Source: Rhizorhabdus histidinilytica (GTDB lineage: Bacteria; Pseudomonadota; Alphaproteobacteria; Sphingomonadales; Sphingomonadaceae). Taken from it: a DNA stretch of 64,000 nucleotides. The position numbers and the translations under genes were made by a program. The stretch spans positions 62,001-126,000 of the forward strand of contig NZ_FUYM01000004.1 in assembly GCF_900167915.1 (NCBI RefSeq), in the 5' to 3' direction. The notes beneath the pieces are model-generated. The model had not been told where the DNA came from, made no database searches, and saw only the letters and a list, made by a program, of their open reading frames with translations. Positions 1-64,000 of this stretch are shown one piece after another (positions within the stretch are counted from its first letter, which is position 1; every line of letters starts with the position of its first letter).

Positions 1-557
1 TGAAGAACGCCCTGCGTGGATCCCGGCGGGACGATCATCGCCGGCAATAGCGGTTCCTGAGGCGGCGCACCGTGCCGCTCGACCGCTTCGCGGATCTGGG
101 CGTAATCGCCCTTATGGTCCTTGGCGATCTGGTCCTTGATCGATTTCCACGAGGCGTGTGCTGACTGGTAGATGAGCTTCTCGCGCTGATACTCGACGCT
201 GAGATCGGCTTCATGTTCGTCGATCGCGGCACAGGCGAGCTTGTCCGATGCGGTCTTTCTGTCTCCGGAGTCGGCAACGGTCGTCAGGAAGAGCGAGACC
301 GGCTTCACTTCGAGAGTGGGCAGACGAACCACGACATGGCCCTGGACTGCCAGGGCTACGGCCGACAGGACCGAATGAGCCGCCAGGGCATCGGGCACCT
401 GGACCCGGCGCATGATCGAGCGGGTGGCCGCCGCGGCGATAACGCCCAACGCATCGACGGGATATGGATCAGGGTCGACCGGCGTCCCCCGCAGCGGGAT
501 CGGCTCGGGCCTGCGCACCTCGGCTTGGGCCGCATTGGCGGCAAAGGCCCCGCTCAC
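1..557 (-). CDS. DUF3987 domain protein, partial (3' end beyond window)
   Basis: Reading leftward from a GTG at 557, an open frame runs off the window. It starts MSGAFAANAAQ and continues through PYPVDALG, AAHSVLSAVALAVQ and LFLTTVADSGDRKTASD, the typical N-terminal part of DUF3987 proteins found in phages and plasmids, where the SGDRK segment forms a Walker-A-like turn. The GTG overlaps the TGA stop of the primase-like gene (GTGA), so the two are translationally coupled. DUF3987 proteins often accompany Toprim primases and are thought to act as replicative ATPases; that role is inferred. The GTG start and open end make it easy to miss. The plus-strand frame over the same bases is its shadow. 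Confidence 0.8.
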   Translation of the reverse strand, partial: MSGAFAANAAQAEVRRPEPIPLRGTPVDPDPYPVDALGVIAAAATRSIMRRVQVPDALAAHSVLSAVALAVQGHVVVRLPTLEVKPVSLFLTTVADSGDRKTASDKLACAAIDEHEADLSVEYQREKLIYQSAHASWKSIKDQIAKDHKGDYAQIREAVERHGAPPQEPLLPAMIVPPGSTQGVL

Positions 558-1558
558 TGGCGGATACCCCTGAGCTGATCATTCCAATCCTTGTAGCCAT
601 TGGACGGCCACATCACGCGCACGGCCAAGCCGACATCGGTCAGTTCCTGAGCCGCCCTCTCCACCGCAGATCGTCCGGCCGCGTCGTTCTGGCCTGCGAT
701 CAGGACGGATTTGACGACTTCGGGAAAGCGGATCATCGGCATCAGCGCCGTTCCGAGAGCGGCAAGGACCGTTTGACCCGGCATCTCCTGCGCGAGCGAA
801 AGGGCGTCCTCAGGCCCCTCAGTGATGACGACTTCGGCGGCCGGCGGTCCAAGCCAGATAGCTCCACCAGCGACACGCCCGAGGCTCAGCTTGGATCGCC
901 TCGGCTTCTGCCAGCGCTTATCGGCGCCATCATCGAGCAGGAATATCCGCTGAATCGCGACCAGATCGTCGCCGATGGTTACGGCGCCAAGCAGCGCGGG
1001 AAGCGCCCTGCCCCATTTGCCGGTTTCCTTGTCCCGCGCCGCCGGGACCATGCCGAAGCGGATCGAGGGCGGTAGCTCCATGTTTATGCCCCGTGAGCGG
1101 GCATAAACCGATGCCGGGGTCCCAGCCGTAGGAACCGCCGCATCCCAGAACGTGCGAGCCTCGGCAATCGCCTGCTCGCGTTCGGCAGCGTCCTCAGCAG
1201 CGCGTTGTGCGCGTTGCTCGGCCGAGACGATCGGAAGATCAGACACGCCCAGCCACGCAAGGGTATCGGTAAAGCCGAGCCCCTCCTTCGCCATGACGAA
1301 GCGAATGATGTCGCCAGACGCGCCACAGCCGAAGCTATGATAGGTCCCCTTCGCGTCGTTGACCCGCAGGCTGGGCGAACGCTCGTCATGGAAGACGCAG
1401 AGGCCTTGCAGCTCGCGCCCCGCCTTGCGGAGCTTGGTATATCGCCCGACGACATCGCTGATGTTGTGCAGCGACCGGGCATCTTCGACCCGCTGGCGGA
1501 ACTGGGCTTCCTCCGCTGGGTCGCGGGGCTGTGCGTTTCGGGGGTGCTTCCACATCAT
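554..1558 (-). CDS. CHC2 zinc-finger / Toprim primase-like protein
   Basis: A 334-residue protein with a DnaG-type CHC2 zinc-finger region near residues 50-85 (CVFHDERSPSL, then YHSFGCGASGD) and a C-terminal Toprim domain (VVITEGPEDALSLAQ, then AALGTAL). It probably primes replication of the element. In the zinc finger the usual CxxC pair reads SFGC, so one expected Cys ligand is Ser. In Toprim the acidic DxD stretch is changed to GQND. Both changes make full primase activity uncertain; it may work only with the coupled DUF3987 partner downstream. The family is widespread in alphaproteobacterial prophages and islands. Confidence 0.8.
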   Translation of the reverse strand: MMWKHPRNAQPRDPAEEAQFRQRVEDARSLHNISDVVGRYTKLRKAGRELQGLCVFHDERSPSLRVNDAKGTYHSFGCGASGDIIRFVMAKEGLGFTDTLAWLGVSDLPIVSAEQRAQRAAEDAAEREQAIAEARTFWDAAVPTAGTPASVYARSRGINMELPPSIRFGMVPAARDKETGKWGRALPALLGAVTIGDDLVAIQRIFLLDDGADKRWQKPRRSKLSLGRVAGGAIWLGPPAAEVVITEGPEDALSLAQEMPGQTVLAALGTALMPMIRFPEVVKSVLIAGQNDAAGRSAVERAAQELTDVGLAVRVMWPSNGYKDWNDQLRGIRQ

Positions 1559-1631
1559 GCGGCGAAGCCTGACACGGGCGCGTTGTCGCCGTTACCGCCG
1601 TCATTGCAGATGACGTGCATGAGCGTTCCCG

Positions 1632-2102
1632 TCATTCCGATGCGCCATGGCTCTGCGCCAGCATGTCAAGCCAGCGGCGGGTGAGCGCATTTACCTTGCG
1701 GATGAGCTGGGCGTGCGGCCGAAGCTCCTCGGCCTCGGTGATGCCGTCAGCCTCGATCTCAATGATCGCCGGCAAGAGCATCGCCAGAGTGAGCGCGGCG
1801 CGATCGTCCGAGGAACAGATCGCCCCGGCCTCGGCCCATCGACCACCGGCCAGCCGTAGCAGCGGATCCGCAAACCGCCCTCCCCACACGTCGCAGCCGG
1901 CCAGGAAGGTCGGCAGGTCCATCGCCGACCCACCAGCCGCGTAGATCGCGGCGCGGTCCTCGGAGCGCCCCAGAACGCGGGCCATGTCCTTGAAGGTGAT
2001 GTCGTCGTCGGCTTTGATCTCGGTGAGGACGGAGCCCTGCACCTCGACCGCTTTCGACGCGGAGAACGTCCGGCGGGCCCGGTGGATGTGCGGTGCGTTC
2101 AT
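1632..2102 (-). CDS. Hypothetical phage-type protein
   Basis: A 156-residue protein starting MNAPHIHRARRTFS. I chose the ATG at 2102 because GGAG lies about 7 bases upstream; an in-frame start 18 codons earlier lacks such a site. I recognise no domain. The sequence is mixed alpha/beta, with a hydrophobic ALTLAMLLPAIIEIEADG segment that is probably a buried helix. It lies just upstream of, and in the same direction as, the primase and DUF3987 genes (gap 73 bases), so it is probably the first gene of that replication operon. Function unknown. Confidence 0.6.
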   Translation of the reverse strand: MNAPHIHRARRTFSASKAVEVQGSVLTEIKADDDITFKDMARVLGRSEDRAAIYAAGGSAMDLPTFLAGCDVWGGRFADPLLRLAGGRWAEAGAICSSDDRAALTLAMLLPAIIEIEADGITEAEELRPHAQLIRKVNALTRRWLDMLAQSHGASE

Positions 2103-2235
2103 GCCGTAGCTCCGACAGCATGACGAATGATCCAAAATGGCGACATCACTCGCCACCTCCCCGGCGCCCGAGATTGTTCCCAGGCGCCGGTTCGGTCATT
2201 CTGCGGTTGGAACGACCAGCAGAAAGGCAGTGGAA

Positions 2236-2442
2236 ATGGCCGACAGCGTTACGATCACGAACTTGCCCGATAGCGGCAGCCCGGAACGAGTTGCGCTCGA
2301 TCTTTGCAAGATGGTGCTGCACGGCTCCATTAAGGGAGACAACCACGCGGCCGTTTACAGCAAGGGCAACATTCTCGCGACCTACGCTGAATGCCGCCAG
2401 GCAGTTCGAGGGGGAGCCTACGATATCAGCAACCTCGTCTGA
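2236..2442 (+). CDS. Small hypothetical protein
   Basis: A 68-residue protein starting MADSVTITNLPDSG. The ATG at 2236 has a purine-rich stretch (GGCAGTGGAA) just upstream; the longer in-frame extension to 2137 runs through a divergent intergenic region and looks non-coding. No known domain. It is divergent from the gene ending its promoter side at 2102 and convergent with the small gene at 2447. Codon use and the compact fold-like sequence (VALDLCKMVLHGSI, AAVYSKGNILATYAECRQAV) suggest it is real. Function unknown. Confidence 0.55.
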   Translation: MADSVTITNLPDSGSPERVALDLCKMVLHGSIKGDNHAAVYSKGNILATYAECRQAVRGGAYDISNLV

Positions 2443-2446
2443 CCGG

Positions 2447-2614
2447 TCAGTTCGCCAATCGATCCATCGCGGCCTTCGCTTCATCTGCGAGGGCCGCACG
2501 ATCGGCACTGACGAGGAAATCGTAGAACTCAGCCGCAAGGCGAACGGTGTCGGCTTCCAGACCGAAACTGACGGCAAGGCGGAGCGCTTCCAGGCGCAAA
2601 TCTTCCTGTGGCAT
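2447..2614 (-). CDS. Very small hypothetical protein (55 aa)
   Basis: A 55-residue frame beginning MPQEDLRLEALRLAVSFG and ending AMDRLAN, almost entirely predicted helix with alternating charged and aliphatic residues. An AGGA element sits about 8 bases before the ATG at 2614. Its stop is 4 bases from the stop of the convergent gene ending at 2442. The amino-acid pattern (EALRLAVSFGLEADTVRLAAEFYDFL) is far more protein-like than the opposite strand. Similar short helical proteins are common in sphingomonad prophages. No function can be assigned. Confidence 0.55.
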   Translation of the reverse strand: MPQEDLRLEALRLAVSFGLEADTVRLAAEFYDFLVSADRAALADEAKAAMDRLAN

Positions 2615-2635
2615 CGATACATCCTTTCGATTGAT

Positions 2636-2770
2636 CTATGCATGGAGGCGCTCCAGCCGCTTAAGCGCCCGCCAGCGCTTCGACTCGATCAAACGGCGAC
2701 AATCTGCCGCCGAGCGACCCGACCGCCAGCGATCAAGCCCCGGCTGCTGTCGAAGGACGGGATGCGTCAT
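2636..2770 (-). CDS. Very small basic hypothetical protein (44 aa)
   Basis: A 44-residue frame starting MTHPVLRQQPGLDRW and ending KRLERLHA, highly basic, with the stretch LIESKRWRALKRLERL forming a likely amphipathic helix. A G-rich sequence precedes the ATG at 2770. It sits 21 bases upstream of the 55-residue gene on the same strand, so the two may be co-transcribed. Evidence is limited to composition and arrangement; it could be spurious. Confidence 0.4.
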   Translation of the reverse strand: MTHPVLRQQPGLDRWRSGRSAADCRRLIESKRWRALKRLERLHA

Positions 2771-2784
2771 CGGCCCGCCCCCGC

Positions 2785-3018
2785 ATGGTGAAGGACCGCA
2801 AAGCTCGCATGGGCGTGCAGAACGTCATGTGCGCCTACGCCAACCTCATCGGCGCGACGATCGAGGCGTTGCAGAAGGCCGAGGTGCCGGATGCCTATAC
2901 CCATTATTTCCTCGACCGACTGGAACTGGCGAACGAGGCGACGCTGGTCGGCGCGGAGGCGGAGTTCGCCGCGCACCTGATCGAGCTTTTTCGGAGGGTG
3001 GTGTCGGAGGCTGACTGA
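2785..3018 (+). CDS. Small hypothetical protein
   Basis: A 77-residue protein starting MVKDRKARMGVQNVM, mostly helical (AYANLIGATIEALQKAEVP, YFLDRLELANEATLVGAEAEFAAHLIELFRRVV). No domain recognised. It overlaps the 3' part of a minus-strand gene (2904-3314) by more than 100 bases. The plus-strand reading looks better over the shared stretch, so the minus-strand protein may have a poorly constrained tail. Function unknown. Confidence 0.55.
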   Translation: MVKDRKARMGVQNVMCAYANLIGATIEALQKAEVPDAYTHYFLDRLELANEATLVGAEAEFAAHLIELFRRVVSEAD

Positions 3019-3314
3019 GTCTTGCTCGGATGCCCGCCGCCGTTAAGGGAGACGGCTGGGCTCAGAAGATGGAGTATTTCCCTTGCGTCTGACGGTATCG
3101 TCTCGCGCGGCCAGTTTTGCTCGGACCCGAGATAAGCTAGACAACGCTCAAACGTTGAAATTTCCATTGTCCGACCGTCGCGCAATCGTTCGAAGAGCTT
3201 GCCGTCATTTGTCGACCGCGAAGACAGGGTCTTTAGTGTGGTTTTTGGCTGCAATTGCTGGGCCTCTTCGACCCAGCGAGTAGCCAGCCGAACGAGATGG
3301 GGAATGAGCGCCAT
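2904..3314 (-). CDS. Hypothetical phage-type protein, 3' end overlaps convergent gene
   Basis: A 136-residue protein from the ATG at 3314 (MALIPHLVRLATRWVEEAQ). Its middle (SSRSTNDGKLFERLRDGRTMEISTFERCLAYLG) resembles small proteins found in rhizobial and sphingomonad prophages, recognised by the STR-NDGK-ferL pattern; I cannot name the family. After about residue 95 the sequence becomes Ser-rich and low in complexity, exactly where it runs antisense to the 2785-3018 gene. It lies divergent from the repressor gene at 3383, so the palindromes at 3327-3361 may regulate it. Function unknown. Confidence 0.55.
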   Translation of the reverse strand: MALIPHLVRLATRWVEEAQQLQPKTTLKTLSSRSTNDGKLFERLRDGRTMEISTFERCLAYLGSEQNWPRETIPSDAREILHLLSPAVSLNGGGHPSKTQSASDTTLRKSSIRCAANSASAPTSVASFASSSRSRK

Positions 3315-3326
3315 GAGGATCAAATA

Positions 3327-3361
3327 CGGGCTAAAACCCGCATCGTCAAGGGCTACAGCCC
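3327..3361. promoter_or_regulatory. Paired operator-like palindromes upstream of repressor gene
   Basis: CGGGCTAAAACCCG (3327-3340, imperfect) and GGGCTACAGCCC (3350-3361) are about 22 bases apart centre to centre, in the gap between the divergent genes at 3314 and 3383. The same motif occurs twice after the repressor gene (4207-4241). Spacing near two helical turns and association with a CI/LexA-like gene suggest repressor operators. Binding is inferred. Confidence 0.6.
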
Positions 3362-3382
3362 GTCAGAGCGGAGCGATTGTGA

Positions 3383-4204
3383 ATGAGTGAAGACCAGCCG
3401 CGCCCAAAGACGGTGTTTTCTATCGAGGAACCCCCGATTGAGCTGATGATCCAGCGCATCGACGAGCGACTGAAAGTGCTTGGCCTGACCGATCGCCAGG
3501 CTTCGATACGTGCGACAGGATTGCCCGACGCCATTCGGGAGATTCGGCGCTTCAAGCGACCCGGCTCGAAGCGAATGATCCAACTTGCCAAAGCCCTCGA
3601 AACTACACCCGACTGGCTGGGTGGATACGTTGATCACCAGCGGGGAAAGGTGTGGCTTGAAAGCACCGAATCAGCGCTGCCAATCTATGGCGTTGCCGAC
3701 CTGCCGAGAGACATACCCGTTTTCGCAGCCAGCGTAGATGAAACCGCCCCCGCCTTTTTCAAAGACATCGTGGAGAAGGAACACTCTATAGAGGTGAAAA
3801 AGCGCCTCTACGTAATGTGTTTTGGCTATAATTTTAACGATCCCATCGACTTCGCACGCCGCCCCCCCAGGCTAGCGAAGCGAGACGATTGCTACGGGAT
3901 CATTATCCATGACGATGCACTATATCCCCGTTTTGAGATTTCCGATGTCCTCTACGTGGATCCACGCCGACACGCCGCTCCCGGAGAATACGCTCTTGTT
4001 CGGATAAAGAAGGAAGCGATACCTGACTTTAAAACTCAGGGAGAATGGGCTTTCATCGCACAGATCGATCCCGATAAATCGGAGCGATTAGACCAGCCTT
4101 GGGCGCTACGTGTGTTCAATCCCGATCTTCGATTTACCCTCGACCGCCGCACCGTGGCGGAGGCTCATCGCATAATTCCGTGGTCTGAACTTCTGTCATT
4201 ATAG
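3383..4204 (+). CDS. CI/LexA-like repressor with S24-type C-terminal domain lacking the catalytic Ser
   Basis: A 273-residue regulator. Residues about 20-80 form an HTH-like unit (ERLKVLGLTDRQASIRATGLPDAIREI, then MIQLAKALETTPDWLGG). The C-terminal half matches the LexA/CI S24 fold (YGIIIHDDALYPRFEISDVLYVDPRRHAAPGEYALVRI). In cleavable repressors this motif is D-S-M-x-P-x-F; here it is DALYPRF, so Ala replaces the nucleophilic Ser and RecA-stimulated self-cleavage should not occur. The gene is flanked by paired GGGCT-AGCCC palindromes on both sides, consistent with autoregulation and control of the operon starting at 4343. It is probably the master lysogeny-type regulator of the element. Confidence 0.75.
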   Translation: MSEDQPRPKTVFSIEEPPIELMIQRIDERLKVLGLTDRQASIRATGLPDAIREIRRFKRPGSKRMIQLAKALETTPDWLGGYVDHQRGKVWLESTESALPIYGVADLPRDIPVFAASVDETAPAFFKDIVEKEHSIEVKKRLYVMCFGYNFNDPIDFARRPPRLAKRDDCYGIIIHDDALYPRFEISDVLYVDPRRHAAPGEYALVRIKKEAIPDFKTQGEWAFIAQIDPDKSERLDQPWALRVFNPDLRFTLDRRTVAEAHRIIPWSELLSL

Positions 4205-4206
4205 TG

Positions 4207-4241
4207 CGGGCCACAGCCCGTTGACGCGGGCTATAGCCCGC
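4207..4241. promoter_or_regulatory. Paired operator-like palindromes between repressor and next gene
   Basis: CGGGCCACAGCCCG (4207-4220) and the perfect 16-base palindrome GCGGGCTATAGCCCGC (4226-4241) are 20 bases apart centre to centre. They share the GGGC-T/C-A-N-AGCCC core with the pair at 3327-3361. They lie about 100 bases before the gene at 4343. No T-run follows, which argues against a simple terminator. Confidence 0.65.
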
Positions 4242-4342
4242 ATTATAAGTTCTCCATTGGCCGGCTCACTCGTGGCGGCTAATGGCAGGCTTCGGCGATA
4301 GACACGTCGCCCCTGTCTCCTCTCGAATGAAGGAGACTACCG

Positions 4343-5533
4343 ATGAACGCTCATTCTTCGATTATCGCGATGGCTACCGCCGAGCAGGCGACCGCTCCCC
4401 TCGCCTGGGAACAGGCCTACGAGACCTATCAGGCGGCCCGCAAATCTGGCGTGGAGTATAGCGAGAGTGGGGCCTACATCGACGAGATCGGAGGCCCTCT
4501 AGGCCTCACCAGATATGAGGCGCTCAAGACGCTTCTCGCCACTCCCGCACCCTCGTTGGATGCTCTCGCAATCAAACTGGCCATCTTTGCCGGTGATGAT
4601 GGGCATGAATATGAGGCGGCCGGCGTCATGCAGGCTCACATCATGGCGGATGCCCTCCGCCTGGCGCATGAGAGTAGTGCGTCACCTGAAATTACCCGCA
4701 TTGCGGTGGCCCAGCACGAAAAGGCTGTGGAGAGCCTGTCTTACTATTTCGACGACGCTGAGCGAGCAAAACGGATGGAAATACAGGCCATCTCAGCACG
4801 TGTAGTCGAGCAGATCACCGGCAAGCCGGTCGCCATCGAGCGCTCACCAGTTTCATGGAATGACGCTGTCGCCGCCCTCGACGCGATCACGGTAGAGGAA
4901 CAGGCATTTGAGGCACGGGTCAAGGCAGGTGAGAACCCGGCGGACCATGAGACCGACGCACTCGCGACGAAACTCGCCGTCCGTTATCGCAACGTATTCG
5001 CTTTTCCCGCACCGACGATCAAGGAAGTTGGAAGCAAGCTCCAGCTTTTTGTCGATCATCAGTTGTGCGAGCGGGCGGATGCCGCAACCTTCATCGAGCC
5101 AATCATTGAGGATATCGAACGCCTCGCGCCCTCGACAGGTCCCGACGTCGATCCAGAGCTGATAGCGGCCTGCACCGAAGTATTGCAGCTTCGTGCGAGC
5201 GAGCCTGAACCGAGCCGTCAAGATACTGAGGCCGCGGAGTGGGAATGGCGCATTGGAAAAGTCGAGGAAGTCCTGCGAGATAATGTCTCGACATCCGCCC
5301 CGGTATTGATCGCACAACTTTGGGTGGCCGTGGACCACATGGTAGACCGCGCAAAACCGTCTTGGCTTCGTGATGCGATCAGCCAGAATGACTTCGGAAC
5401 GATCATGGCTCGGCGTGAAGATCTCGACTTCGACGTGCGTATGGTCGTCCAGGCAATCGACGGCCTCATGGCTATGGAAGCGGTAGCGGTCGAAGCGGGG
5501 CAGAGTGCCGAACGCGAGGTCGCCCATGCCTGA
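4343..5533 (+). CDS. Hypothetical protein of the integrated element
   Basis: A 396-residue soluble, acidic, mostly helical protein with an AAGGAG ribosome site before the ATG. I recognise no family with confidence, though similar proteins occur in sphingomonad islands. It seems to contain a diverged internal duplication: AWEQAYETYQAAR...TPAPSLDALAIKLAIF near the N-terminus and SWNDAVAALDAITV...FPAPTIKEVGSKLQLFVD about 180 residues later. It heads a plus-strand group (4343-6815) in which the genes overlap or are close, and it is downstream of the operator pair at 4207-4241, so it is probably repressor-controlled. Function unknown. Confidence 0.7.
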   Translation: MNAHSSIIAMATAEQATAPLAWEQAYETYQAARKSGVEYSESGAYIDEIGGPLGLTRYEALKTLLATPAPSLDALAIKLAIFAGDDGHEYEAAGVMQAHIMADALRLAHESSASPEITRIAVAQHEKAVESLSYYFDDAERAKRMEIQAISARVVEQITGKPVAIERSPVSWNDAVAALDAITVEEQAFEARVKAGENPADHETDALATKLAVRYRNVFAFPAPTIKEVGSKLQLFVDHQLCERADAATFIEPIIEDIERLAPSTGPDVDPELIAACTEVLQLRASEPEPSRQDTEAAEWEWRIGKVEEVLRDNVSTSAPVLIAQLWVAVDHMVDRAKPSWLRDAISQNDFGTIMARREDLDFDVRMVVQAIDGLMAMEAVAVEAGQSAEREVAHA

Positions 5534-5753
5534 CACCTGCCGCCGCTGCGATTTCTTCCTCGATCGGGGGCTGGCTTCGGCCAGCTCCCCACCATCGAAG
5601 AAGAGCGACGTGAACACGGGCATCTGCTGGCGCCACGTTCCGCAGATCAAGCCGGGCTCCTCGGTCGACGGTCGAGCGATCTTCCCAACGATCCACGCCG
5701 ATCACTGGTGCGGCGAGTTCCAGAACCGCGCGCTCCTTGAATCGCCCTGCTGA
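5526..5753 (+). CDS. Small Cys-rich (zinc-ribbon-like) protein
   Basis: A 75-residue protein starting MPDTCRRCDFFLDRG. CRRC, ICWRH and DHWCGEF provide four Cys and several His residues arranged like a treble-clef or zinc ribbon. The ATG overlaps the stop of the preceding gene by 8 bases, indicating translational coupling; a longer in-frame start at 5505 lies fully inside that gene. Such small zinc-binding proteins are common in phage early regions, where they may bind DNA or protein. No specific role can be assigned. Confidence 0.6.
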   Translation: MPDTCRRCDFFLDRGLASASSPPSKKSDVNTGICWRHVPQIKPGSSVDGRAIFPTIHADHWCGEFQNRALLESPC

Positions 5754-5759
5754 GGAGGG

Positions 5760-5821
5760 CCGCAGATTGCCCCGGACAATGTACCGGGCGAGTTCCCTGC
5801 CCTCGCCGGGCAAATCTGCGG
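5760..5821. repeat. Long imperfect inverted repeat in intergenic region
   Basis: The arms CCGCAGATTGCCCCGG (5760-5775) and CCGGGCAAATCTGCGG (5806-5821) are nearly perfect reverse complements; a second stem (GGGCGAG/CTCGCC) lies inside. The structure fills most of the 110-base gap before the gene at 5865. It could be an RNA leader, a small RNA or a protein-binding site. No T-run follows, so it is not a classical terminator. Confidence 0.55.
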
Positions 5822-5864
5822 ACTGGCACGAAAGCCATGGCTTTAGCCGTACAAGGATATTGAA

Positions 5865-6362
5865 ATGAACAGCTTTCACAGCTTTGGAATGACCGAGGTC
5901 GCCACCAGCGCGATCGTCTCGATGCGCCGGTTCAAGCGCAGCGCGCAGGATTGGGCCTATAAGATCACGCTTTCAAACGGCGAGGGTCTCATCGTCGAGA
6001 CAAGTGACGTCAGCATTCTCCTGGAGCGGCCGATCCAATTGATACCGGCTCCGATCGGAACATCGATCTGCCATTTCAACGACGAAGATTGGAACGCGCA
6101 CCGCGCTCAAGTGATCGCCTGGGCCTTGTGCGCCGATGGCGAGGTTCGGCCGGTGACGCCAGCCGGGGTGAACGATAGCGAGTGCCTGGGGCCACACGAG
6201 AATCTGATCGTCGAGCTACCTGATGGCACGTGCCACGAAACCGGGTTCGACGGGCGGCACTTTGCCAGTCTCGATGAACTAGTGGAGGACCGCAAGGCTT
6301 GGGTCGAGCGGGCTCGCAACGCTGCCATCCAGCAGGACGCGACTTCGGAGGCAATCCGATGA
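5865..6362 (+). CDS. Hypothetical protein
   Basis: A 165-residue protein starting MNSFHSFGMTEVATSAIVSMRRF. The first half looks beta-rich (YKITLSNGEGLIVETSDVSILLERP), followed by a helical C-terminal part. No domain recognised. Its stop codon overlaps the next start (ATGA), so it is coupled to the 72-residue gene downstream. It follows the hairpin at 5760-5821, which may be its leader. Function unknown. Confidence 0.6.
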   Translation: MNSFHSFGMTEVATSAIVSMRRFKRSAQDWAYKITLSNGEGLIVETSDVSILLERPIQLIPAPIGTSICHFNDEDWNAHRAQVIAWALCADGEVRPVTPAGVNDSECLGPHENLIVELPDGTCHETGFDGRHFASLDELVEDRKAWVERARNAAIQQDATSEAIR

Positions 6363-6577
6363 AACCTGCGGCGGATCCTATCGCGCAAGCTTGGGAAGCT
6401 TACGACGCAGCCGCCCTGGAGTGCCATCGCATGCGGATAGAGGGTATCCCAGCCGACCAGAGGGTCGAGAAGGAGCTCGAAGCCGTCCGACTGCACCAGG
6501 CCTTCTATGTCGCGAGCCTGCGATCGGAGCCGGCGTCGCAATGCGCTGGGATTGATACGACAAGCGCGGCGGGCTGA
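6359..6577 (+). CDS. Small hypothetical protein
   Basis: A 72-residue protein starting MKPAADPIAQAWEAYDAAALEC; the ATG overlaps the preceding stop by 4 bases (ATGA), which fixes the start. Predicted to be a helical hairpin rich in Ala, Glu and Arg. No domain recognised. It precedes the AlpA-like gene by 13 bases, completing a tight early-operon arrangement. Confidence 0.6.
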   Translation: MKPAADPIAQAWEAYDAAALECHRMRIEGIPADQRVEKELEAVRLHQAFYVASLRSEPASQCAGIDTTSAAG

Positions 6578-6590
6578 AAGGATGCAACTG

Positions 6591-6815
6591 ATGAACACTG
6601 TGGTTGTCCGCGATCGGCGCAAGGACCGCCTTCTCCGTATCGCGGAGGTCCGCCAACGCACGGGCCTTTCCGTTCCCTCTGTCTATCGACGGGAGGCGGC
6701 CGGAACCTTCCCTGCTCGCATCCGCACAGGCCCGCGCATGGTTGCCTGGTACGAGAGCGACATTGACGATTTCGTAGCCGATCCAGGCGGATACCGCGTC
6801 AATCAGGCTGCCTGA
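6591..6815 (+). CDS. AlpA-family transcriptional regulator / excisionase-like protein
   Basis: A 74-residue MerR-like winged-helix protein. The core RLLRIAEVRQRTGLSVPSVYRREAAGTFPARIRTGPRMVAWYESDIDDFVADP matches AlpA proteins of P4-type elements in pattern (helix-turn-helix, Pro-x-R wing, W-x-x-x-D-I). I use the ATG at 6591 because AAAGGA lies 8 bases upstream; another ATG is 9 bases earlier. AlpA proteins activate the integrase or act as recombination directionality factors, which fits an element with a P4-type integrase at 9149-10444. Last gene of the plus-strand operon. Confidence 0.8.
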   Translation: MNTVVVRDRRKDRLLRIAEVRQRTGLSVPSVYRREAAGTFPARIRTGPRMVAWYESDIDDFVADPGGYRVNQAA

Positions 6816-6935
6816 CATCCCGGCAGCATGTGGCATACGCACTAGGACCGACACCCACAGCATCGGATAAGCTGGCAGTTTCCGAGGGTTCCAGTGATTA
6901 GCGGCTTGATCGCCGGAATCGCGGCGTTTGCGGGG

Positions 6936-7865
6936 TTAGGTGGCGATATAAAACTCAGGGTGGTCCTTGAACATAATAGAAATGTTGCGCCCGCCATCAT
7001 TACCAGGAGCGCCAACCCCTCTAATTATCAATTCGACACATTCCTGTGTCACGTGATCTTCTTGAGATATTGTATCCGTATATTCGATACGAGCAATAAT
7101 AATAAGCCGATATTGACCACTCGCGATCGCATTAAGATCGGAGGAGCTTATCGGATTTGTGTGCCCGACAATATGGCGGTTTTGGACTATAGAGCGTCCA
7201 AATCTTCGATCGATTGCCGGTATGTCAGAGAGATTCTGAGAGATTGGTTCTCCAGATTTTATCCATCGCATCGAAACCATGACGCCCGTGCGCATGGCAG
7301 GAGTTTGACCGAAATTGACAAATGGAATCTCAACCACTTTCGGAGCGTTGGTATCGGCATTGAATCCGAATTCAATAGTTCCGGCGTGCATGTAAGCTCG
7401 CAGCCGCAGGTAGGCTTCATATTGGGCATGTTCGGCCGATTTTTCAGCCGCAACGGCATTGCGGCTAGCGATTGCCAAGGCATCCTCAGCACCTCTGGTC
7501 GCCTCCTCGGCAGCAAGCACAGCCTTACGCGTGTAATGGAGAGTGGCGAGCAATCCAACGAGGCCGCCAATGGAGACCCAGAAACTCCACTTTGCCCAAA
7601 ATGCGCTATTTTCGGTGGCCTTAGCCGCGCGCCACTGGGCGCAAAGATCGCTTTCGTCGTGCCCATATGGCTCATGGCATGGCTCGCCATATTTGATGGC
7701 TTTAATCGTCGCCGGCTGCTGTGGATCGCTGGCGGAATAGCGATATTCGGGATACCGCTGCTCCTGGGGGTAATCTGATACCCCCACCATCAACCCGGCA
7801 CCGTAGGCAGTGAATAAGGCTGCTACCCCAGCTGCAATTGCGAGGCCCCGATAGCCTCTAGGCAT
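6936..7865 (-). CDS. Membrane protein of unknown function (two TM segments)
   Basis: A 309-residue protein with an N-terminal TM helix (LAIAAGVAALFTAYGAGLMVGV) and a second one near residue 95 (WSFWVSIGGLVGLLATLHY), then a helical Ala/Glu segment (AAEEATRGAEDALAIASRNAVAAEKSAEHA) and a beta-rich C-terminal domain. This is the common layout of a small family of sphingomonad and rhizobial membrane proteins with no known function. The coding DNA is markedly lower in GC than the rest. Its start overlaps the DUF6471 gene's end by about 40 bases. It may be cargo of the island. Confidence 0.7.
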   Translation of the reverse strand: MPRGYRGLAIAAGVAALFTAYGAGLMVGVSDYPQEQRYPEYRYSASDPQQPATIKAIKYGEPCHEPYGHDESDLCAQWRAAKATENSAFWAKWSFWVSIGGLVGLLATLHYTRKAVLAAEEATRGAEDALAIASRNAVAAEKSAEHAQYEAYLRLRAYMHAGTIEFGFNADTNAPKVVEIPFVNFGQTPAMRTGVMVSMRWIKSGEPISQNLSDIPAIDRRFGRSIVQNRHIVGHTNPISSSDLNAIASGQYRLIIIARIEYTDTISQEDHVTQECVELIIRGVGAPGNDGGRNISIMFKDHPEFYIAT

Positions 7866-8062
7866 TGTAGGAAAAACGCAGCCGTGAAGCCGCCCCTGCT
7901 GATCTTGTTGTTAAGGTTGCGCTCGTTCTCTGTGATGCCAAGCGACGCCAGCTTTTCCGCAAGCTGAGCATAGGTGACCCCTCGACGTTTAAGCTCCCCC
8001 TTCAGGAGGTTCTTGGCCAGCGCCTCATACCGGACGTTCACGGGATCCGATTTTGCGACCAT
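7823..8062 (-). CDS. DUF6471 domain protein
   Basis: A 79-residue protein containing KNLLKGELKRRGVTYAQLAEKLASLGITENERNLNNKISRGGFTAAFFLQCLEAIG, which matches the short DUF6471 domain, an HTH/XRE-like fold. It is likely to be a small DNA-binding regulator. It lies directly upstream of the two-TM protein on the same strand and overlaps it, so they form an operon. DUF6471 genes occur in both chromosomal islands and plasmids. The specific target is unknown. Confidence 0.75.
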   Translation of the reverse strand: MVAKSDPVNVRYEALAKNLLKGELKRRGVTYAQLAEKLASLGITENERNLNNKISRGGFTAAFFLQCLEAIGASQLQLG

Positions 8063-8192
8063 AGAAGATCATACCTTGGAATACCGCCGGTGGATAACAT
8101 GCGCTTTTTATCGGTTGGCATATCACCGCATCCAGTTCAAATCGTCTGTTGGCGACCTGCAGCACCGCTGATCAGCGACTCACCAGAAATCC

Positions 8193-8786
8193 CTATCGGG
8201 CGTTGGCCATGGCTCTCGCCGAATCTATCTTGTCATGTTGACGGCGAAATGCCCACCAAGCCATCTTAAAGCGGTTGGGCGAAGATACTGGATGCCCATC
8301 CTTAAGCCAAGTCGCATATAGCGCGGTAGCCTCGCAATAGATTGATGATTTCTTAGCCTGCATCGCATTAATAAAATCAGATGCTCCTTCATAATCCATC
8401 ATGAACTGATTATGGTACCATCGCTTATAGAATGCCTCGTCGAAAAGACCTCGGCGAATACCAAGCGCCATCAACTCATATATATTCATCTGATGAGTAA
8501 TAACGTTCCGGTCAGATGTTCCGATAGATCCATCATCAGCGATCGAAACAATCTTAAACGGATCATCTACATCTGCGTTCTTACGAATAAGATCACGGAA
8601 CGCACGGTATTTTTCCTGCACGTCCGAATCCATTAGAGTTTTCATGACCATGTCTAAAGTGGCTCGACGGCGATTAGCGCGACGCGTGTACCAGAACGCG
8701 ATAAAGGCAACGACAACGGATACTGCAGCGAGCATTGCGCCAGCGGCCGGCGCGGCGTCCTTCCACGCCACCAAAATATCTTTCAT
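8193..8786 (-). CDS. DUF4760 family membrane-anchored protein
   Basis: A 197-residue protein from the ATG at 8786, preceded by a strong GGGGGGA ribosome site; an earlier in-frame start is less likely. One TM helix (AGAMLAAVSVVVAFIAFWYT) is followed by a cytoplasmic region with MNIYELMALGIRRGLFDEAFYKRWYHNQFMMDYEGASDFI, the DUF4760 signature. These proteins have no established function. Low GC and location between integrase and other cargo suggest recent acquisition. A hairpin upstream (8804-8832) insulates it from the integrase gene. Confidence 0.75.
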   Translation of the reverse strand: MKDILVAWKDAAPAAGAMLAAVSVVVAFIAFWYTRRANRRRATLDMVMKTLMDSDVQEKYRAFRDLIRKNADVDDPFKIVSIADDGSIGTSDRNVITHQMNIYELMALGIRRGLFDEAFYKRWYHNQFMMDYEGASDFINAMQAKKSSIYCEATALYATWLKDGHPVSSPNRFKMAWWAFRRQHDKIDSARAMANAR

Positions 8787-8803
8787 GTTCCCCCCGAAAC
8801 GAA

Positions 8804-8832
8804 AACGCCCCAGCTTATAAAGCCGGGGCGTT
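8804..8832 (-). terminator. Hairpin terminator between integrase and DUF4760 gene
   Basis: AACGCCCC-a-GCTT-ata-AAGC-c-GGGGCGTT forms a long stem with a short loop; on the minus strand it is followed by TTCGTTTCG, a weak T-rich tract. It lies after the integrase gene in the direction of its transcription and just before the DUF4760 ribosome site, so transcripts from the integrase side may end here. Confidence 0.55.
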
Positions 8833-9148
8833 TGGTTCAATCCGTATGGTTGCGGGGCTTAGTCGACGTATCCTTCATGAGCCATTTTCATCACTCCCAT
8901 TTCCCCTCCAGATAACCATCCATTGCTTAACAGCAAGTGCACGGTGCATTTATATTTTAGCAATCATACATCATCACATACGATGATCTTCTACCAAACG
9001 AATGATGATATTTTTCCCAAATTACTGCTTAGCAATCAGCAGGTCAACGTTTATCGGAATGCTCACGTTCCCTCTAAGGGACATTCCATACCATGCCAGC
9101 ACTCTAACTGCCCCGCGCTTTCCGACTTCCCAGCCGCCCCCAAGCCCC
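8833..9148. other. AT-rich gene-free gap
   Basis: About 316 bases of AT-rich sequence between the DUF4760 promoter side and the integrase stop. Short frames on either strand here have no ribosome site and no protein-like pattern. I see no gene, repeat or RNA element in it. Confidence 0.5.
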
Positions 9149-10444
9149 TCATTGGAGCAATCTAAAGGGGTCCGGCAGATCCTTGGTGATCATGTCCGCC
9201 CAAGCTTGCCCCAGATCGCGCCGCCGCTTCAAGTATCGCGCGCGGTTATAGGCCCACTCCGACGCCGACATGCCTTCCGGCACATGCGCCAGCATCATGT
9301 CGATGATCATCCGGTCGCCATCGCGATCCAGTTCGGCGGCGCGCTCGTTCATGATGGTGGAGAAGGCCGAGCGCCAGCCGTGCGGGACCATCTTGCCCTT
9401 GTACCGGCCGCCGCCCAGCCGCTTGTACATCGAACTCACCGCCGAATCGCTCATGGGCACGCGACGATCATGCTGACCGGGGAACAGCAGGTCGAACCGC
9501 CCGGTCAACACGCGCAGCGCGCGAAGGACCTGAACCGCCTGCGACGGCAGCGTGACCTCGTGTCCGAAGGCTGCGTTCCCCTTGTCCTCTACCTCCAGCT
9601 TCATCCGCTCGGCCGGGATCGACCACAGCGCGTCCGGTGCCGGCGCGTCGGGATCATCCCAATCTATGCCAGTGAACTCCGACCAGCGCGCGGTGCGCAG
9701 GACGCCGATGCGGACGACCGTCATAGCCAGCAGGCGCGAACAGAGCTTGGTTTGCGGGTCTGAGGTAGAACGGTCGACCGCCGTCTGGAAGTCGAGTAGT
9801 TCGGCCGTGCTGGTGAGAGCAGGATGCTTCGACCCGGCCGGCGTCGGCCGCAGCGCTGCGCCGATCTCCGACACGGACAGCAGCGCCTCGGCACCAACCA
9901 GGTGCTCGCCCTTGGCGAGCTTGAAGATGCCGACGACATAGCCCTTCACCCGCTTCGCTGTTTCGATCGAGCCTCGCTTCTCAATCTTGCGCAGCTCGCG
10001 GAGCACCATCGGTCCTGTCACCTCCGCGATCGGCATCTTGCCGAGCGCCGGATAGAGATCGCGGGTCAGCCGCTCGTTCACCCGCTTGAGGTGGCCGGGC
10101 GACCATCGGACTTTCTCCGCCTCCATCCATTGCTCGGCGACGGCCTTGAAGGTCGCGCCAGCCGCGGCGATGGCTGCCAGCTTGCGCCGCTCGATCTCGA
10201 TGGCGGGGTCCTTGCCCTCGCGCAGCATCGCGCGAGCCGCGTCCCGCCGGTCGCGCGCCTGGGCCAGCGTGACTTCAGGGAAGAGACCGAACGTCAGCAG
10301 CTTTTCCAGCTTCGCATAGCGATATTTGAACCGCCACGACTTCGCCCCCTTGGTGGTGACGAAAAGGTGGAGCCCTTTCGAATCGGCGAGCTTATAAGGT
10401 TTCTCGCGCGGCTCGGCGTTGCGGACTTCCGTGACGGTCAGCAT
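9149..10444 (-). CDS. P4-type tyrosine integrase
   Basis: A 431-residue site-specific recombinase. The N-terminal DUF4102 arm-binding domain (LADSKGLHLFVTTKGAKSWRFKYRYAKLEKLLTFGLFPEVTLAQARDRR) is followed by a core-binding domain and a catalytic domain with Arg in TVVRIGVLRTARWSEF, HGWR in VPHGWRSAF, His in MLAHVPEG and the Tyr in RARYLKRRR. The usual R-x-G-E-L is R-I-G-V-L here. It lies 175 bases from the 3' end of the tRNA gene, reading away from it, the classic arrangement for integration into tRNA 3' ends. Confidence 0.93.
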   Translation of the reverse strand: MLTVTEVRNAEPREKPYKLADSKGLHLFVTTKGAKSWRFKYRYAKLEKLLTFGLFPEVTLAQARDRRDAARAMLREGKDPAIEIERRKLAAIAAAGATFKAVAEQWMEAEKVRWSPGHLKRVNERLTRDLYPALGKMPIAEVTGPMVLRELRKIEKRGSIETAKRVKGYVVGIFKLAKGEHLVGAEALLSVSEIGAALRPTPAGSKHPALTSTAELLDFQTAVDRSTSDPQTKLCSRLLAMTVVRIGVLRTARWSEFTGIDWDDPDAPAPDALWSIPAERMKLEVEDKGNAAFGHEVTLPSQAVQVLRALRVLTGRFDLLFPGQHDRRVPMSDSAVSSMYKRLGGGRYKGKMVPHGWRSAFSTIMNERAAELDRDGDRMIIDMMLAHVPEGMSASEWAYNRARYLKRRRDLGQAWADMITKDLPDPFRLLQ

Positions 10445-10618
10445 GCCGCTATCATATGGGGGTATCGAAAGCGCTTCAAGGCCCTGCTACCCCCACCGAT
10501 CCCCCCAGCTATTGCAAGCTATAGCGGAATTTGTGGCAAGTTGTGGAAGATGGCCCCACCAGAAAAGCCCGAATTTCAAGATCTAGCGATATCTACTGGA
10601 GCTAGTGAAAAGTGGCGC

Positions 10619-10650
10619 TGGTGGGCCCGGCAGGACTCGAACCCGCAACC
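10619..10650. other. Probable attachment site (attR) within tRNA 3' end
   Basis: The CCA end, acceptor strand and T-arm of the tRNA face the integrase gene. P4-type integrases recombine at tRNA 3' ends, so the crossover core should lie in this stretch. The matching direct repeat must be left of the window and cannot be verified here. Confidence 0.55.
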
Positions 10651-10694
10651 TAGCCGTTATGAGCGGCCAGCTCTAACCATTGAGCTACAGGCCC
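10619..10694 (-). tRNA. tRNA with CAU anticodon, probably tRNA-Ile2 (k2CAU)
   Basis: A complete cloverleaf: acceptor GGGCCTG pairs with CGGGCCC, D-arm GCTCAATGGTTAGAGC, anticodon loop CTCATAA flanked by GCCG/CGGC, T-arm GCGGG-TTCGAGT-CCTGC, discriminator A and encoded CCA. The anticodon is CAT. Overall it resembles the E. coli ileX type, read as isoleucine after lysidine modification, more than elongator tRNA-Met; the two cannot be separated with certainty by eye. It is the integration target of the element on its left. Confidence 0.9.
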
Positions 10695-10741
10695 CGCCCA
10701 GCGCCGCGCAGGCGATAGACGAGCCTTTGCCGCGCGGCAAG

Positions 10742-12616
10742 TTACACCGCGTCCTGTTCGGCGTGCAGGTCGCCCAACGGCAGGCTGAGATAGAAGCGGG
10801 TCGCGTCGATCTCCAGCATGCCGCCGCTGGCAATGGCGAGGTTGCGGACGAGGCGGAGCGCGAAGCCGAGGCCGAGCACCGGTGCGTCCGGCCAGTTGCC
10901 GCTCGGATTATAGCCGGGATCGAGCAGCATCTTCTCGTCACGGCCGTCGAGCGAGCGCGGGCGCAGGATCGTCAACAGCATGTGCGTCGAGCGACGCGGA
11001 TCGCGTTGCAGATCGACGCTGATCCGCTCGCCCTCCCCGGCCATCGCGATGGTGGCGGCGAGCAGGCGGGACAGCATCCGCTCGACGGTCGGCGCGTCGA
11101 CCGCGACCGGCGGCAGGGTGGAATCGATCCGGAAGGCGAGACCGCTCGCCCGCTCCTTCGCGACCGCCTCGAAATTGGCATGGAGCCGGGTCAGGATCGC
11201 GCCGGCGTCGACCGCCGCCGGGCCGCTCGCCGGCGGCTCCGCCGTCCGCGCCGCCGCAACCATGTCCAGATCCTCGACCGCGCCGAGCAACTTCCTGCTC
11301 TGTTCCAATATCTCCTGCGCGCGGCCGCGATAGGCTGCCGCTGCGGGGCCGCGCATCTGCCCCTCGATCATCTCCGAAAAGCCGATGATCGCGTTGAGCG
11401 GGGTTCGCAGCTCATGCACCAGGTGGCGCAGCGAATCATTGAGCGCCGGCCCCGCCGGCGGGTGCGATCCGCCCGCCATCACCGCGGCACTCTCATCGGC
11501 GCGCGGCCGGCGGGCAGTGCCGCGATAGCCGCTGAACCGGCCGTCCTTGGGATCGAAGAAGGGCACTGCCGAAATCCGCCAGTCGCCTGAGGCGGGCCCT
11601 TGCCCGGCGATCGTCAGCCGGGCGTCGCGGAACGGGGTGCGGCTGCGATAGGCCCCGGCGGCATGGCCGTCGACGCCATGGTCGGTCTGGTGAGCGGCGA
11701 CGGCGATGGTCTCGCCGATGATCGGCCCGCGCGGTACCCCCTGCACCCAGCAGATCACGCCGTCGACGCCGGTCTCGAACCGGAAATTCTCGACCCGCCC
11801 CGGCACGCCGCCGTCACCGGCCGGCTCGCTCTCGAGCCCCGCCTGCGGATAGCGGCTGCGGAAGGTCTCGATACGGGACAGGAGATCGCGGATCTGGCTC
11901 TCGCCCGACGGCGGCAGCGGCTCCGCCGCATCATCGAGCCAGGCCGAGAGCGCGGCGGGCTCCACCGGCTCCGGCGCGTCCTGCGATCCGTCCGGTTCGA
12001 CCGCGGCAGTGCCTTCCTCGACGCTCGCGGCGGCCGGCGATTCCGGTTCCTGCGCTTCGGCGACGAGCGCCTCGATCGGCGCGGCGAGCGGCGCGAGGCT
12101 CGCCTCGGGCGTTTCCACCGGCCCCGGGATCAGGAAATCGCTGGCGCCGAAGCCTTCGAGCGCCTTCTCGACCTCGCCGCCCAGGTCGCGCCGGTTCCGC
12201 AGCAGGTTGCGCGCGCTGGGGGTGAGCCGGGGCAGCAGGTCGAGCCATTGGCGCGCGCTCAGGATGACATGGCCGAGCATCGGCGCGGCGATGTGGGGCA
12301 GGTCCTCGGCGAACAGCAGGACCAGTTCGGGGGGCACTCGGCGCCCGGCGAGGCCACGCCCGGCGGCCAGCCGCAGCTCGACCGGAATCTCCGGCCGCAC
12401 CGAACGCAGGAAATTATAGGCGTCGACCGCGCGCGGCGCGTCGACCAGCGGATCGTCGACGCGATGCCCACGTCCCTGCGCCAGCACGTCGACCACCTGC
12501 CGCCAGAGGATCGCCCTGGCTTCAGGTGTCGGCGCCGGCTGCGCGAGCAACGTGGCCAGCATGTCATCGAAACGCAAAGGCCCGCCTCCACTCGGTGTTG
12601 AACGGGTTTGAGCCAC
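10742..12616 (-). CDS. Histidine-kinase-like sensor with degenerate ATP-binding domain
   Basis: A 624-residue soluble protein. An N-terminal helical region and an Ala/Pro/Glu-rich linker precede a PAS-like segment (about 260-365) and a HisKA dimerisation helix with the H-box HELRTPLNAIIGFSEM, His401. The C-terminal domain has a G2-like box (LGLGFALRLVRNLAIASGG), but the N-box position (LSRLLAATIAMAGEGERISV) lacks the Asn that coordinates Mg-ATP and no DxGxG motif is seen. It may be a pseudokinase or act as a scaffold or phosphatase. No response regulator is adjacent. It is transcribed toward the tRNA and divergent from the Lrp gene. Confidence 0.75.
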   Translation of the reverse strand: MAQTRSTPSGGGPLRFDDMLATLLAQPAPTPEARAILWRQVVDVLAQGRGHRVDDPLVDAPRAVDAYNFLRSVRPEIPVELRLAAGRGLAGRRVPPELVLLFAEDLPHIAAPMLGHVILSARQWLDLLPRLTPSARNLLRNRRDLGGEVEKALEGFGASDFLIPGPVETPEASLAPLAAPIEALVAEAQEPESPAAASVEEGTAAVEPDGSQDAPEPVEPAALSAWLDDAAEPLPPSGESQIRDLLSRIETFRSRYPQAGLESEPAGDGGVPGRVENFRFETGVDGVICWVQGVPRGPIIGETIAVAAHQTDHGVDGHAAGAYRSRTPFRDARLTIAGQGPASGDWRISAVPFFDPKDGRFSGYRGTARRPRADESAAVMAGGSHPPAGPALNDSLRHLVHELRTPLNAIIGFSEMIEGQMRGPAAAAYRGRAQEILEQSRKLLGAVEDLDMVAAARTAEPPASGPAAVDAGAILTRLHANFEAVAKERASGLAFRIDSTLPPVAVDAPTVERMLSRLLAATIAMAGEGERISVDLQRDPRRSTHMLLTILRPRSLDGRDEKMLLDPGYNPSGNWPDAPVLGLGFALRLVRNLAIASGGMLEIDATRFYLSLPLGDLHAEQDAV

Positions 12617-12754
12617 CGTTCCCCCTGCGCCGGATATTAGATGGCAACGCGGCGAGCGGAAAGAGCGTTTGAGTCGGAGGCGCCGGTGCTATTTTAATTG
12701 CACTTGGCGGAAACTTTATTCTACGGATGGCGCCAGTTTTTGAAAGGTTGCTCC

Positions 12755-13231
12755 ATGTCCGCCCCCTCTCTCGATCAAATCGATCGCACCATCCTGCATG
12801 AGCTGCAGGAGGACGGGCGGATGACCAACGTCGACCTGGCGAAGAAGGCCGGCCTCACCGCCCCGCCCTGCCTGCGCCGCGTCCGCGCGCTGGAGGAAGC
12901 GGGCGTGATCGAGAGCTACCATGCCCGCCTCAACGCGGCGGCACTGGGCTATGGCATCACGGTGTTCGCGCTGGTGTCGCTGCGCAGCCAGGCCGAGGAG
13001 GATCTTCGCCAGTTCGAGAGCCATGTCGCCGCCCTGCCGGAAGTGCGCGAATGCCACATGCTCAACGGCGAGATCGACTTCATTCTGAAGATCGTGGCGC
13101 ATGACCTGCAGGCCTTCCAGCAGTTCCTCACCTCCCAACTCACCACTGCCCCGAATGTCGCGAGCGTCAAGACCTCGCTGACGATCAGGACCTCCAAGGA
13201 CATCGCCGGCATCCCCGTCGACGGAATCTGA
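12755..13231 (+). CDS. Lrp/AsnC family transcriptional regulator
   Basis: A 158-residue protein starting MSAPSLDQIDRTILHELQ; the ATG has GAAAGG upstream. An N-terminal HTH (DRTILHELQEDGRMTNVDLAKKAGLTAPPCLRRVRALEEAGVI) is followed by the RAM ligand-binding domain (FALVSLRSQAEEDLRQFESHVAALPEVRECHMLNGEIDFILKIVAHDL). Family members sense amino acids and control amino-acid metabolism or transport. The divergent kinase-like gene or distant operons may be targets; nothing local reveals the ligand. Confidence 0.93.
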   Translation: MSAPSLDQIDRTILHELQEDGRMTNVDLAKKAGLTAPPCLRRVRALEEAGVIESYHARLNAAALGYGITVFALVSLRSQAEEDLRQFESHVAALPEVRECHMLNGEIDFILKIVAHDLQAFQQFLTSQLTTAPNVASVKTSLTIRTSKDIAGIPVDGI

Positions 13232-13262
13232 CGACCGCACGCATGCCCATATCAAGGCAAAA

Positions 13263-13290
13263 GGGCCCGGCGCCGATGGCGTCCGGGCCC
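13263..13290. terminator. Bidirectional hairpin terminator
   Basis: GGGCCCGG...CCGGGCCC forms a strong stem, preceded by AAAA and followed by TTT, in the gap between the convergent Lrp-type and TPR genes. It can terminate transcription from both sides. Confidence 0.75.
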
Positions 13291-13310
13291 TTTCCGCCAT
13301 GGCCTATGGC

Positions 13311-14582
13311 TTACGAGGTCGGCGGGTTCTGCGCCCAGACCTTCGCATAGTTAGCGAGCACGGCGTAGTTGCCGGTCGTCACCTGGTCGAGGGCAGCCTT
13401 GGCGCCGGCCTTGTCGCCGGCCTGGGCGAGCGCGAGGCCGAGGCGGAAATTGGCCTGGGCGGCATCGGCGCCGGGCTTGGTCAGCGCGACCTTGTAGAGT
13501 TCGGCCGCCTTCGCATAGTCCTTGTAGCCATAGACGAGGTCAGCCGTCGTCATCACCGACTTGTAAGTCGCCTTCGGGCCATTGGCGGCGGTGATCGCCG
13601 CCGGGATCGACGCCTTGTCCGGCGCCAGCTTCGGCTGCGACAGCGCGATGATCTCGCGGGTGTTCTGGCTGGTCGAGGGATTCAGCTTGCCCGCCGCGAT
13701 TCCCTCGTTGAGGACGTCGACCGCCTCGTTCGGGAAGCGCAGATACACCGCCAGCGCATAGTCGATATAGTTCGACTGCGCCGACAGCGGCAGCACGCCG
13801 ACCGCACGCGACAGGCGCAGCAGGTCGAGGTCGGCGTCGCCCGACAGGCCGGCCATCTGGCGATAGATGAATAGCGAATCGTGCCAGTTCTGCTTGACCG
13901 GATAGGCGGCGAGCCAGGCGGTGGTGATCTTGACGAACTCGTTCGGCAGCTTGCCGCGCGAGGCCATGTCGGCGCCGCGGCCATACCATTCGCTCGGCGC
14001 GGCCTGGCCGGCAGCGGCCTTGGCGTCGATCACCTTCTGGAGCGTCGCCAGCGCCTCGGTGGTCTTGCCGTTGCGCGACTGGGCGTCGGCGAGGATCGCA
14101 TAGGCATCCGCCTCGGTGCTGCCGGCGGCGATGGCGCGCGACAGCGAAGCCTCGGCCTTGGCGTAGTTCTTCGCCTGATAGGCGAACTGGCCCTGGAACC
14201 AGTAATATTTGGAGCGGGCGTCGTCGTTGAGCTGATTGGCGGCCTCGCCGGTCGCGATCAGCTCGTCGAGCGCGGTCGAGAGCCGGGCCTGGTCGCCGCT
14301 CGCCTGGGCGGCGTTGAGGCCGTACTGGGCGACGACATATTGCTCGTCGGGGGTCTTGGCGAGCTGCTTGGCCTGCGCCAGCGCGGCATCGGCCGCCGGG
14401 ATGTTCTTGGCCTTGATCGCGGCGTCGGCTTCGGCGAGCGGCTTGCGGATCGCCTCGCCGATCTTGAGCGCGGGCGCAGCGGCCTCATCCTTCTTCTTGG
14501 CAAAGGCGGGGGTACCCGGCGCCACCGCGGCGACGGCAACGCCAAGCGCCGCGACGAGCGCAAAACGGGACGTGAATTTCAT
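13311..14582 (-). CDS. Exported TPR-repeat protein
   Basis: A 423-residue protein with a Sec signal peptide (MKFTSRFALVAALGVAVAAVAPGTPAFA, cut after AFA) and a mature part made of helical TPR-like repeats (for example SKYYWFQGQFAYQAKNYAKAEASLSRAI, ADAYAILADAQSRNGKTTEALATLQ, ANFRLGLALAQAGDKAGAKAAL). It is probably a periplasmic scaffold. Similar proteins occur in most sphingomonads. It is monocistronic, convergent with the Lrp-type gene and divergent from yaaA. Partner unknown. Confidence 0.8.
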   Translation of the reverse strand: MKFTSRFALVAALGVAVAAVAPGTPAFAKKKDEAAAPALKIGEAIRKPLAEADAAIKAKNIPAADAALAQAKQLAKTPDEQYVVAQYGLNAAQASGDQARLSTALDELIATGEAANQLNDDARSKYYWFQGQFAYQAKNYAKAEASLSRAIAAGSTEADAYAILADAQSRNGKTTEALATLQKVIDAKAAAGQAAPSEWYGRGADMASRGKLPNEFVKITTAWLAAYPVKQNWHDSLFIYRQMAGLSGDADLDLLRLSRAVGVLPLSAQSNYIDYALAVYLRFPNEAVDVLNEGIAAGKLNPSTSQNTREIIALSQPKLAPDKASIPAAITAANGPKATYKSVMTTADLVYGYKDYAKAAELYKVALTKPGADAAQANFRLGLALAQAGDKAGAKAALDQVTTGNYAVLANYAKVWAQNPPTS

Positions 14583-14781
14583 GCTTCAGGCCTCCTAGGC
14601 GGCGACCGCAAGGGGAACGGCCGCCGGTAAAACACGCCGGTTGACTAATCGCTCCCACGGTTCCGCACAAGCGCGGGCGAAATGATCCGGCTTCACTCGT
14701 CGTGCTCTAGGCACCGCTCGCTGAATGGGGATTGAACCGCCGGCGGTTGATCGCGTCCGTCCGCGCAGCTAGGGCGGGCCC

Positions 14782-15543
14782 ATGCTGCTGCTCCTCTCGC
14801 CCGCCAAATCGCTCGATTATACGAGCCCGCTGCCCCCGCTCGAAGCGACCGCGCCGCGCTTCGCGGAAGAGGCGCTGGCGACCGCGCAGGCGGCCTCGAA
14901 GCTGAGCGCGAGGAAGCTCGCAGGGCTGATGGGCATCTCGGACAAGCTGGCGAAGCTCAACGCCGGGCGCTACGCCGATTTCGCCGGCCAGGAGGAGCGG
15001 CCCGCGCTCTACGCCTTCTCGGGCGACGTCTATGTCGGCTTCGAGGCGAAGACCCTCGACGAGCCCGCGATCGGCTTCGCGCAGGACCATGTCCGCATCC
15101 TCTCGGGCCTCTACGGCCTGCTCCGCCCGCTCGACCTGATTCGCCCCTATCGGCTGGAGATGGGAACGCGCTGGGCGCCGGGCCGCAAGAAGAACCTCTA
15201 CCAGCTCTGGGGCAGCAAGATCTCCGACGCACTGGCCGCCGACCTGCTCGCCGAGGGATCGGACGTGATCGTCAACTGCGCCAGCAAGGAATATTGGCAC
15301 GCGGTCGAGCAGGCACCGCCCAAGGGCATCCGCATCGTCACCATGGACTTCCGCGAGCTGGCGCCACAGGGCCTGATCTTCAACAGCTTCGGCGCGAAGC
15401 GGGCGCGCGGCATGATGGCGCGCTGGATGTGCGAGCACCGGATCACCACCCCCGAGGACCTGAAGGGCTTCGACAGCGACGGCTATGCCTTTTCGGCCGA
15501 GGGGTCGGACGATTCGACCTGGCGCTTCGTCAAGACCCGCTGA
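14782..15543 (+). CDS. yaaA: Peroxide stress protein YaaA (DUF328)
   Basis: A 253-residue protein with the family's invariant N-terminal LLLLSPAKSLDY, the FSGDVYVGFEA segment, GLLRPLDLIRPYRLEMGT and the late VNCASKEYW motif. Full length for the family. E. coli YaaA lowers free intracellular iron during H2O2 stress and binds DNA. It stands alone on the plus strand, with a 57-residue membrane protein just downstream. Confidence 0.95.
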   Translation: MLLLLSPAKSLDYTSPLPPLEATAPRFAEEALATAQAASKLSARKLAGLMGISDKLAKLNAGRYADFAGQEERPALYAFSGDVYVGFEAKTLDEPAIGFAQDHVRILSGLYGLLRPLDLIRPYRLEMGTRWAPGRKKNLYQLWGSKISDALAADLLAEGSDVIVNCASKEYWHAVEQAPPKGIRIVTMDFRELAPQGLIFNSFGAKRARGMMARWMCEHRITTPEDLKGFDSDGYAFSAEGSDDSTWRFVKTR

Positions 15544-15605
15544 CGCCGGCAGGAACATCCCGCGATCCGGCCCGTTGATGCCGCAGGACCGACGGGAGAC
15601 AGGAT

Positions 15606-15779
15606 ATGAACAGCCGCACGCACCCGACCGATCGGGACAAAGGCAATGGCGTGGAACTCACCACCGAGGAAGCCCGTGCGGGCGCGACCCCGCACATGAC
15701 GCGCTACATACTTGGCTGGGGCCTCGCTCTCGTCATCATCGCCTTCCTGATCGTGCTGGCCGCCTACAGCTGGGGCTGA
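15606..15779 (+). CDS. Small single-TM protein
   Basis: A 57-residue protein starting MNSRTHPTDRDKGNGVELTTEE and ending with a TM helix (YILGWGLALVIIAFLIVLAAYSWG). AGGAT precedes the ATG at 15606. A charged N-terminal part followed by one C-terminal helix is typical of small sphingomonad membrane proteins of unknown role. It is between yaaA and gyrA and could be co-transcribed with yaaA (gap 62 bases). Confidence 0.65.
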   Translation: MNSRTHPTDRDKGNGVELTTEEARAGATPHMTRYILGWGLALVIIAFLIVLAAYSWG

Positions 15780-15926
15780 ACGCCCCTCGCGGGGGTCGGA
15801 GCGTCCCCGCTTCACGTGCCGTGGGCCGCATCGCCTCTGGCCTTTGCGACCGTCCTTCGTTAGGAGCATCTGACCACCCCGTTCCGGGGTCAGAAGATCG
15901 CCTCAACGAACACGGACCCACAGACT

Positions 15927-18680
15927 TTGGCCAGCGTACCGCCGCCCATCGAAAACAGCGACATTTCCCCGATCTCGATCATCGACGAGATGAAGTCGAG
16001 CTATCTCGACTATGCCATGTCGGTGATCGTGTCGCGCGCCCTTCCGGACGTGCGCGACGGGTTGAAGCCGGTGCATCGCCGAATCCTCTATGCGTGCCAG
16101 GAGGGCGGCTTCGTTCCCGGCCGGCCTTATCGCAAGTCGGCGAAGATCGTCGGCGACGTGATGGGCAACTATCACCCGCACGGCGACGCATCGATCTACG
16201 ACGCGCTCGCGCGTCTCGCCCAGGATTGGGCGATGCGGGTGCCGCTGATCGACGGCCAGGGCAATTTCGGCTCGATGGATCCCGATCCGCCGGCGTCGAT
16301 GCGCTACACCGAGGCGCGGCTCGCCAAGGTGGCGATGACCCTGCTCGACGATCTCGACAAGGACACCGTCAACTTCACGCCGAACTATGACGGCTCGCGC
16401 GACGAGCCGCAGGTGCTGCCGGCGCGCTTCCCCAACATCCTGGTCAACGGCGCCGGCGGCATCGCGGTCGGCATGGCCACCAACATCCCGCCCCACAACC
16501 TCGGCGAGGTGATCGCGGCCTGCAAGGCCTATGTGGACAACCCAGCGATCACGATCGACGAGCTGATGGCGATCGTCCCGGGCCCGGACTTCCCGACCGG
16601 CGCGATGATCCTCGGCCAGTCGGGCGCGCGGCAGGCCTATCATACCGGGCGCGGCTCGATCATCATGCGCTCGCGGCACGAGGTCGAGGAAGGCCGCGGC
16701 GACCGGCGCTCCATCGTCCTGACCGAGATCCCCTACCAGGTCGGCAAGTCGGGCCTGGTCGAGAAGATCGCCGAGGCGGCGAAGGACAAGCGGATCGAGG
16801 GCATCTCCGACATCCGTGACGAGTCGAACCGCCAGGGCGTCCGCATCGTGCTCGACTTGAAGCGCGACGCGACCCCGGACGTGGTGCTCAACCAGCTGTG
16901 GCGCCACACCCCGGCGCAGACCAGCTTCCCGGCCAACATGCTCGCGATCCGCGGCGGCCGGCCCGAGACGCTGAACCTGCGCGACATCGTCGAATCCTTC
17001 GTCAAGTTCCGCGAAGAGGTCATCACCCGCCGTTCGAAGTTCGAACTGAACAAGGCGCGCGAGCGGGCGCATATCTTGCTCGGCCTCGTTATCGCGGTCA
17101 CCAACCTGGACGAGGTGGTGCGGATCATCCGCGGGTCGGCGAGCCCGGCCGAGGCGCGCGCCGCCCTCCTCGCCCGCGAATGGCCGCGCGGCGAGATCGA
17201 GGCCTATATCAAGCTGGTCGAGGCGGTCGACACGATCGGCGACGCGCCGACCTACCAGCTGAGCGAGGTCCAGGTCCGCGCGATCCTCGACCTGCGCCTG
17301 CACCGCCTGACCGCGCTCGGCCGCGACGAGATCGGCGACGAGCTCGCCAAGCTTGCCGAGTCGATCGCCGAACTGCTCGAGATCCTCGGCAACCGGGTCC
17401 GCCTCTATCAGGTGATGGTCGAGGAATTCGACGCGATCCTGGTCGAGTTCGCGACACCGCGCCGCACCGAGATCGCACCCGCCGGCGACGATATCGACGA
17501 CGAGGACCTGATCGAGCGCGAGGACATGGTCGTCACCGTGACGCACGGCGGCTACATCAAGCGCACCCCGCTCGAGGCGTTCCGCGCGCAACGGCGCGGC
17601 GGCAAGGGCCGCTCGGGCATGGCGACCAAGGACGAGGACGCCGTCACCGAGCTGTTCGTGACGAGCACCCACACGCCGGTGCTGTTCTTCTCGAACCACG
17701 GCAAGGTCTATCGCAAGAAGGTGTGGCGCCTGCCCGAGGGCGCGCCGCAGGCGCGAGGCCGGCCGATGATCAACCTGCTGCCGCTCGCCGAGGGCGAGAA
17801 GATCACGACCGTCCTGCCGCTGCCCGAGGACGAGGAGAGCTGGAGCGCGCTCCACGTCGTCTTCGCGACCGCACATGGCAATGTCCGCCGCAACTCGATG
17901 GACGCCTTCGCCAACGTGCCGACCAACGGCAAGTTCGCGATGCGCTTCGACGAGGATGCGACCGACCGGCTGATCGGCGTCGCGCTGCTGACCGAGGAGG
18001 ATGACGTCCTGCTCGCGACCCGCGGCGGCAAGGCGATCCGCTTCGCCTCGACCGACGTGCGCGAGTTCCAGAGCCGGACCTCGACCGGCGTGCGCGGCAT
18101 CCTGCTCAAGGGCGACGACGAAGTGATCTCGCTGTCGATCCTCAAGGGCTTCGACGCGACCACCGAGGAACGCGACGCCTATCTGCGCGCCGCGCCGTGG
18201 AAGGACAATGAGGCGGAGCCGACGCTATCGCCCGAGCGCATGGCCGAGTTCGAGGCCGCCGAGGAGTTCATCCTGACGGTCTGCGCCAACGGCTATGGCA
18301 AGCGCAGCTCGGCCTATGAATATCGCCGGACCGGCCGTGGCGGCCAGGGCATCGGCAATATCGACAATCTCGAGCGCAACGGTCCGGTCGTCGCCAGCTT
18401 CCCGGCGCATAATGGCGAGCAGCTGATGCTCGTCACCGATCAGGCCAAGCTGATCCGCCTATCGGTCGGCGACACCCGCGTCATCGGCCGCAACTCGGCC
18501 GGCGTCCGCCTGTTCAACGTCTCCGACAACGAGCACGTCGTGGGTGCGGCAAGGATCGAGGAAAGCGATGACGAGGCCGAGGTCGACCTGGGCGACGGCA
18601 CCGGCGAAATCGCTCCCACCGACGACGCGGTGGTGGGTGAGGACCTGGCCGACGGCGGCGAGGCGTCGGGCGACGAATGA
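15927..18680 (+). CDS. gyrA: DNA gyrase subunit A
   Basis: A 917-residue type IIA topoisomerase subunit that introduces negative supercoils with GyrB. Catalytic Tyr127 lies in MRYTEARL; the GyrA box is QRRGGKG; the C-terminal pinwheel repeats follow. The quinolone-resistance region reads [11 protein letters not shown], with Ala88 at the position of E. coli Ser83 and Asp92 at Asp87. An insertion in the C-terminal domain (around [23 protein letters not shown]) is typical of alphaproteobacteria. The start is TTG at 15927; no ATG or GTG is available just upstream in frame. It ends with an acidic tail. Confidence 0.97.
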
Positions 18681-18736
18681 GAATGACGGCGCCCGGCCTG
18701 GAGCGATTTCCAGGCGTCGCAGCTCGAATATAACAC

Positions 18737-18825
18737 CCTGAGGAGCCACTGAGCTTGGCGAAGTGGCGTCTCGAAGGGCCTTCGGGACGGGCTTCGACTT
18801 CGCTCAGCCCTCCTGAGGCTGAGCG
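18737..18825. repeat. Dispersed intergenic repeat, copy 1
   Basis: An imperfect palindromic unit after gyrA (CCTGAGGAGCCACTGAGC ... GGCGTCTCGAAGG ... CCTTCGGGACGGGC ... TCCTGAGG). A closely related copy lies at 28891-28983 after glmS. Both are between genes and of REP-like size. The GGCGTCTCGAAGG/CCTTCG-GACG halves can form a stem. Confidence 0.75.
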
Positions 18826-18962
18826 GATATGGTGATCCCGATCTAAGGCGCAGTTCTCCAGGCAAATGGCAACATCTCCCGCCTCGGAAATCGCGGCAAG
18901 GCAATAGGCTGGAGCGGCCGATCCGACGCAGTCGGATCGTGAACCGCTCCTGCCGGGGCGCT

Positions 18963-19406
18963 TCAAAGGCCCTTCAGCACCCCTTCGAGCTTGTCGACCG
19001 GATGGTTGACGAGGTCCTTGTCGATCTCCGCCACGATCCGCGCCTCGACCGCCTTGTCATAATGCTGGCGCAGCTCGCCCAGCGTACGAGGCGGCGCCAC
19101 TATTATCAGCTGTTCGAAGCCGTTGGCCTGCGCCCGTTCTGCTAGGAGCGCCGCCATATCGGCCGCGAAGCGATCCTCTTCCTGCTGGTGATAGTCGGTC
19201 TCCTCCATGGTGCTGTGCCGGCCGCTGCCGCCCTGCGACATCGCCTGTCCCGGCCCGTCCGACTTCAGGTCCCGATCCTTGAGGCCCGCCTGCGCGCGCT
19301 GATCCTCGACGACGAGGTTGGGATAGTCCGCATCCCCCTCGTTGCGCAGGAACAGCGACTTGCGACCGTCGGCGACCAGAATGAGCGCGTCGTGGGAAAT
19401 CCGCAT
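18963..19406 (-). CDS. Host attachment family protein
   Basis: A 147-residue cytosolic protein starting MRISHDALILVADGRKSLFLRNEGD. The N-terminal VADGRKSLFLRN, the middle DRFAADMAALLAERAQANGFEQLIIVAPPRTLGELR and the C-terminal HPVDKLEGVL match the pfam Host_attach family, whose founder was linked to Agrobacterium attachment to plant cells. The fold resembles eRF1-type domain 2, and the biochemical role is unclear. Monocistronic. Confidence 0.85.
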   Translation of the reverse strand: MRISHDALILVADGRKSLFLRNEGDADYPNLVVEDQRAQAGLKDRDLKSDGPGQAMSQGGSGRHSTMEETDYHQQEEDRFAADMAALLAERAQANGFEQLIIVAPPRTLGELRQHYDKAVEARIVAEIDKDLVNHPVDKLEGVLKGL

Positions 19407-19587
19407 TTTCTGCTCTCCTCTCGATGATCTGTGAGGAGAACGCGTCAGCTAGGCGGGGGTTGCCCTCTCCGCGCTACCCGTCACCCCAGGACAGGCCGGG
19501 GTCCATGTCTCTCATCAGCCAGAGGACATCTGAGAAGCTATGAGCAGTTCTTCGGCCATGTCTGAGCGTACCACAGACCCTCGCTCT

Positions 19588-19872
19588 TCAATAGCGTCGG
19601 AACAGCTTCCGCACGAGCTGCCCGCGCCAGGGACGGCCGTGATAGTTGAAGAAGAACCAGCCATAGACCGTCGTGAAATAGAGCACGACGAAGGCGAGCG
19701 GGTCGCGGTTGGCGCGCATGTGGCGGAACAGGGCGAGGTCGGCGGCGCGGCGGTCGCGCTCGGTGCCGCCGCCATATATGCCATAGGCATTGTCATGGGC
19801 GCGGCAGCCAGCATTGCGATTATGCTTGGAGCCGTCCATGAAGAGACAATACTGACGTTCCTTGTCAGCCAT
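19588..19872 (-). CDS. Phospholipase A2-like small protein
   Basis: A 94-residue protein with the sequence GCRAHDNAYGIYGGG, which resembles the CxxHDxxY active-site helix of phospholipase A2 enzymes, where His is the general base and Asp binds Ca. A GSKHN stretch before it could match part of the calcium loop. The C-terminal half is hydrophobic and aromatic (LAFVVLYFTTVYGWFFFNYHG), a likely membrane segment. It is divergent from the hydrolase-like gene at 19893 with only 20 bases between the starts. Phospholipase activity is inferred from the motif only. Confidence 0.55.
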   Translation of the reverse strand: MADKERQYCLFMDGSKHNRNAGCRAHDNAYGIYGGGTERDRRAADLALFRHMRANRDPLAFVVLYFTTVYGWFFFNYHGRPWRGQLVRKLFRRY

Positions 19873-19892
19873 GGGTCGAGTAAGCAGCGGCG

Positions 19893-21023
19893 ATGCCGGC
19901 GTTCAAGCGCAAAATCTTCTATCTCAGCGGTTTCGATCCTCGGGGCGCTCGCTTCTACCACCAGCTCTACGCCGAGCAGGCAGCGTTGTTCGGCGCCAAT
20001 GCCGGCCGCGAGATCGCGGTCGGCAAGCGGCGTCGCGAGCCTCCGCATTCGGTTGCCTGGACGGTCGAGGACAAGAGCGGCGACACCGTCTCCGACCATG
20101 TCTTCCTGGGCTGGGACGACGTGGTACGCGCCCATTGGGTCAAGAATCCGCTCGCGCTGCTCCGCCGGTCGGTCGTCGCCTATTGGAACTTCACCCGGCT
20201 GCTCGACTGGCCGATCGTCCGGACCTTCCCCTTCGGTGTCCGCTTCGCCTTCTATTATCCGGGCGTCTCGACGATCCTGCTTCCCGTCCTGTTCGGCCTG
20301 CTGCTCGCGCTGCCCCTCATCCTGCTGCTGGGATCGACCTGGGGGGTCGCCGCCGCGGGGCTGGTCGGCCTCGCCGTCGCCCTGTTCGTGGTGAAGAAGA
20401 TCCAGGGCTTCTGGCTGCTGCGTTTCATCATCTTCAACGACACGCTGGCGAGCGATCGCCTGCCCGCCGACGTCGACCAGCGCATGGCCGAGTTCGCCGG
20501 CCAGATCCGCGCCAGCCTCGATGAGGACTGGGACGAGATACTGTTCGTCACCCACAGCAACGGATCGATCCTCGCCGTGCCGATCATGGCGCGGCTGCTC
20601 GACGCCTGCGGCGGCGCGCTGCCTGATCGGTTCAGCCTGGTGACCCTGGGATCGTGCATCGCCCTGATCGGCAACCGCAAGGACAGCCGCCGTTTCCACG
20701 CGCTGCTCGAACAGGTCGGCCAGGGTGATTTCCGCTGGCTCGATATCGGATCGATCACCGACGGCGCCTGCATCGCCGGGATCGACCCCTGCGTGAGCTG
20801 CGCCCAACCGCGCCGCGCCCGGCTGTTCCAGACCAGCCCGCGCTGGTTCAAATATTGCGATCCAGCGACCTATCAGGCGCGCCGCCGCAACAAGTACGAG
20901 ACCCATTTCGACTATCTCAGGACCTTCGACCGCATCTCGCCGCTCGACTATCTCGCGATCAGTTCCGGCCCGCGCCCGCTGGCCGCGTCGATCGAAGCCT
21001 TCAAGGCCGAGAACCATGGCTGA
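19893..21023 (+). CDS. Membrane-associated alpha/beta-hydrolase-like protein
   Basis: A 376-residue protein. Two or three hydrophobic segments (VSTILLPVLFGLLLALPLILLLGS, WGVAAAGLVGLAVALFVV) interrupt a soluble part. The C-terminal part has EILFVTHSNGSILAVPIMARLLDACG, which looks like a nucleophile elbow (HSNGS in place of GxSxG) of an esterase or lipase fold. No named family recognised. Its end overlaps the P450 start by 8 bases, so the products are probably made together. Substrate unknown; lipid is plausible because of the membrane anchor. Confidence 0.65.
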   Translation: MPAFKRKIFYLSGFDPRGARFYHQLYAEQAALFGANAGREIAVGKRRREPPHSVAWTVEDKSGDTVSDHVFLGWDDVVRAHWVKNPLALLRRSVVAYWNFTRLLDWPIVRTFPFGVRFAFYYPGVSTILLPVLFGLLLALPLILLLGSTWGVAAAGLVGLAVALFVVKKIQGFWLLRFIIFNDTLASDRLPADVDQRMAEFAGQIRASLDEDWDEILFVTHSNGSILAVPIMARLLDACGGALPDRFSLVTLGSCIALIGNRKDSRRFHALLEQVGQGDFRWLDIGSITDGACIAGIDPCVSCAQPRRARLFQTSPRWFKYCDPATYQARRRNKYETHFDYLRTFDRISPLDYLAISSGPRPLAASIEAFKAENHG

Positions 21024-22407
21024 CGCGTCCGACGGCGAGCGGCCATTCACGCCCCCCTACCCCATTCCGCACCGGAGCAAGGCGTCGCTGTTCAAACGCT
21101 TCCTGACCGGCTGGAACAGTTGGATCCACACGCTGTTCGAGCGCAGCTACACGATGCAGATGGGCGAAATCCGCCTGCCCCGGCTCGATTTCTTCATCGC
21201 CAACGACCTGTCGGTGGTCGAGCGGGTGATGGACGACCGGGAGAAGGTGTTCCCCAAGCACCGCTTCCAGCACGAGCTGCTCGACCCGCTGATCGGCAAC
21301 AGCGTATTCTCCGCCAACGGTCAGGACTGGGAAGAGCAGCGCGAGATGGTCAACCCGGCCTTCGCGCACACCAACCTCAAGCGCGTCTTCCCGGCCATGC
21401 AGGGCGCGGTCGACGACCTGCTGGCGACCATCGCGACGATGGACCGGTCGAAGCCGATCGCGGTCGACCCGCTGATGACGCATGTCGCGGCTGACATCAT
21501 CTATCGCACCATCTTCTCGGTGAAGCTCGACCAGGCCAGCGCCGACCGCATCTACCACGCCTTCCACCGCTATCAGAAGAACATCCAGCCGGGCGCGATG
21601 CTCAAGCTCTACGGGCTGCCGCTGTTCGGCTATCGGGGGCGCGCGGCGCGGGCGGCGGCGGAGATCCACGCCGTGTTCGGCCCGATCGTTAAGGCGCGCT
21701 ACGACGCATGGCATAGCGGAGGGGGCGAGGCCGGGAACGACATCCTCCAGTCGCTGCTCGAGGCGCGCCATCCGGCAAGCGGCGACCCGTTCAGCTACCA
21801 GGCGATCATGGAGCAGGTGTCGACCATCTTCCTGGCGGGGCATGAGACCGCCGCATCGGCGATGACCTGGGCGCTCTACCTGCTCGCCGAATGCCCGCAC
21901 TGGCAGGACGCGCTGCTCGCCGAGATCGACCGTGAGACGGGGGGGCAACCGATCGCCTTCGAGCATCTGCGCGCGCTGGGCGGCGTCCGCAACCTGTTTC
22001 GGGAGACGCTGCGCCTCTATCCGCCGGTCAGCTTCCTGGTGCGCGAGGTGACCGCGTCGACGACGATGCGCGACAAACTGCTCCACAAGGGCGCGATGAT
22101 CGTGATCTCGCCCTGGCTGATCCAGCGCAACCGCAACAACTGGAAATGCCCGCACGCCTTCGCGCCCGAGCGGTTCGACGATCCCGAGGAGGCCGAGGCC
22201 TGCCGCCGCGCCTATATGCCTTTCGGCAAGGGACCGCGCATCTGCATCGGCGCGGGTTTCGCGCAGCAGGAGGGCATGCTGATCCTCGCCAGCATCGTTC
22301 GCGCCTTCCGCCTGCGCTATCCCGACATTCCCCGGCCCGAACCGGTCAGCCGGCTGACGCTGCGTCCCAAGCGCGCGGTCCAGCTCTGGTTCGAGGACCG
22401 CCGCTGA
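21016..22407 (+). CDS. Cytochrome P450
   Basis: A 463-residue heme monooxygenase with all hallmark motifs: I-helix FLAGHETAAS, K-helix ExxR in FRETLRLYPP, and the heme loop FGKGPRICIG with the Cys ligand. It is soluble, of bacterial class. The start overlaps the hydrolase-like gene and its stop overlaps the methyltransferase start (TGATG), so the three form a tight operon. No ferredoxin or reductase gene is adjacent. The substrate cannot be predicted. Confidence 0.95.
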   Translation: MADASDGERPFTPPYPIPHRSKASLFKRFLTGWNSWIHTLFERSYTMQMGEIRLPRLDFFIANDLSVVERVMDDREKVFPKHRFQHELLDPLIGNSVFSANGQDWEEQREMVNPAFAHTNLKRVFPAMQGAVDDLLATIATMDRSKPIAVDPLMTHVAADIIYRTIFSVKLDQASADRIYHAFHRYQKNIQPGAMLKLYGLPLFGYRGRAARAAAEIHAVFGPIVKARYDAWHSGGGEAGNDILQSLLEARHPASGDPFSYQAIMEQVSTIFLAGHETAASAMTWALYLLAECPHWQDALLAEIDRETGGQPIAFEHLRALGGVRNLFRETLRLYPPVSFLVREVTASTTMRDKLLHKGAMIVISPWLIQRNRNNWKCPHAFAPERFDDPEEAEACRRAYMPFGKGPRICIGAGFAQQEGMLILASIVRAFRLRYPDIPRPEPVSRLTLRPKRAVQLWFEDRR

Positions 22408-23150
22408 TGCTGGAAGACCTCCCGACCGCCGAACTCGCCGCCTATGTGCGCAAGTGGGACGGCCACCTCACCCGCTATTTCGGTCCGCGCATGGACCCGG
22501 CGGGGAAACGCATCCTCGTCATCGGGTCGCAGTTCGGCCCCGAGATATTATGGGCGCTCAAGCGCGGCGCGGCCCGTGTGGTAGGCGTCGATCCGGCCCC
22601 CGCGCGCACCGATGCGCTGGAAGCGGCCCTGGTCGAGGCAGGCCTGGGCGACCGGCTCGACGCGTTCGAGATGATCAGCGGCACCACCCACACGCTCGGC
22701 GACGTGGGCGGCTTCGACTATGTGATGTCGAACAATGTGTTCGAGCATATCCACGACCTCGCCCACACCCTGATGTCGCTGCGCCGTTTCGTCCCGGCGC
22801 GAGGCAACCGGATCGTCATCTTCGCCGATCCGCTGTTCTATTCCTCGGCGGGGCACCATCTCCGCGCCGGGCCGTGGGAGCATCTCACGCGATCGGCGGC
22901 CGAGCTCGAACCGACGGTGCCGCCGCGCCAGTGGGAGGCCTATCGCACCCAGCTCAACGGCATGACGATCACCGATTTCCTCGGCGCGGTGCGCGACAGC
23001 GGGATGATCCTGCTTGACCTCGGCATCGTCCCCGATCGGGCGATGGACCGTTTTGCCGAGCTGCGGCCGCTCATCTCGCCGGGCCTGAAGCCGATGGACC
23101 TGTGTTGCGAGGGGATCGCCTGCACCCTCGCCTTCCCCGAGAATATCTGA
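22407..23150 (+). CDS. Class I SAM-dependent methyltransferase
   Basis: A 247-residue protein. ILVIGSQFGPEILWALKRGAARVVGVDPA is the SAM-binding motif I and II region, and FDYVMSNNVFEHIHDLAHTLMSLRRFV matches motif IV and beyond for small-molecule methyltransferases. The ATG at 22407 shares its A with the P450 stop, which fixes the start. It probably methylates the product of the P450 step. It converges with the AraC-type gene 3 bases away. Confidence 0.85.
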   Translation: MLEDLPTAELAAYVRKWDGHLTRYFGPRMDPAGKRILVIGSQFGPEILWALKRGAARVVGVDPAPARTDALEAALVEAGLGDRLDAFEMISGTTHTLGDVGGFDYVMSNNVFEHIHDLAHTLMSLRRFVPARGNRIVIFADPLFYSSAGHHLRAGPWEHLTRSAAELEPTVPPRQWEAYRTQLNGMTITDFLGAVRDSGMILLDLGIVPDRAMDRFAELRPLISPGLKPMDLCCEGIACTLAFPENI

Positions 23151-23153
23151 ACG

Positions 23154-23999
23154 TCAGCCTCGATCGCCCCCTGTCCGGCCCCTCACCCGCGACCGATAGT
23201 CGGCCGGCCCTTCGCCGGCCAGTTGGGCGAAGGCCTTGGCGAAGGCGCTGAGCGAGGCATAGCCGACCTCGGCCGCGACGTCGGTGACGCGGCCGCCATC
23301 GGCGAGCATCCCCATCGCCCGCAGGATGCGGAGCTGCGCCACCCAGGCCTGCCAACCCATCCCCGTCTCGCGGGAGAAGGCGCGGCGGAAGCTGCGTTCC
23401 GACATGGCGGCGGCGGCGAGCGCCGCCGGCAGGTCGATCCCCGCCGGATCGACCACGGCCAGGTCCATCGCCCGGACGATCCCCGGATGCCGCGCGCCCG
23501 GCAGGCTGAGCGGCAGCTCGCTCTCCAGCCACTCGCCGCACATCAGCGCCAGCGTCTCGAAGAAGCTGCGCGCGACCGGATCGCGCTCGGCCACGTCCTG
23601 CGGCCAGCGCAGCGCGTGGAGGATCATCTCCCGCATCACCGGGCTGGCGACGAGGATGCGCACCCGCCCGCCATCGTCAGCAATGGCATCTGGCGCGAAA
23701 TAGAGCGAGGCGGTGTCGACGTCGTGGACCAGCGTGCGGTGCCGCTGCCCCGCCGGAATCCACGCCGCGCGGCCGGTCGGCAGGAGATGGCGGGCGCCGT
23801 CGGTTTCGATCTGGATCGTGCCGGCCACCGCATAGATGAGCTGGTGATAGGGATGATCGTGCCAGTCGTAGGAAATGGCGCGCTCGGGATCGCGGAAGGA
23901 GAAGCCCCGCCCGCTGGGGTGGGCCAGTCCATAATCTTCGAGAGCGGTGCGGGTGGCGGGCTGGTCGAGGGTACGCATTGGCCGATTCGCGCTGATCAA
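23154..23999 (-). CDS. AraC family transcriptional regulator
   Basis: A 281-residue regulator. An N-terminal cupin sensor domain (HDHPYHQLIYAVAGTIQIETDGARHLLPTGRAAWIPAGQRH) is followed by two C-terminal HTH motifs (LPAALAAAAMSERSFRRAFSRETGMG and VTDVAAEVGYASLSAFAKAFAQLAGEGPADYR). This resembles the AraC/XylS members that bind a small molecule via the cupin. It is divergent from the methyltransferase gene at 24068, which is a likely target. Confidence 0.93.
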   Translation of the reverse strand: MISANRPMRTLDQPATRTALEDYGLAHPSGRGFSFRDPERAISYDWHDHPYHQLIYAVAGTIQIETDGARHLLPTGRAAWIPAGQRHRTLVHDVDTASLYFAPDAIADDGGRVRILVASPVMREMILHALRWPQDVAERDPVARSFFETLALMCGEWLESELPLSLPGARHPGIVRAMDLAVVDPAGIDLPAALAAAAMSERSFRRAFSRETGMGWQAWVAQLRILRAMGMLADGGRVTDVAAEVGYASLSAFAKAFAQLAGEGPADYRSRVRGRTGGDRG

Positions 24000-24067
24000 T
24001 GACCGATCGACGTTAGTCGGCCATTCACGCCAAGGCTATAGCCCCTCCTCGATTTCGGGAGGACCAG

Positions 24068-24829
24068 ATGAACGACGACAGCCAGCATAATGACCGGATC
24101 ATCAGCCAGTTCACGCGATGGGCGCAGCCCTTCGCCGAGCTGCCGATCCATTCCGCCGAGGACGGCATGGCGCGCACCCTCGCCGCGGCCGTGATCGCGC
24201 CGACCGATCGGGTGCTCGACGTCGCGTGCGGCCCCGGCATCGTCGCCTGCGCCGCCGCCGCCCATGCCGCGCATGTCACCGGGATCGACCTGACCCCGGC
24301 GATGATCGAGCAGGCCCAGGCGCGCCAGGCGGCGGCCGGCCTCGCCAATCTCGACTGGCGGACCGGCGACGCGACCGCCCTTCCCTTCGCCGATGCGAGC
24401 TTCGACCGGGTCGTCACCCGCTACAGCTTCCACCATCTGCGCGAGCCGGGCCGGGCGCTGGCCGAGATGCGGCGCGTCTGCCGCCCCGGCGGCCGGATCG
24501 TCGTGATCGACGCGACTCCCGCGCCCGAATGCCAGGCCGCCTATGACCGGATGGAGACGCTGCGCGATCCGTCGCACACCAGCGCCCTGACGCTCGACCA
24601 GCTGCGCGGGCTGGGCCAGGCCGCGGGACTGGAAGAGGCGATCGTCGACAGCTACCGGCTGGAGGCGCTGCTCGCCACGCTCGCCGACGCCGACGACATG
24701 GCCGCGCTCGACGCGATGTTCGACGCCGATATCGCCAGCGGGGAGGACCGCATCGGCGTCCAGGCGTGGCGCGCGGCGGACGGCGTCCGCTTCCTCTTCC
24801 CGATCTCGATCGTCGCCTGGCGGCGCTGA
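24068..24829 (+). CDS. Class I SAM-dependent methyltransferase (UbiE-like)
   Basis: A 253-residue enzyme with VLDVACGPGIVACAAAAHAAHVTGIDLTPAMIEQA (motif I), WRTGDATALPFADASFDRVVTRYSFHHLREPGRALAEMRRVCRPGG (motifs II and III). This is the Ubi/COQ5-type profile. A ribosome site GAGGA lies before the ATG. Single gene, divergent from the AraC-type regulator. It is too general for a precise substrate; cofactor or small-molecule C- or O-methylation is possible. Confidence 0.88.
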   Translation: MNDDSQHNDRIISQFTRWAQPFAELPIHSAEDGMARTLAAAVIAPTDRVLDVACGPGIVACAAAAHAAHVTGIDLTPAMIEQAQARQAAAGLANLDWRTGDATALPFADASFDRVVTRYSFHHLREPGRALAEMRRVCRPGGRIVVIDATPAPECQAAYDRMETLRDPSHTSALTLDQLRGLGQAAGLEEAIVDSYRLEALLATLADADDMAALDAMFDADIASGEDRIGVQAWRAADGVRFLFPISIVAWRR

Positions 24830-24844
24830 ACATCCGCGCGGCGG

Positions 24845-25525
24845 TCACGCCGCCGCGCGTGCCAGCCGTTCGAGGGTCGGAATGAGATCGTCGAAATGGT
24901 CGATCAACGCGGCGGCGCCCAGCTGATCGACCGGGCGATCGGAGAAACCGAAGGTCACCGCAATCGTCGGGACATTGGCGTTGCGGCCCGTATCGGTGTC
25001 GGTGATCGAGTCGCCGACATAGGCCGCCCTGCCCCCGCCGCACCGCGCGATCGCCTCGAACAGCGGGGCGGGATCGGGCTTGCGAACAGGCAGCGTGTCG
25101 CCGCCGACCAGCGCGTCGAAGCGGTCGGCCCAGCCGAGCTGGTCGATGCAGCGGCGGGCGAGTCCCTCGGCCTTGTTGGTGCAGACGGCGAGCTTGACCC
25201 CGCGCGCCGCGAGTCGGTCGAGCGCGGCGTTCAGGCCGGGGAAGATCTGCGTCCCGTCGGCGATATGGTCCAGATAATAATCGATGAAGATCGGGAAGCC
25301 CTGCTCGACCAGCGCCTCGGTCATCTCGCCGGTCGCGGCGAGGCCCTTCTGGAGCAGGGCGCGGGCGCCATGGCCGACCATGTGGCGGACGTCCTCGGCC
25401 GGGACCGGCGGACGACCCAGCACGCCCAGCGCATGGTTGAGCGCAGCGGTGAGGTCGGGCGCGGTGTCGGCAAGGGTGCCGTCGAGATCGAAGGCGACGA
25501 CGTCGAAGGGAAAATCGGCTGGCAT
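24845..25525 (-). CDS. gph: Phosphoglycolate phosphatase (HAD superfamily)
   Basis: A 226-residue HAD hydrolase: motif I FDLDGTLADTAPDL, motif II VCTNK, motif III lysine in RKPDPAPLFEA, motif IV VGDSITDTDTGRNA. This matches Gph, which removes phosphoglycolate made in DNA repair and oxygenase side reactions. I use the ATG at 25525 (MPADFPFD) because GGAG precedes it; an in-frame start lies 4 codons earlier. It is divergent from glmU. Confidence 0.9.
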   Translation of the reverse strand: MPADFPFDVVAFDLDGTLADTAPDLTAALNHALGVLGRPPVPAEDVRHMVGHGARALLQKGLAATGEMTEALVEQGFPIFIDYYLDHIADGTQIFPGLNAALDRLAARGVKLAVCTNKAEGLARRCIDQLGWADRFDALVGGDTLPVRKPDPAPLFEAIARCGGGRAAYVGDSITDTDTGRNANVPTIAVTFGFSDRPVDQLGAAALIDHFDDLIPTLERLARAAA

Positions 25526-25587
25526 GGCCCGCTCCATCGCCCGGCCGATATGGAAAAGGCAAGCGCTTCGTGGCAGAGCAGCGCATC

Positions 25588-26946
25588 ATGACCGACCGCC
25601 CCTTCGCCGCCTTGATCCTTGCCGCCGGCAAGGGCACCCGCATGAAATCCGATCTCCACAAGGTGCTGCATCCGATCGCGGGCAAGCCGATGCTGGGCCA
25701 TCTGATCGCCGCGGTCGACCGGCTCGGCGCCGCCCGCAAGCTGGTCGTCACCGGCGCGGGGCGCGAGCAGGTGGAGGCGTTCGTCGCGCCGCTCGGCGTC
25801 GAGGTGGCGACGCAGGAGCCGCAGCTCGGCACCGCCCACGCCGTCCAGCAGGGCGAGGCGGCGCTCGCCGATTTCGACGGCGACGTCCTGATCCTCTACG
25901 GCGACGTGCCGCTGGTGCCGGCCGAGACGATCCGCCGGATGCTCGATCGGCTGCAGGCCGAGGACGCCCCGGTCGCGGTGGTGCTCGGCTTCCGGCCCGA
26001 CGACGCGCTCGCCTATGGCCGCATCCTGGCACGCGGGGACGGCACGATCGACGACATGGTCGAATATAAGGACGCGACCACCGAGCAGCGCGCGATCGAC
26101 CTGTGCAATTCCGGCCTGATGGCGGTGCGCGGGCGCGAGCTGTGGCGGCTGCTGGCCCAGGTCGGCAACGACAATGCCGCCGGCGAATATTACCTGCCCG
26201 ACATCGTCCGCATCGCGCGCGCCGAGGGCGGCCGCTCGGTCGTGGTCGAGGCCGAGGCCTGGGAGGTCGCCGGCGTCAACAGCCGCGCCGAACTGGCCGC
26301 GGTCGAGGCCGAATGGCAGCGCCGCCGCCGCCTCGCCGCGATGGCCGACGGCGCCACGCTGATCGCACCCGAGACGGTGTGGTTCAGCCACGACACCATG
26401 GTCGGCCGCGACGTGGTGATCGAGCCGCACGTCGTGTTCGGCCCCGGCGTGACGATCGAGGACGGCGTTACCATCCGCGGCTTCAGCCATATCGAGGGCT
26501 CAACCATTCGGACAGGTGCCGAGATCGGCCCCTATGCACGGCTGCGGCCGGGGGCGGACATCGGCGAGGGTGCGAAGATCGGCAATTTCGTCGAGGTCAA
26601 GAACGGCCGCTTCGGCAAGGGCGCCAAGGCCAATCACCTATCCTATATCGGCGACGCCGACGTCGGCGCGAAGGCGAACATCGGCGCGGGCACGATCACC
26701 TGCAACTATGACGGCTTCCTCAAATATCGCACCGTCATCGGCGAAGGCGCCTTCATCGGATCGAACAGCGCGCTGGTCGCGCCGGTGACGATCGGCGACG
26801 GCGCGATCGTCGGCGCGGGATCGACCGTCACACGCGACGTCGAGGCCGATGCGCTGGCCGTCGCGCGCGGCCAGCAGGAAAGCCGCACCGGCTGGGCCGC
26901 CCGCTTCCGCGAGGCGATGAAGATCAAGAAAGCCGCACGCAAATAG
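25588..26946 (+). CDS. glmU: Bifunctional N-acetylglucosamine-1-P uridyltransferase / glucosamine-1-P acetyltransferase
   Basis: A 452-residue enzyme that makes UDP-GlcNAc. The N-terminal pyrophosphorylase has LILAAGKGTRMKSDLHKVLHPIAGKPM and YGDVPLVP; the C-terminal half is a left-handed beta-helix of hexapeptide repeats with the acetyltransferase site (YARLRPGADIGEGAKIGNFVEVKN, AGTITCNYDG). A GTG six codons upstream (25570) has an AAAAGG site and is an alternative start. It lies just before glmS; together they supply amino-sugar precursors. Confidence 0.97.
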   Translation: MTDRPFAALILAAGKGTRMKSDLHKVLHPIAGKPMLGHLIAAVDRLGAARKLVVTGAGREQVEAFVAPLGVEVATQEPQLGTAHAVQQGEAALADFDGDVLILYGDVPLVPAETIRRMLDRLQAEDAPVAVVLGFRPDDALAYGRILARGDGTIDDMVEYKDATTEQRAIDLCNSGLMAVRGRELWRLLAQVGNDNAAGEYYLPDIVRIARAEGGRSVVVEAEAWEVAGVNSRAELAAVEAEWQRRRRLAAMADGATLIAPETVWFSHDTMVGRDVVIEPHVVFGPGVTIEDGVTIRGFSHIEGSTIRTGAEIGPYARLRPGADIGEGAKIGNFVEVKNGRFGKGAKANHLSYIGDADVGAKANIGAGTITCNYDGFLKYRTVIGEGAFIGSNSALVAPVTIGDGAIVGAGSTVTRDVEADALAVARGQQESRTGWAARFREAMKIKKAARK

Positions 26947-27025
26947 GGATGATTGTCAGCCGCGATTAATAGTGCTTTGAGCACGGAGCGGCCGGATGGT
27001 CGTGACGGATGCGGGGCGTTAGTCG

Positions 27026-28852
<1,827 letters not shown>

Positions 28853-28890
28853 GCCTCCAGAGTACCGTGTGTTCCACCACTTCCGCTCAA

Positions 28891-28983
28891 CCTGAGGAGC
28901 CATTGAGCGAAGGCGAAATGGCGTCTCGAAGGTCCTTCGAGACGGGCCTTCACCTTCGTTCAGTCCCTCCTCAGGATGTGCGG
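28891..28983. repeat. Dispersed intergenic repeat, copy 2
   Basis: Closely related to the unit at 18737-18825: CCTGAGGAGCCATTGAGC, then GGCGTCTCGAAGG, CCTTCGAGACGGGC and CCTCCTCAGGA. It lies between the convergent glmS and the RTX/GH16 gene. Same orientation as copy 1. Confidence 0.75.
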
Positions 28984-29014
28984 AGGTGGTGTATCAAATG
29001 AGCCGCACGATACC

Positions 29015-31075
29015 CTAGACCACGAAATCGGCGGTGCCGATCCATGCCGGATCGACTGCGCCGAGGTCGACCGCCGAGTCCACCGTCGCGCCGCCGCTGC
29101 CCGAATAGAAGATATAGGTATCGGCGCCGACCTTCATCGCCGCCACCTCGCCCAGGCCGGGATGGGCGTCGAACAGATGCTGCGCCTCGGCGGCGGCCGC
29201 CGACAGGCTGGTCTGCGCCGCGCCGGTCAGGACCGCGGCGGGCCGGAAGCCGATCGACAGCCGGTCGACGCCGTCCTGGAAATCGGTGATTCGGTCGGGC
29301 GCCGCCAGGATCGAGCCGCTGCCCGCGAAGACGAAGCGGTCGATCCCCGCCCCGCCGGTCAGCAGGTCGGCGCCGAGATCGCCCGACAGGATGTCGTTGC
29401 CGTCGCCGCCGACCAGCGTGTCGTTGCCCTGCCCGCCGCGCAGATAGTCGTTGCCGACCCCGCCATCGACCTGGTCGTTGCCAAGATTGCCGTTGATGCT
29501 GTCATTGCCTTCGCCGCCCCGGATCGAGTCGTCGTCGGCGCCGCCGTTGACCCGGTCCGATCCGTTGCCGCCGTCGAGCGTGTCGTTGCCGGCATTGCCC
29601 TGCAGATAGTCGCTGCCGTCGCCGCCATCGATGAGGTCGGCCCCGTCCGGCCCGCCATTGGGCGACTGGCCATAGAGATGGTCGTTGCCCGCACCGCCAT
29701 GGATGGTGTCGGCGCCAGCCCCGCCCTGGATATTGTCATGCCCGCCGGTGCCGGTCAGCACGTCGTTGCCGGCCGGCGCCTGCCCCGGCGCGGAAGGCAG
29801 CTCCGACAGCGTATAGGCGCGGACATAGTCGATCTTGTAGTCGGCCAGCAGCGATCCCGTCGTCCCCGACGTCACCGCCAGGTTGAGGATCATGTAGAAG
29901 GGCTTGTGCATGTCGTCGGGGGTCGACGCCGTCTTCACGGCGGTCCCGTCGATATACCAGGTCAGCGAATCCTCGGTCCACAGCAGGCCGTAGCTGTGCA
30001 TTCCCGAGGTCGCGCCGTCGACGAAGGTCTTGGTGTAGGATTGGGTGTGCGTGCCCGTCTCCTTGGTGTGGAGCGTCTGGACGGCCTGTTCGGTGCCATA
30101 GGCCTCCATGATGTCGATCTCAGGCGGCCAGGAGCCGTCCGCCGGCATCAGCCAGAAGGCCGGCCACGCCCCCTTCTCGGCGGGCAGGTCCAGCCGCGCC
30201 TCGAAATAGCCGTAGGTCTGCGACCACACATCGCGCGTCGTGATCGCGCCCGACATATAGTCATAGTTCCACAGCGCGCCCTTTGCGTCGGTGGGCATGT
30301 CGCTGGCGGTGATGGTGAGCACGCCGTCGGCGATCCGGAACGGATTGAGACCGAGCTCGGTGGCACCGGTCCCCTTGAGCTGCGGATCGACGTAGATCTC
30401 CTCCTCGCCATTGCCGCGCAGCGTCCGGTTGTCGAGGCCGCTCTTGTAGTTGCCCCCGCCATACCAGGTCTTCCACGTGCCCCCGCCGCCGCCGCTCCAC
30501 AGATCGAAGCTGTCGAACTCATCGGCGAAGCTGAGCGTCAGGCCGGACCGGTCGAGCGGAAGCTGGAAATTGTCGGCGGTGAAGTCGCCGATCGAGGCGT
30601 TCCTGATCGTCACCATATCCTGGCCGGACAGGCGCAAGAGGACGTCGCCGCCCTGCTGCGTCATCGCGCTCACAACGGTCTGGAAGTTCTTGAAACTGGT
30701 GAGGCCGGCAAGGCGGATGACATCGGCGTCGTCCGCATTGCCCGGCTTGAAGTCATTGACGACGTCGTTGCCAGATCCCGTGCCGAAGATGAAGACGTCT
30801 GATCCGCCGCCACCGGTCAGCGTGTCGCTGCCGCCGCGTCCTTCGAGCTGGTTGGATTCGCCATTGCCGACGATCCGGTTGGCGAGCGCGTTGCCCACCC
30901 CGGCATAGCCGCCCCAGATCTCCAGATTCTCGACATTGTCGGGCAGGACATAGTTGGTCTGCGCGATCACCTTGTCGGTGCCGCCGCCCGCCTGTTCGAC
31001 AATATATTTCGGAACCGTACCAATAGAATAGGTATTCGAGGACGCATCCCCGATGATCTCGCCACTATAATTCAT
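29015..31075 (-). CDS. RTX-type secreted GH16 family glycanase
   Basis: A 686-residue extracellular endo-beta-glucanase-like protein. A first RTX stretch (GRGGSDTLTGGGGSDVFIFG, about 78-97) precedes the GH16 domain (about 180-425) with catalytic E319-I-D-I-M-E324, and a long block of GGxGxDxL/Ixx repeats follows (about 435-585). No Sec signal peptide is present, as expected for type I secretion with a C-terminal signal. The combination resembles ExsH, which trims succinoglycan in Sinorhizobium. It probably cuts the exopolysaccharide made by the locus to its right. No T1SS genes are in the window. Confidence 0.88.
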   Translation of the reverse strand: MNYSGEIIGDASSNTYSIGTVPKYIVEQAGGGTDKVIAQTNYVLPDNVENLEIWGGYAGVGNALANRIVGNGESNQLEGRGGSDTLTGGGGSDVFIFGTGSGNDVVNDFKPGNADDADVIRLAGLTSFKNFQTVVSAMTQQGGDVLLRLSGQDMVTIRNASIGDFTADNFQLPLDRSGLTLSFADEFDSFDLWSGGGGGTWKTWYGGGNYKSGLDNRTLRGNGEEEIYVDPQLKGTGATELGLNPFRIADGVLTITASDMPTDAKGALWNYDYMSGAITTRDVWSQTYGYFEARLDLPAEKGAWPAFWLMPADGSWPPEIDIMEAYGTEQAVQTLHTKETGTHTQSYTKTFVDGATSGMHSYGLLWTEDSLTWYIDGTAVKTASTPDDMHKPFYMILNLAVTSGTTGSLLADYKIDYVRAYTLSELPSAPGQAPAGNDVLTGTGGHDNIQGGAGADTIHGGAGNDHLYGQSPNGGPDGADLIDGGDGSDYLQGNAGNDTLDGGNGSDRVNGGADDDSIRGGEGNDSINGNLGNDQVDGGVGNDYLRGGQGNDTLVGGDGNDILSGDLGADLLTGGAGIDRFVFAGSGSILAAPDRITDFQDGVDRLSIGFRPAAVLTGAAQTSLSAAAAEAQHLFDAHPGLGEVAAMKVGADTYIFYSGSGGATVDSAVDLGAVDPAWIGTADFVV

Positions 31076-31204
31076 GATTGCCCGCCTGCTCGCATGCCCA
31101 ATGCCATGAAGCCGGACGGTTTACGAATCCTAAAAGCCCGCCAGGGTCGAAATGACTTTCGGTAATCTACTTATTCTAGCCGAAATGACACGGTACTATT
31201 CATT

Positions 31205-32374
31205 TTAGCGTGAGGTCAGGCGGCTGATCTCGGCAGCGGCGGCGAAGCCCGCCTCACTTGCATAGGTACCGATCCGCCCGAACGGCCCGATCGGGTCGCA
31301 CAGGTGCCAGAGCAGGCGCCGCCGCTTCGGCCAGGCGATCGCCGGGTCCTCGGGGGACAGGCTCATCGCGGCGAGCGTCGCCGGGTCGAGCGACCGCATC
31401 GGCCGCCTGACCGGCGCCGGCGGGAGCGCGACGGGCAGCAGCGCCCCCGCGCAGTCCCAGGCAAAGGCGAGAAGGTGACGAATGCCCTGCGCCCGCGCGA
31501 CGACGTCGAGCACATGGCGCTCCTGGTCGGACATGGCAAGCAGCTGCGCCGCGAGATCGGCGAGATAGCGCAGCGAATGCTCGCGATGGAAGGCCGCCTT
31601 GACGAAGCCGATCGCGGCAAGGAGGCAGGCGTGGATCGTCGAGAGCACCGGGATCTCGGCGCTGCCGAGCGCCATGCGGCGGCCATTGCCGATATAGGAC
31701 GCCAGCTCACGCGGTGCCGGGCAACCCGGCTGCTGGACGCGGTGGTGGAGATCGACGGTGGCGAGCGAACGGCCGGGCGGAACGAAATGCTGCTCTCCCA
31801 GATAATGGAGCCACCAGCGGCTCTCGCAGCGATCAGCCGGTGCATAGCCAAGCGCGCGCAGCACCTCCGCCGCGCGGTCATAGTCGTGGCGGTCGACCAG
31901 CAGGTCGAGGTCCGATGAGGGCCGGGCGAAATAATCATCATAGAGCGCACGGAGCAGCAGCGGCCCCTTGAGCACGACGAAACCGACGGAGGCCGCGTCG
32001 AGTGCGCCGCTCACCCGCTGCACGGTCGACAGGTTGACGCTGTTGATCATCAGCGACCGCTGACGGAACGCCTTGACGGCGGCGCCGACCTTCGGCGGCG
32101 CGGCGATCCCGCTGACGAGCAGGCCGTGCTGGACCTGAACGAGCAGCCGCCCGCGCGCCGCCATGCCGATCAATTCATCCCAGTCGAACCGGTCGCCGCG
32201 CGGCGGCAGCGGCCGTGCGACTCCGTCGAGCGCGCTCGCCAGCAGCGACAGCAACAGGACATGCTCGGCCCGACGATCGATCCCGGTCGCGACAGCCTCC
32301 GTCGTCACCGGACGATCGAACGCGCCGTCCAGCGCGGGCGCGAGACCGCCGACGGGGAGCGGTTCACTCGCCAT
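31205..32374 (-). CDS. Lasso-cluster nucleotidyltransferase family protein (N)
   Basis: A 389-residue protein of the NTP_transf_5 (uncharacterised nucleotidyltransferase) family. The signature FVVLKGPLLLRALYDDYFARPSSDLDLLVDRHDYDRAAEVL has the DxD acidic pair of the polymerase-beta fold. I use the ATG at 32374, which overlaps the exporter gene's end by 11 bases; an earlier start adds 12 residues. Homologous genes accompany kinase-containing lasso clusters, where they are proposed to add a group to the phosphorylated peptide. It is the last gene of the operon. Role inferred by context. Confidence 0.75.
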   Translation of the reverse strand: MASEPLPVGGLAPALDGAFDRPVTTEAVATGIDRRAEHVLLLSLLASALDGVARPLPPRGDRFDWDELIGMAARGRLLVQVQHGLLVSGIAAPPKVGAAVKAFRQRSLMINSVNLSTVQRVSGALDAASVGFVVLKGPLLLRALYDDYFARPSSDLDLLVDRHDYDRAAEVLRALGYAPADRCESRWWLHYLGEQHFVPPGRSLATVDLHHRVQQPGCPAPRELASYIGNGRRMALGSAEIPVLSTIHACLLAAIGFVKAAFHREHSLRYLADLAAQLLAMSDQERHVLDVVARAQGIRHLLAFAWDCAGALLPVALPPAPVRRPMRSLDPATLAAMSLSPEDPAIAWPKRRRLLWHLCDPIGPFGRIGTYASEAGFAAAAEISRLTSR

Positions 32375-34172
32375 GCGACGCCGGCCTGGTGACGGAGGCA
32401 GCCGGCGCACGGCCGGCCCGCTGCGGGGGAAAGGGGACGACGCCGTCGAGATCGGCGGATCCGCAGATATGGACGCGCCCCTGCTCGATCCGGACGACCT
32501 GGTCGGCGATTGCGGTGATCCGGGCGCGGTGGGCGATGATGAGGATCGCCATCGTCCCGCGCAGCCGTTCGAGCGAGCGGATGATCAGCGTCTCATTATC
32601 CTCGTCGAGCGCGCTGGTCGCCTCGTCGAGGATCAGCAGGTCGGGACGGCGCAGCAGCGCCCGGGCGAGCGCGATGCGCTGGCGTTCGCCGCCCGACAGG
32701 CGGATGCCGCGATCGGCGACGACGGTATCGAGCCCGGCCGGCATGCGCGCGACGAAGCCGGCCGCGCCGCTCGCCTCCAGCGCCGCCCACATCTGCGCCG
32801 GATCGGCACCGGGCGCGGCGACGGCGAGGTTGGCGGCGATGCTGTCGTTGAGCAGAAAGCCGTCCTGCGGGACATAGGCGACCCGATCGCGCCAGGCGCG
32901 CAGGCCGCAATGGGCGAGCGGCCGACCATCGAGCAGCACCCTGCCCGCGCTCGGCTCGACCAGCCCCATCACCATGTCGGCAAGCGTCGTCTTGCCGCTG
33001 CCCGAGGGGCCGGCAATGGCGGTGATCCGGCCGGCGGGAATGGCGAAGCTCACGTCACGAAGCACCGGGAGGCCTGCGCCATAGTCCATGCCGACCTGGT
33101 CGAACCGGATTTCCTGCCGCAGCGGGGGAATGGCGGCGAGCCCGGCGACTTCGGCCTTCTCGCGGTCGGCCTCGAACCGCGCGATCAGCCGCCGCGAATC
33201 CTGCCAGGCAGGCAGGTGCGAGAGGAGCTGCTGGAGCGAGTCCTGGATCATGTTGAAGCGCGGGCCGATCCGGACGAACAGGAACAGCAGCACCGCGATC
33301 CGCGCCAGCGGCAGGTGGAGCACCGCGACCGAGACATGGATGAAGCCGACCGCCGCGACCGCGCCGACCAGCTGGAACAGCAGTGTGCCGTTGGCGGTCG
33401 CGCGGGCGAAACGGATCATCTCCTCGCGTACGTCGCGGAGCATCGCCTCCAGCCGCGCGGCATAGCCCGCCTCGGCGTTGAACGCCTTGGCGACCTTCAT
33501 ACCGGCCAGGAACTCGGAGATCATGTGCTGCTGGTCGGCAAGCGAAGCGCCGAGCGTCTCGCCAAAGCGGGTCGCCCGGCGGCGAACCGGATAGAGCGCG
33601 AGCAGTACGACACTGCCGACGCCGATCGCGAACAGCGTCATCACCGGCGAGATCGCGGCGGCGAGCACCGCATAGATCGCCACCATGACCAGCGCCTGCA
33701 ACAGCAGCAGCAGGTTATAGACGGCGGCGCGGACCCGTTCGACGTCGCCGGTCAACGCCTGCTGAAGGTCGGCGGCACGGGTCGCCGCGACGCGGGTCCA
33801 GCGCGCGGCCCCGATCGCGCGGAACAGCCGCAGCCGGATCGCGTCGACGCAGAGTTGCATCATCCGCGCGACATGGACCGCCTTGAACCGGGTGAGGACC
33901 GCCTGCGCGGTGACGAAAGCCAGGAAGCAGCCGAGCAGCGGCACGAGGCTCAGCCTGGTGGCCGGATCGAACAGATGCCCGACCAGCGGCAAGCCCGCCA
34001 TCGGCACGCCGCCGCCCGCCCCGCCCGCGAACTGGAGCAAGGGGATCAGCAGCAGGATCGAGACGCCTTCGGAGAGGCTGCCGAGCAACAGCAGGACGAG
34101 CGCCATCATTCCCCGGCCGCCGCTGCGCCGCAGGACGAAGCCGGCGAAATCGGCTATCGGCCCGATCGTCAT
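32364..34172 (-). CDS. Lasso peptide ABC exporter (D), fused permease/ATPase
   Basis: A 602-residue half-transporter with five to six TM helices (for example VPLLGCFLAFVTAQAVLT, LLLLLQALVMVAIYAVLAAA, SPVMTLFAIGVGSVVLLAL) and an ATPase domain: Walker A GPSGSGKTT, Q-loop VPQDGFLLND, signature LSGGERQRIALARALL, Walker B LLILDEATSALDE, H-loop IIAHR. It probably exports the mature lasso peptide and confers immunity. It overlaps gene N downstream and follows the kinase gene by 34 bases. Confidence 0.85.
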   Translation of the reverse strand: MTIGPIADFAGFVLRRSGGRGMMALVLLLLGSLSEGVSILLLIPLLQFAGGAGGGVPMAGLPLVGHLFDPATRLSLVPLLGCFLAFVTAQAVLTRFKAVHVARMMQLCVDAIRLRLFRAIGAARWTRVAATRAADLQQALTGDVERVRAAVYNLLLLLQALVMVAIYAVLAAAISPVMTLFAIGVGSVVLLALYPVRRRATRFGETLGASLADQQHMISEFLAGMKVAKAFNAEAGYAARLEAMLRDVREEMIRFARATANGTLLFQLVGAVAAVGFIHVSVAVLHLPLARIAVLLFLFVRIGPRFNMIQDSLQQLLSHLPAWQDSRRLIARFEADREKAEVAGLAAIPPLRQEIRFDQVGMDYGAGLPVLRDVSFAIPAGRITAIAGPSGSGKTTLADMVMGLVEPSAGRVLLDGRPLAHCGLRAWRDRVAYVPQDGFLLNDSIAANLAVAAPGADPAQMWAALEASGAAGFVARMPAGLDTVVADRGIRLSGGERQRIALARALLRRPDLLILDEATSALDEDNETLIIRSLERLRGTMAILIIAHRARITAIADQVVRIEQGRVHICGSADLDGVVPFPPQRAGRAPAASVTRPASHGE

Positions 34173-34205
34173 CGCCTGCCCCCGATCCGGACCGCGCCCT
34201 GCATC

Positions 34206-35177
34206 TCAACGCTCGCCGAGCAAGGCGTGGACGAAGGCCACCGTTTCGTCGAGCCGATCGAGGCCCACCGGCACATGGAGCCGCGACACCTGCGCGGTAC
34301 GGGCGAGCCGGCCGCAGCGTTGTAGATGCTCGGCCTCCGCCGCTCCCGCCAGCACCGCGCGCCCGAAGCGCGCGATGTAGGAGAAGCGCATGACGGCGCC
34401 AAGCGCATCGAAGCCTTCGAGCGGCTCGACCATCGGCGCCTCGCCGCCGCGTTGCAGGACGAAGATATGGTCGGGCCGCACCTGCCGGTGGGAGAATCCC
34501 CCGCCGAGCCGGAACTGGCGCTTGGGCAGGCTGGCATGGGCCAGCGGCAGCGCCTCCGCGTCGCCGAGGTCGATCGCGGCCGAGCTTTCCTCGGACAGCT
34601 TGAGCTGGGCGAAGGCGGGCAGGATGCGCGGCACGAGCGGATCGACCAGGTCGATCGCCAGCAGGTCGTCGGTCAGCAGGCGATGGCCGGCCTCGACGAA
34701 CGCCCCCGCCGTGGTCGATTTGCCCGCCATCTTGTCGCCGACGAACACCGCGCTCCTGCCGCCGATCGCGACCCCGCTGGCGTGGAGCACCAGCGCGCCC
34801 CGCATATGCAGCATCAACCCGAACACCGGCCCCAGCAGCGGAAAGGCGAGCAGTTCCGCCGAGATGCCGGGATAGGGCTCGACATCGATCCGAGCGGGGC
34901 CGTGGAAGCGGAAGGCGGCGACACCGGGCCAGGCGAGATAATGGCCGCCATCCGGATCGAGGTCGATCACCACCCCGCTTGCTTCGGGCGGCAGCGGGCG
35001 ACCGCAGGGCTCTAACCGGATCGACAGGTCGGCGTCCCGGCCGGTCAGTTCGGACGGCGAGAGTTCGGGCAGCGGGATGTCGGAACGGATCGACAAGCCG
35101 AAGGCGAAATATTCGGTCGGGGGCGGCCCCTGAAGGGTCGCCGCCTCGCCGAACTCCTCGCGGCTGAGCTTCCTCAC
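34206..35177 (-). CDS. Lasso peptide kinase (HPr-kinase-like, K)
   Basis: A 323-residue protein. The P-loop GDKMAGKST (147-155, Lys153) and LHASGVAIGGRSAVFVGDKMAGKSTTAG match HPr kinase/phosphorylase-like serine kinases, followed by the conserved acidic LLTDDLLAID. In paeninodin-type clusters such kinases phosphorylate the C-terminal Ser of the precursor. Here the precursor ends in Ser, so the same reaction is expected. Its ATG overlaps the stop of the cyclase gene by 4 bases. Confidence 0.8.
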   Translation of the reverse strand: MRKLSREEFGEAATLQGPPPTEYFAFGLSIRSDIPLPELSPSELTGRDADLSIRLEPCGRPLPPEASGVVIDLDPDGGHYLAWPGVAAFRFHGPARIDVEPYPGISAELLAFPLLGPVFGLMLHMRGALVLHASGVAIGGRSAVFVGDKMAGKSTTAGAFVEAGHRLLTDDLLAIDLVDPLVPRILPAFAQLKLSEESSAAIDLGDAEALPLAHASLPKRQFRLGGGFSHRQVRPDHIFVLQRGGEAPMVEPLEGFDALGAVMRFSYIARFGRAVLAGAAEAEHLQRCGRLARTAQVSRLHVPVGLDRLDETVAFVHALLGER

Positions 35178-37048
35178 GCGGCGGCCTCCCTTTCGGCGAT
35201 GTCGGTCCAGCTCCCCGAAACCCGTTCGCGGTGGTCGAGCCAGACCGCCAGCATCAACACCCGCCAGGCCGCGAACAGCGACGCGCCGTCGACCGCCCGC
35301 CCCTGGTCGAGCAGCCGACCGATCGCATTCCGCGCGACGTCCATATCGACGAAGCGGCCGATCCCTGCCCTGTCGCGACCTGCCAGGTCGGCGAGGGCCG
35401 CGCGCCGGCGCAGCAGCGCATCGGCGAGCGCGGGCGCGAAATCATATTTGTCGGGCCGCAGCCGCACCGGATCCGGCAACAGCCCGGCCATGGCCTGCCG
35501 CAGGACATAGCGGGGCAGGCCATCGTTCAACTTGTGGTGCGACGGCAGCGACAGGCAATATTCGACCAGACGCAGGTCGTAGAAGGGATAGAGGGCGGCG
35601 ACCCCGGCCGCAGCGCCCATCCGGTCGAGCACCTCGAAGGCGTAGCCTTGCTGCGGCGCGGTCAGCAGTTCGACATGGACGTCGCGCTCGCAGTGGCGCG
35701 CCGAGCCCTTGATCGAGCGGTCGGCATGGCGGTCGGCAAGGTCGACCCGCGCGGCAAGGCCGGGTTCGACCAGCGCGTATCCGGCGGCTTCCGCCGGCCC
35801 GCCCCATCCAAGCCGGGCCTGGATCCGCGCCCGGCGCCCGCGTGCGAAGCGGACAAAGCGGTTGTGGCTCAGATAAGGGGACAGGATCGACCAGCGGCCG
35901 ACCCCGTAAAGGCCCGCGATCCCGGCACTCTCCCGCCAGAGCCGCCGCCAGTCGCCCCGCGCCGCAAGCTCGTTGAGACGCCCCAGCCCGTGCGACACGA
36001 CCTCGTCGCCGCCATGGCCATCGAGCAAGCGGGTCAGGCCCGCCGCCCGCGCCCGGCGGTAGAGGCGGCGCGACAGGCTGGCATTATAGGCGACGAAGGG
36101 CCCCTCCTGCTCGTCGATCAACTCGGGCAGCTCGGCAACCGGGTCGTGATCGGCGGCATCGATGAAGCGCGGGTCGAAGCCTCCTTGGCCGAGAACCGTC
36201 TCGATGAATGGCCGCTCGTTCCAGCCGGGCGTGTCGTCCAGCATCATCGACAGGCTCGGCATCGGTCGCACGCCTTGCGCCGCCTGGACGGCGACCGACG
36301 AGGAATCGAGCCCGCCGCTCAGCATCACCCCGACGCCGTCGCCCCGCGCGCGGCGACGGGCGACCGCCTCGGCGAAGAGGGCGCGGAACCCCTCGGCCGC
36401 GTCGGCGCGCTCCTCGACCGGCACCTCCTGTGGATGCCAATAGCGCGCGATCCGCGCGCCGGCCTCCGTCAGCGTCAGGCTGTGGCCGGGCGGCAAGCGG
36501 CGGATGCCGTGGTGCAGGGTGATCGCGCCGTCGGCATAGCCGCCGGCCAGCAGGTCGGCGAGGCCCTGTTCGTCGATCGCGTCGCCAACCGCGGGAAGCG
36601 CGGTCAGGAAGCGGGTAATGCCCGCCGCGGCGAACAGCCGGTCAGCAAGCGCATAATAGAAGGGGCGGATACCGAAATGGTCGCGTGCGCAGAAGATCGA
36701 GCCCCGCCGTTCGTCGCGGATCACGAAGGCGAAGTCGCCGGCCAGACGGCGGACGCAATCGCCGTCCCAGCGGCGATAGGCGGCAAGGATGACGTCGGCA
36801 TCGGACGATCCCGGATGGAGCCGCAGCGCCGCGATCAGGTCGCGGCGATTGTCGAGCCGCGCATCGGCCGCGACGAGCATCGTCGCGTCACCAGCCCCTG
36901 CGATCGGCCCGGAGGCCGCCATTGCCCAGGTGCGGCCCCGCCGCCAGTGGCAGGGCCCACGGGCGCGCAACGCAGCCTCGGCACGATCAGGCAGGGCTTC
37001 GGCCATGGGGGCGCCGTCGCGGCGGAACAAGGCCGCGAAACAGCTCAT
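35174..37048 (-). CDS. Lasso cyclase (C), asparagine-synthetase-like
   Basis: A 624-residue homolog of asparagine synthetase B. The N-terminal Ntn domain (MSCFAALFRRDG...RDHFGIRPFYYA) has Cys at position 3 instead of 2, so glutaminase activity is doubtful; this loss is usual in lasso cyclases. The C-terminal ATP-binding domain has VMLSGGLDSSSVA (Ser244-Gly-Gly-Leu-Asp248-Ser). Lasso cyclases adenylate the ring-closing Asp/Glu side chain of the core and join it to Gly1. It overlaps B2 by 4 bases. Stand-alone asparagine synthase is unlikely in this context. Confidence 0.88.
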   Translation of the reverse strand: MSCFAALFRRDGAPMAEALPDRAEAALRARGPCHWRRGRTWAMAASGPIAGAGDATMLVAADARLDNRRDLIAALRLHPGSSDADVILAAYRRWDGDCVRRLAGDFAFVIRDERRGSIFCARDHFGIRPFYYALADRLFAAAGITRFLTALPAVGDAIDEQGLADLLAGGYADGAITLHHGIRRLPPGHSLTLTEAGARIARYWHPQEVPVEERADAAEGFRALFAEAVARRRARGDGVGVMLSGGLDSSSVAVQAAQGVRPMPSLSMMLDDTPGWNERPFIETVLGQGGFDPRFIDAADHDPVAELPELIDEQEGPFVAYNASLSRRLYRRARAAGLTRLLDGHGGDEVVSHGLGRLNELAARGDWRRLWRESAGIAGLYGVGRWSILSPYLSHNRFVRFARGRRARIQARLGWGGPAEAAGYALVEPGLAARVDLADRHADRSIKGSARHCERDVHVELLTAPQQGYAFEVLDRMGAAAGVAALYPFYDLRLVEYCLSLPSHHKLNDGLPRYVLRQAMAGLLPDPVRLRPDKYDFAPALADALLRRRAALADLAGRDRAGIGRFVDMDVARNAIGRLLDQGRAVDGASLFAAWRVLMLAVWLDHRERVSGSWTDIAEREAAA

Positions 37049-37476
37049 CGCAGGCCGGCCTGCAGATCGATGAGCGGCGTGAAGCGAGCGAGTTGCTCAT
37101 CCTGTCCGCCGATCAGCACGACGTCGCCGTCGACCAGCCAGGCATGCGCGGCGATCCGCCCGTCCTCACGCTGGCGGACGCCGATCCGGACGCGGGTCGG
37201 ATGACCGGCACGAGCGCGGAGATAATGGAGGGCGAGCGCCTGGGTGAGGCAGGTCGCCCCCGGCACGATCCGCGAGCAATGCTTCACGCACCATATGTGG
37301 AGATGCGCGTGCGTGCCGGACGGGCGCGCGGGCGCCGCCTTCGCGATATGATCGAGCACGGTGCGGTAACCAAACAGGGCGAGACCGATGCGGATGGCGG
37401 CCACGACCGCGAGGCATTGCGCGAGCAGGCGCCCATGCCGCCACGCGAGTGCGGCGCGCCTACGCAGCCGGAGCAT
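37045..37476 (-). CDS. Lasso leader peptidase (B2), transglutaminase-like
   Basis: A 143-residue protein from the ATG at 37476 (MLRLRRRAALAWRHG). The transglutaminase-like core has Cys76 in PGATCLTQAL and His111 in IAAHAWLVDGDV with Asp nearby, the catalytic triad of lasso B2 proteases, which cut off the leader. The N-terminal helix resembles other B2 proteins. The start overlaps the B1 gene by 17 bases; another ATG is 15 bases earlier. Longer in-frame starts run through B1 out of phase and are not credible. Confidence 0.85.
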   Translation of the reverse strand: MLRLRRRAALAWRHGRLLAQCLAVVAAIRIGLALFGYRTVLDHIAKAAPARPSGTHAHLHIWCVKHCSRIVPGATCLTQALALHYLRARAGHPTRVRIGVRQREDGRIAAHAWLVDGDVVLIGGQDEQLARFTPLIDLQAGLR

Positions 37477-37771
37477 GCCCGGTCCAGGCATCGACCCCGA
37501 TCTCGACCAGGCCGGCCGCGCGCATCGCCTCCAGCAGGGTATCGAGGTCGCGCGTGCAGCGATCGGGATCGACATCGAAGGTCTCGAGAACCGACCGGCG
37601 CAACGCGCCGACCTCGGCATGGTCGCCGAGCCGGCTCCAGACATGGGCGCTCACCCGGTTAAGCTTGAAATAGCGCCGCGTCCGCAGATTGAGCAGGACG
37701 GCACCACCATCGAGATCGCAATGAACCACGTCGCCACCGGGCGTGACGAGCGAAGACGGATTGATCGGCAT
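37460..37771 (-). CDS. Lasso RRE protein (B1), PqqD-like
   Basis: A 103-residue PqqD-fold protein: VVHCDLDGGAVLLNLRTRRYFKLNRVSAHVWSRLGDHAEVGALRRSVLETFDVDPDRCTRDLDTLLEAMRAAGLV has the three-strand wing and the helices of a RiPP recognition element. It binds the leader (YxxP-x-L motif) and hands it to B2. The gene lies 90 bases after the precursor gene and overlaps B2. Confidence 0.87.
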   Translation of the reverse strand: MPINPSSLVTPGGDVVHCDLDGGAVLLNLRTRRYFKLNRVSAHVWSRLGDHAEVGALRRSVLETFDVDPDRCTRDLDTLLEAMRAAGLVEIGVDAWTGHAPAA

Positions 37772-37861
37772 CTGTTCCCCGACAGGATCTTCAAGGACGG
37801 GAGACGGACGAAGATGGCCAACTGCGGTGTCCCGCAGCTGGCCAGTTCGTCGCGTCTCCGA

Positions 37862-38002
37862 TCAGGAAAAGGTCAGGTCGGAAACCGGGGTTCCTGCGGA
37901 GAAGCTGGCGTCGAGGACCGAACCGTTCGCTCCGCCTTCGGTGATCTCCTCGAACAGGCCCGCATCGATCAGTTCGGGTGTCTCATATTCGGCTTTGGGC
38001 AT
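37862..38002 (-). CDS. Lasso peptide precursor (A)
   Basis: A 46-residue peptide with a strong GGGAGG site 6 bases before the ATG at 38002; a longer in-frame version from 38098 runs through the leader region and is rejected. Leader residues 1-22 contain Y6-E-T-P9-E-L11 and G15, the known B1 recognition pattern, and Thr21 at -2 before the cut after Glu22. The core begins GGANGSVLD, allowing a Gly1-Asp9 nine-residue ring, and continues ASFSAGTPVSDLTFS. Its last residue is Ser, the expected kinase target. The core is 24 residues. I know of no described lasso peptide with this core. Confidence 0.82.
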   Translation of the reverse strand: MPKAEYETPELIDAGLFEEITEGGANGSVLDASFSAGTPVSDLTFS

Positions 38003-38619
38003 TACAACCTCCCATGAACGCAAAAAGACCGGCCATGTGAGCCAGCCGCCCCATAGCCGGTCGACCGAAAGACTGTTCCCCGCATCGAAATCTGTCAATA
38101 ACGCAGCAAAGTTTACTTAAGCACTTTCACGGTTCATCGACCATTCATCATAGTCCGAACCAAACACAATCATCCTTTTTTACAGATAATCTTCATTATA
38201 TTTTACAAAGATTTTGCGATCTTCATTAAAGATAAGCTTGAAGATTTTAACGACATATCGTCACGATGTCAGATTTGATCGAGAAATTACATGGATTTTA
38301 ACTTTGGTTAATTGATCCTCTTGAACAGATCGACTTTCCCCGGCCGACCAGCCTATCATTTGGTCATCGCCGCTGGCGGATCATCTTCCTCCGTAAAATC
38401 CCCTATCCGCCATTACTCGCCGGCACCGGTTCGCCGAGGAGCGGGCAGCACCACCGCCCATTGCGGACGCGGTACGATGGGCCGTGGGGATCGCGAGGCC
38501 GTTCCGCACCCGTTGGCACCCATTTCCGGCAGTGCCCTGCCCTTGGTGCCCGCGAGGATGCTGCGTCGCAGCTTCGCGGCAGGCGGGCTGGCGCGAATCG
38601 AGGACCGGGAAACCCGGCC
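38003..38619. promoter_or_regulatory. AT-rich control region of the lasso operon
   Basis: A 617-base gap upstream of the precursor gene; about 38100-38330 is strongly AT-rich in an otherwise GC-rich locus. A TTGACA (minus strand, 38099-38094) could be a -35 element. Further up, the sequence ATCTTCATTA occurs at 38189-38198 and 38219-38228, with an inverted TTGAAGAT at 38238-38245, a possible regulator site. The remaining part (38330-38619) is GC-rich; frames there show no ribosome site or recognisable domain. Confidence 0.45.
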
Positions 38620-39627
38620 TCAGACCATCAGGGAGCGGAGCTTGCGGACGAATGCGGTACCGATCGGCGTACTGCGGAGCGCCCGCAGCACCGCCTGCCG
38701 CATGCCATGCCCCATCGTGTCGGGCAGCGACTTTTCCCGCCGGAAGCGTTCGCGCGCGGCATCGACCTGATGCTGCGGCCAGACGATCCGTTGCGTCTCG
38801 ATGCTCAGCACGGGGCGGCCGCTGAGATCGGCGATCTCGACCGCCTGGCGATCCTCGCTTTCGACGAACAGACAGGCATTGGTCTTGCGATAGACCCGCG
38901 CCTTGTGAACCGCATGCATCTTCAGCCGTCGCCGTTCCTCGGCCGAGGGCAGGTCGAGCATCCACAGCCGCTCATAGTCGACGCCGTGCGCGCGCAGCCA
39001 TTGCTCGGTCTGGGCACGATATTTCTCCAGCCGGCTCGTCACCAGATGCTTGATCGGGACTCCTGGCAGATGAAGCGGCCTCGCGTTGACCAGAAAGCGA
39101 CCATAGCGTTCGCCGTCGTCATTCTCGTCCTCGGCAGGATCGTGGCAGAGCACCCCGTCGATATCGAAGCAGGCGTCGCCCAGCCGCCGATGCCGCATCA
39201 GGTTCCACTGGAAGATGCGCGGGTGGCCGACGATCTCCAGCCAGACGTCGATCTCAGGATGGTCCTCGCGCGCCGCATAGACCGCGCAATAGGTGATGTC
39301 GGCGCCGGGCCGCGCCGCCGCCAGCCGGTTCCGCACCTCGACCATCGACTCTCCCGACAGGATGCTGTCGTCGACGACGAGCACCCGTGCCGGCGCCGCC
39401 GATCCGTCGACCCGCATCGTCGGCCGGACGGTCCGGCCGACATAGGGGTCGAGCCCGGCGACGAAGCTCTCCAGATCGAGGAAGGGCAGGTTGAGATGGG
39501 TAGCGAGCATATTTGCCGCGAGCATGCCGCTGCGCGGTACCCCGACGATCAGATCGATGTCCGCCGGCAAGCGATAGCTGTTCCGCGCAATGGTGGCGGC
39601 AAGGTCGGCAAAAGAGCGATATTCCAT
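38620..39627 (-). CDS. Phosphoribosyltransferase-HAD-like fusion protein
   Basis: A 335-residue protein. The N-terminal type I phosphoribosyltransferase domain has the PRPP loop VLVVDDSILSGES and IVGVPRSGMLAAN. The C-terminal half is HAD-like: DACFDIDGVLCHDP (motif I), LVTSRLEKYRAQTEQWLR (motif II). I take the ATG at 39627 (MEYRSFADL), with GGAGT upstream; a longer in-frame version is not supported. Such fusions occur in sphingomonad and rhizobial polysaccharide loci. The substrate is unknown; a phosphorylated sugar or base is likely. Confidence 0.7.
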   Translation of the reverse strand: MEYRSFADLAATIARNSYRLPADIDLIVGVPRSGMLAANMLATHLNLPFLDLESFVAGLDPYVGRTVRPTMRVDGSAAPARVLVVDDSILSGESMVEVRNRLAAARPGADITYCAVYAAREDHPEIDVWLEIVGHPRIFQWNLMRHRRLGDACFDIDGVLCHDPAEDENDDGERYGRFLVNARPLHLPGVPIKHLVTSRLEKYRAQTEQWLRAHGVDYERLWMLDLPSAEERRRLKMHAVHKARVYRKTNACLFVESEDRQAVEIADLSGRPVLSIETQRIVWPQHQVDAARERFRREKSLPDTMGHGMRQAVLRALRSTPIGTAFVRKLRSLMV

Positions 39628-39825
39628 CGCCGGGACACTCCATATCCCCTGTCCATGACCCCGCAGCGCACCCCTACGCCGCACCCAATAGGCTGAAGCT
39701 ATTGGATTATTCCCCCTGTGTAATTGGCCATGCTGCAAAGCGGTATCACCGCAGGGCGAAGCGTTGCGCCGCGCGGGACAGCATCGGTTTGTGCGGTGCG
39801 GAAAGCATCGGCGCCCCGCCGCTGA

Positions 39826-40944
39826 TCAGCGCTCAGGCTTCCCCATCCCCAGACGGGCCGCGACGAGCTCGGCGATGGCGAGCGAGGCAGTGAGACCGGG
39901 GGACTCGATCCCGAACAGGTTGACCAGACCCGGCAGGCCATGTCGCTCGGGGCCGTCGATCCGGAAGTCCGCGACGGGATCGTCGGGACCGCCGATCTTG
40001 GGCCGGATGCCGGCATAGCCCGGCCGGAGCTTGTCCGGGTCGATTCCAGACCAGATCAGCCGCGCCGCCGCCAGGAACCGCGCTCCGCGCGCCGGATCGA
40101 CGCCATAGTCGATCGCGTCGATCCATTCGACGTCGGGGCCGAACCGCGCCATCCCTGCCATGTCGAGCGTCAGATGGGTGCCCAGCCCGCCAGGCACCGG
40201 CACCGGATAGACCAGATGGCGGAACGGCACCTTCCCGGCATAGGTGAAATAGACGCCGCGTGCATAACGGATGTCGGGGATATGCTCGGCCGCCAGCCCC
40301 TCGGTCGCGCGGGCGAGCCGGTGCGCGGCAAGCCCGCCGGCATTGACGACGTTTCGCGCGACCAGCGTGGGCTCCGCCTCGCCATCGATGTGGAGGCCCC
40401 AGCCGTCGCTCCGCCGCGTCAGCCGGGTCGCCTTCGACCGCGCCGCGAAGATCGCGCCGTGCGCGGAAGCCTCGCCGAGCAGCGCGGTCATCAATCCGTG
40501 GGAGTCGACGATCCCGGTCGATGGCGAGAGCAGAGCCTCATGGCAGTGCAGCTCGGGCTCCAGCGCCGCGGCCTCGCGCGCGCCCAGCCGGCGCAGGTCG
40601 CCGACTCCCGCCGCCTCCGCCGCCGCCATGATCACGTCCAGTCGAACCGCCTGCGCGGTATCCGCGGCAAAGATGATCTTGCCGGTCCGCCGGTGCGGAA
40701 TCCCCCGATCCGAGCAATAACGATAGAGCAGCTCGCGTCCCCGCGTACACAGCCCGGCCTTCAACGAGCCTGCCGGATAGTAGATTCCAGCGTGGATAAC
40801 TTCACTATTCCGTGCACTTGTCCACGTGCCGAACGCTTCCTCTCCGTCAATAATGATCGTTTCATGACCGGAAATAGAAAGTTTCCGGCCAACAGATAGC
40901 CCTATAACGCCAGCACCAACGACAAGCGCGTCAATAATCCTCAT
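39826..40944 (-). CDS. FAD-dependent oxidoreductase (LhgO/DAO-like)
   Basis: A 372-residue flavoprotein. The N-terminal Rossmann motif ALVVGAGVIGLSVGRKLSISGHETIIIDGE binds FAD; ARNSEVIHAGIYYP and the C-terminal RPKIGGPDD and GIESPGLTASLAIAELVA match L-2-hydroxyglutarate oxidase-like enzymes. Because of its setting next to glycosyltransferases it may act on another hydroxy acid. It is divergent from the GT2 gene at 41075. Confidence 0.85.
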   Translation of the reverse strand: MRIIDALVVGAGVIGLSVGRKLSISGHETIIIDGEEAFGTWTSARNSEVIHAGIYYPAGSLKAGLCTRGRELLYRYCSDRGIPHRRTGKIIFAADTAQAVRLDVIMAAAEAAGVGDLRRLGAREAAALEPELHCHEALLSPSTGIVDSHGLMTALLGEASAHGAIFAARSKATRLTRRSDGWGLHIDGEAEPTLVARNVVNAGGLAAHRLARATEGLAAEHIPDIRYARGVYFTYAGKVPFRHLVYPVPVPGGLGTHLTLDMAGMARFGPDVEWIDAIDYGVDPARGARFLAAARLIWSGIDPDKLRPGYAGIRPKIGGPDDPVADFRIDGPERHGLPGLVNLFGIESPGLTASLAIAELVAARLGMGKPER

Positions 40945-41074
40945 ATGTGACTTCCATCACAATCTATTCATGTACTGCTACATTACTGAAACACTTTGTT
41001 AAGATGCTTTGCCTCCCCGGCCACTCTGTGCTAGGGGATTTTACGGGGATTGTATGCGTAACACAGGAGGCGCT

Positions 41075-42052
41075 ATGCGCACCGTTTCCGCTGTGGTTCT
41101 GACCTACAACCGGAAAGACTTGGTCGAGGAATGCCTGAAGGCGATCCAGGCCCAGACCGTCCCGGTCGAACGGATCATCGTCATCGACAACGGCAGCAGC
41201 GACGGCACCGCCGAGATGCTGGCCCGCAACTGGGCGGAGCGGATCGAACTCCATATCCTGCCGAAGAATATAGGCGCAGCAGGCGGCTTCAACACCGGCA
41301 TCCGGATGGCCTATCGAGCCCAGGCCGATGGGATCTGGGTGATGGACGACGACGTCATCCCGGATTCCGACGCCCTGGAAAAGCTGCTCGACGCCGACCG
41401 GCTGCTGCGCGCGCGGGAGATCGACCCGCCCTTCGTGGTGTCGACGGCACGAACGCCGGGCGGGATCGTCACCAACGTCCCCGACATCGACCTGAGCCGC
41501 AACAGCCTGTCCTACCAGAACTGGCCCGAGCTGCTCGAACATTGCCTGGTGCCGGTGCGGCGCGCGACCTTCGTATCGATCCTGATGCCGCGTGCGACGC
41601 TCGACCAGTTCGGCCTGCCGATCGCGTCGATGTTCATATGGGGCGAGGATACCGAATATACGACGCGGATCACCCGCGAACGGCCCGGCTACCTGGTCGG
41701 CGACAGCAAGGCCGTCCACGTCCGCCAGCTCGACGGAAAGCTCGACATCCGTACCGAGGTCAACCCGACGCGGATCGGCTATCATTATTACTTCCTGCGC
41801 AACCAGGCCTATAACGTCCGCCGTTACCAGTCGAAGGGCGCCTTCATCCGCCATGTGGCTCGACAGGGCAAGCTGGCGCTCCAGCTCCTCCTCTCGGGCC
41901 GGTTCGAAAAGGCGCGGATCGTCGCGGCCGGTACGCTGTCGGGCATGCTGTTCCGCCCGGTGATCGAGTCGGCCGATGCGCCGGTCGACATGTCGGGATG
42001 GCAATCCTTCATGATTGTCGCCGACAAGCTGCTGCAGCAGACCGCGGCCTGA
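41075..42052 (+). CDS. Family 2 glycosyltransferase
   Basis: A 325-residue GT-A enzyme. VSAVVLTYNRKDLVEECLKAIQAQ, IIVIDNGSSDGT and the DxD-type WVMDDDVIPD are typical; the later WGEDTEYTTRI is the acceptor-site ED motif. It resembles rhamnosyl- and galactofuranosyltransferases (GlfT-like). AGGAGG lies 5 bases before the ATG at 41075, fixing the start. It is convergent with the epimerase operon. Confidence 0.9.
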   Translation: MRTVSAVVLTYNRKDLVEECLKAIQAQTVPVERIIVIDNGSSDGTAEMLARNWAERIELHILPKNIGAAGGFNTGIRMAYRAQADGIWVMDDDVIPDSDALEKLLDADRLLRAREIDPPFVVSTARTPGGIVTNVPDIDLSRNSLSYQNWPELLEHCLVPVRRATFVSILMPRATLDQFGLPIASMFIWGEDTEYTTRITRERPGYLVGDSKAVHVRQLDGKLDIRTEVNPTRIGYHYYFLRNQAYNVRRYQSKGAFIRHVARQGKLALQLLLSGRFEKARIVAAGTLSGMLFRPVIESADAPVDMSGWQSFMIVADKLLQQTAA

Positions 42053-42090
42053 GCCGGCCGCGGCGCCCGCCCGGCGGCGAGGCGCGGCGA

Positions 42091-42639
42091 TCAGAATACC
42101 GAATCCGCCGACAGGTCGATCAACGGCCAGTTGGCGTCCTTGTCGGATATCGTCGTGACGGGCAGCGGCCAGCTTATCGCGAGCAGCGGGTCGCTGTAGC
42201 GCACTCCGCCCTCCGCCTCGGGCGTATAGGGCGCGGTGACCAGATAGCTGACCTCGATATCGTCGACGAGCGTCTGGAAGCTGTGCGCAAACCCGGGCGG
42301 TACGTAGAGCTGACGCCGGTTGTCGGCCGACAGCTCGAACCCCTCATGCTTCAGATAGGTCGGCGATCCGCTACGCATGTCGACGATCACGTCGAGGATC
42401 CGGCCGCGCACGCAACGGACCAGCTTCGCCTCGGTATGGGGCGGTCGCTGATAGTGCATGCCGCGGATCGTGCCCGCCTGCGCCGACACCGACATGTTCT
42501 GCTGGACGAAGTCGGTCAGCAGGCCATGCGCCTCGAATTCCTGGCGGCAGAAGGTGCGCGCGAACATGCCCCGCTCGTCGCCGCGCGGTTCGACGTCGAT
42601 CAGCCAGGCGTCCTTCAGCGTCGTTTCGTGGAAGATCAT
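42091..42639 (-). CDS. RmlC-like sugar-nucleotide 3,5-epimerase
   Basis: A 182-residue cupin. DERGMFARTFCRQEFEAHGLLTDFVQQNMSVSAQAGTIRGMHYQRPP, KLVRCVRGRILDVIVDMRSGSPTY and LYVPPGFAHSFQTL contain the catalytic His of RmlC (GMHYQ) and the Asp/Tyr pair. Because the neighbouring operon makes CDP-activated sugar, the substrate is probably a CDP-4-keto sugar, not dTDP. It is 10 bases after the SAF-domain gene. ATG at 42639 with GAGGGAG upstream. Confidence 0.85.
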   Translation of the reverse strand: MIFHETTLKDAWLIDVEPRGDERGMFARTFCRQEFEAHGLLTDFVQQNMSVSAQAGTIRGMHYQRPPHTEAKLVRCVRGRILDVIVDMRSGSPTYLKHEGFELSADNRRQLYVPPGFAHSFQTLVDDIEVSYLVTAPYTPEAEGGVRYSDPLLAISWPLPVTTISDKDANWPLIDLSADSVF

Positions 42640-42649
42640 GGAAGCTCCC

Positions 42650-43975
42650 TCAGGCCGCCCGCAGCTTATCGGCGAAATGCTCCTGCTGCTCGGCATAGAG
42701 CCGGTCGATCAGGCGCCCCGGAGGCACCGCGACGTCATCCCGGCCGATCGGCTGGTCCTCGGCCACCGGTCGCACCAGCGTGCAGCCGAGCGCAAGACCG
42801 AGCGGCAGCAGCCGGTCGCGCTCGATGACGTCGGCATTCTCGGCGACGCCATAGGCCTCGTAGCCGCCGAGCTCGCCGATCACCTCGCCGGGCTGGAGCA
42901 GCTTCTTGGCCATCGCGATCACGCCGACCCGCGGCGCGCCTTGCGGCGCCAGCACCGCATCATCGAACAGCGCTGCCCGCGCGATCGAGGTTGGCACCTC
43001 GAAATGGCAGAGATGATAGGGGGTGTAGAAGCAGTAATAGGGGCCCGTTCCCAGCTTGTAGAGGTTCAGGAAATGCTGCTGCCGGGGATCATCATGCGTC
43101 CCCAGCACGAACACGCCCGGCCCCGGCCGGGCGCCGACCACGTAATCGACCAGGCCCGCGGACGCGCCGTCGAGCGCATCCGCGAAGGCCGCAACGGTCT
43201 CCTCCAGCGGGACCAGGGGGGCTGTCGGATTCCCGCCGGAGAAGTCTGGCCCGATCATCCCGCGACGGGCGACGGAAAAGCCCGTGCCGTTGGCGACGAT
43301 CGCTTGTTCGTAGGAAATCTTGGTGCCGTCCGCGAAGGACGCGACCATCGCCGGCTTCTGCCCCCATTTTTCGGCAAAGGCGCGCTGCGTGGTCGGATTG
43401 CGCTTCGGGTCGTGCAGGCCCTTGATGTTGCCGCACAGCACCGGCTTCACGCCGATCCCCGCGACAAAGCGGAACAGGTTCATCTGCACGCCCGGCTGGT
43501 CGCCGTCGGAGAAGCTGTAGACCAGTCCCGCGGCATCGGCCTTGCGCTTGAGGATCGGGCCGACGGTGCCGTCGACCTCGGCGTTCATCTGGACGACGTG
43601 CTTGCCCGCGCGGATCGCGGCGACGATCACCGCGGCGGCATGCTCGATCGATCCAGTCACCTCGACGACGACGTCGATGCCGTCGGCCTCGGCCAGGCCG
43701 ATCGCGTCCTCGGTGACGGCGGGCTGACCGGCGGCGATCGCGGCCTCGACGGCAAGCCGGGAGTCGCAGCGGCGCGGCGCGATCCCGAGCGCGTCGAACG
43801 CCGCGACGGCGGGCCCGATATTGCGGTTGGCGAGCGCCGCCACCGTCATGCCCGGCGTCACCGTCATGATCTGGCGGACGATCGCGGCACCCTGGAACCC
43901 GGCGCCGACGATGCCGACGCGTATCGGCCGCCCCTCTTCCTCGCGACGCCGCAGCGCCGTGTCGACCAGGATCAT
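42650..43975 (-). CDS. SAF-domain NAD(P)-dependent oxidoreductase
   Basis: A 441-residue protein. IRVGIVGAGFQGAAIVRQI is a Rossmann NAD(P) site with similarity to homoserine dehydrogenase, and VVVEVTGSIEHAAAVIVAAIRAGKHVVQMNAEVDGTVG follows; the C-terminal LLQPGEVIGELGGYEAYG looks like a SAF domain. In sugar-nucleotide operons with a cytidylyltransferase such proteins are predicted to make branched or deoxy sugars, but I know of no proven reaction. Start MILVDTAL at 43975. Confidence 0.75.
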   Translation of the reverse strand: MILVDTALRRREEEGRPIRVGIVGAGFQGAAIVRQIMTVTPGMTVAALANRNIGPAVAAFDALGIAPRRCDSRLAVEAAIAAGQPAVTEDAIGLAEADGIDVVVEVTGSIEHAAAVIVAAIRAGKHVVQMNAEVDGTVGPILKRKADAAGLVYSFSDGDQPGVQMNLFRFVAGIGVKPVLCGNIKGLHDPKRNPTTQRAFAEKWGQKPAMVASFADGTKISYEQAIVANGTGFSVARRGMIGPDFSGGNPTAPLVPLEETVAAFADALDGASAGLVDYVVGARPGPGVFVLGTHDDPRQQHFLNLYKLGTGPYYCFYTPYHLCHFEVPTSIARAALFDDAVLAPQGAPRVGVIAMAKKLLQPGEVIGELGGYEAYGVAENADVIERDRLLPLGLALGCTLVRPVAEDQPIGRDDVAVPPGRLIDRLYAEQQEHFADKLRAA

Positions 43976-43995
43976 CGATAGTCTCCCATCGCAGC

Positions 43996-44769
43996 CTACC
44001 AGACCTTCCAGGGGGCTCCATTGGCCCACAATTCCTCGAGCAGATGCTTGTCGCGCAGCGAGTCCATGCTCTGCCAGAAGCCATCATGATGATAGCTGGC
44101 GAGCTTGCCGCGCTCGATCAGCCGCTCCATCGGCTCGGCTTCGAAGGTGGTGTGATCGCCGTCGATCAGGTCGAGCAGCTCGGGCTCGCAGACGAAGAAG
44201 CCGCCGTTGATCAGGCCGCCGTCGGCCGCCCCCTTCTCGCGGAAACCCTGCACCCTGCCCCCATCCTCGTCGATCCGGAGCGCGCCGTAGCGGCCCGGTT
44301 GCGTCACCGCGGTCAGCGTGCACCAGGCGCCCGCCGCCTCGTGCGCGGCGACCACCGCCGGAATATCGACATTGCTGACACCGTCGCCATAGGTGAGGCC
44401 GAAGCGCCCGCCCTCGAGCAGGTGGCGCGCCCGCAACAGACGCCCGCCGGTCAACGTATCGTGGCCGGTGTCGACGATGGTGACGCGCCAATCCTCCCCG
44501 ATCGCCTCGAGCCAGTCGACGTCGCCCGATTTCAGGTCGATCGTGAAATCGCTCGCGCGGCTGCGATAGTTCAGGAAATAGTCGCGGATATATTCGACCT
44601 TGTAGCCGCCGATCACCACGAAGTCCTTATAGCCGTAATGGGCATAGATCTTCATGATGTGCCACATGATCGGACGGCCGCCGATCTCGACCATCGGCTT
44701 CGGCCGGATGGTCGTCTCCTCGCTCAGGCGCGTGCCGAAGCCACCCGCCAGCAGGGCGATCTTCCTCAT
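43996..44769 (-). CDS. rfbF: Glucose-1-phosphate cytidylyltransferase
   Basis: A 257-residue enzyme making CDP-glucose. IALLAGGFGTRLSEETTIRPKPMVEIGGRPIMWHIMKIYAHYG is the nucleotide-binding loop of RfbF, with YGDGVSNVDI and the GGLINGGFFVCEPEL sugar site. GGAGG precedes the ATG at 44769. It is in an operon with an SDR (upstream), the SAF protein and the epimerase. No gene clearly matching CDP-glucose 4,6-dehydratase is present. Confidence 0.92.
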   Translation of the reverse strand: MRKIALLAGGFGTRLSEETTIRPKPMVEIGGRPIMWHIMKIYAHYGYKDFVVIGGYKVEYIRDYFLNYRSRASDFTIDLKSGDVDWLEAIGEDWRVTIVDTGHDTLTGGRLLRARHLLEGGRFGLTYGDGVSNVDIPAVVAAHEAAGAWCTLTAVTQPGRYGALRIDEDGGRVQGFREKGAADGGLINGGFFVCEPELLDLIDGDHTTFEAEPMERLIERGKLASYHHDGFWQSMDSLRDKHLLEELWANGAPWKVW

Positions 44770-44786
44770 TCCGCCATCCTCCGCGA

Positions 44787-45857
44787 TCAGGCCGCGATGG
44801 CGGCGGGATCGGACGGCGACAGCCAGCTCAGCGCCTCCGACAGGCGACCGCTGGCGATATGGTCCTGCAGCACTCGCAGCCGGATCAGTGGCGAGGCACG
44901 GAAATCTGGATCGGCGAACCCCATCCGGCGCATCCCGGCGATCAGCTCCTCGATAGACCGCGACAGCGTGACCTGCGGCATATGCTGCGGGGCGAGCCGG
45001 GCGAACGCGCCGAAATCCACCTGGTACGAGCGGCTGTCGGCCGGTGCATCGGTGTTGATGCTGACGCTCGTCCCCGGCAGTGCGGCGGCCACCGCGCCGG
45101 CCAGATCGCGCACCTGGTAATTGGCGCTGTCGATACCGGCATTGACGACCAGGAAGCGACCGCCATTGTCCGCCGGACGGGTCGCCCCCCATTCGATCGC
45201 GCGCGCCATGTCGGCGGTGTCGATCAGCGGGCGCCAGGGCGTGCCGTCGCTCAGCACCGTGATCTGGCCACTGGTCAGGGCACAGGCGACGAAATCGTTG
45301 AGGACGAGGTCGAGCCGCAGCCGGTCGGACATGCCGCAGGCGGTGGCGAAGCGCAGGCAGGTGACGACCATGCCACCGTCGATCGCCTCCAGCTCGCGCT
45401 CCGTGCCGATCTTCGATGCCGCATAGTCGGTGACGGGGTTCAGCGGATCGCCCTCGCGGCGCGGGCCGCCCTCGGCCACGCCATAGACGCTGCAACTCGA
45501 CGCGAAGACGAAGTTCCGGACACCCGCCGCCGCGGCGAGCCGGCCGATCCGCGCCGAGGCATCCTGGTTGATCGCGCGCGTGACCGCAGCGAAGCGGCTG
45601 CCCATAGGATCGTTCGAGACGGCGGCGAGATGGACGACCGCGTCATAGCCCTTGAGCGTGCCTTCATCGAGGTCGCGGACATCGCCGAAGAACTGGCGAT
45701 CCAGCTTGCGCTCGGGCAGCTCGGTGGCGCCGGTCAGGCAATGGGCAAAATAGCCATTGTCGAAGCCGTCGATCATCGCGGTCGGAAAGACCTCGCGGAA
45801 ATGCCGGACGACGGCCGGGCCGACATAGCCCATATTGCCGGTGACGAGGATACGCAT
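44787..45857 (-). CDS. NAD-dependent epimerase/dehydratase (extended SDR)
   Basis: A 356-residue SDR starting MRILVTGNMGYVGPAVVRHF. Nucleotide-binding TGxxGxxG-like motif at the N-terminus, VVHLAAVSND, FASSCSVYG and the catalytic YAASK. It is the first gene of the CDP-sugar operon and may be the 4,6-dehydratase or an epimerase. The start at 45857 is chosen because it places the Rossmann motif at the terminus; longer frames are unlikely. Confidence 0.87.
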   Translation of the reverse strand: MRILVTGNMGYVGPAVVRHFREVFPTAMIDGFDNGYFAHCLTGATELPERKLDRQFFGDVRDLDEGTLKGYDAVVHLAAVSNDPMGSRFAAVTRAINQDASARIGRLAAAAGVRNFVFASSCSVYGVAEGGPRREGDPLNPVTDYAASKIGTERELEAIDGGMVVTCLRFATACGMSDRLRLDLVLNDFVACALTSGQITVLSDGTPWRPLIDTADMARAIEWGATRPADNGGRFLVVNAGIDSANYQVRDLAGAVAAALPGTSVSINTDAPADSRSYQVDFGAFARLAPQHMPQVTLSRSIEELIAGMRRMGFADPDFRASPLIRLRVLQDHIASGRLSEALSWLSPSDPAAIAA

Positions 45858-46870
45858 AGACACTTCCTTTCCAGATAAGCCACTGCCAGAGGCGCGAGCC
45901 TCCGGTGCCCCCCGGCACAGTCGATCGACCGGCGCCTTTTCGGACTTCATCCGAAAACGCCGCCGGCACATCCCCGAGTAACTTCAGGTCAGGACAAACC
46001 TTGGATCGGTTTGGTAACGTCCAAATAGGATCATGAACCGACCGACCCGTCAACTGGAATTTGTGCAACGCAACCAGTTGACATCCCCACGATCTTAAAG
46101 CAGCCTCCAATATCGATCCGTTTCATGACGAGATCGCAACAATTCATTTTTTATATTTAACCACGGTCAGGGGTGGCACCGGATTTACCGGAGTAATGCC
46201 TTATGGCTTTTATATTATCACCACTTCACATGGACTTGATCTCCCTAGCATCCATTCGACGGAAACCGGATGGACTCATAGGGATGACGCAGGTCAGCCG
46301 CACAAGGCCAAAGAATGAAGCTGGGATTTTCCAAGGCATCGCCGCCATCCCGGGCGATGGAATGTTGCTATGCAGCAGAGCCCCTCGTCATAGTGAGCGC
46401 GGGAGACCGATTCGTCTCCGCGATCATTCCGCCACCCTGGGACCAGTTACAGCAAATAACTTCGTCCATTTCCATTTCAAATTTGTAGATTTCGTTCTCG
46501 AAACCATCAGTTCAGCGATAGAATGGTTCGCTTTATCGTTTCGGATCATATCCGGTATCATAGACAGCATTTTTACCCTGCATCCGACAGGTCACGACAA
46601 TGATCGCCATCATCGCGGATTCGGGCGGCATGACCTTGGTAACTACTTTCAGCTCGACACGGCTTTAGACCATTTCACCGCCCGGACACCTCGGCCGGTC
46701 GCGGTAGAGACGGGTCGGGATCGTCCGCCTGCCATGGCCGCAGGGCCGCTGGTCGCATCGTATCTCGCTTTTCCAGCCGGACGCGACCAGCTTCGCCCGC
46801 CTTGCGAGGCATTGCGCAGGAAAAGGTGCCGCCGCGCCGTCCGGTGCGAACGCGAAGGAGTATGCGTCCC
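45858..46870. other. Gene-free divergent region, about 1 kb
   Basis: A long gap between the CDP-sugar operon (minus) and the exported protein gene (plus). Part of it (about 46120-46660) is AT-rich. A 223-codon plus frame is open here but has no ribosome site, no domain and an unlikely composition. Promoters for both sides are expected, but I cannot place them. No tRNA or repeat seen. Confidence 0.5.
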
Positions 46871-47656
46871 ATGATCGTCGACAGCGCCCCACCGCCCGAT
46901 CCGGTGCGCCAGCCGCCGGCCCGCCTGCTGCTGGCCGACGTCCGCCACGACATGGCCGCGATCTTCGGCGAGCTCGAAGCCGGAGACGCTCCGCCCCCGC
47001 GCACGATCGCGATGGCGGTCAAGGGCGCGACCACTCCCCTGGCGCCCGCCGCCGGGCGGCGGACGGCTGCGGGCCCGCTGCTCGCCGCCGCGGCCGCGGG
47101 CCTGCTGATCGGGGTCGCGGGCACCGGTGGCCTGCGCTTTGCCGATCTCCGCGACCAGGTGGCACCGCCGCCCACCCTGGCGCCGGCGACCGGGGTCGCC
47201 GAAAACCCGTTCGAACGGCCTCCCCCAGCCATGCCGGCACCACAGGCGATCGCGAAGGCGACGGCGCCTTCGCTTCCATCCGGCAACGACCGTGAGGAAA
47301 CGCGTGCCGAACGGCAGGAGACCTCCACGCCACCCCGCCCCGCCGCCAGGGAAAGAACGAGGAAGACCACCGAAGCCGCAAGACGGCCCGCCGAATGCGA
47401 AGGCGACCGCCTCGAACAGGCCTGGTGCATGCGCTCCGACATATTGGCCGCCGATCGCCGGCTGCGCCGCGCCTATGCCGAAGCCATCCACCAGGGTGTC
47501 GAGCGCCGCTTCCTCGTCGAGCATCAGCGTCACTGGACCCGCCTGCGCAACCGCGCCGCGCGCGATCCGAAGGGCGTCCTGGAAGGCTATCGAGAGCTGG
47601 CCGGCGACCTCGAGCGCCTGTCGATCCATGGCCGCGCGGCGGATCGCATCCGATGA
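46871..47656 (+). CDS. Membrane-anchored protein with LprI/DUF1311-like C-terminal domain
   Basis: A 261-residue protein from the ATG at 46871, with AAGGAG 10 bases upstream (another ATG is 9 bases earlier). A TM helix (AGPLLAAAAAGLLIGVAGTGGL) is followed by a Pro/Ala-rich linker and a C-terminal helical unit with two Cys (CEGDRLEQAWCMRSDILAADRRLRRAYAEAI), reminiscent of DUF1311 lysozyme-inhibitor-like domains. Probably periplasmic. Coupled (ATGA) to the phosphatase gene. Confidence 0.6.
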   Translation: MIVDSAPPPDPVRQPPARLLLADVRHDMAAIFGELEAGDAPPPRTIAMAVKGATTPLAPAAGRRTAAGPLLAAAAAGLLIGVAGTGGLRFADLRDQVAPPPTLAPATGVAENPFERPPPAMPAPQAIAKATAPSLPSGNDREETRAERQETSTPPRPAARERTRKTTEAARRPAECEGDRLEQAWCMRSDILAADRRLRRAYAEAIHQGVERRFLVEHQRHWTRLRNRAARDPKGVLEGYRELAGDLERLSIHGRAADRIR

Positions 47657-48447
47657 CGGCGGCATCCTATCGCCCGCCCGCGCTGCGCACCGCCGCCACG
47701 GCGAAGATCGCCGGACAGCTCGTCTATGCGATCGGCGACATCCACGGCAGCTATTTGTTGCTGCGTGACCTGCTCGCCCGGATCGTCGCCGACGCCGCGG
47801 CGACCGCGCGGGGCCGCCGGCCGATCATCATCCTGCTCGGCGACCTGATCGACCGCGGCCCGCATTCGGCGCAGGTGGTCGAGGCGGTGACCTGGCTGCA
47901 GCGCCAGCACCGCTTCGAGATGCGCCTGCTGATGGGCAATCACGAGCGGGCGATGATCGCGTTCATCGACCATCCCGCCGAGGCCGGCGAATGGCTGCTG
48001 TTCGGTGGCGACGCGACGCTGCGCTGCTACGGGGTCGAGCCGCCGGGCCCTGGTGCGCCGACCGACGCCCTGATCGCCGCGCGCGACGCGCTGCTCCAGC
48101 GGATGCCGGCCGCACACCTGCTCTGCCTCCAGCAGGCGTTGCCGATGCTGACGCTGGGCGACTATGTCTTCGTCCATGCCGGTGTCCGACCCGGCCGGCC
48201 GCTTACCGAGCAGGAAGAAGTCGACGTGCTGTGGATCGGCGCCGAGTTCACCGCGTCGACCGAGCGGTTCGAGAAGATCGTTGTCCACGGCCATAGCATC
48301 GCCGACGAAGTGCAATGGCCCGGCAACCGGATCGGGATCGATACCGGCGCCTATCGCAGCGGGATATTGACCGCGCTCAGGATCGAGGACGATTGGCTGC
48401 GCCTGATCCAGACGGGAAGGGAGGACGTGCGTGCCGCCGTCGCCTAG
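47653..48447 (+). CDS. Calcineurin-like metallophosphoesterase (Ser/Thr phosphatase type)
   Basis: A 264-residue enzyme with all PPP-type metal motifs: GDIHG, GDLIDRGP, MGNHERA, FVHAGV and HGHS. The ATG at 47653 overlaps the preceding stop. Bacterial homologs act on phosphoproteins or nucleotides (ApaH-like). Next to a polysaccharide locus that contains a tyrosine kinase, a regulatory phosphatase role is possible but unproven. Confidence 0.88.
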   Translation: MTAASYRPPALRTAATAKIAGQLVYAIGDIHGSYLLLRDLLARIVADAAATARGRRPIIILLGDLIDRGPHSAQVVEAVTWLQRQHRFEMRLLMGNHERAMIAFIDHPAEAGEWLLFGGDATLRCYGVEPPGPGAPTDALIAARDALLQRMPAAHLLCLQQALPMLTLGDYVFVHAGVRPGRPLTEQEEVDVLWIGAEFTASTERFEKIVVHGHSIADEVQWPGNRIGIDTGAYRSGILTALRIEDDWLRLIQTGREDVRAAVA

Positions 48448-48448
48448 C

Positions 48449-48592
48449 TCAATGCGTCAGATAGCGGATCGCGAGCCAGGCGCCGCCGAGCACGACCGCC
48501 CAGCTGCCGACCGCGAGCACCACGCCGAGGAGCACGCGGACCGCACCGGAAAAGCGAGGCTCGGCTTCGGTGGCAGTGATTGGCTGTTCCAT
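48449..48592 (-). CDS. Small single-TM protein
   Basis: A 47-residue frame starting MEQPITATEAEPRFSG and with one TM helix (VLLGVVLAVGSWAVVLGGAWLAIRYL). It is convergent with the phosphatase gene (1 base between ends). A longer in-frame frame up to 48847 has unlikely composition. No clear ribosome site; function unknown. Confidence 0.5.
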   Translation of the reverse strand: MEQPITATEAEPRFSGAVRVLLGVVLAVGSWAVVLGGAWLAIRYLTH

Positions 48593-48966
48593 GCGCCGAC
48601 GCAAATAGGCGCGCAAGCTACGGGCCGGGGAATTGGCCGAACCTACCGAAAGGAATGCGGCGCCGAGGGGCCGTCCCTGGTCGCCCTCTCCGCCCCCCGT
48701 CTCGATCTTGTCCGGCGCGCGTTCCACACCAATTGGTGTAAATGCATCTCCAGCCACGAGCAAGCTGCGTTTACCCTTGGAGTAATACTTAGGAGACGGA
48801 TGAATCCGCTCCAAGCGAATGCCCGGATATTGAGACGGTCGCTTCATTCTTCGCGACGGGCCGAGCCGGAAAGTCTTGGAAAATCGTCATTTTGCACTGC
48901 ATCATTTCGGCAGGGGGACGATATCCGGCCGCGCAGTGCGGCCGGGACAGCATCACCGGGTGCCCC
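48593..48966. other. Divergent gene-free gap
   Basis: A 374-base stretch between the small membrane gene and the GT fusion gene. It contains the short inverted pair CTTGGAG/CTCCAAG around 48776-48814 but no clear promoter or gene. Likely promoter area of the glycosyltransferase-ugd operon. Confidence 0.4.
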
Positions 48967-51243
48967 ATGACGAGCCGTACAGCACAGCCGCCGACCGTCA
49001 GCATCATCATGGCCTGCTTCAACGCCGCACCCTATCTGCGAGCCTCGGTGTGCTCGGCGCTCGACCAGTCGCTGCGCGAGATCGAGCTGATCATCGTCGA
49101 CGACGGATCGAACGACGGGTCGGTCGCGATTGGCCAGGAGCTCGCCATGGCGGATCGCCGGGTCCAGTTCCATCGCATGCCCCGCAACGGCGGTCCGGCG
49201 GCGGCGCGCAACCATGCGTTGGACCTCGCCTGCGGCCGCTTCGTCGCGATCCTCGACAGCGACGACCTGATGCACCCCGATCGGCTGAGGCGCCTCGTCG
49301 CCGTCGCCGATGCGATCGAGGCCGACGTCGTCGCCGACGACCTGGTCGTCTTCGACGATGCCGACCGATCGCCGCCGCAAAGCTTCTTCCGCGGCTCCAG
49401 GGCGCGTCGGGGCGAATGGATCACCCTGGCCGACTATTTCCGCGAGACCCGGCTCTATGGCCGGACGCCCAATCTGGGCTTCCTGAAGCCGCTGATCCGA
49501 CGCGACCTGATCGCCGCCAACGGCATCCGCTACGACGAAAACCTGCGGATCGCCGAGGACGACGATCTGATCGTCCAGCTCCTGCGTGCCGGCGCCCGTT
49601 ACCGGACGATCCCCGATGCCGGCTATTTCTATCGAAAGCATGGCAGCTCGATCTCGCATCGGCTGTCGCTGGCCGACGTCGAGGCGATGGTGATGGCGGG
49701 CGAGCGGCTGGCCGCCGACCTACGCGACGCGCCAGTCGGCATCCGGCGCGCGCTCGCCCGGCGTAACCGCTCGATCCGCGCGGCCCGCGACTTCACCCTG
49801 GCGATCGAGGCAATCAAGGCACGCCGCCCCGTCGCGGCGGCCGGGCTGATACTCGGCCATCCCCGATCGATCCCGCTGTTCCGCATGCCGGTCGCGGCCC
49901 GGCTCGGCCGGCTGAAAGGGGGCGGACGCGACACCCCGCCCCTTCCTCCTTCCGCCGCCGCCCCAAGGGTCTGCTTCATCAGCAATCAGCGGCTGATCGG
50001 CGCCACCAACGGCAGCTCCGCCTATCTGATCGACCTCGCCAAGGCGACCCGCGTCGCGGGCCGCGAACCGCACCTCGTCCAACCATCCCCGGCGATATTC
50101 GGCCGCTTGCCCCTCTTTCGGCTGCGGCCGGAAATGGCGGTGTTCGCGAGCCATCACGTTCGCGGCGCCTGGCGGATCGGCGACTGGGTCGTCGCCCGCG
50201 ATCCGCGCGTCCATCTGAGCGCGGCGGTCGGGGTCGCGCGCCGGATCGCACGACGGATCGGGATAGACGCGCGCTGGACGCTCGACCGGCCGGCACCCTA
50301 TGCGGTCGCCGCGCGCTGGACCAAGGCGGACCAGCTCTTCGTCACCGGCCACGCCCGCCCTCGCGCCGACATCGTCGTCGCCGACTATATGTTCCAGTCG
50401 CGCGCCTTTCCCTTCGTCGCCCGGCCGGGCACGCCGACCGCGATCGTGATGCACGACCTGTTCCACGCCCGCTCGCAAGGCTTCGCCGCGACCGGCGACG
50501 GCGACAGCGTGGCCGCGATCGGCCGGGACGCCGAGCTGGCGCTGCTCGGCCGGGGCGATGCTGTGATCGCGATCCAGCAGGCCGAGGCCGCCTTCGTCCG
50601 AAGGGAGCTGCCCGACAGCGAGGTGATCCTGGCGCCGATGGCGGCCGAACCGGTCGCGGCGCCCCAGCCGGGCGAGACCGACCGGCTGTTGTTCGTCGGC
50701 AGCAACACCGCGCCCAACGTCCACGGCCTGCGCTGGTTCTTCGAGCGGGTATGGCCCGCGATCCGCGCCGCGCGGCCGGCGGCGACGCTGGACGTCGCGG
50801 GCTCAGTCGCCGCGGCCTTTTCGCAGGGCGGCCCCGCCGGCGTCCGCTTCCTCGGCCTTGTCGACGACCTCGCACCCCTCTATGCGGGCGCCGGTGTCGT
50901 GATCTCACCCCTGATCCAGGGGTCGGGCCTCAAGATCAAGCTGATCGAGGCGCTGGCCCAGGGCAAGGCGACGGTCGCGACCGGTATCACGCTGCAAGGC
51001 GTCGAGGAGATTGCCAGCCAAGCGGTCGCAAGGGCCGATGATCCGACCCCGTTCGCCGACGCCGTCATCGGCCTGATGCAGGCCGAGACCGCGCGCGCGA
51101 CGCTTGCGGCGAAGGCCCTGGAAACCGCGCGAGTCCATTTTTCCGGCGACGCATGCTATCGGGCGTACCGGAACTGGCTTGCGAAAATCACCACCAACCG
51201 ACTCCCCCAAGTCAGCAACGAGGAGGCAAGATTATGCGCCTGA
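48967..51243 (+). CDS. Bifunctional glycosyltransferase, GT2 fused to GT4-like
   Basis: A 758-residue fusion. Residues 1-270 are GT2 (VSIIMACFNAAPYLRASVCSALDQSLREIELIIVDDGSNDGS, DSDDLMHPDR, EDDDLIVQLLRAG). Residues about 340-740 form a GT-B enzyme with IVMHDLFHARS, LLFVGSNTAPNVHGLRWFFERVWP and the sugar-nucleotide site GSGLKIKLIEALAQGKATVAT. Both active sites look intact, so one protein may add two sugars in sequence. Start at 48967 (MTSRTAQPP). It overlaps ugd by 10 bases. Confidence 0.85.
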   Translation: MTSRTAQPPTVSIIMACFNAAPYLRASVCSALDQSLREIELIIVDDGSNDGSVAIGQELAMADRRVQFHRMPRNGGPAAARNHALDLACGRFVAILDSDDLMHPDRLRRLVAVADAIEADVVADDLVVFDDADRSPPQSFFRGSRARRGEWITLADYFRETRLYGRTPNLGFLKPLIRRDLIAANGIRYDENLRIAEDDDLIVQLLRAGARYRTIPDAGYFYRKHGSSISHRLSLADVEAMVMAGERLAADLRDAPVGIRRALARRNRSIRAARDFTLAIEAIKARRPVAAAGLILGHPRSIPLFRMPVAARLGRLKGGGRDTPPLPPSAAAPRVCFISNQRLIGATNGSSAYLIDLAKATRVAGREPHLVQPSPAIFGRLPLFRLRPEMAVFASHHVRGAWRIGDWVVARDPRVHLSAAVGVARRIARRIGIDARWTLDRPAPYAVAARWTKADQLFVTGHARPRADIVVADYMFQSRAFPFVARPGTPTAIVMHDLFHARSQGFAATGDGDSVAAIGRDAELALLGRGDAVIAIQQAEAAFVRRELPDSEVILAPMAAEPVAAPQPGETDRLLFVGSNTAPNVHGLRWFFERVWPAIRAARPAATLDVAGSVAAAFSQGGPAGVRFLGLVDDLAPLYAGAGVVISPLIQGSGLKIKLIEALAQGKATVATGITLQGVEEIASQAVARADDPTPFADAVIGLMQAETARATLAAKALETARVHFSGDACYRAYRNWLAKITTNRLPQVSNEEARLCA

Positions 51244-52589
51244 CGATCATCGGTACGGGCTATGTTGGAATCGTCTCGGCGGCTTGTTTCTCCGAATTCG
51301 GCCATGTCGTAACCTGCGTCGACATCGATGCGAACCGGATCGCCGAATATAATGCCGGCCATGTCCCGATCTTCGAGCCGGGCCTGGGCGACCTGATCAA
51401 CCGCAACGTCAAGGGCGACCGCCTGTCCTTCACCACCGACCTCGCCGAAGGGGTCAAGGATGCCGAGGCGGTGTTCATCGCGGTCGGCACCCCCTCGCGC
51501 CGCGGCGACGGCCATGCGGACCTCAGCTATGTCTTCGCCGCGGTCCGCGACCTTGCCAAGCTGGTCCCGGAAGGCTGCGTCATCGTCAACAAGTCGACCG
51601 TGCCGGTCGGCACTGCGAGCGAGGTCGAAGCGATCCTCGCCGAGGTGGTGCCGGGCAAGACCGTGCATGTCGTCTCCAATCCCGAATTCCTGCGCGAAGG
51701 ATCGGCGATCGAGGATTTCCTGCGCCCCGACCGCGTCGTCGTCGGCGTGTCGAGCGAGTCCGCGCGCAAGGTGATGGCCGAAATCTACCGCCCGCTGTTC
51801 CTGCGCGAGACGCCGATCCTGTTCACCGACTGCCGCACCGCGGAGGTGATCAAATATGCGGCCAACGCCTTCCTGTCGGTGAAGATCGCCTTCATCAACG
51901 AGATCGCCGACCTGTGCGAGACGGTCGGCGCCGACGTCAAGGGCGTCGCCAAGGGGATCGGCATGGACCGCCGCATCGGCAACAAATTCCTGAACCCCGG
52001 CCCCGGCTATGGCGGCTCCTGCTTCCCGAAGGACACGCTGGCGCTGCTGCGCACCGCCGAGCAGGCCAATGCCAAGCTGCGCATCGTCCAGGCGACCGTC
52101 GACGCCAACGACGACCGCAAGAAGGAGATGGCCCGTCGCGTCATCGCCGCCTGCGGCGGCAGCGTCGAGGGCAAGACGATCGGCATCCTCGGCCTGACCT
52201 TCAAGCCCAACACGGACGACATGCGCGACGCGCCGAGCCTGGTCGTGATCCCCGAGCTGCAGAAGGCCGGCGCGAAGGTCCGCGCCTATGATCCCGAAGG
52301 GCGCCCGGCCGCCGAGAAGATGCTGCCGGATGTCGAGTTCGTCAGCAATGCCTATCAGGCGGTCGAGGACGCCGCCGCGGTGGTGCTGCTGACCGAGTGG
52401 AACGAGTTCCGCGCCCTCAACCTCGATCGGGTGCGCGGCCTGCTCCGCAACCCGCTCTTCATCGACCTGCGCAACGTCTACGAGCCCGAGGACATGGCGC
52501 GCGCCGGCTTCCACTATATCTCGATCGGCCGCAGCCCGGCCGGACCGAAGGAGGCCGTCGCGCGGCCCGCCGCCGTCACGGCCGCCTGA
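51234..52589 (+). CDS. ugd: UDP-glucose 6-dehydrogenase
   Basis: A 451-residue enzyme making UDP-glucuronate. MRLTIIGTGYVGIVSAACFSEFGHVV is the NAD site; catalytic Cys lies in GYGGSCFPKDT, with Lys in EVIKYAANAF. GAGGAGG precedes the ATG at 51234. It supplies GlcA for the polysaccharide. It is translationally coupled to the upstream glycosyltransferase gene and overlaps the convergent glycanase gene by 14 bases. Confidence 0.96.
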   Translation: MRLTIIGTGYVGIVSAACFSEFGHVVTCVDIDANRIAEYNAGHVPIFEPGLGDLINRNVKGDRLSFTTDLAEGVKDAEAVFIAVGTPSRRGDGHADLSYVFAAVRDLAKLVPEGCVIVNKSTVPVGTASEVEAILAEVVPGKTVHVVSNPEFLREGSAIEDFLRPDRVVVGVSSESARKVMAEIYRPLFLRETPILFTDCRTAEVIKYAANAFLSVKIAFINEIADLCETVGADVKGVAKGIGMDRRIGNKFLNPGPGYGGSCFPKDTLALLRTAEQANAKLRIVQATVDANDDRKKEMARRVIAACGGSVEGKTIGILGLTFKPNTDDMRDAPSLVVIPELQKAGAKVRAYDPEGRPAAEKMLPDVEFVSNAYQAVEDAAAVVLLTEWNEFRALNLDRVRGLLRNPLFIDLRNVYEPEDMARAGFHYISIGRSPAGPKEAVARPAAVTAA

Positions 52590-53496
52590 CGGCGCCGCCG
52601 GGGCGATCGGCAAACCGCCAGACGCGGATATGGTCGATCTCCATGCGCGCGGGCATCATCGTCCGCGCATCGGGATCGCCAGGCCAGCTTCCGCCGATCG
52701 CGAGATTGGCGATCAGGTACATGGGCTGGTTCGCGTCGGCGGTGGTCGGGATCGATGCGGTACGGACGCCGTCGATATAATAATCGAGCGTCTCGGGGGT
52801 CCACAGCACGGCGTAGAGGTGGAACCGGTCTGGCGCCCCCGGCATCGTCACCTTGCGGGTGATCGACTTCTGCCGCTTCGAATGCAGGCTCTGGAAAACG
52901 ATGCCCGGCTTGTCGCCATGTGCCTCGAGGATGTCGATTTCGGGCGGCCAGCCGCCCTTGGCCGGCAATAGCCAGAAGGCAGGCCAGATTCCCTTGCCCC
53001 CGGTCCAGCGGGCGCGGATCTCGAAATAGCCATAGGCCTGCTCGAAGCTGCACTTGGTGGTGATCAGCCCCGAGCTGTAGCGCGCCTGGGCCAGTGCGCT
53101 GCCGCGGATGTTCGAAGGCTGCTTCGCCAGCGCCCCGTCGAGCTTCGCCTTCACCACCGGTGACAGCGGCCGCGCCACGATCGCCAGCTTGCCGTCGCGC
53201 ACCTCGAAAGGCTGGACCCCGGCGCCCAGGAAATCGCGGTCGAAATAGATCTGCCGCTCGCGATTGCCGTAGAGGCTGCGGTTCGCGATCGTACCCGTCT
53301 TGCCGCAGGTCTTGTAGGCGGTGCGCCAGACATCGTCGCGCAAGGCGCGGCCGTCGAATTCCTCGTTGAAGCTCATCTGCATGGCGAGGCCGGGGGGTGG
53401 TCCGGAGCGCGGCGACGAGTCGGGCGCGCCGACGATTGCAAGCGCTGCAACCGAGCTGGCGAATAGCGCAAGGCCGCCAATGACATGGATATGCAT
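52576..53496 (-). CDS. Sec-exported GH16 glycanase (ExoK-like)
   Basis: A 306-residue enzyme with signal peptide MHIHVIGGLALFASSVAALAIVG. The GH16 fold carries E186-I-D188-I-L-E191, GYFEIRARWTGGKGIWPAFWLLP and YYIDGVRTASIP. AAGGAG lies 7 bases before the ATG at 53496. Together with the RTX-type GH16 at 29015 it mirrors ExoK/ExsH, which cut nascent succinoglycan. It ends inside the ugd stop region (14-base overlap). Confidence 0.88.
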   Translation of the reverse strand: MHIHVIGGLALFASSVAALAIVGAPDSSPRSGPPPGLAMQMSFNEEFDGRALRDDVWRTAYKTCGKTGTIANRSLYGNRERQIYFDRDFLGAGVQPFEVRDGKLAIVARPLSPVVKAKLDGALAKQPSNIRGSALAQARYSSGLITTKCSFEQAYGYFEIRARWTGGKGIWPAFWLLPAKGGWPPEIDILEAHGDKPGIVFQSLHSKRQKSITRKVTMPGAPDRFHLYAVLWTPETLDYYIDGVRTASIPTTADANQPMYLIANLAIGGSWPGDPDARTMMPARMEIDHIRVWRFADRPGGAVRRP

Positions 53497-53845
53497 CGCC
53501 ATCTCCTTTTCGCACTGCAACACAATCGGGATGATTTATTTCCGCCTATCGCGCGGATTACACGAAGCTGAACGAAACCCGCCAATTCGACGCCGATTTC
53601 CATCAATTCGACGAACAGAGCAATTTCAACGGCAAAACGATTGATATTGCTAAAATTATCCCAAAAAAACTTCAGGATTCAGGGAACAAAATCCCGCTGC
53701 GGTGAAAGGTGCCTAATGCACGCCGAATATTCGCGAAAATGTCCTTCTGTCACGTTCCGACGTTGACCCACCTGATGGTGCATTGCAAAGTAATCTTATT
53801 GGGGGGCTCATCGAAACTCGCACTTGTGGGTTTAGGGAGCTTTAT
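53497..53845. promoter_or_regulatory. Divergent control region of glycanase and export operon
   Basis: A 349-base gap between the divergent ExoK-like and initiating-transferase genes. It is AT-rich near 53620-53680. It presumably holds both promoters, but I cannot point to convincing -35/-10 pairs. No other gene seen. Confidence 0.4.
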
Positions 53846-55363
53846 ATGCTTCGTTCAACGATGCACCTCAGGCTCAAGCCTGGGAATGACGTGGACAGCG
53901 CGCCGCTTCGTCCGGACGAGATCATCGACGATCCCAGCAAGGCATCGGTCACCGTTCCGCCCGTCCGGCGGAAAGGGTTGTCATTCCACATCGCCCGCGA
54001 CACGCGGCGCGCCTGCGAATTCGTGGCGCTCGCCGCAGCCCTGATGCTCAGCGCATCGCTGTTTCCCAAATGGATCATCAACGAACCCGTCAGCGTGTTC
54101 TGGGGTACGCTGATCTGGCTGACCACCTATGCCGGCCTGTGCGCCATCGGCCCGGACTCGGCGTTCGACTGTCGCACCGACCGGCTCGCGCAGAAGATCG
54201 GCTATTGGCTGAAGGCGACCGGCGCGATCATCGTGCTCGCCTTCCTGTCGAAGGACCATCTCGAGCTGTCGCGGCTGTGGATCGCCACCGGCGTGACGCT
54301 CGGCGGCGTGGTGATCTACGGCGTGATGGTGGTGTCCGACCAGCTCTCGGAATCGCTCCACCGCAACGGGACGCTGGGCGACCGGCTCGCCATCTACGGC
54401 ACCGACGGCCGGGTCGAGCATCTGCTCAACATCCTTCAGAACAACGACCGCCGCTTCCAGATCGACAGCATCTATGGGGAAACGCGCGACGTCGACGTCG
54501 CCGCCCCCGACCGGATCAAGCTGCGCTGGGGCCTCGACGACCTGATCGCACGGGCCCGCGCCGGCCATATCGACGCGATCCTGCTCAACCTGCCCTGGCA
54601 CGAGCAGGGCGTGGTCGAGCACGTCATGCGCCGGCTCGAGGAGGTCAATGTCGACGTCATGATCGTGCCGTCGGAGCTGCAGCTCGCCCGCCGGACGATG
54701 AGCATCCAGCGCTGCGGCCCGTTCGCGACGATCGCGCTCTACCAGCGTCCGATGCAGGGCATCGGCGCGCTGATGAAGATCGCGCTCGATCGCAGCGTCG
54801 CCGCGCTCGCGCTGCTCTTCTTCGGCCCGCTGATGCTGTTCATCGCGGCGGCGATCTGGATCGAATCGCCCGGCCCCGTGCTGTTCCGGCAGAAGCGCCG
54901 GGGCATGAACAACGAGCCGTTCACGATGCTCAAATTCCGCAGCATGCACATCGCCGCGACCGATCAGAACGCCGACAAGCTCGTCACCCGTGGGGATTCG
55001 CGGGTCACCAAGGTCGGCGCCTTCATCCGCAAGACCAGCCTCGACGAGCTGCCGCAGCTCATCAACATCCTGCGCGGCGACATGTCGCTGGTCGGCCCCC
55101 GCCCCCATGCCTATGGCGCCAAGGCGGCGGACCGACTCTATGAGGAGGTGGTGGCGCGCTATCCGGCCCGCCATCGCGTCCTGCCCGGCCTCACCGGCCT
55201 CGCGCAGGTGCGCGGCTTCCGCGGCAACACGCTGCGCGAGGAGGACATCATCCGGCGCTTCGACAGCGACCTCGAATATATCGAACGCTGGTCGATCTCG
55301 CTCGACCTGGTGATCATCGTCCGCACCGCGATCACCCTGTTCTTCCATAGGGAGGCCTATTGA
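53846..55363 (+). CDS. Undecaprenyl-phosphate sugar phosphotransferase (WcaJ/ExoY type)
   Basis: A 505-residue initiating glycosyltransferase that loads the first hexose-1-phosphate onto undecaprenyl phosphate. Four N-terminal TM helices and a CoA-binding-like segment precede a fifth TM helix and the catalytic domain ([63 protein letters not shown]). GGGAG precedes the ATG at 53846. It heads an operon with export and polymerase genes, as in gellan/sphingan and xanthan loci. Confidence 0.93.
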
Positions 55364-55399
55364 CCCGCCGGTTCGCCCGGCGGGGAAGAGGATTTCGAC

Positions 55400-56032
55400 A
55401 TGACCGCTTTCGTGACATTCTGCTTTCGCCGCGCGACGACCTGGGCGCTCGCGCTGTTGCTGGTCCTGGGGCTGGCGCTACCCGCCGCTGCGCAGGAGCC
55501 CCAGGCACCACCCGCCGCAGCCGCCGCGCAGGGCGCCGGCATATCGGTGCCGCTGGGGACCCCCCTCGCGCCCGGCTATGTGCTGGGCACCGGCGACAAG
55601 CTGCGGATCAGCGTGTTCGGCGAGCCCAAGCTCGACGGCGAATATGTCGTCAGCAGCACGGGCATCGTCTCCTTCCCGCTGATCGGCAACATCCCCGCCA
55701 GCGGCCAGACCGTCGAGGCGCTCCAGGAGAGCATCCGTTCCAAGCTCGCCGCCGGCTATCTGAAGGACCCGCGGGTGAGCGCCGAAGTGCTCAACTATCG
55801 CCCCTTCTACATTTTGGGCGAGATCAACAAGCCGGGCGAATATCCCTTCGTCAACGGCATCACCGTCCAGCAGGCGGTCGCGATGGCGGGCGGGTTCAGC
55901 TACCGCGCGAACACCAAGCGCGTGTTCATCAAACGCGCGCTCGACACCACCGAGCGGCCGGTCCAGATCAAGGGCAAGGCGGTGCTGCTGATGCCCGGCG
56001 ACACGATCCGGGTCGGCGAACGCTTCTTCTAG
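55400..56032 (+). CDS. Polysaccharide export protein (Wza/OPX-like)
   Basis: A 210-residue exported protein with signal peptide (ATTWALALLLVLGLALPAAAQ). Poly_export domain (YVLGTGDKLRISVFGEPKLDGEYVVSSTGIVSFPLIGNIPA) and SLBB domain (YILGEINKPGEYPFVNGITVQQAVAMAGG). No lipobox Cys, so unlike Wza it is not a lipoprotein; short OPX proteins of this type work with a separate beta-barrel, here probably 57427-58689. Confidence 0.92.
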   Translation: MTAFVTFCFRRATTWALALLLVLGLALPAAAQEPQAPPAAAAAQGAGISVPLGTPLAPGYVLGTGDKLRISVFGEPKLDGEYVVSSTGIVSFPLIGNIPASGQTVEALQESIRSKLAAGYLKDPRVSAEVLNYRPFYILGEINKPGEYPFVNGITVQQAVAMAGGFSYRANTKRVFIKRALDTTERPVQIKGKAVLLMPGDTIRVGERFF

Positions 56033-56045
56033 GGTCGGGTCCCGC

Positions 56046-57392
56046 GTGAACAGCGCCCCCACCGATCTGGTGATCGCGCGGCTCGCGGCGGTCGAGCGGC
56101 CCGCCGACCTCCGCGCCGCGAAGGGCTACGATCAGTTTTTCGGCTTCGCGGCGATCAGCCTGATGCTGTTCGTTCCGCAGCTCAAGTCGCTGACCCCATT
56201 GCTGCTGCTCGTCCTGCTCGTCTTCCACTGCGTCTGGCGGCGCGAGGATATCCCCCGCCTGCTGCGCGCATCGAGCCTCTATCTGCTGCTGCCGCTGTTC
56301 GCGGCGACCTCCTGGCTCTGGTCGGTCGATCCGCAGGCGAGCCGCTATTACGGCATCCAGTTCCTGATCACCGCGCTGATCGGCTGCATCGTCGGCGCCG
56401 GGCTCGACCGCAAGGCGGCGATGCGCGGCGTGTTCCTCGCCTTCGCCGTCTACGCCTTCTCTTCGCTGGTCTTCGGCCGTAGCGTCACCTGGGGCGGCGG
56501 CGCGATGGGCAATTCGGCGTTTGCCGGACTCGCCCAGGCCAAGAACACCGCCGGCGATTGCGGCGCCGTCGGCATCATCCTCTCGCTCACGGTGCTGTTC
56601 GATGCGATCGAGGAACGGAAACCCTGGCTGGCGCTGTTGGCGCTGGTCGCGATGGGGGTACAGGCCGAGATGCTGGTCGCCTCACGCTCGTCGGGCGCGG
56701 TGCTCGCCGTCGGCATCGCGGTGCCGCTGTTCCTGCTGTGGAACGTCTCGCGCCTCTTCTCCAAGCCCGCGCGGGTCGTCACGGGGGTCACCGCGATCCT
56801 CGGCATCGCGACCGCGGTGCTGACCCAGCACATCTGGCTGCCGCCGCTGGTCGAGCAGATGTCGCGCGCGATGGGCAAGGACAGCACCCTGACCGGGCGA
56901 ACCTATCTGTGGGGCCGCGCCGCGGCACTGATCGATGAGAAGCCGTTGCTCGGGGTCGGCTACAATGCGTTCTGGCGCAAGGGCAATCTCGATGCCGAAG
57001 GGCTGTGGCGCTATGCGGGCATCACCTCGCGCTCGGGCTTCAACTTCCACAGCACGCCGACCGAGCTGCTCGTCCATCTCGGCTATGCGGGGTTGACGCT
57101 CTTCGTCATGGTGTTCGTCGTGCTCTCGATCCTGCTGCTGGTCCGGACGATGATCCGGCCCGACGCGATCATGATCGGATGGTGCACGCTGCTGACCTAC
57201 GAAGTGGTGCGCATGCCGTTCGAATCGATCGGCACCGGCCCCTTCCACTATACGACCTCGCTGCTCGCCGCGGGGCTGGTCGTCAGCGCCGGATGGCTGG
57301 CGCGCGGCTATCGCCCTGCCCCCCTCTCCAACCGGCCCCGCCGCTTCCGGGGCGAGCGCGAGCCCCAGCTCCACACGCCCCGGACGGCCTGA
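56046..57392 (+). CDS. O-antigen polymerase/ligase-like protein (Wzy)
   Basis: A 448-residue integral membrane protein with about 10 TM helices and a large periplasmic loop (QHIWLPPLVEQMSRAMGKDSTLTGRTYLWGRAAALIDEKPLLGVGYNAFWRKGN) containing the LTGRxxLW motif of the Wzy_C family. It polymerises repeat units in the periplasm. It is 13 bases after the export gene. Start codon ATG/GTG region at 56046. Confidence 0.88.
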   Translation: MNSAPTDLVIARLAAVERPADLRAAKGYDQFFGFAAISLMLFVPQLKSLTPLLLLVLLVFHCVWRREDIPRLLRASSLYLLLPLFAATSWLWSVDPQASRYYGIQFLITALIGCIVGAGLDRKAAMRGVFLAFAVYAFSSLVFGRSVTWGGGAMGNSAFAGLAQAKNTAGDCGAVGIILSLTVLFDAIEERKPWLALLALVAMGVQAEMLVASRSSGAVLAVGIAVPLFLLWNVSRLFSKPARVVTGVTAILGIATAVLTQHIWLPPLVEQMSRAMGKDSTLTGRTYLWGRAAALIDEKPLLGVGYNAFWRKGNLDAEGLWRYAGITSRSGFNFHSTPTELLVHLGYAGLTLFVMVFVVLSILLLVRTMIRPDAIMIGWCTLLTYEVVRMPFESIGTGPFHYTTSLLAAGLVVSAGWLARGYRPAPLSNRPRRFRGEREPQLHTPRTA

Positions 57393-57426
57393 GGAGGCGG
57401 CGTGCGCCGCCCCCTCCCCACCGCCG

Positions 57427-58689
57427 TCAGCGCTTGATCGTCAGCGTGATGAAGATGTTGTTCGAACTGAAACGGATATTCGGGTTCGCCGAGCTGCGCT
57501 TCTCGAACGCATAGCCGGCGCGCAATTCCATGAAACGGTTCGGCATGAGGTAGCGGGCGCCGAGCCGCGCCTCATATTCGCGGCTCTTGGGCGACAGCCC
57601 CGCCGGGTTGATCCGCGCGTAGCGCATGCCCGCCGACAGGATCAGGTTGCGCAGCAGCTCATGGTCGACGTCGGCGGTGAACTCACTGCGCAGATTGCCC
57701 GCCGTGATCTGCGAGCTGGTCTCGTCGACCGCCCGCTCGGCGGTGAATTTGAGGCTGGTCAGCGGCGTGACGTTCCACAATATGTCGGCGCCGTAGGACA
57801 GGCCGCTGACGTCGCGCAGCTTGGGATCGGCGTAGTTCTGCTTCATGTAGCCGAGCCGGATATTGCCGTAGATCAGGCTGGTCAGCTCCAGCCCGAGGCC
57901 GGCTTCGGCCTTCAGCCCCTTCGAACTGCGGTCGGTCTGGGTGATCGGATCGAACCCCGGATCGCCGGGCCGCAGGTCGTAGGTCCGCTTCTCGCCCTGG
58001 ACCCGGATGAAGGCGCTGGTCCCCGATCGCAGCCGATAGGCGATCTGCCCGGTGCCGGTGCGGACCTTGAGGTTGCGGAAACTCAGATCGATCGGGTTTC
58101 CCAGCGGATCGATCGTGTCCATGTAGCGGATTCGGCGATATTCGCCCTTGCCGAGCAGGACGAAGTCGCCAACCTCCTGCTCCAGCCCGGCCGATCCCGA
58201 GAAGCGGTCATATTTCACCCGGGTGCGCGATCCGGAGAAGCTGGCGAGGCTCGACCGGTTCTCCGCATTGCGCTCGGCGCTGCCCGTCAGGCGGATCCGC
58301 GTGCGGCGGGTGACGTCGATGACGCCGCGGCCGTTGGCGCCATATTCGCTCGCATCCTCGGTATCGAGCTTGGCGTGGAAGCTGCGGTGGTAATAGGCCT
58401 TCACGTCGAAGGCATGGCGCGGCAGGTCGCTGCGCACGCGGATCTCGGGCTCGATCGTGAAGATCGTATCGCCGCGCTTGCCGGATGCGGTGGCGAGGAC
58501 ATTGTCGTCATATTCGGTCCGGCCCGCCACGCTGGGATAGATCAGCAGCGATCCGGCGCGCAGGCCGAGCGCGTCGAACGCCGGCCGGTCGCGGTCTGCC
58601 ACGCCGACATTGGGCGGAATGTCCTGCGCCTGCACGGCCGAACAGAGCGCCGTGCCCGAAAGCACGGTCAGCAATTGGGGGATTCGCAT
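57427..58689 (-). CDS. Outer-membrane beta-barrel protein (BBP2-type)
   Basis: A 420-residue protein with a signal peptide (QLLTVLSGTALCSAVQAQ) and repeated amphipathic strands (RIRLTGSAERNAENRSS, SLKFTAERAVDETSSQ, RFMELRAGYAFEKRSSAN) ending in FITLTIKR. The pattern fits the BBP2_2 barrel family associated with exopolysaccharide secretion in sphingomonads. It probably forms the outer-membrane pore for the polymer. Its 3' end converges on the polymerase gene. Confidence 0.85.
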   Translation of the reverse strand: MRIPQLLTVLSGTALCSAVQAQDIPPNVGVADRDRPAFDALGLRAGSLLIYPSVAGRTEYDDNVLATASGKRGDTIFTIEPEIRVRSDLPRHAFDVKAYYHRSFHAKLDTEDASEYGANGRGVIDVTRRTRIRLTGSAERNAENRSSLASFSGSRTRVKYDRFSGSAGLEQEVGDFVLLGKGEYRRIRYMDTIDPLGNPIDLSFRNLKVRTGTGQIAYRLRSGTSAFIRVQGEKRTYDLRPGDPGFDPITQTDRSSKGLKAEAGLGLELTSLIYGNIRLGYMKQNYADPKLRDVSGLSYGADILWNVTPLTSLKFTAERAVDETSSQITAGNLRSEFTADVDHELLRNLILSAGMRYARINPAGLSPKSREYEARLGARYLMPNRFMELRAGYAFEKRSSANPNIRFSSNNIFITLTIKR

Positions 58690-58724
58690 GTTTCCTCCTC
58701 TGGTTGTCCGCCCCCAAGAGCCTG

Positions 58725-60857
58725 TCAGTTCTGGTAATATCCCTTGAATTTCTTGTGATAGCCGTAGACGTCGCTCTGCCCGGTGCTGGCGTAGCGGCGG
58801 ATGTCGACCTGGGTCAGCGCCAGTCCGGCGATATTCGCATTGGCGTCGACCAGCAGCTCGATCGCCGCCTCCGCCGCGTTGATCGACGTCTTGCGCCAGC
58901 GCGTGATGACGAGGACGCTGTCGACCGACGAGGCTACCGCGCGGGCATCGGCGACGCCCAGGATCGGAGCGGTGTCGACGACGACGAACTCGAAGCGCTC
59001 GCGCAGCTGGCGGAGCAGCTTGTCGAGATTGGCGGGGGTCAGCGGGTCATAGGCGCTCGGCTGCGCTTCGGGAGTGCCGAGGATGTGGAGCCCGGTCGCC
59101 TCGTCGATCACCAGCGCGTCGTCGAGCCGCGCCTCGCCCGACAGCACCTCGATCAGGCCGACCCGCGGCCGGATGCCCAGCATCTCGCTCGATCCGCGGC
59201 GGCGAAGGTCGCAATCGACCAGCACCGTGCTCGTTCCGGCCAGCGCCGCGGTGCGCGCCAGGCAAACCGAGGTCGTGGTCTTGCCCTCCTGCGGCAGCGG
59301 CGAGGTGATTGCCAGCGTCCGGGCGCGGCTGCGCAGCGCCACGAAGGCGCGCAGGCTGCGCAGCGATTCCGCGAAGGAGGAGAAGGGGTGCGAGATGATA
59401 TAGTCCTGCGGCGTCTCGGTCTCGCGCAGACCGCCCAGGGTCGAACCCAGGCTTGGGACCGCGCCGGCGTAGCGGACGCGCAGCCGCCGCTCGACGTCGG
59501 CCTTGGTCTGAACCCCACGCTGAAAATATTCGGCGAGCGCGACTGCAACCAGCCCGCCGAGCAGCGCACCGACGATGCCGAACAGAATAGCGAGCTTGAT
59601 GTTCGGCGAGTCCGGAAGCAGCGGTACGGCGCCGAGCGCCGAGATGCGCGCGTCGGGCTGCTGCAACCCTTCCTGCGCGGCGGTCTCCTTCGACCGGTTG
59701 AGGAAGGCCTCGTAGATCTGCTTGCTCGCCTCGGCGCGGCGTTCGAGTTCGAGATAGCCCACCTGTGCCGCGCTGTTCGAGGCAAGCGATCCCTTGGCCT
59801 GGGACTGACTGCCCTGAAGCGAAGCGAGCCGTGACGAGGCGACGCGGACATCGGCCTCGAGACTGGAGAGGATGCGATCGATCTCCTGCTGGATCTGGGC
59901 ACGGATGTCCGCCAGCTGGCTCTTGGCGGTCTTTACCTCGGGATAGAGCTCTCCATAGCGGGTTTCCAGCTGTGCGAGCTGCTGGCTCGCCTCCGCCTCG
60001 CGGGCGCGCAGGCTGGCGACGGTGCCAGATCCGAGCGCCGCGCCGACGTCGGCCCCCTTGCCGCCGCGCTGGAGCTGGGCACGGGCGGCGTTGAAGCGGC
60101 CTTGCTTCTCGGCGAGGTCGGCACGGGCGAGCGATATCTGCTGGTTGAGCGAGGATACCTCCTGCTCGGCCATGGTCGCGCCCTGCGCGCTCATCAGCCC
60201 GTTGCGGATCTTGTAGTTCTGGAGCGCGGCGTCGGCCGCCCCGGCAGCGGCGCGCAGCTCGGTCATGCGGCGGTTGAGCCAGACATTGGCCGAGCGGGTG
60301 GCGCCGACCTTGGCGTCGGTCTGCGCGGCGACATATTGGCGGGCGAAGGTATTGGCGATCGCGGCGGCCATGTCGGAGCGGTCCGAACTGGCGGTGATGT
60401 CGATGACATAGGTCAGCCCCGACCGGGCGACCGCCACCTTGCGGAGGAGCAGCGCCGCCGTATGGGCCAGTTCGGCCTCGGTCCGAATCGGCCCGACGTC
60501 ATAGCCCTGCCGGCTGAGGTCGGTCGCGACCCGCATCGCCAGGGTCGGCGAGGTGATCATCCGCACCTCGGTGTCGACGACGTCACTGTCCTTGGGCAGG
60601 TTCGGGACGACCGACTGCACCTCGATGACGTCGTTGGTGCGCGGCTCGATCACCACGCTGGCGGTGCTGGTGTAGATCGGCACCATCATCACGGTCCGCA
60701 ACGCCACCGCCGCGAGGATCAGGAAGGCGACGCCCAGGAACAGCCAGAGATGGCGCCTGAAGATCATCCACAGATAGCCCGGGTCCGGCAGCAGCCCTTT
60801 CAGGCGCCCGCCCTCGGGCCGGGCGTCCGCCGTGGGGAATTCCTGCACATGGTCCAT
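58725..60857 (-). CDS. Polysaccharide co-polymerase with BY-type tyrosine kinase (Wzc-like)
   Basis: A 710-residue PCP-2a protein. Wzz domain with TM1 (HLWLFLGVAFLILAAVALRT) near the N-terminus, a long periplasmic coiled coil, TM2 (LAILFGIVGALLGGLVAVALAEYF), then an ATPase with Walker A PLPQEGKTTTS, Walker A' STVLVDCDLRRR and Walker B FVVVDTAP. The C-terminal YGYHKKFKGYYQN is a short Tyr cluster for autophosphorylation. It controls chain length and export. The ribosome site and start at 60857 are clear. Confidence 0.92.
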   Translation of the reverse strand: MDHVQEFPTADARPEGGRLKGLLPDPGYLWMIFRRHLWLFLGVAFLILAAVALRTVMMVPIYTSTASVVIEPRTNDVIEVQSVVPNLPKDSDVVDTEVRMITSPTLAMRVATDLSRQGYDVGPIRTEAELAHTAALLLRKVAVARSGLTYVIDITASSDRSDMAAAIANTFARQYVAAQTDAKVGATRSANVWLNRRMTELRAAAGAADAALQNYKIRNGLMSAQGATMAEQEVSSLNQQISLARADLAEKQGRFNAARAQLQRGGKGADVGAALGSGTVASLRAREAEASQQLAQLETRYGELYPEVKTAKSQLADIRAQIQQEIDRILSSLEADVRVASSRLASLQGSQSQAKGSLASNSAAQVGYLELERRAEASKQIYEAFLNRSKETAAQEGLQQPDARISALGAVPLLPDSPNIKLAILFGIVGALLGGLVAVALAEYFQRGVQTKADVERRLRVRYAGAVPSLGSTLGGLRETETPQDYIISHPFSSFAESLRSLRAFVALRSRARTLAITSPLPQEGKTTTSVCLARTAALAGTSTVLVDCDLRRRGSSEMLGIRPRVGLIEVLSGEARLDDALVIDEATGLHILGTPEAQPSAYDPLTPANLDKLLRQLRERFEFVVVDTAPILGVADARAVASSVDSVLVITRWRKTSINAAEAAIELLVDANANIAGLALTQVDIRRYASTGQSDVYGYHKKFKGYYQN

Positions 60858-60907
60858 GATCGATTATCAACCTCCGATTTGACCTGCCAAAAGCCCCCTT
60901 TCAGCCT

Positions 60908-62449
60908 TCAATGTGATTCGATTGCGGGTCGCCCCCTTCCCCGGTCCCGCCGGTCCGCCCTGAACCGGCCCAGCCGGCTGCCGACCAGCCCGCTGGCCTC
61001 GGCCAGCGTCTCCCGGCCGGGCGCGGTGAAGGCGAGCAGCAGCGCGAAGGAACCGAAGGCGAAGCAGCCCGCGAGGACCAGTCCCGCCAGCCCGGTCCCG
61101 CCACCCCACAGGCGCAGCCCGGCCAGCCCCGCCAGGGTCCCGGCCAGCGCGATCGCGAACGGCCAGACGATCGACAGCAGGTCGCGGTGGCGGACAGGGC
61201 CGGAGCGACCGACCCACCACCACAGCACCGGCATGCGGATCAGCACGTCGCTGAGCGCATAGGCGGCGGCGACGCCGATCGCACCCCAGGGCAGGCCGAT
61301 CGCGAAGGCGAGCACGCTGGTGACCATGTTGAACAGTCCCCAGCGCCCGAACTCGCCGCCGCGCCGCTGGCTGATGAACAGCCAGCCGAAGGTGGCGCTC
61401 ATCGGCTGGTGCAGCGCCGCGACCGCGAGCCAGGTGAAGATCGCCGCCGCCGGCCGCCAGCGCGGCCCCATCAGCGTGTCGATCAGCGGCGCGGCGAAGA
61501 CCAGCATGAAGGCGACGCCGGGTAGGGTGACCATCAGCATCAGCCGGATCGTCCGCCGATAGGCGTGACGATAACGGTGCGGCTCGTCGGCCAGCCGCGA
61601 TAGCACCGGCACCATCACCCGCCCGATCGGGTTGTTGATCTGTTGCAGCGGGAACAGCAGCAGCTTGTAGGCGCGGTCGTAGAAGCCGAGCTGCACCGCC
61701 CCCGCCCAGCGCCCGATCATCACATTGTCGAGATTGCGGGCGAAGAAATTGGACAGGGTGAAGGTCGACAGGCCCGCGCCGAGGCGCAGCAGCTCGCGCA
61801 CCTCGGCGAACCGCGCCGGCCGTCCCGGCAGCCAGCGGGCCGTCGCCCAGGCGCCGACCAGCCCTACCGCCATCCCGACCAGCACCGAGGCGACGAGCGC
61901 CCAGATGCCAGGCGCGAACCAGGCGATCCCCACCGCCGCGGCGAAGCCGAGCAGGGTCGAGGCGATGTCGATGATCGCGATCGTGCCGAATCGCAGCGTC
62001 TTGGTGAGATGGGCGAAATGCTGGGTGGCGAGCCCCGACACCAGCACCGATCCGGCGAGCGCGAGGGCCGGCGCCACGAGCCGGGGTTCGCCGAAGAAGG
62101 CGGCGATCAGCGGCGCCGACACCGCGAACAGCACCGCCAGCGCCAGCGACAGGGCCGCGTTGATCCAGAACATCGCACTGGTTTGCGCCCGGCTCAAATT
62201 GGGCGAGGCGACGACCGCCTGCGACAGCCCGATATCCTGCACCATCATGACGAAGGCAGCCAGAGGCATGACCATCGCGAACAAACCAAAGTCCGCAGGT
62301 GCGAGGAGCCGTGCTAAAATCACGACGGATAGTAATTGTGTTGCAAATTTTACAACTTGCGCGAGCCCAATCGCCAGCGTGCCATGAACAGCACGATGCC
62401 TGAGATCACTCTTGTCTGCGGAAGACACCGCTTCCGGCGCGGCTTGCAT
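60908..62449 (-). CDS. Oligosaccharide flippase (Wzx, MOP superfamily)
   Basis: A 513-residue protein with about 14 TM helices. The N-terminal IGLAQVVKFATQLLSVVILARLLAPADFGLFAMVMPLAAFVMMVQDIGLSQAVV is typical for Wzx/PST exporters. It moves lipid-linked repeat units across the inner membrane. It is upstream of the Wzc-like gene on the same strand (gap 50 bases) and divergent from the GT2 gene. Confidence 0.92.
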   Translation of the reverse strand: MQAAPEAVSSADKSDLRHRAVHGTLAIGLAQVVKFATQLLSVVILARLLAPADFGLFAMVMPLAAFVMMVQDIGLSQAVVASPNLSRAQTSAMFWINAALSLALAVLFAVSAPLIAAFFGEPRLVAPALALAGSVLVSGLATQHFAHLTKTLRFGTIAIIDIASTLLGFAAAVGIAWFAPGIWALVASVLVGMAVGLVGAWATARWLPGRPARFAEVRELLRLGAGLSTFTLSNFFARNLDNVMIGRWAGAVQLGFYDRAYKLLLFPLQQINNPIGRVMVPVLSRLADEPHRYRHAYRRTIRLMLMVTLPGVAFMLVFAAPLIDTLMGPRWRPAAAIFTWLAVAALHQPMSATFGWLFISQRRGGEFGRWGLFNMVTSVLAFAIGLPWGAIGVAAAYALSDVLIRMPVLWWWVGRSGPVRHRDLLSIVWPFAIALAGTLAGLAGLRLWGGGTGLAGLVLAGCFAFGSFALLLAFTAPGRETLAEASGLVGSRLGRFRADRRDRGRGRPAIESH

Positions 62450-62696
62450 GGCAGTTCACCACCCTGCGGTTAGTGTTTACTGCCCCCCAACGAGATTGTT
62501 ATATTCGCACTGCAGCATAAAACCATCTTTTTTTAATCGCGCCATCGGAATAGATTTCGTCACGGACTCACAAGGCTTTGCGCGCCGGGAGGGCCCCGTC
62601 GGGGCGGGCAAGGCGGGTCGCGGCTGACGCCGCCGACCAGTGATTCCAGCCGAATCGCCTTCGGGGGGAGGCGTGATCAATGGAGACACGGCCCTT

Positions 62697-63956
62697 ATGA
62701 CCGCCCCCACGACCGTTGCCGACCGCACCCCGCTGCCCGTCACGGTGCTGATGCCCACCTTCAACCGCGCCCATTATCTGGCCGAGGCGCTGGACAGCGT
62801 GCTGGGTCAGGAGCCGCCGCCAGCCGAGGTGATCGTCATCGACGACGGCTCTGACGACGCAACCGGCGAGGTCGCCGCCGCCTATTCCGCGCGGGGGGTC
62901 GCCTATGTCCGGCAGGACAATGCGGGGAAGGCTGCCGCGCTCAACAATGGCCTCGGTCGCGCCACCCAACCCTTCGTGTGGATCTTCGACGACGACGACA
63001 TCGCCGCACCGGGGACGCTCGCCGCGCTCCATCAGGCGCTGGTCGACCATCCCGACGCCGGATACGCCTATGGATTGTGCGACAAATTCTTCGGCGAATG
63101 GCCCAATGACGCGCGCGAGCGGAACACCGCCTATGCCTCGGACGAACGCGTCGCGCTGTACGTCCGACTGATGGAGGACTTCTTCATCTGGCAGGGGGCG
63201 ATGCTGGCGCGCCGGAGCTGCTACGAGGCGGTCGGCCCGTTCGACACCCGCCTCGCCCGCTCGCAGGACTATGAGATGGCCCTGCGGCTCGGCCGCAGCT
63301 TCAAGGGGATCGGCCTGCCGATCGTCGCCTTCCACCAGCGCCATCATGCCGGCGTGCGCGGGCCCAAGGGTGCGAGCGTCAAGGCGCATGAGGTCGAGCA
63401 GGCCTGGCGGAAATACAACCATCTTATCTTCCGCGAGCTGCACGGCAGCCATGGGCTGCCCGAATTCTTCATCGGCACGCCTGCCGACGCAGGTGAGCTG
63501 TCACCGCGCCAGACGCTGACCGCGCGAATCCAGCGCGGCAGCATCATGGCCCGCAAGGGGCTGTGGGATCTCGCCGCCGCCGATTTCGAAACCGCCGCGC
63601 ACGAAGCGTCCGCGCTGGGCGTCACGGAGCTGTGCGAGCAGGAGAAGGCGGCGCTGCGCCGCATCTTCCAGCGCGGCGCGCGCTCGATCTTCCAAGACGA
63701 CGGCGAGGCACAGCGCTTCTTCGGCGCAGTCGCCGACTTTCCCAGAGCTCTGCGCGGCCGGATCGAGGGCAATCTGCTGCTGCCCGTCACTTATCGCTTG
63801 CGGCGGCTGTCGGGGGCTACCGACCGCCGGTTCGAGATCGGCCAGCTCCGCATCATGGCCCGGCACCTGCTCAAGGGCTCGTCGATCCGATCCTATTTCA
63901 ACGCCCGCCGCACCGACCGCGGCATGTACGGCGTGCAACCGCTGCTCGCGGCTTGA
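62697..63956 (+). CDS. Family 2 glycosyltransferase with C-terminal extension
   Basis: A 419-residue protein. GT-A domain: VTVLMPTFNRAHYLAEALDSVLGQ, VIVIDDGSDDATGEV and the DxD WIFDDDDI; LARSQDYEMALRLG is the catalytic-base region. The C-terminal 150 residues (AARIQRGSIMARKGLWDLAAADFETAAHE) are helical and unlike standard GT2. It starts at 62697 with a GGAG about 11 bases upstream. It completes the locus on the right. Confidence 0.88.
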   Translation: MTAPTTVADRTPLPVTVLMPTFNRAHYLAEALDSVLGQEPPPAEVIVIDDGSDDATGEVAAAYSARGVAYVRQDNAGKAAALNNGLGRATQPFVWIFDDDDIAAPGTLAALHQALVDHPDAGYAYGLCDKFFGEWPNDARERNTAYASDERVALYVRLMEDFFIWQGAMLARRSCYEAVGPFDTRLARSQDYEMALRLGRSFKGIGLPIVAFHQRHHAGVRGPKGASVKAHEVEQAWRKYNHLIFRELHGSHGLPEFFIGTPADAGELSPRQTLTARIQRGSIMARKGLWDLAAADFETAAHEASALGVTELCEQEKAALRRIFQRGARSIFQDDGEAQRFFGAVADFPRALRGRIEGNLLLPVTYRLRRLSGATDRRFEIGQLRIMARHLLKGSSIRSYFNARRTDRGMYGVQPLLAA

Positions 63957-63964
63957 CCTATCAA

Positions 63965-63992
63965 TTCCTCCCCGAGCACGCTCGGGAAGGAA
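63965..63992. terminator. Hairpin after the last glycosyltransferase
   Basis: TTCCTCCCCGAGC and GCTCGGGAAGGAA form an almost perfect stem just after the stop at 63956. It lacks a T-run on the plus strand but is well placed to end the transcript. Confidence 0.5.
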
Positions 63993-64000
63993 TAAGAAAT

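Follow-up and report, generated by a model that had tools for sequence, protein, structure and literature searches.

The gene order A-B1-B2-C-K-D was described for a proteobacterial lasso-peptide cluster in 2016 (PMC5067487), and this order, together with a tailoring kinase, is found in Sphingobium yanoikuyae ATCC 51230 (SyanA/SyanK; PMC5067487). SyanK phosphorylates its precursor at the C-terminal Ser (PMC9266682), which is also the residue targeted by ThcoK (PMC9266682; PMC8498205), and the H-K-D-D motif is required in lasso kinases (PMC9266682). The paeninodin cluster of Paenibacillus dendritiformis (pade) has split B1 and B2 genes, an HPr-like kinase with the H-K-D-D motif, a C-terminal Ser and an ABC exporter, in the order C-A-K-B1-B2-D (PMC5067487). 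In the pseudomycoidin cluster of Bacillus pseudomycoides (psm), a kinase with a C-terminal Ser target is combined with a nucleotidyltransferase-like gene whose product, PsmN, puts hexoses onto the phosphate of the phospho-lasso peptide (PMC9266682; PMC8498205). PsmN is a single characterised system, and a nucleotidyl step combined with a host glycosyltransferase may still be at work there (PMC9266682). The Bsf cluster of Bradymonas sediminis joins A, B1, B2, C and D genes with a kinase and a nucleotidyltransferase (PMC10368454), and the lpp loci of Bacillota, which make linear polyphosphorylated peptides, contain an RRE, an HprK-like kinase, an NTP transferase and an MsbA-like exporter and are associated with polysaccharide loci (PMC13381572).

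We analysed a stretch of 64,000 nucleotides from Rhizorhabdus histidinilytica (the window). Seven genes on its minus strand, A-B1-B2-C-K-D-N, constitute a complete and conserved lasso-peptide cluster (Table 1). All seven reading frames listed in the initial annotation were recovered at their coordinates and matched the expected families, including the kinase and the nucleotidyltransferase that had been proposed as a pair. The genes are tightly packed, with distances of 90 bp between A and B1, -4 bp between B2 and C, -4 bp between C and K, 33 bp between K and D, and -47 bp between D and N. Of 646 starts of small reading frames across the window, those of A alone (two nested starts) fitted a relaxed lasso-precursor pattern, and this, together with the purifying selection on A in congeners, argues that the cluster is not a chance assembly. 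Five congeners share it in synteny, and related versions occur in another seven species of the family as well as on two Rhodobacterales plasmids. Taken as a whole, the locus is probably best explained as a phospho-lasso peptide cluster tied to a polysaccharide system.

Table 1. Features of the locus, in window coordinates
Feature	Coordinates	Strand	Description
A	37862..38002	-	lasso precursor, 46 aa
B1	37460..37771	-	PqqD-like RRE
B2	37045..37476	-	leader peptidase (start 37476 or 37491)
C	35174..37048	-	asparagine-synthetase-like macrolactam cyclase, ATP motif SGGLDSSS
K	34206..35177	-	HPr-kinase-like peptide kinase
D	32364..34172	-	ABC exporter, permease + ATPase
N	31205..32410	-	PF14907 nucleotidyltransferase-like protein
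RNA hairpin between A and B1	37800..37859	-	-56.7 kcal/mol, z -8.25
AT-rich stretch upstream of A	38100..38340		34% GC versus 66% GC in the window
PRT	38620..39738	-	phosphoribosyltransferase-domain protein, PF00156
EglC-like GH16 glycanase	29015..31075	-	RTX repeats, island flank; PF00722, PF00353
Exopolysaccharide locus	41009..63956		Pfam matches

The precursor gene starts with an ATG preceded by GGAGG and encodes the leader MPKAEYETPELIDAGLFEEITE (37937-38002) followed by the 24-residue core GGANGSVLDASFSAGTPVSDLTFS (37865-37936). It matched the NCBIfam lasso leader model NF033521 above its cut-off (E 1.9e-4). The junction TEGGANGSVLD contains Thr(-2), Gly1 and Asp9. The leader/core split and the ring drawn earlier were right, and the product is almost certainly a class II lasso peptide, with a predicted Gly1-Asp9 ring. 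Recomputation gave 2238.0441 Da for the cyclised core, in agreement with the proposed 2238.04 Da, and the calculated mass is 2318.0104 Da with one phosphate and 2480.063 Da with a phosphate and a hexose. Three residues did not vary among 15 precursors: Thr(-2), Asp9 and the Ser at the C-terminus, the last also where the tail was lengthened. Within the cluster, constraint is strongest on the precursor gene: its dN/dS against congeners was 0.05-0.13, indicating purifying selection, and it had the lowest dN among the cluster genes in 5/5 comparisons. An identical core occurs in two further genomes of the genus, including that of Sphingomonas sp. Root720, and we found no paper on this specific peptide in the open-access literature.

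As the initial annotation had anticipated, profile searches recognised the RRE, the leader peptidase and the cyclase. B1 matched PF05402 (PqqD; 2.9e-15) and was related to the solved TbiB1 (5v1u; 1.3e-5), B2 matched NF033537 (lasso_biosyn_B2) above its cut-off at 1.7e-20 as well as PF13471, and C matched PF00733 (3.3e-46) and GATase_7. C also matched the lasso cyclase model NF033535 at 8e-132, with 441 bits, which is below the curated exception cut-off of 525 bits. D was recognised solely as a general ABC exporter (PF00664 and PF00005). The longest reading frame gave B2 an overlap of 185 bp with B1, which we rejected as a start-codon artefact; ATG 37476 (or 37491), with a short overlap, is the more likely start, given the sequence and the full-length alignment from there in congeners. 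An isopeptidase-type cluster of the astexin/sphingopyxin kind is exceedingly improbable. That type is known in this order, and many B2 matches there lie in long frames resembling intact B, but here B is split and an ABC exporter is present, and the annotated flanking genes include neither a peptidase of the isopeptidase kind nor a TonB receptor. These observations contradict the type and agree with the earlier view that the cluster fits it less well.

The earlier assignment to paeninodin/pseudomycoidin logic stood with regard to the chemistry and failed with regard to gene order. The arrangement A-B1-B2-C-K-D-N does not point to paeninodin, which shares with this locus the split B genes, the H-K-D-D kinase, the C-terminal Ser and the exporter but differs in order. 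Instead, A-B1-B2-C-K-D was found in the window and 12 relatives, and the cluster belongs to the already described proteobacterial kinase type, its peptide being a further member. Since this order has been published for a proteobacterium, the cluster is no odd borrowing from Firmicutes. Compared with published descriptions of the Sphingobium yanoikuyae cluster, it has an additional N after D. The pseudomycoidin cluster shares the kinase, the nucleotidyltransferase-like gene and the C-terminal Ser target but comes from another phylum, and the product of the cluster described here is a predicted one. The lpp loci differ by a signal-peptidase-like protease, the lack of a cyclase and a phosphate on Ser3 (PMC13381572), and the Bsf cluster by a kinase directed at Ser3 and by Ile(-2) in the leader, where Thr(-2) is found here.

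K matched PF07475 and TIGR04352 weakly, far below the curated cut-offs, while its profile matched solved HprK at 4.8e-8. It carries H132, the P-loop GDKMAGKST (K153) and D170-D171, and the H, K, S, D and D of the motif were invariant in 15 relatives. The AlphaFold model, built from a two-sequence alignment, had a mean pLDDT of 31, too low to interpret. By analogy with the characterised kinases, K very probably phosphorylates the C-terminal Ser24, and all precursors encoded upstream of B1-B2-C-K genes (15/15) terminate in Ser. BsfK and LppK act on Ser3 (PMC10368454; PMC13381572), and the core offers Ser6, Ser11, Ser13 and Ser19 as internal sites; nevertheless, a phosphate on an internal Ser or Thr, as with BsfK, is improbable, because only the C-terminal Ser is conserved in every K-adjacent precursor, longer tails included, and the internal Ser residues vary. 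Core position 3 is Ala here. A plasmid match in Rhizorhabdus wittichii DC-6 was an isolated partial kinase-like gene amid transposases and was set aside.

Adjoining the lasso cluster is a Wzx/Wzy exopolysaccharide locus. Each close relative examined likewise has the cluster beside or within a locus for surface polysaccharides. The initial annotation had not mentioned this context. The locus encodes a GT2, RmlC, an epimerase, a GT fusion, a UDP-Glc dehydrogenase, a GH16 protein, Bac_transf (53783), Wza (55400), Wzy (56046), a beta-barrel (57427), Wzz/BY-kinase (58725), Wzx (60908) and a GT2. Kinase-type lasso clusters of Bacilli have been reported beside capsule loci (PMC13381572). This proximity of lasso and capsule genes, remarked on for Bacilli in a 2026 paper, is now seen in Alphaproteobacteria against a control: a Bac_transf sugar-transferase gene lay within 35 kb (a limit chosen after the carriers had been seen) in 13/13 kinase-type carriers, which represent few independent lineages (five genera and two plasmids), versus 0/29 control lasso clusters. 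A Wza gene was found within about 30 kb in all 13 carriers, and the Paracoccus and Sulfitobacter plasmids also have their lasso cluster in a polysaccharide setting. Only 3/10 other kinase-bearing split-B clusters were near Bac_transf. In the genus, the lasso cluster and the polysaccharide island are present together or absent together at glmS, and the linkage may come about through inheritance or a shared insertion hot spot. PRT was present in 6/6 carriers of the island in the genus versus 0/8 other genomes, and a 52% identical homologue lies on the Paracoccus plasmid with lasso and polysaccharide genes. PRT was considered as a lasso gene, but the family's other lasso loci (L054-L060) contained no match to it, and it thus fits the polysaccharide island better.

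N matched PF14907 (1.5e-32) and contains K148-G149, D167-x-D169 and D220-L-H-H, with K148, G149, D167 and D169 invariant in 15 relatives. A profile search found no solved relative, and the AlphaFold model from a two-sequence alignment had a mean pLDDT of 34, likewise too low to interpret. By analogy with PsmN, drawn from the nucleotidyltransferase match and the intact KG and DxD motifs, we lean towards N acting on the peptide phosphate. Alternatively, the lasso peptide could be made as proposed while N takes part in polysaccharide synthesis and leaves the peptide alone, which we find doubtful. Most other carriers of the family encode N on the opposite strand, the Paracoccus and Sulfitobacter plasmids have it kilobases away from their lasso genes, and of all proteins in the set it is the one least conserved in more distant congeners (56%). 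Against this, N and D share 47 bp here, N directly follows D in the five congeners and is close by in every carrier examined, and PsmN modifies a phospho-lasso peptide.

For the pathway that we favour, we observed which genes are present, their motifs and conservation, and their linkage to polysaccharide genes, and all enzymatic steps are modelled on characterised homologues. K, aided by B1, would phosphorylate core Ser24 in the precursor. B1 would bind the leader through its YETPEL motif and hand it to B2, which would cleave after Glu22, placing the conserved Thr at -2. C would then close the ring around the threaded tail by linking the amine of Gly1 with the side chain of Asp9, D would export the lasso product, and N would modify the phosphate with either a nucleotidyl-type group or up to two hexoses. 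The peptide may be a secreted factor of the adjoining Wzx/Wzy system that acts on, modulates or joins the polymer. Whether the phospho-lasso peptide would serve the polysaccharide system in this way we regard as evenly balanced, a role suggested by linkage. A bolder version, in which the peptide is a covalent part of the exopolysaccharide or its dedicated assembly or regulatory factor, with N coupling the tail-end phosphoserine to a sugar in the polymer or in a precursor of it and the conjugate occurring in Gram-negatives and Gram-positives, is a long shot.

Several proteobacterial lasso peptides are antibacterial. The product could thus be a narrow-spectrum, microcin-like peptide, with the polysaccharide island merely a variable hot spot and the phosphate or sugar serving self-protection or export. 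The island is indeed variable within the genus, and the Sulfitobacter copy lies on a plasmid amid transposases. However, we consider this reading unlikely: A has the lowest dN and its tail is conserved across two orders, which does not resemble a rapidly changing weapon; apart from D, no immunity-type gene was recognised, and the setting is not common to other lasso types in the order (0/29). The linkage to polysaccharide genes hints at a purpose for the poorly understood phosphorylated lasso peptides, and, if it reflects function, lasso peptides gain a non-antibiotic role that is directly testable in soil Sphingomonadaceae.

Two features outside the coding regions may bear on expression. The AT-rich stretch upstream of A is a probable promoter region. 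The stem of the hairpin between A and B1 is conserved in 6 congeners, and lasso loci of the family (L054-L057) have strong stems ahead of a U run. The hairpin is probably an attenuator that would leave transcript of A more abundant than that of B1-N.

The initial annotation claimed a complete seven-gene lasso cluster, and the sequence bears out its genes, strand, and positions. Family searches of all seven genes also support the lasso families it assigned, with D identified as a general ABC exporter and K showing weak HPr-kinase similarity. The precursor A matched the lasso leader model NF033521 and the protease B2 matched NF033537, both above the cut-off, while B1 fell in the PqqD family, C was an asparagine-synthetase-type cyclase, and N was a PF14907 nucleotidyltransferase. 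When 646 starts of small reading frames across the window were screened, A alone fitted a relaxed leader/core pattern. Given the local sequence and a congener alignment that is full-length from 37476, B2 more likely starts at one of two ATG codons than at the longest-ORF start. The cluster is real and of an already known kind. The paeninodin-like gene order proposed earlier was not supported: the window has A-B1-B2-C-K-D, whereas paeninodin has C-A-K-B1-B2-D (PMC5067487). Because the former order was described in 2016 for a proteobacterial cluster (PMC5067487), the window's cluster belongs to the proteobacterial kinase type as a further example and has N after D. In the family's other carriers, N lies upstream and in most cases runs on the opposite strand; on the plasmids of Paracoccus and Sulfitobacter, some kilobases separate it from the lasso genes.

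Among 14 genomes of the genus compared, K was found at 69 to 91% identity in 5 besides the window's own, and in those 5 all seven genes and the flanking genes had the same order as in the window, the presence of B2 being confirmed separately. The nearest named relative by K was Sphingomonas sp. Root720 (82% identity). One flank of the cluster carries a polysaccharide island, and the other carries an EglC-like GH16 glycanase. In five noncarrier congeners, no island gene occurred within 20 kb downstream of glmS except UDP-glucose dehydrogenase in two; thus, the lasso cluster and the island appear to have been gained or lost as a single block within the genus. A phosphoribosyltransferase-domain gene was present in 6/6 carriers and 0/8 noncarriers of the genus, with a homologue (52%) on the Paracoccus lasso/EPS plasmid.

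Coordinates of features in the window and in related loci
Locus	Position	Strand	Feature	Remark
Window	31205-38002	minus	Lasso cluster	
Window	37476 or 37491	minus	B2 start (ATG)	More likely start
Window	38620-39738		Phosphoribosyltransferase-domain protein	True start probably near 39627
Window	41.0 kb to window end		Polysaccharide island	GT2, RmlC, sugar epimerase, GT fusion, UDP-glucose dehydrogenase, GH16, initiating sugar transferase (PF02397), Wza, Wzy, beta-barrel protein, Wzz/BY-kinase, Wzx, another GT2
L052 and L053 (congeners)	1-2710		Tandem pair of EglC-like regions	Adjoins lasso cluster
L057 (other genus of family)	12268-13215		Exosortase (EpsH) gene	Adjoins divergent N
L058 (other genus of family)	6191		A	Core Cys4 and a tail Cys; tail +6 residues
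L059 (other genus of family)	10625		A	As L058
L121 (S. indolifex plasmid)	12857	minus	Second, unannotated lasso precursor	Core AGQGGLTLDASFPAGTPFKELTTP, without C-terminal Ser
L121	15051		Precursor (TTKSGTTLDAGF...)	Ends in Ser; about 2 kb from the other
G404 (genus)	C15:97320		Other B2 locus	PF02397 within 20-30 kb; another kinase-like match about 4 kb off
G405 (genus)	C12:883808		Other B2 locus	PF02397 within 20-30 kb
L081 (window's genome, outside window)	C42:210547-210915		Second lasso B2-type match, above cut-off	234-aa frame, intact-B-like; contig without PF02397 gene

The association with polysaccharide genes extended beyond the genus. A PF02397 gene lay 10 to 29 kb from K in 13/13 kinase-type carriers, and all 13 also had, within about 30 kb on that contig, a gene matching PF02563 (Wza). 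As controls, we used 29 lasso clusters (B2 matches in long intact-B-like frames without a nearby K homologue, from genomes assembled into no more than about 20 contigs); their list was fixed and recorded in one step with the marker search. None of the 29 had PF02397 within 35 kb, a limit set after the carrier distances were known, and the nearest was 63 kb away, some controls having no such marker on their own contig. Fisher's test gave P values of 4e-11 on the raw counts, 3e-8 when the window's genus was treated as one case, and 4e-6 by genus, the lineages being related; the expectation at a random position was 5 to 11% per genome. Proximity to PF02397 was seen in only 3/10 other kinase-bearing split-B clusters and in 2/9 other B2 loci of carrier or congener genomes. 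The carrier sugar transferases were of two kinds, with frames of about 520 to 580 aa in the window's genus and about 230 to 270 aa elsewhere, which argues against a single inherited block. Kinase-type lasso clusters also lie among polysaccharide genes on plasmids of Paracoccus sp. MC1862 and Sulfitobacter indolifex, and a more distant kinase-bearing cluster in Thalassobaculum adjoins glycosyltransferases. Through the EpsH gene of L057, one carrier is tied to a polysaccharide locus of exosortase type.

The precursor was constrained: of the seven genes, it had the lowest dN in 5/5 congener comparisons, and its dN/dS was 0.05 to 0.13 in the four with computable dS, both from a small sample of 46 codons. 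The core was identical in two congener loci (L049 and L051). Since the precursor is constrained and the polysaccharide linkage strict, a polysaccharide-related role of the peptide, suggested by the linkage, seems more likely to us than an antibiotic one. In Bacilli, paeninodins and linear polyphosphorylated peptides often lie near capsular polysaccharide loci, a biofilm role being stated as untested (PMC13381572, 2026); for Alphaproteobacteria, a search of open-access literature found no report of such colocalization.

K retained H132, a P-loop with K153, and D170-D171 in 15/15 relatives, residues reported as required in the family (PMC9266682, PMC10368454), and its profile matched solved HPr kinases (4.8e-8). 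Thr(-2), Asp9, and the last Ser were invariant across the precursors of the window, L054 to L060, and the two plasmids, with a core tail that was mostly F..GTP[FVL]..[LV]T[FL]S. The invariant Ser agrees with the C-terminal Ser that SyanK and ThcoK are reported to phosphorylate (PMC9266682). The unmodified lasso was computed at 2238.044 Da, matching the initial hand-summed mass, and at 2318.010 Da with one phosphate. For N, K148-G149 and D167-x-D169 were kept in 15/15 relatives, all of which matched PF14907. PsmN, the only N characterized in the literature consulted, attaches one or two hexoses to the phosphate in E. coli, although its own part may be a nucleotidyl step, with a host enzyme acting next (PMC9266682); by analogy, the window's N may act on the phosphate. 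In L058 and L059, Ser is still terminal in a lengthened tail, and the two cysteines could join ring and tail by a disulfide, as in class III, within a lasso peptide that can be phosphorylated. Keeping Thr(-2) and Asp9 of the L121 precursor at 15051 in register would make Thr its first core residue, an unusual choice for ring closure.

The A-B1 gap contains a hairpin (-56.7 kcal/mol, z -8.25) that is kept in six congeners. Most pairs of its inner stem are invariant and one changes on both sides, so that covariation support is slight. The equivalent gap also folds strongly in L054 to L057, with a U run 3' of the stem, and lacks a strong fold in L060 (z -0.85). We read the hairpin as a putative attenuator that would leave the A transcript in excess of the enzyme transcript. 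Upstream of A is an AT-rich stretch of 240 bp (34% GC).
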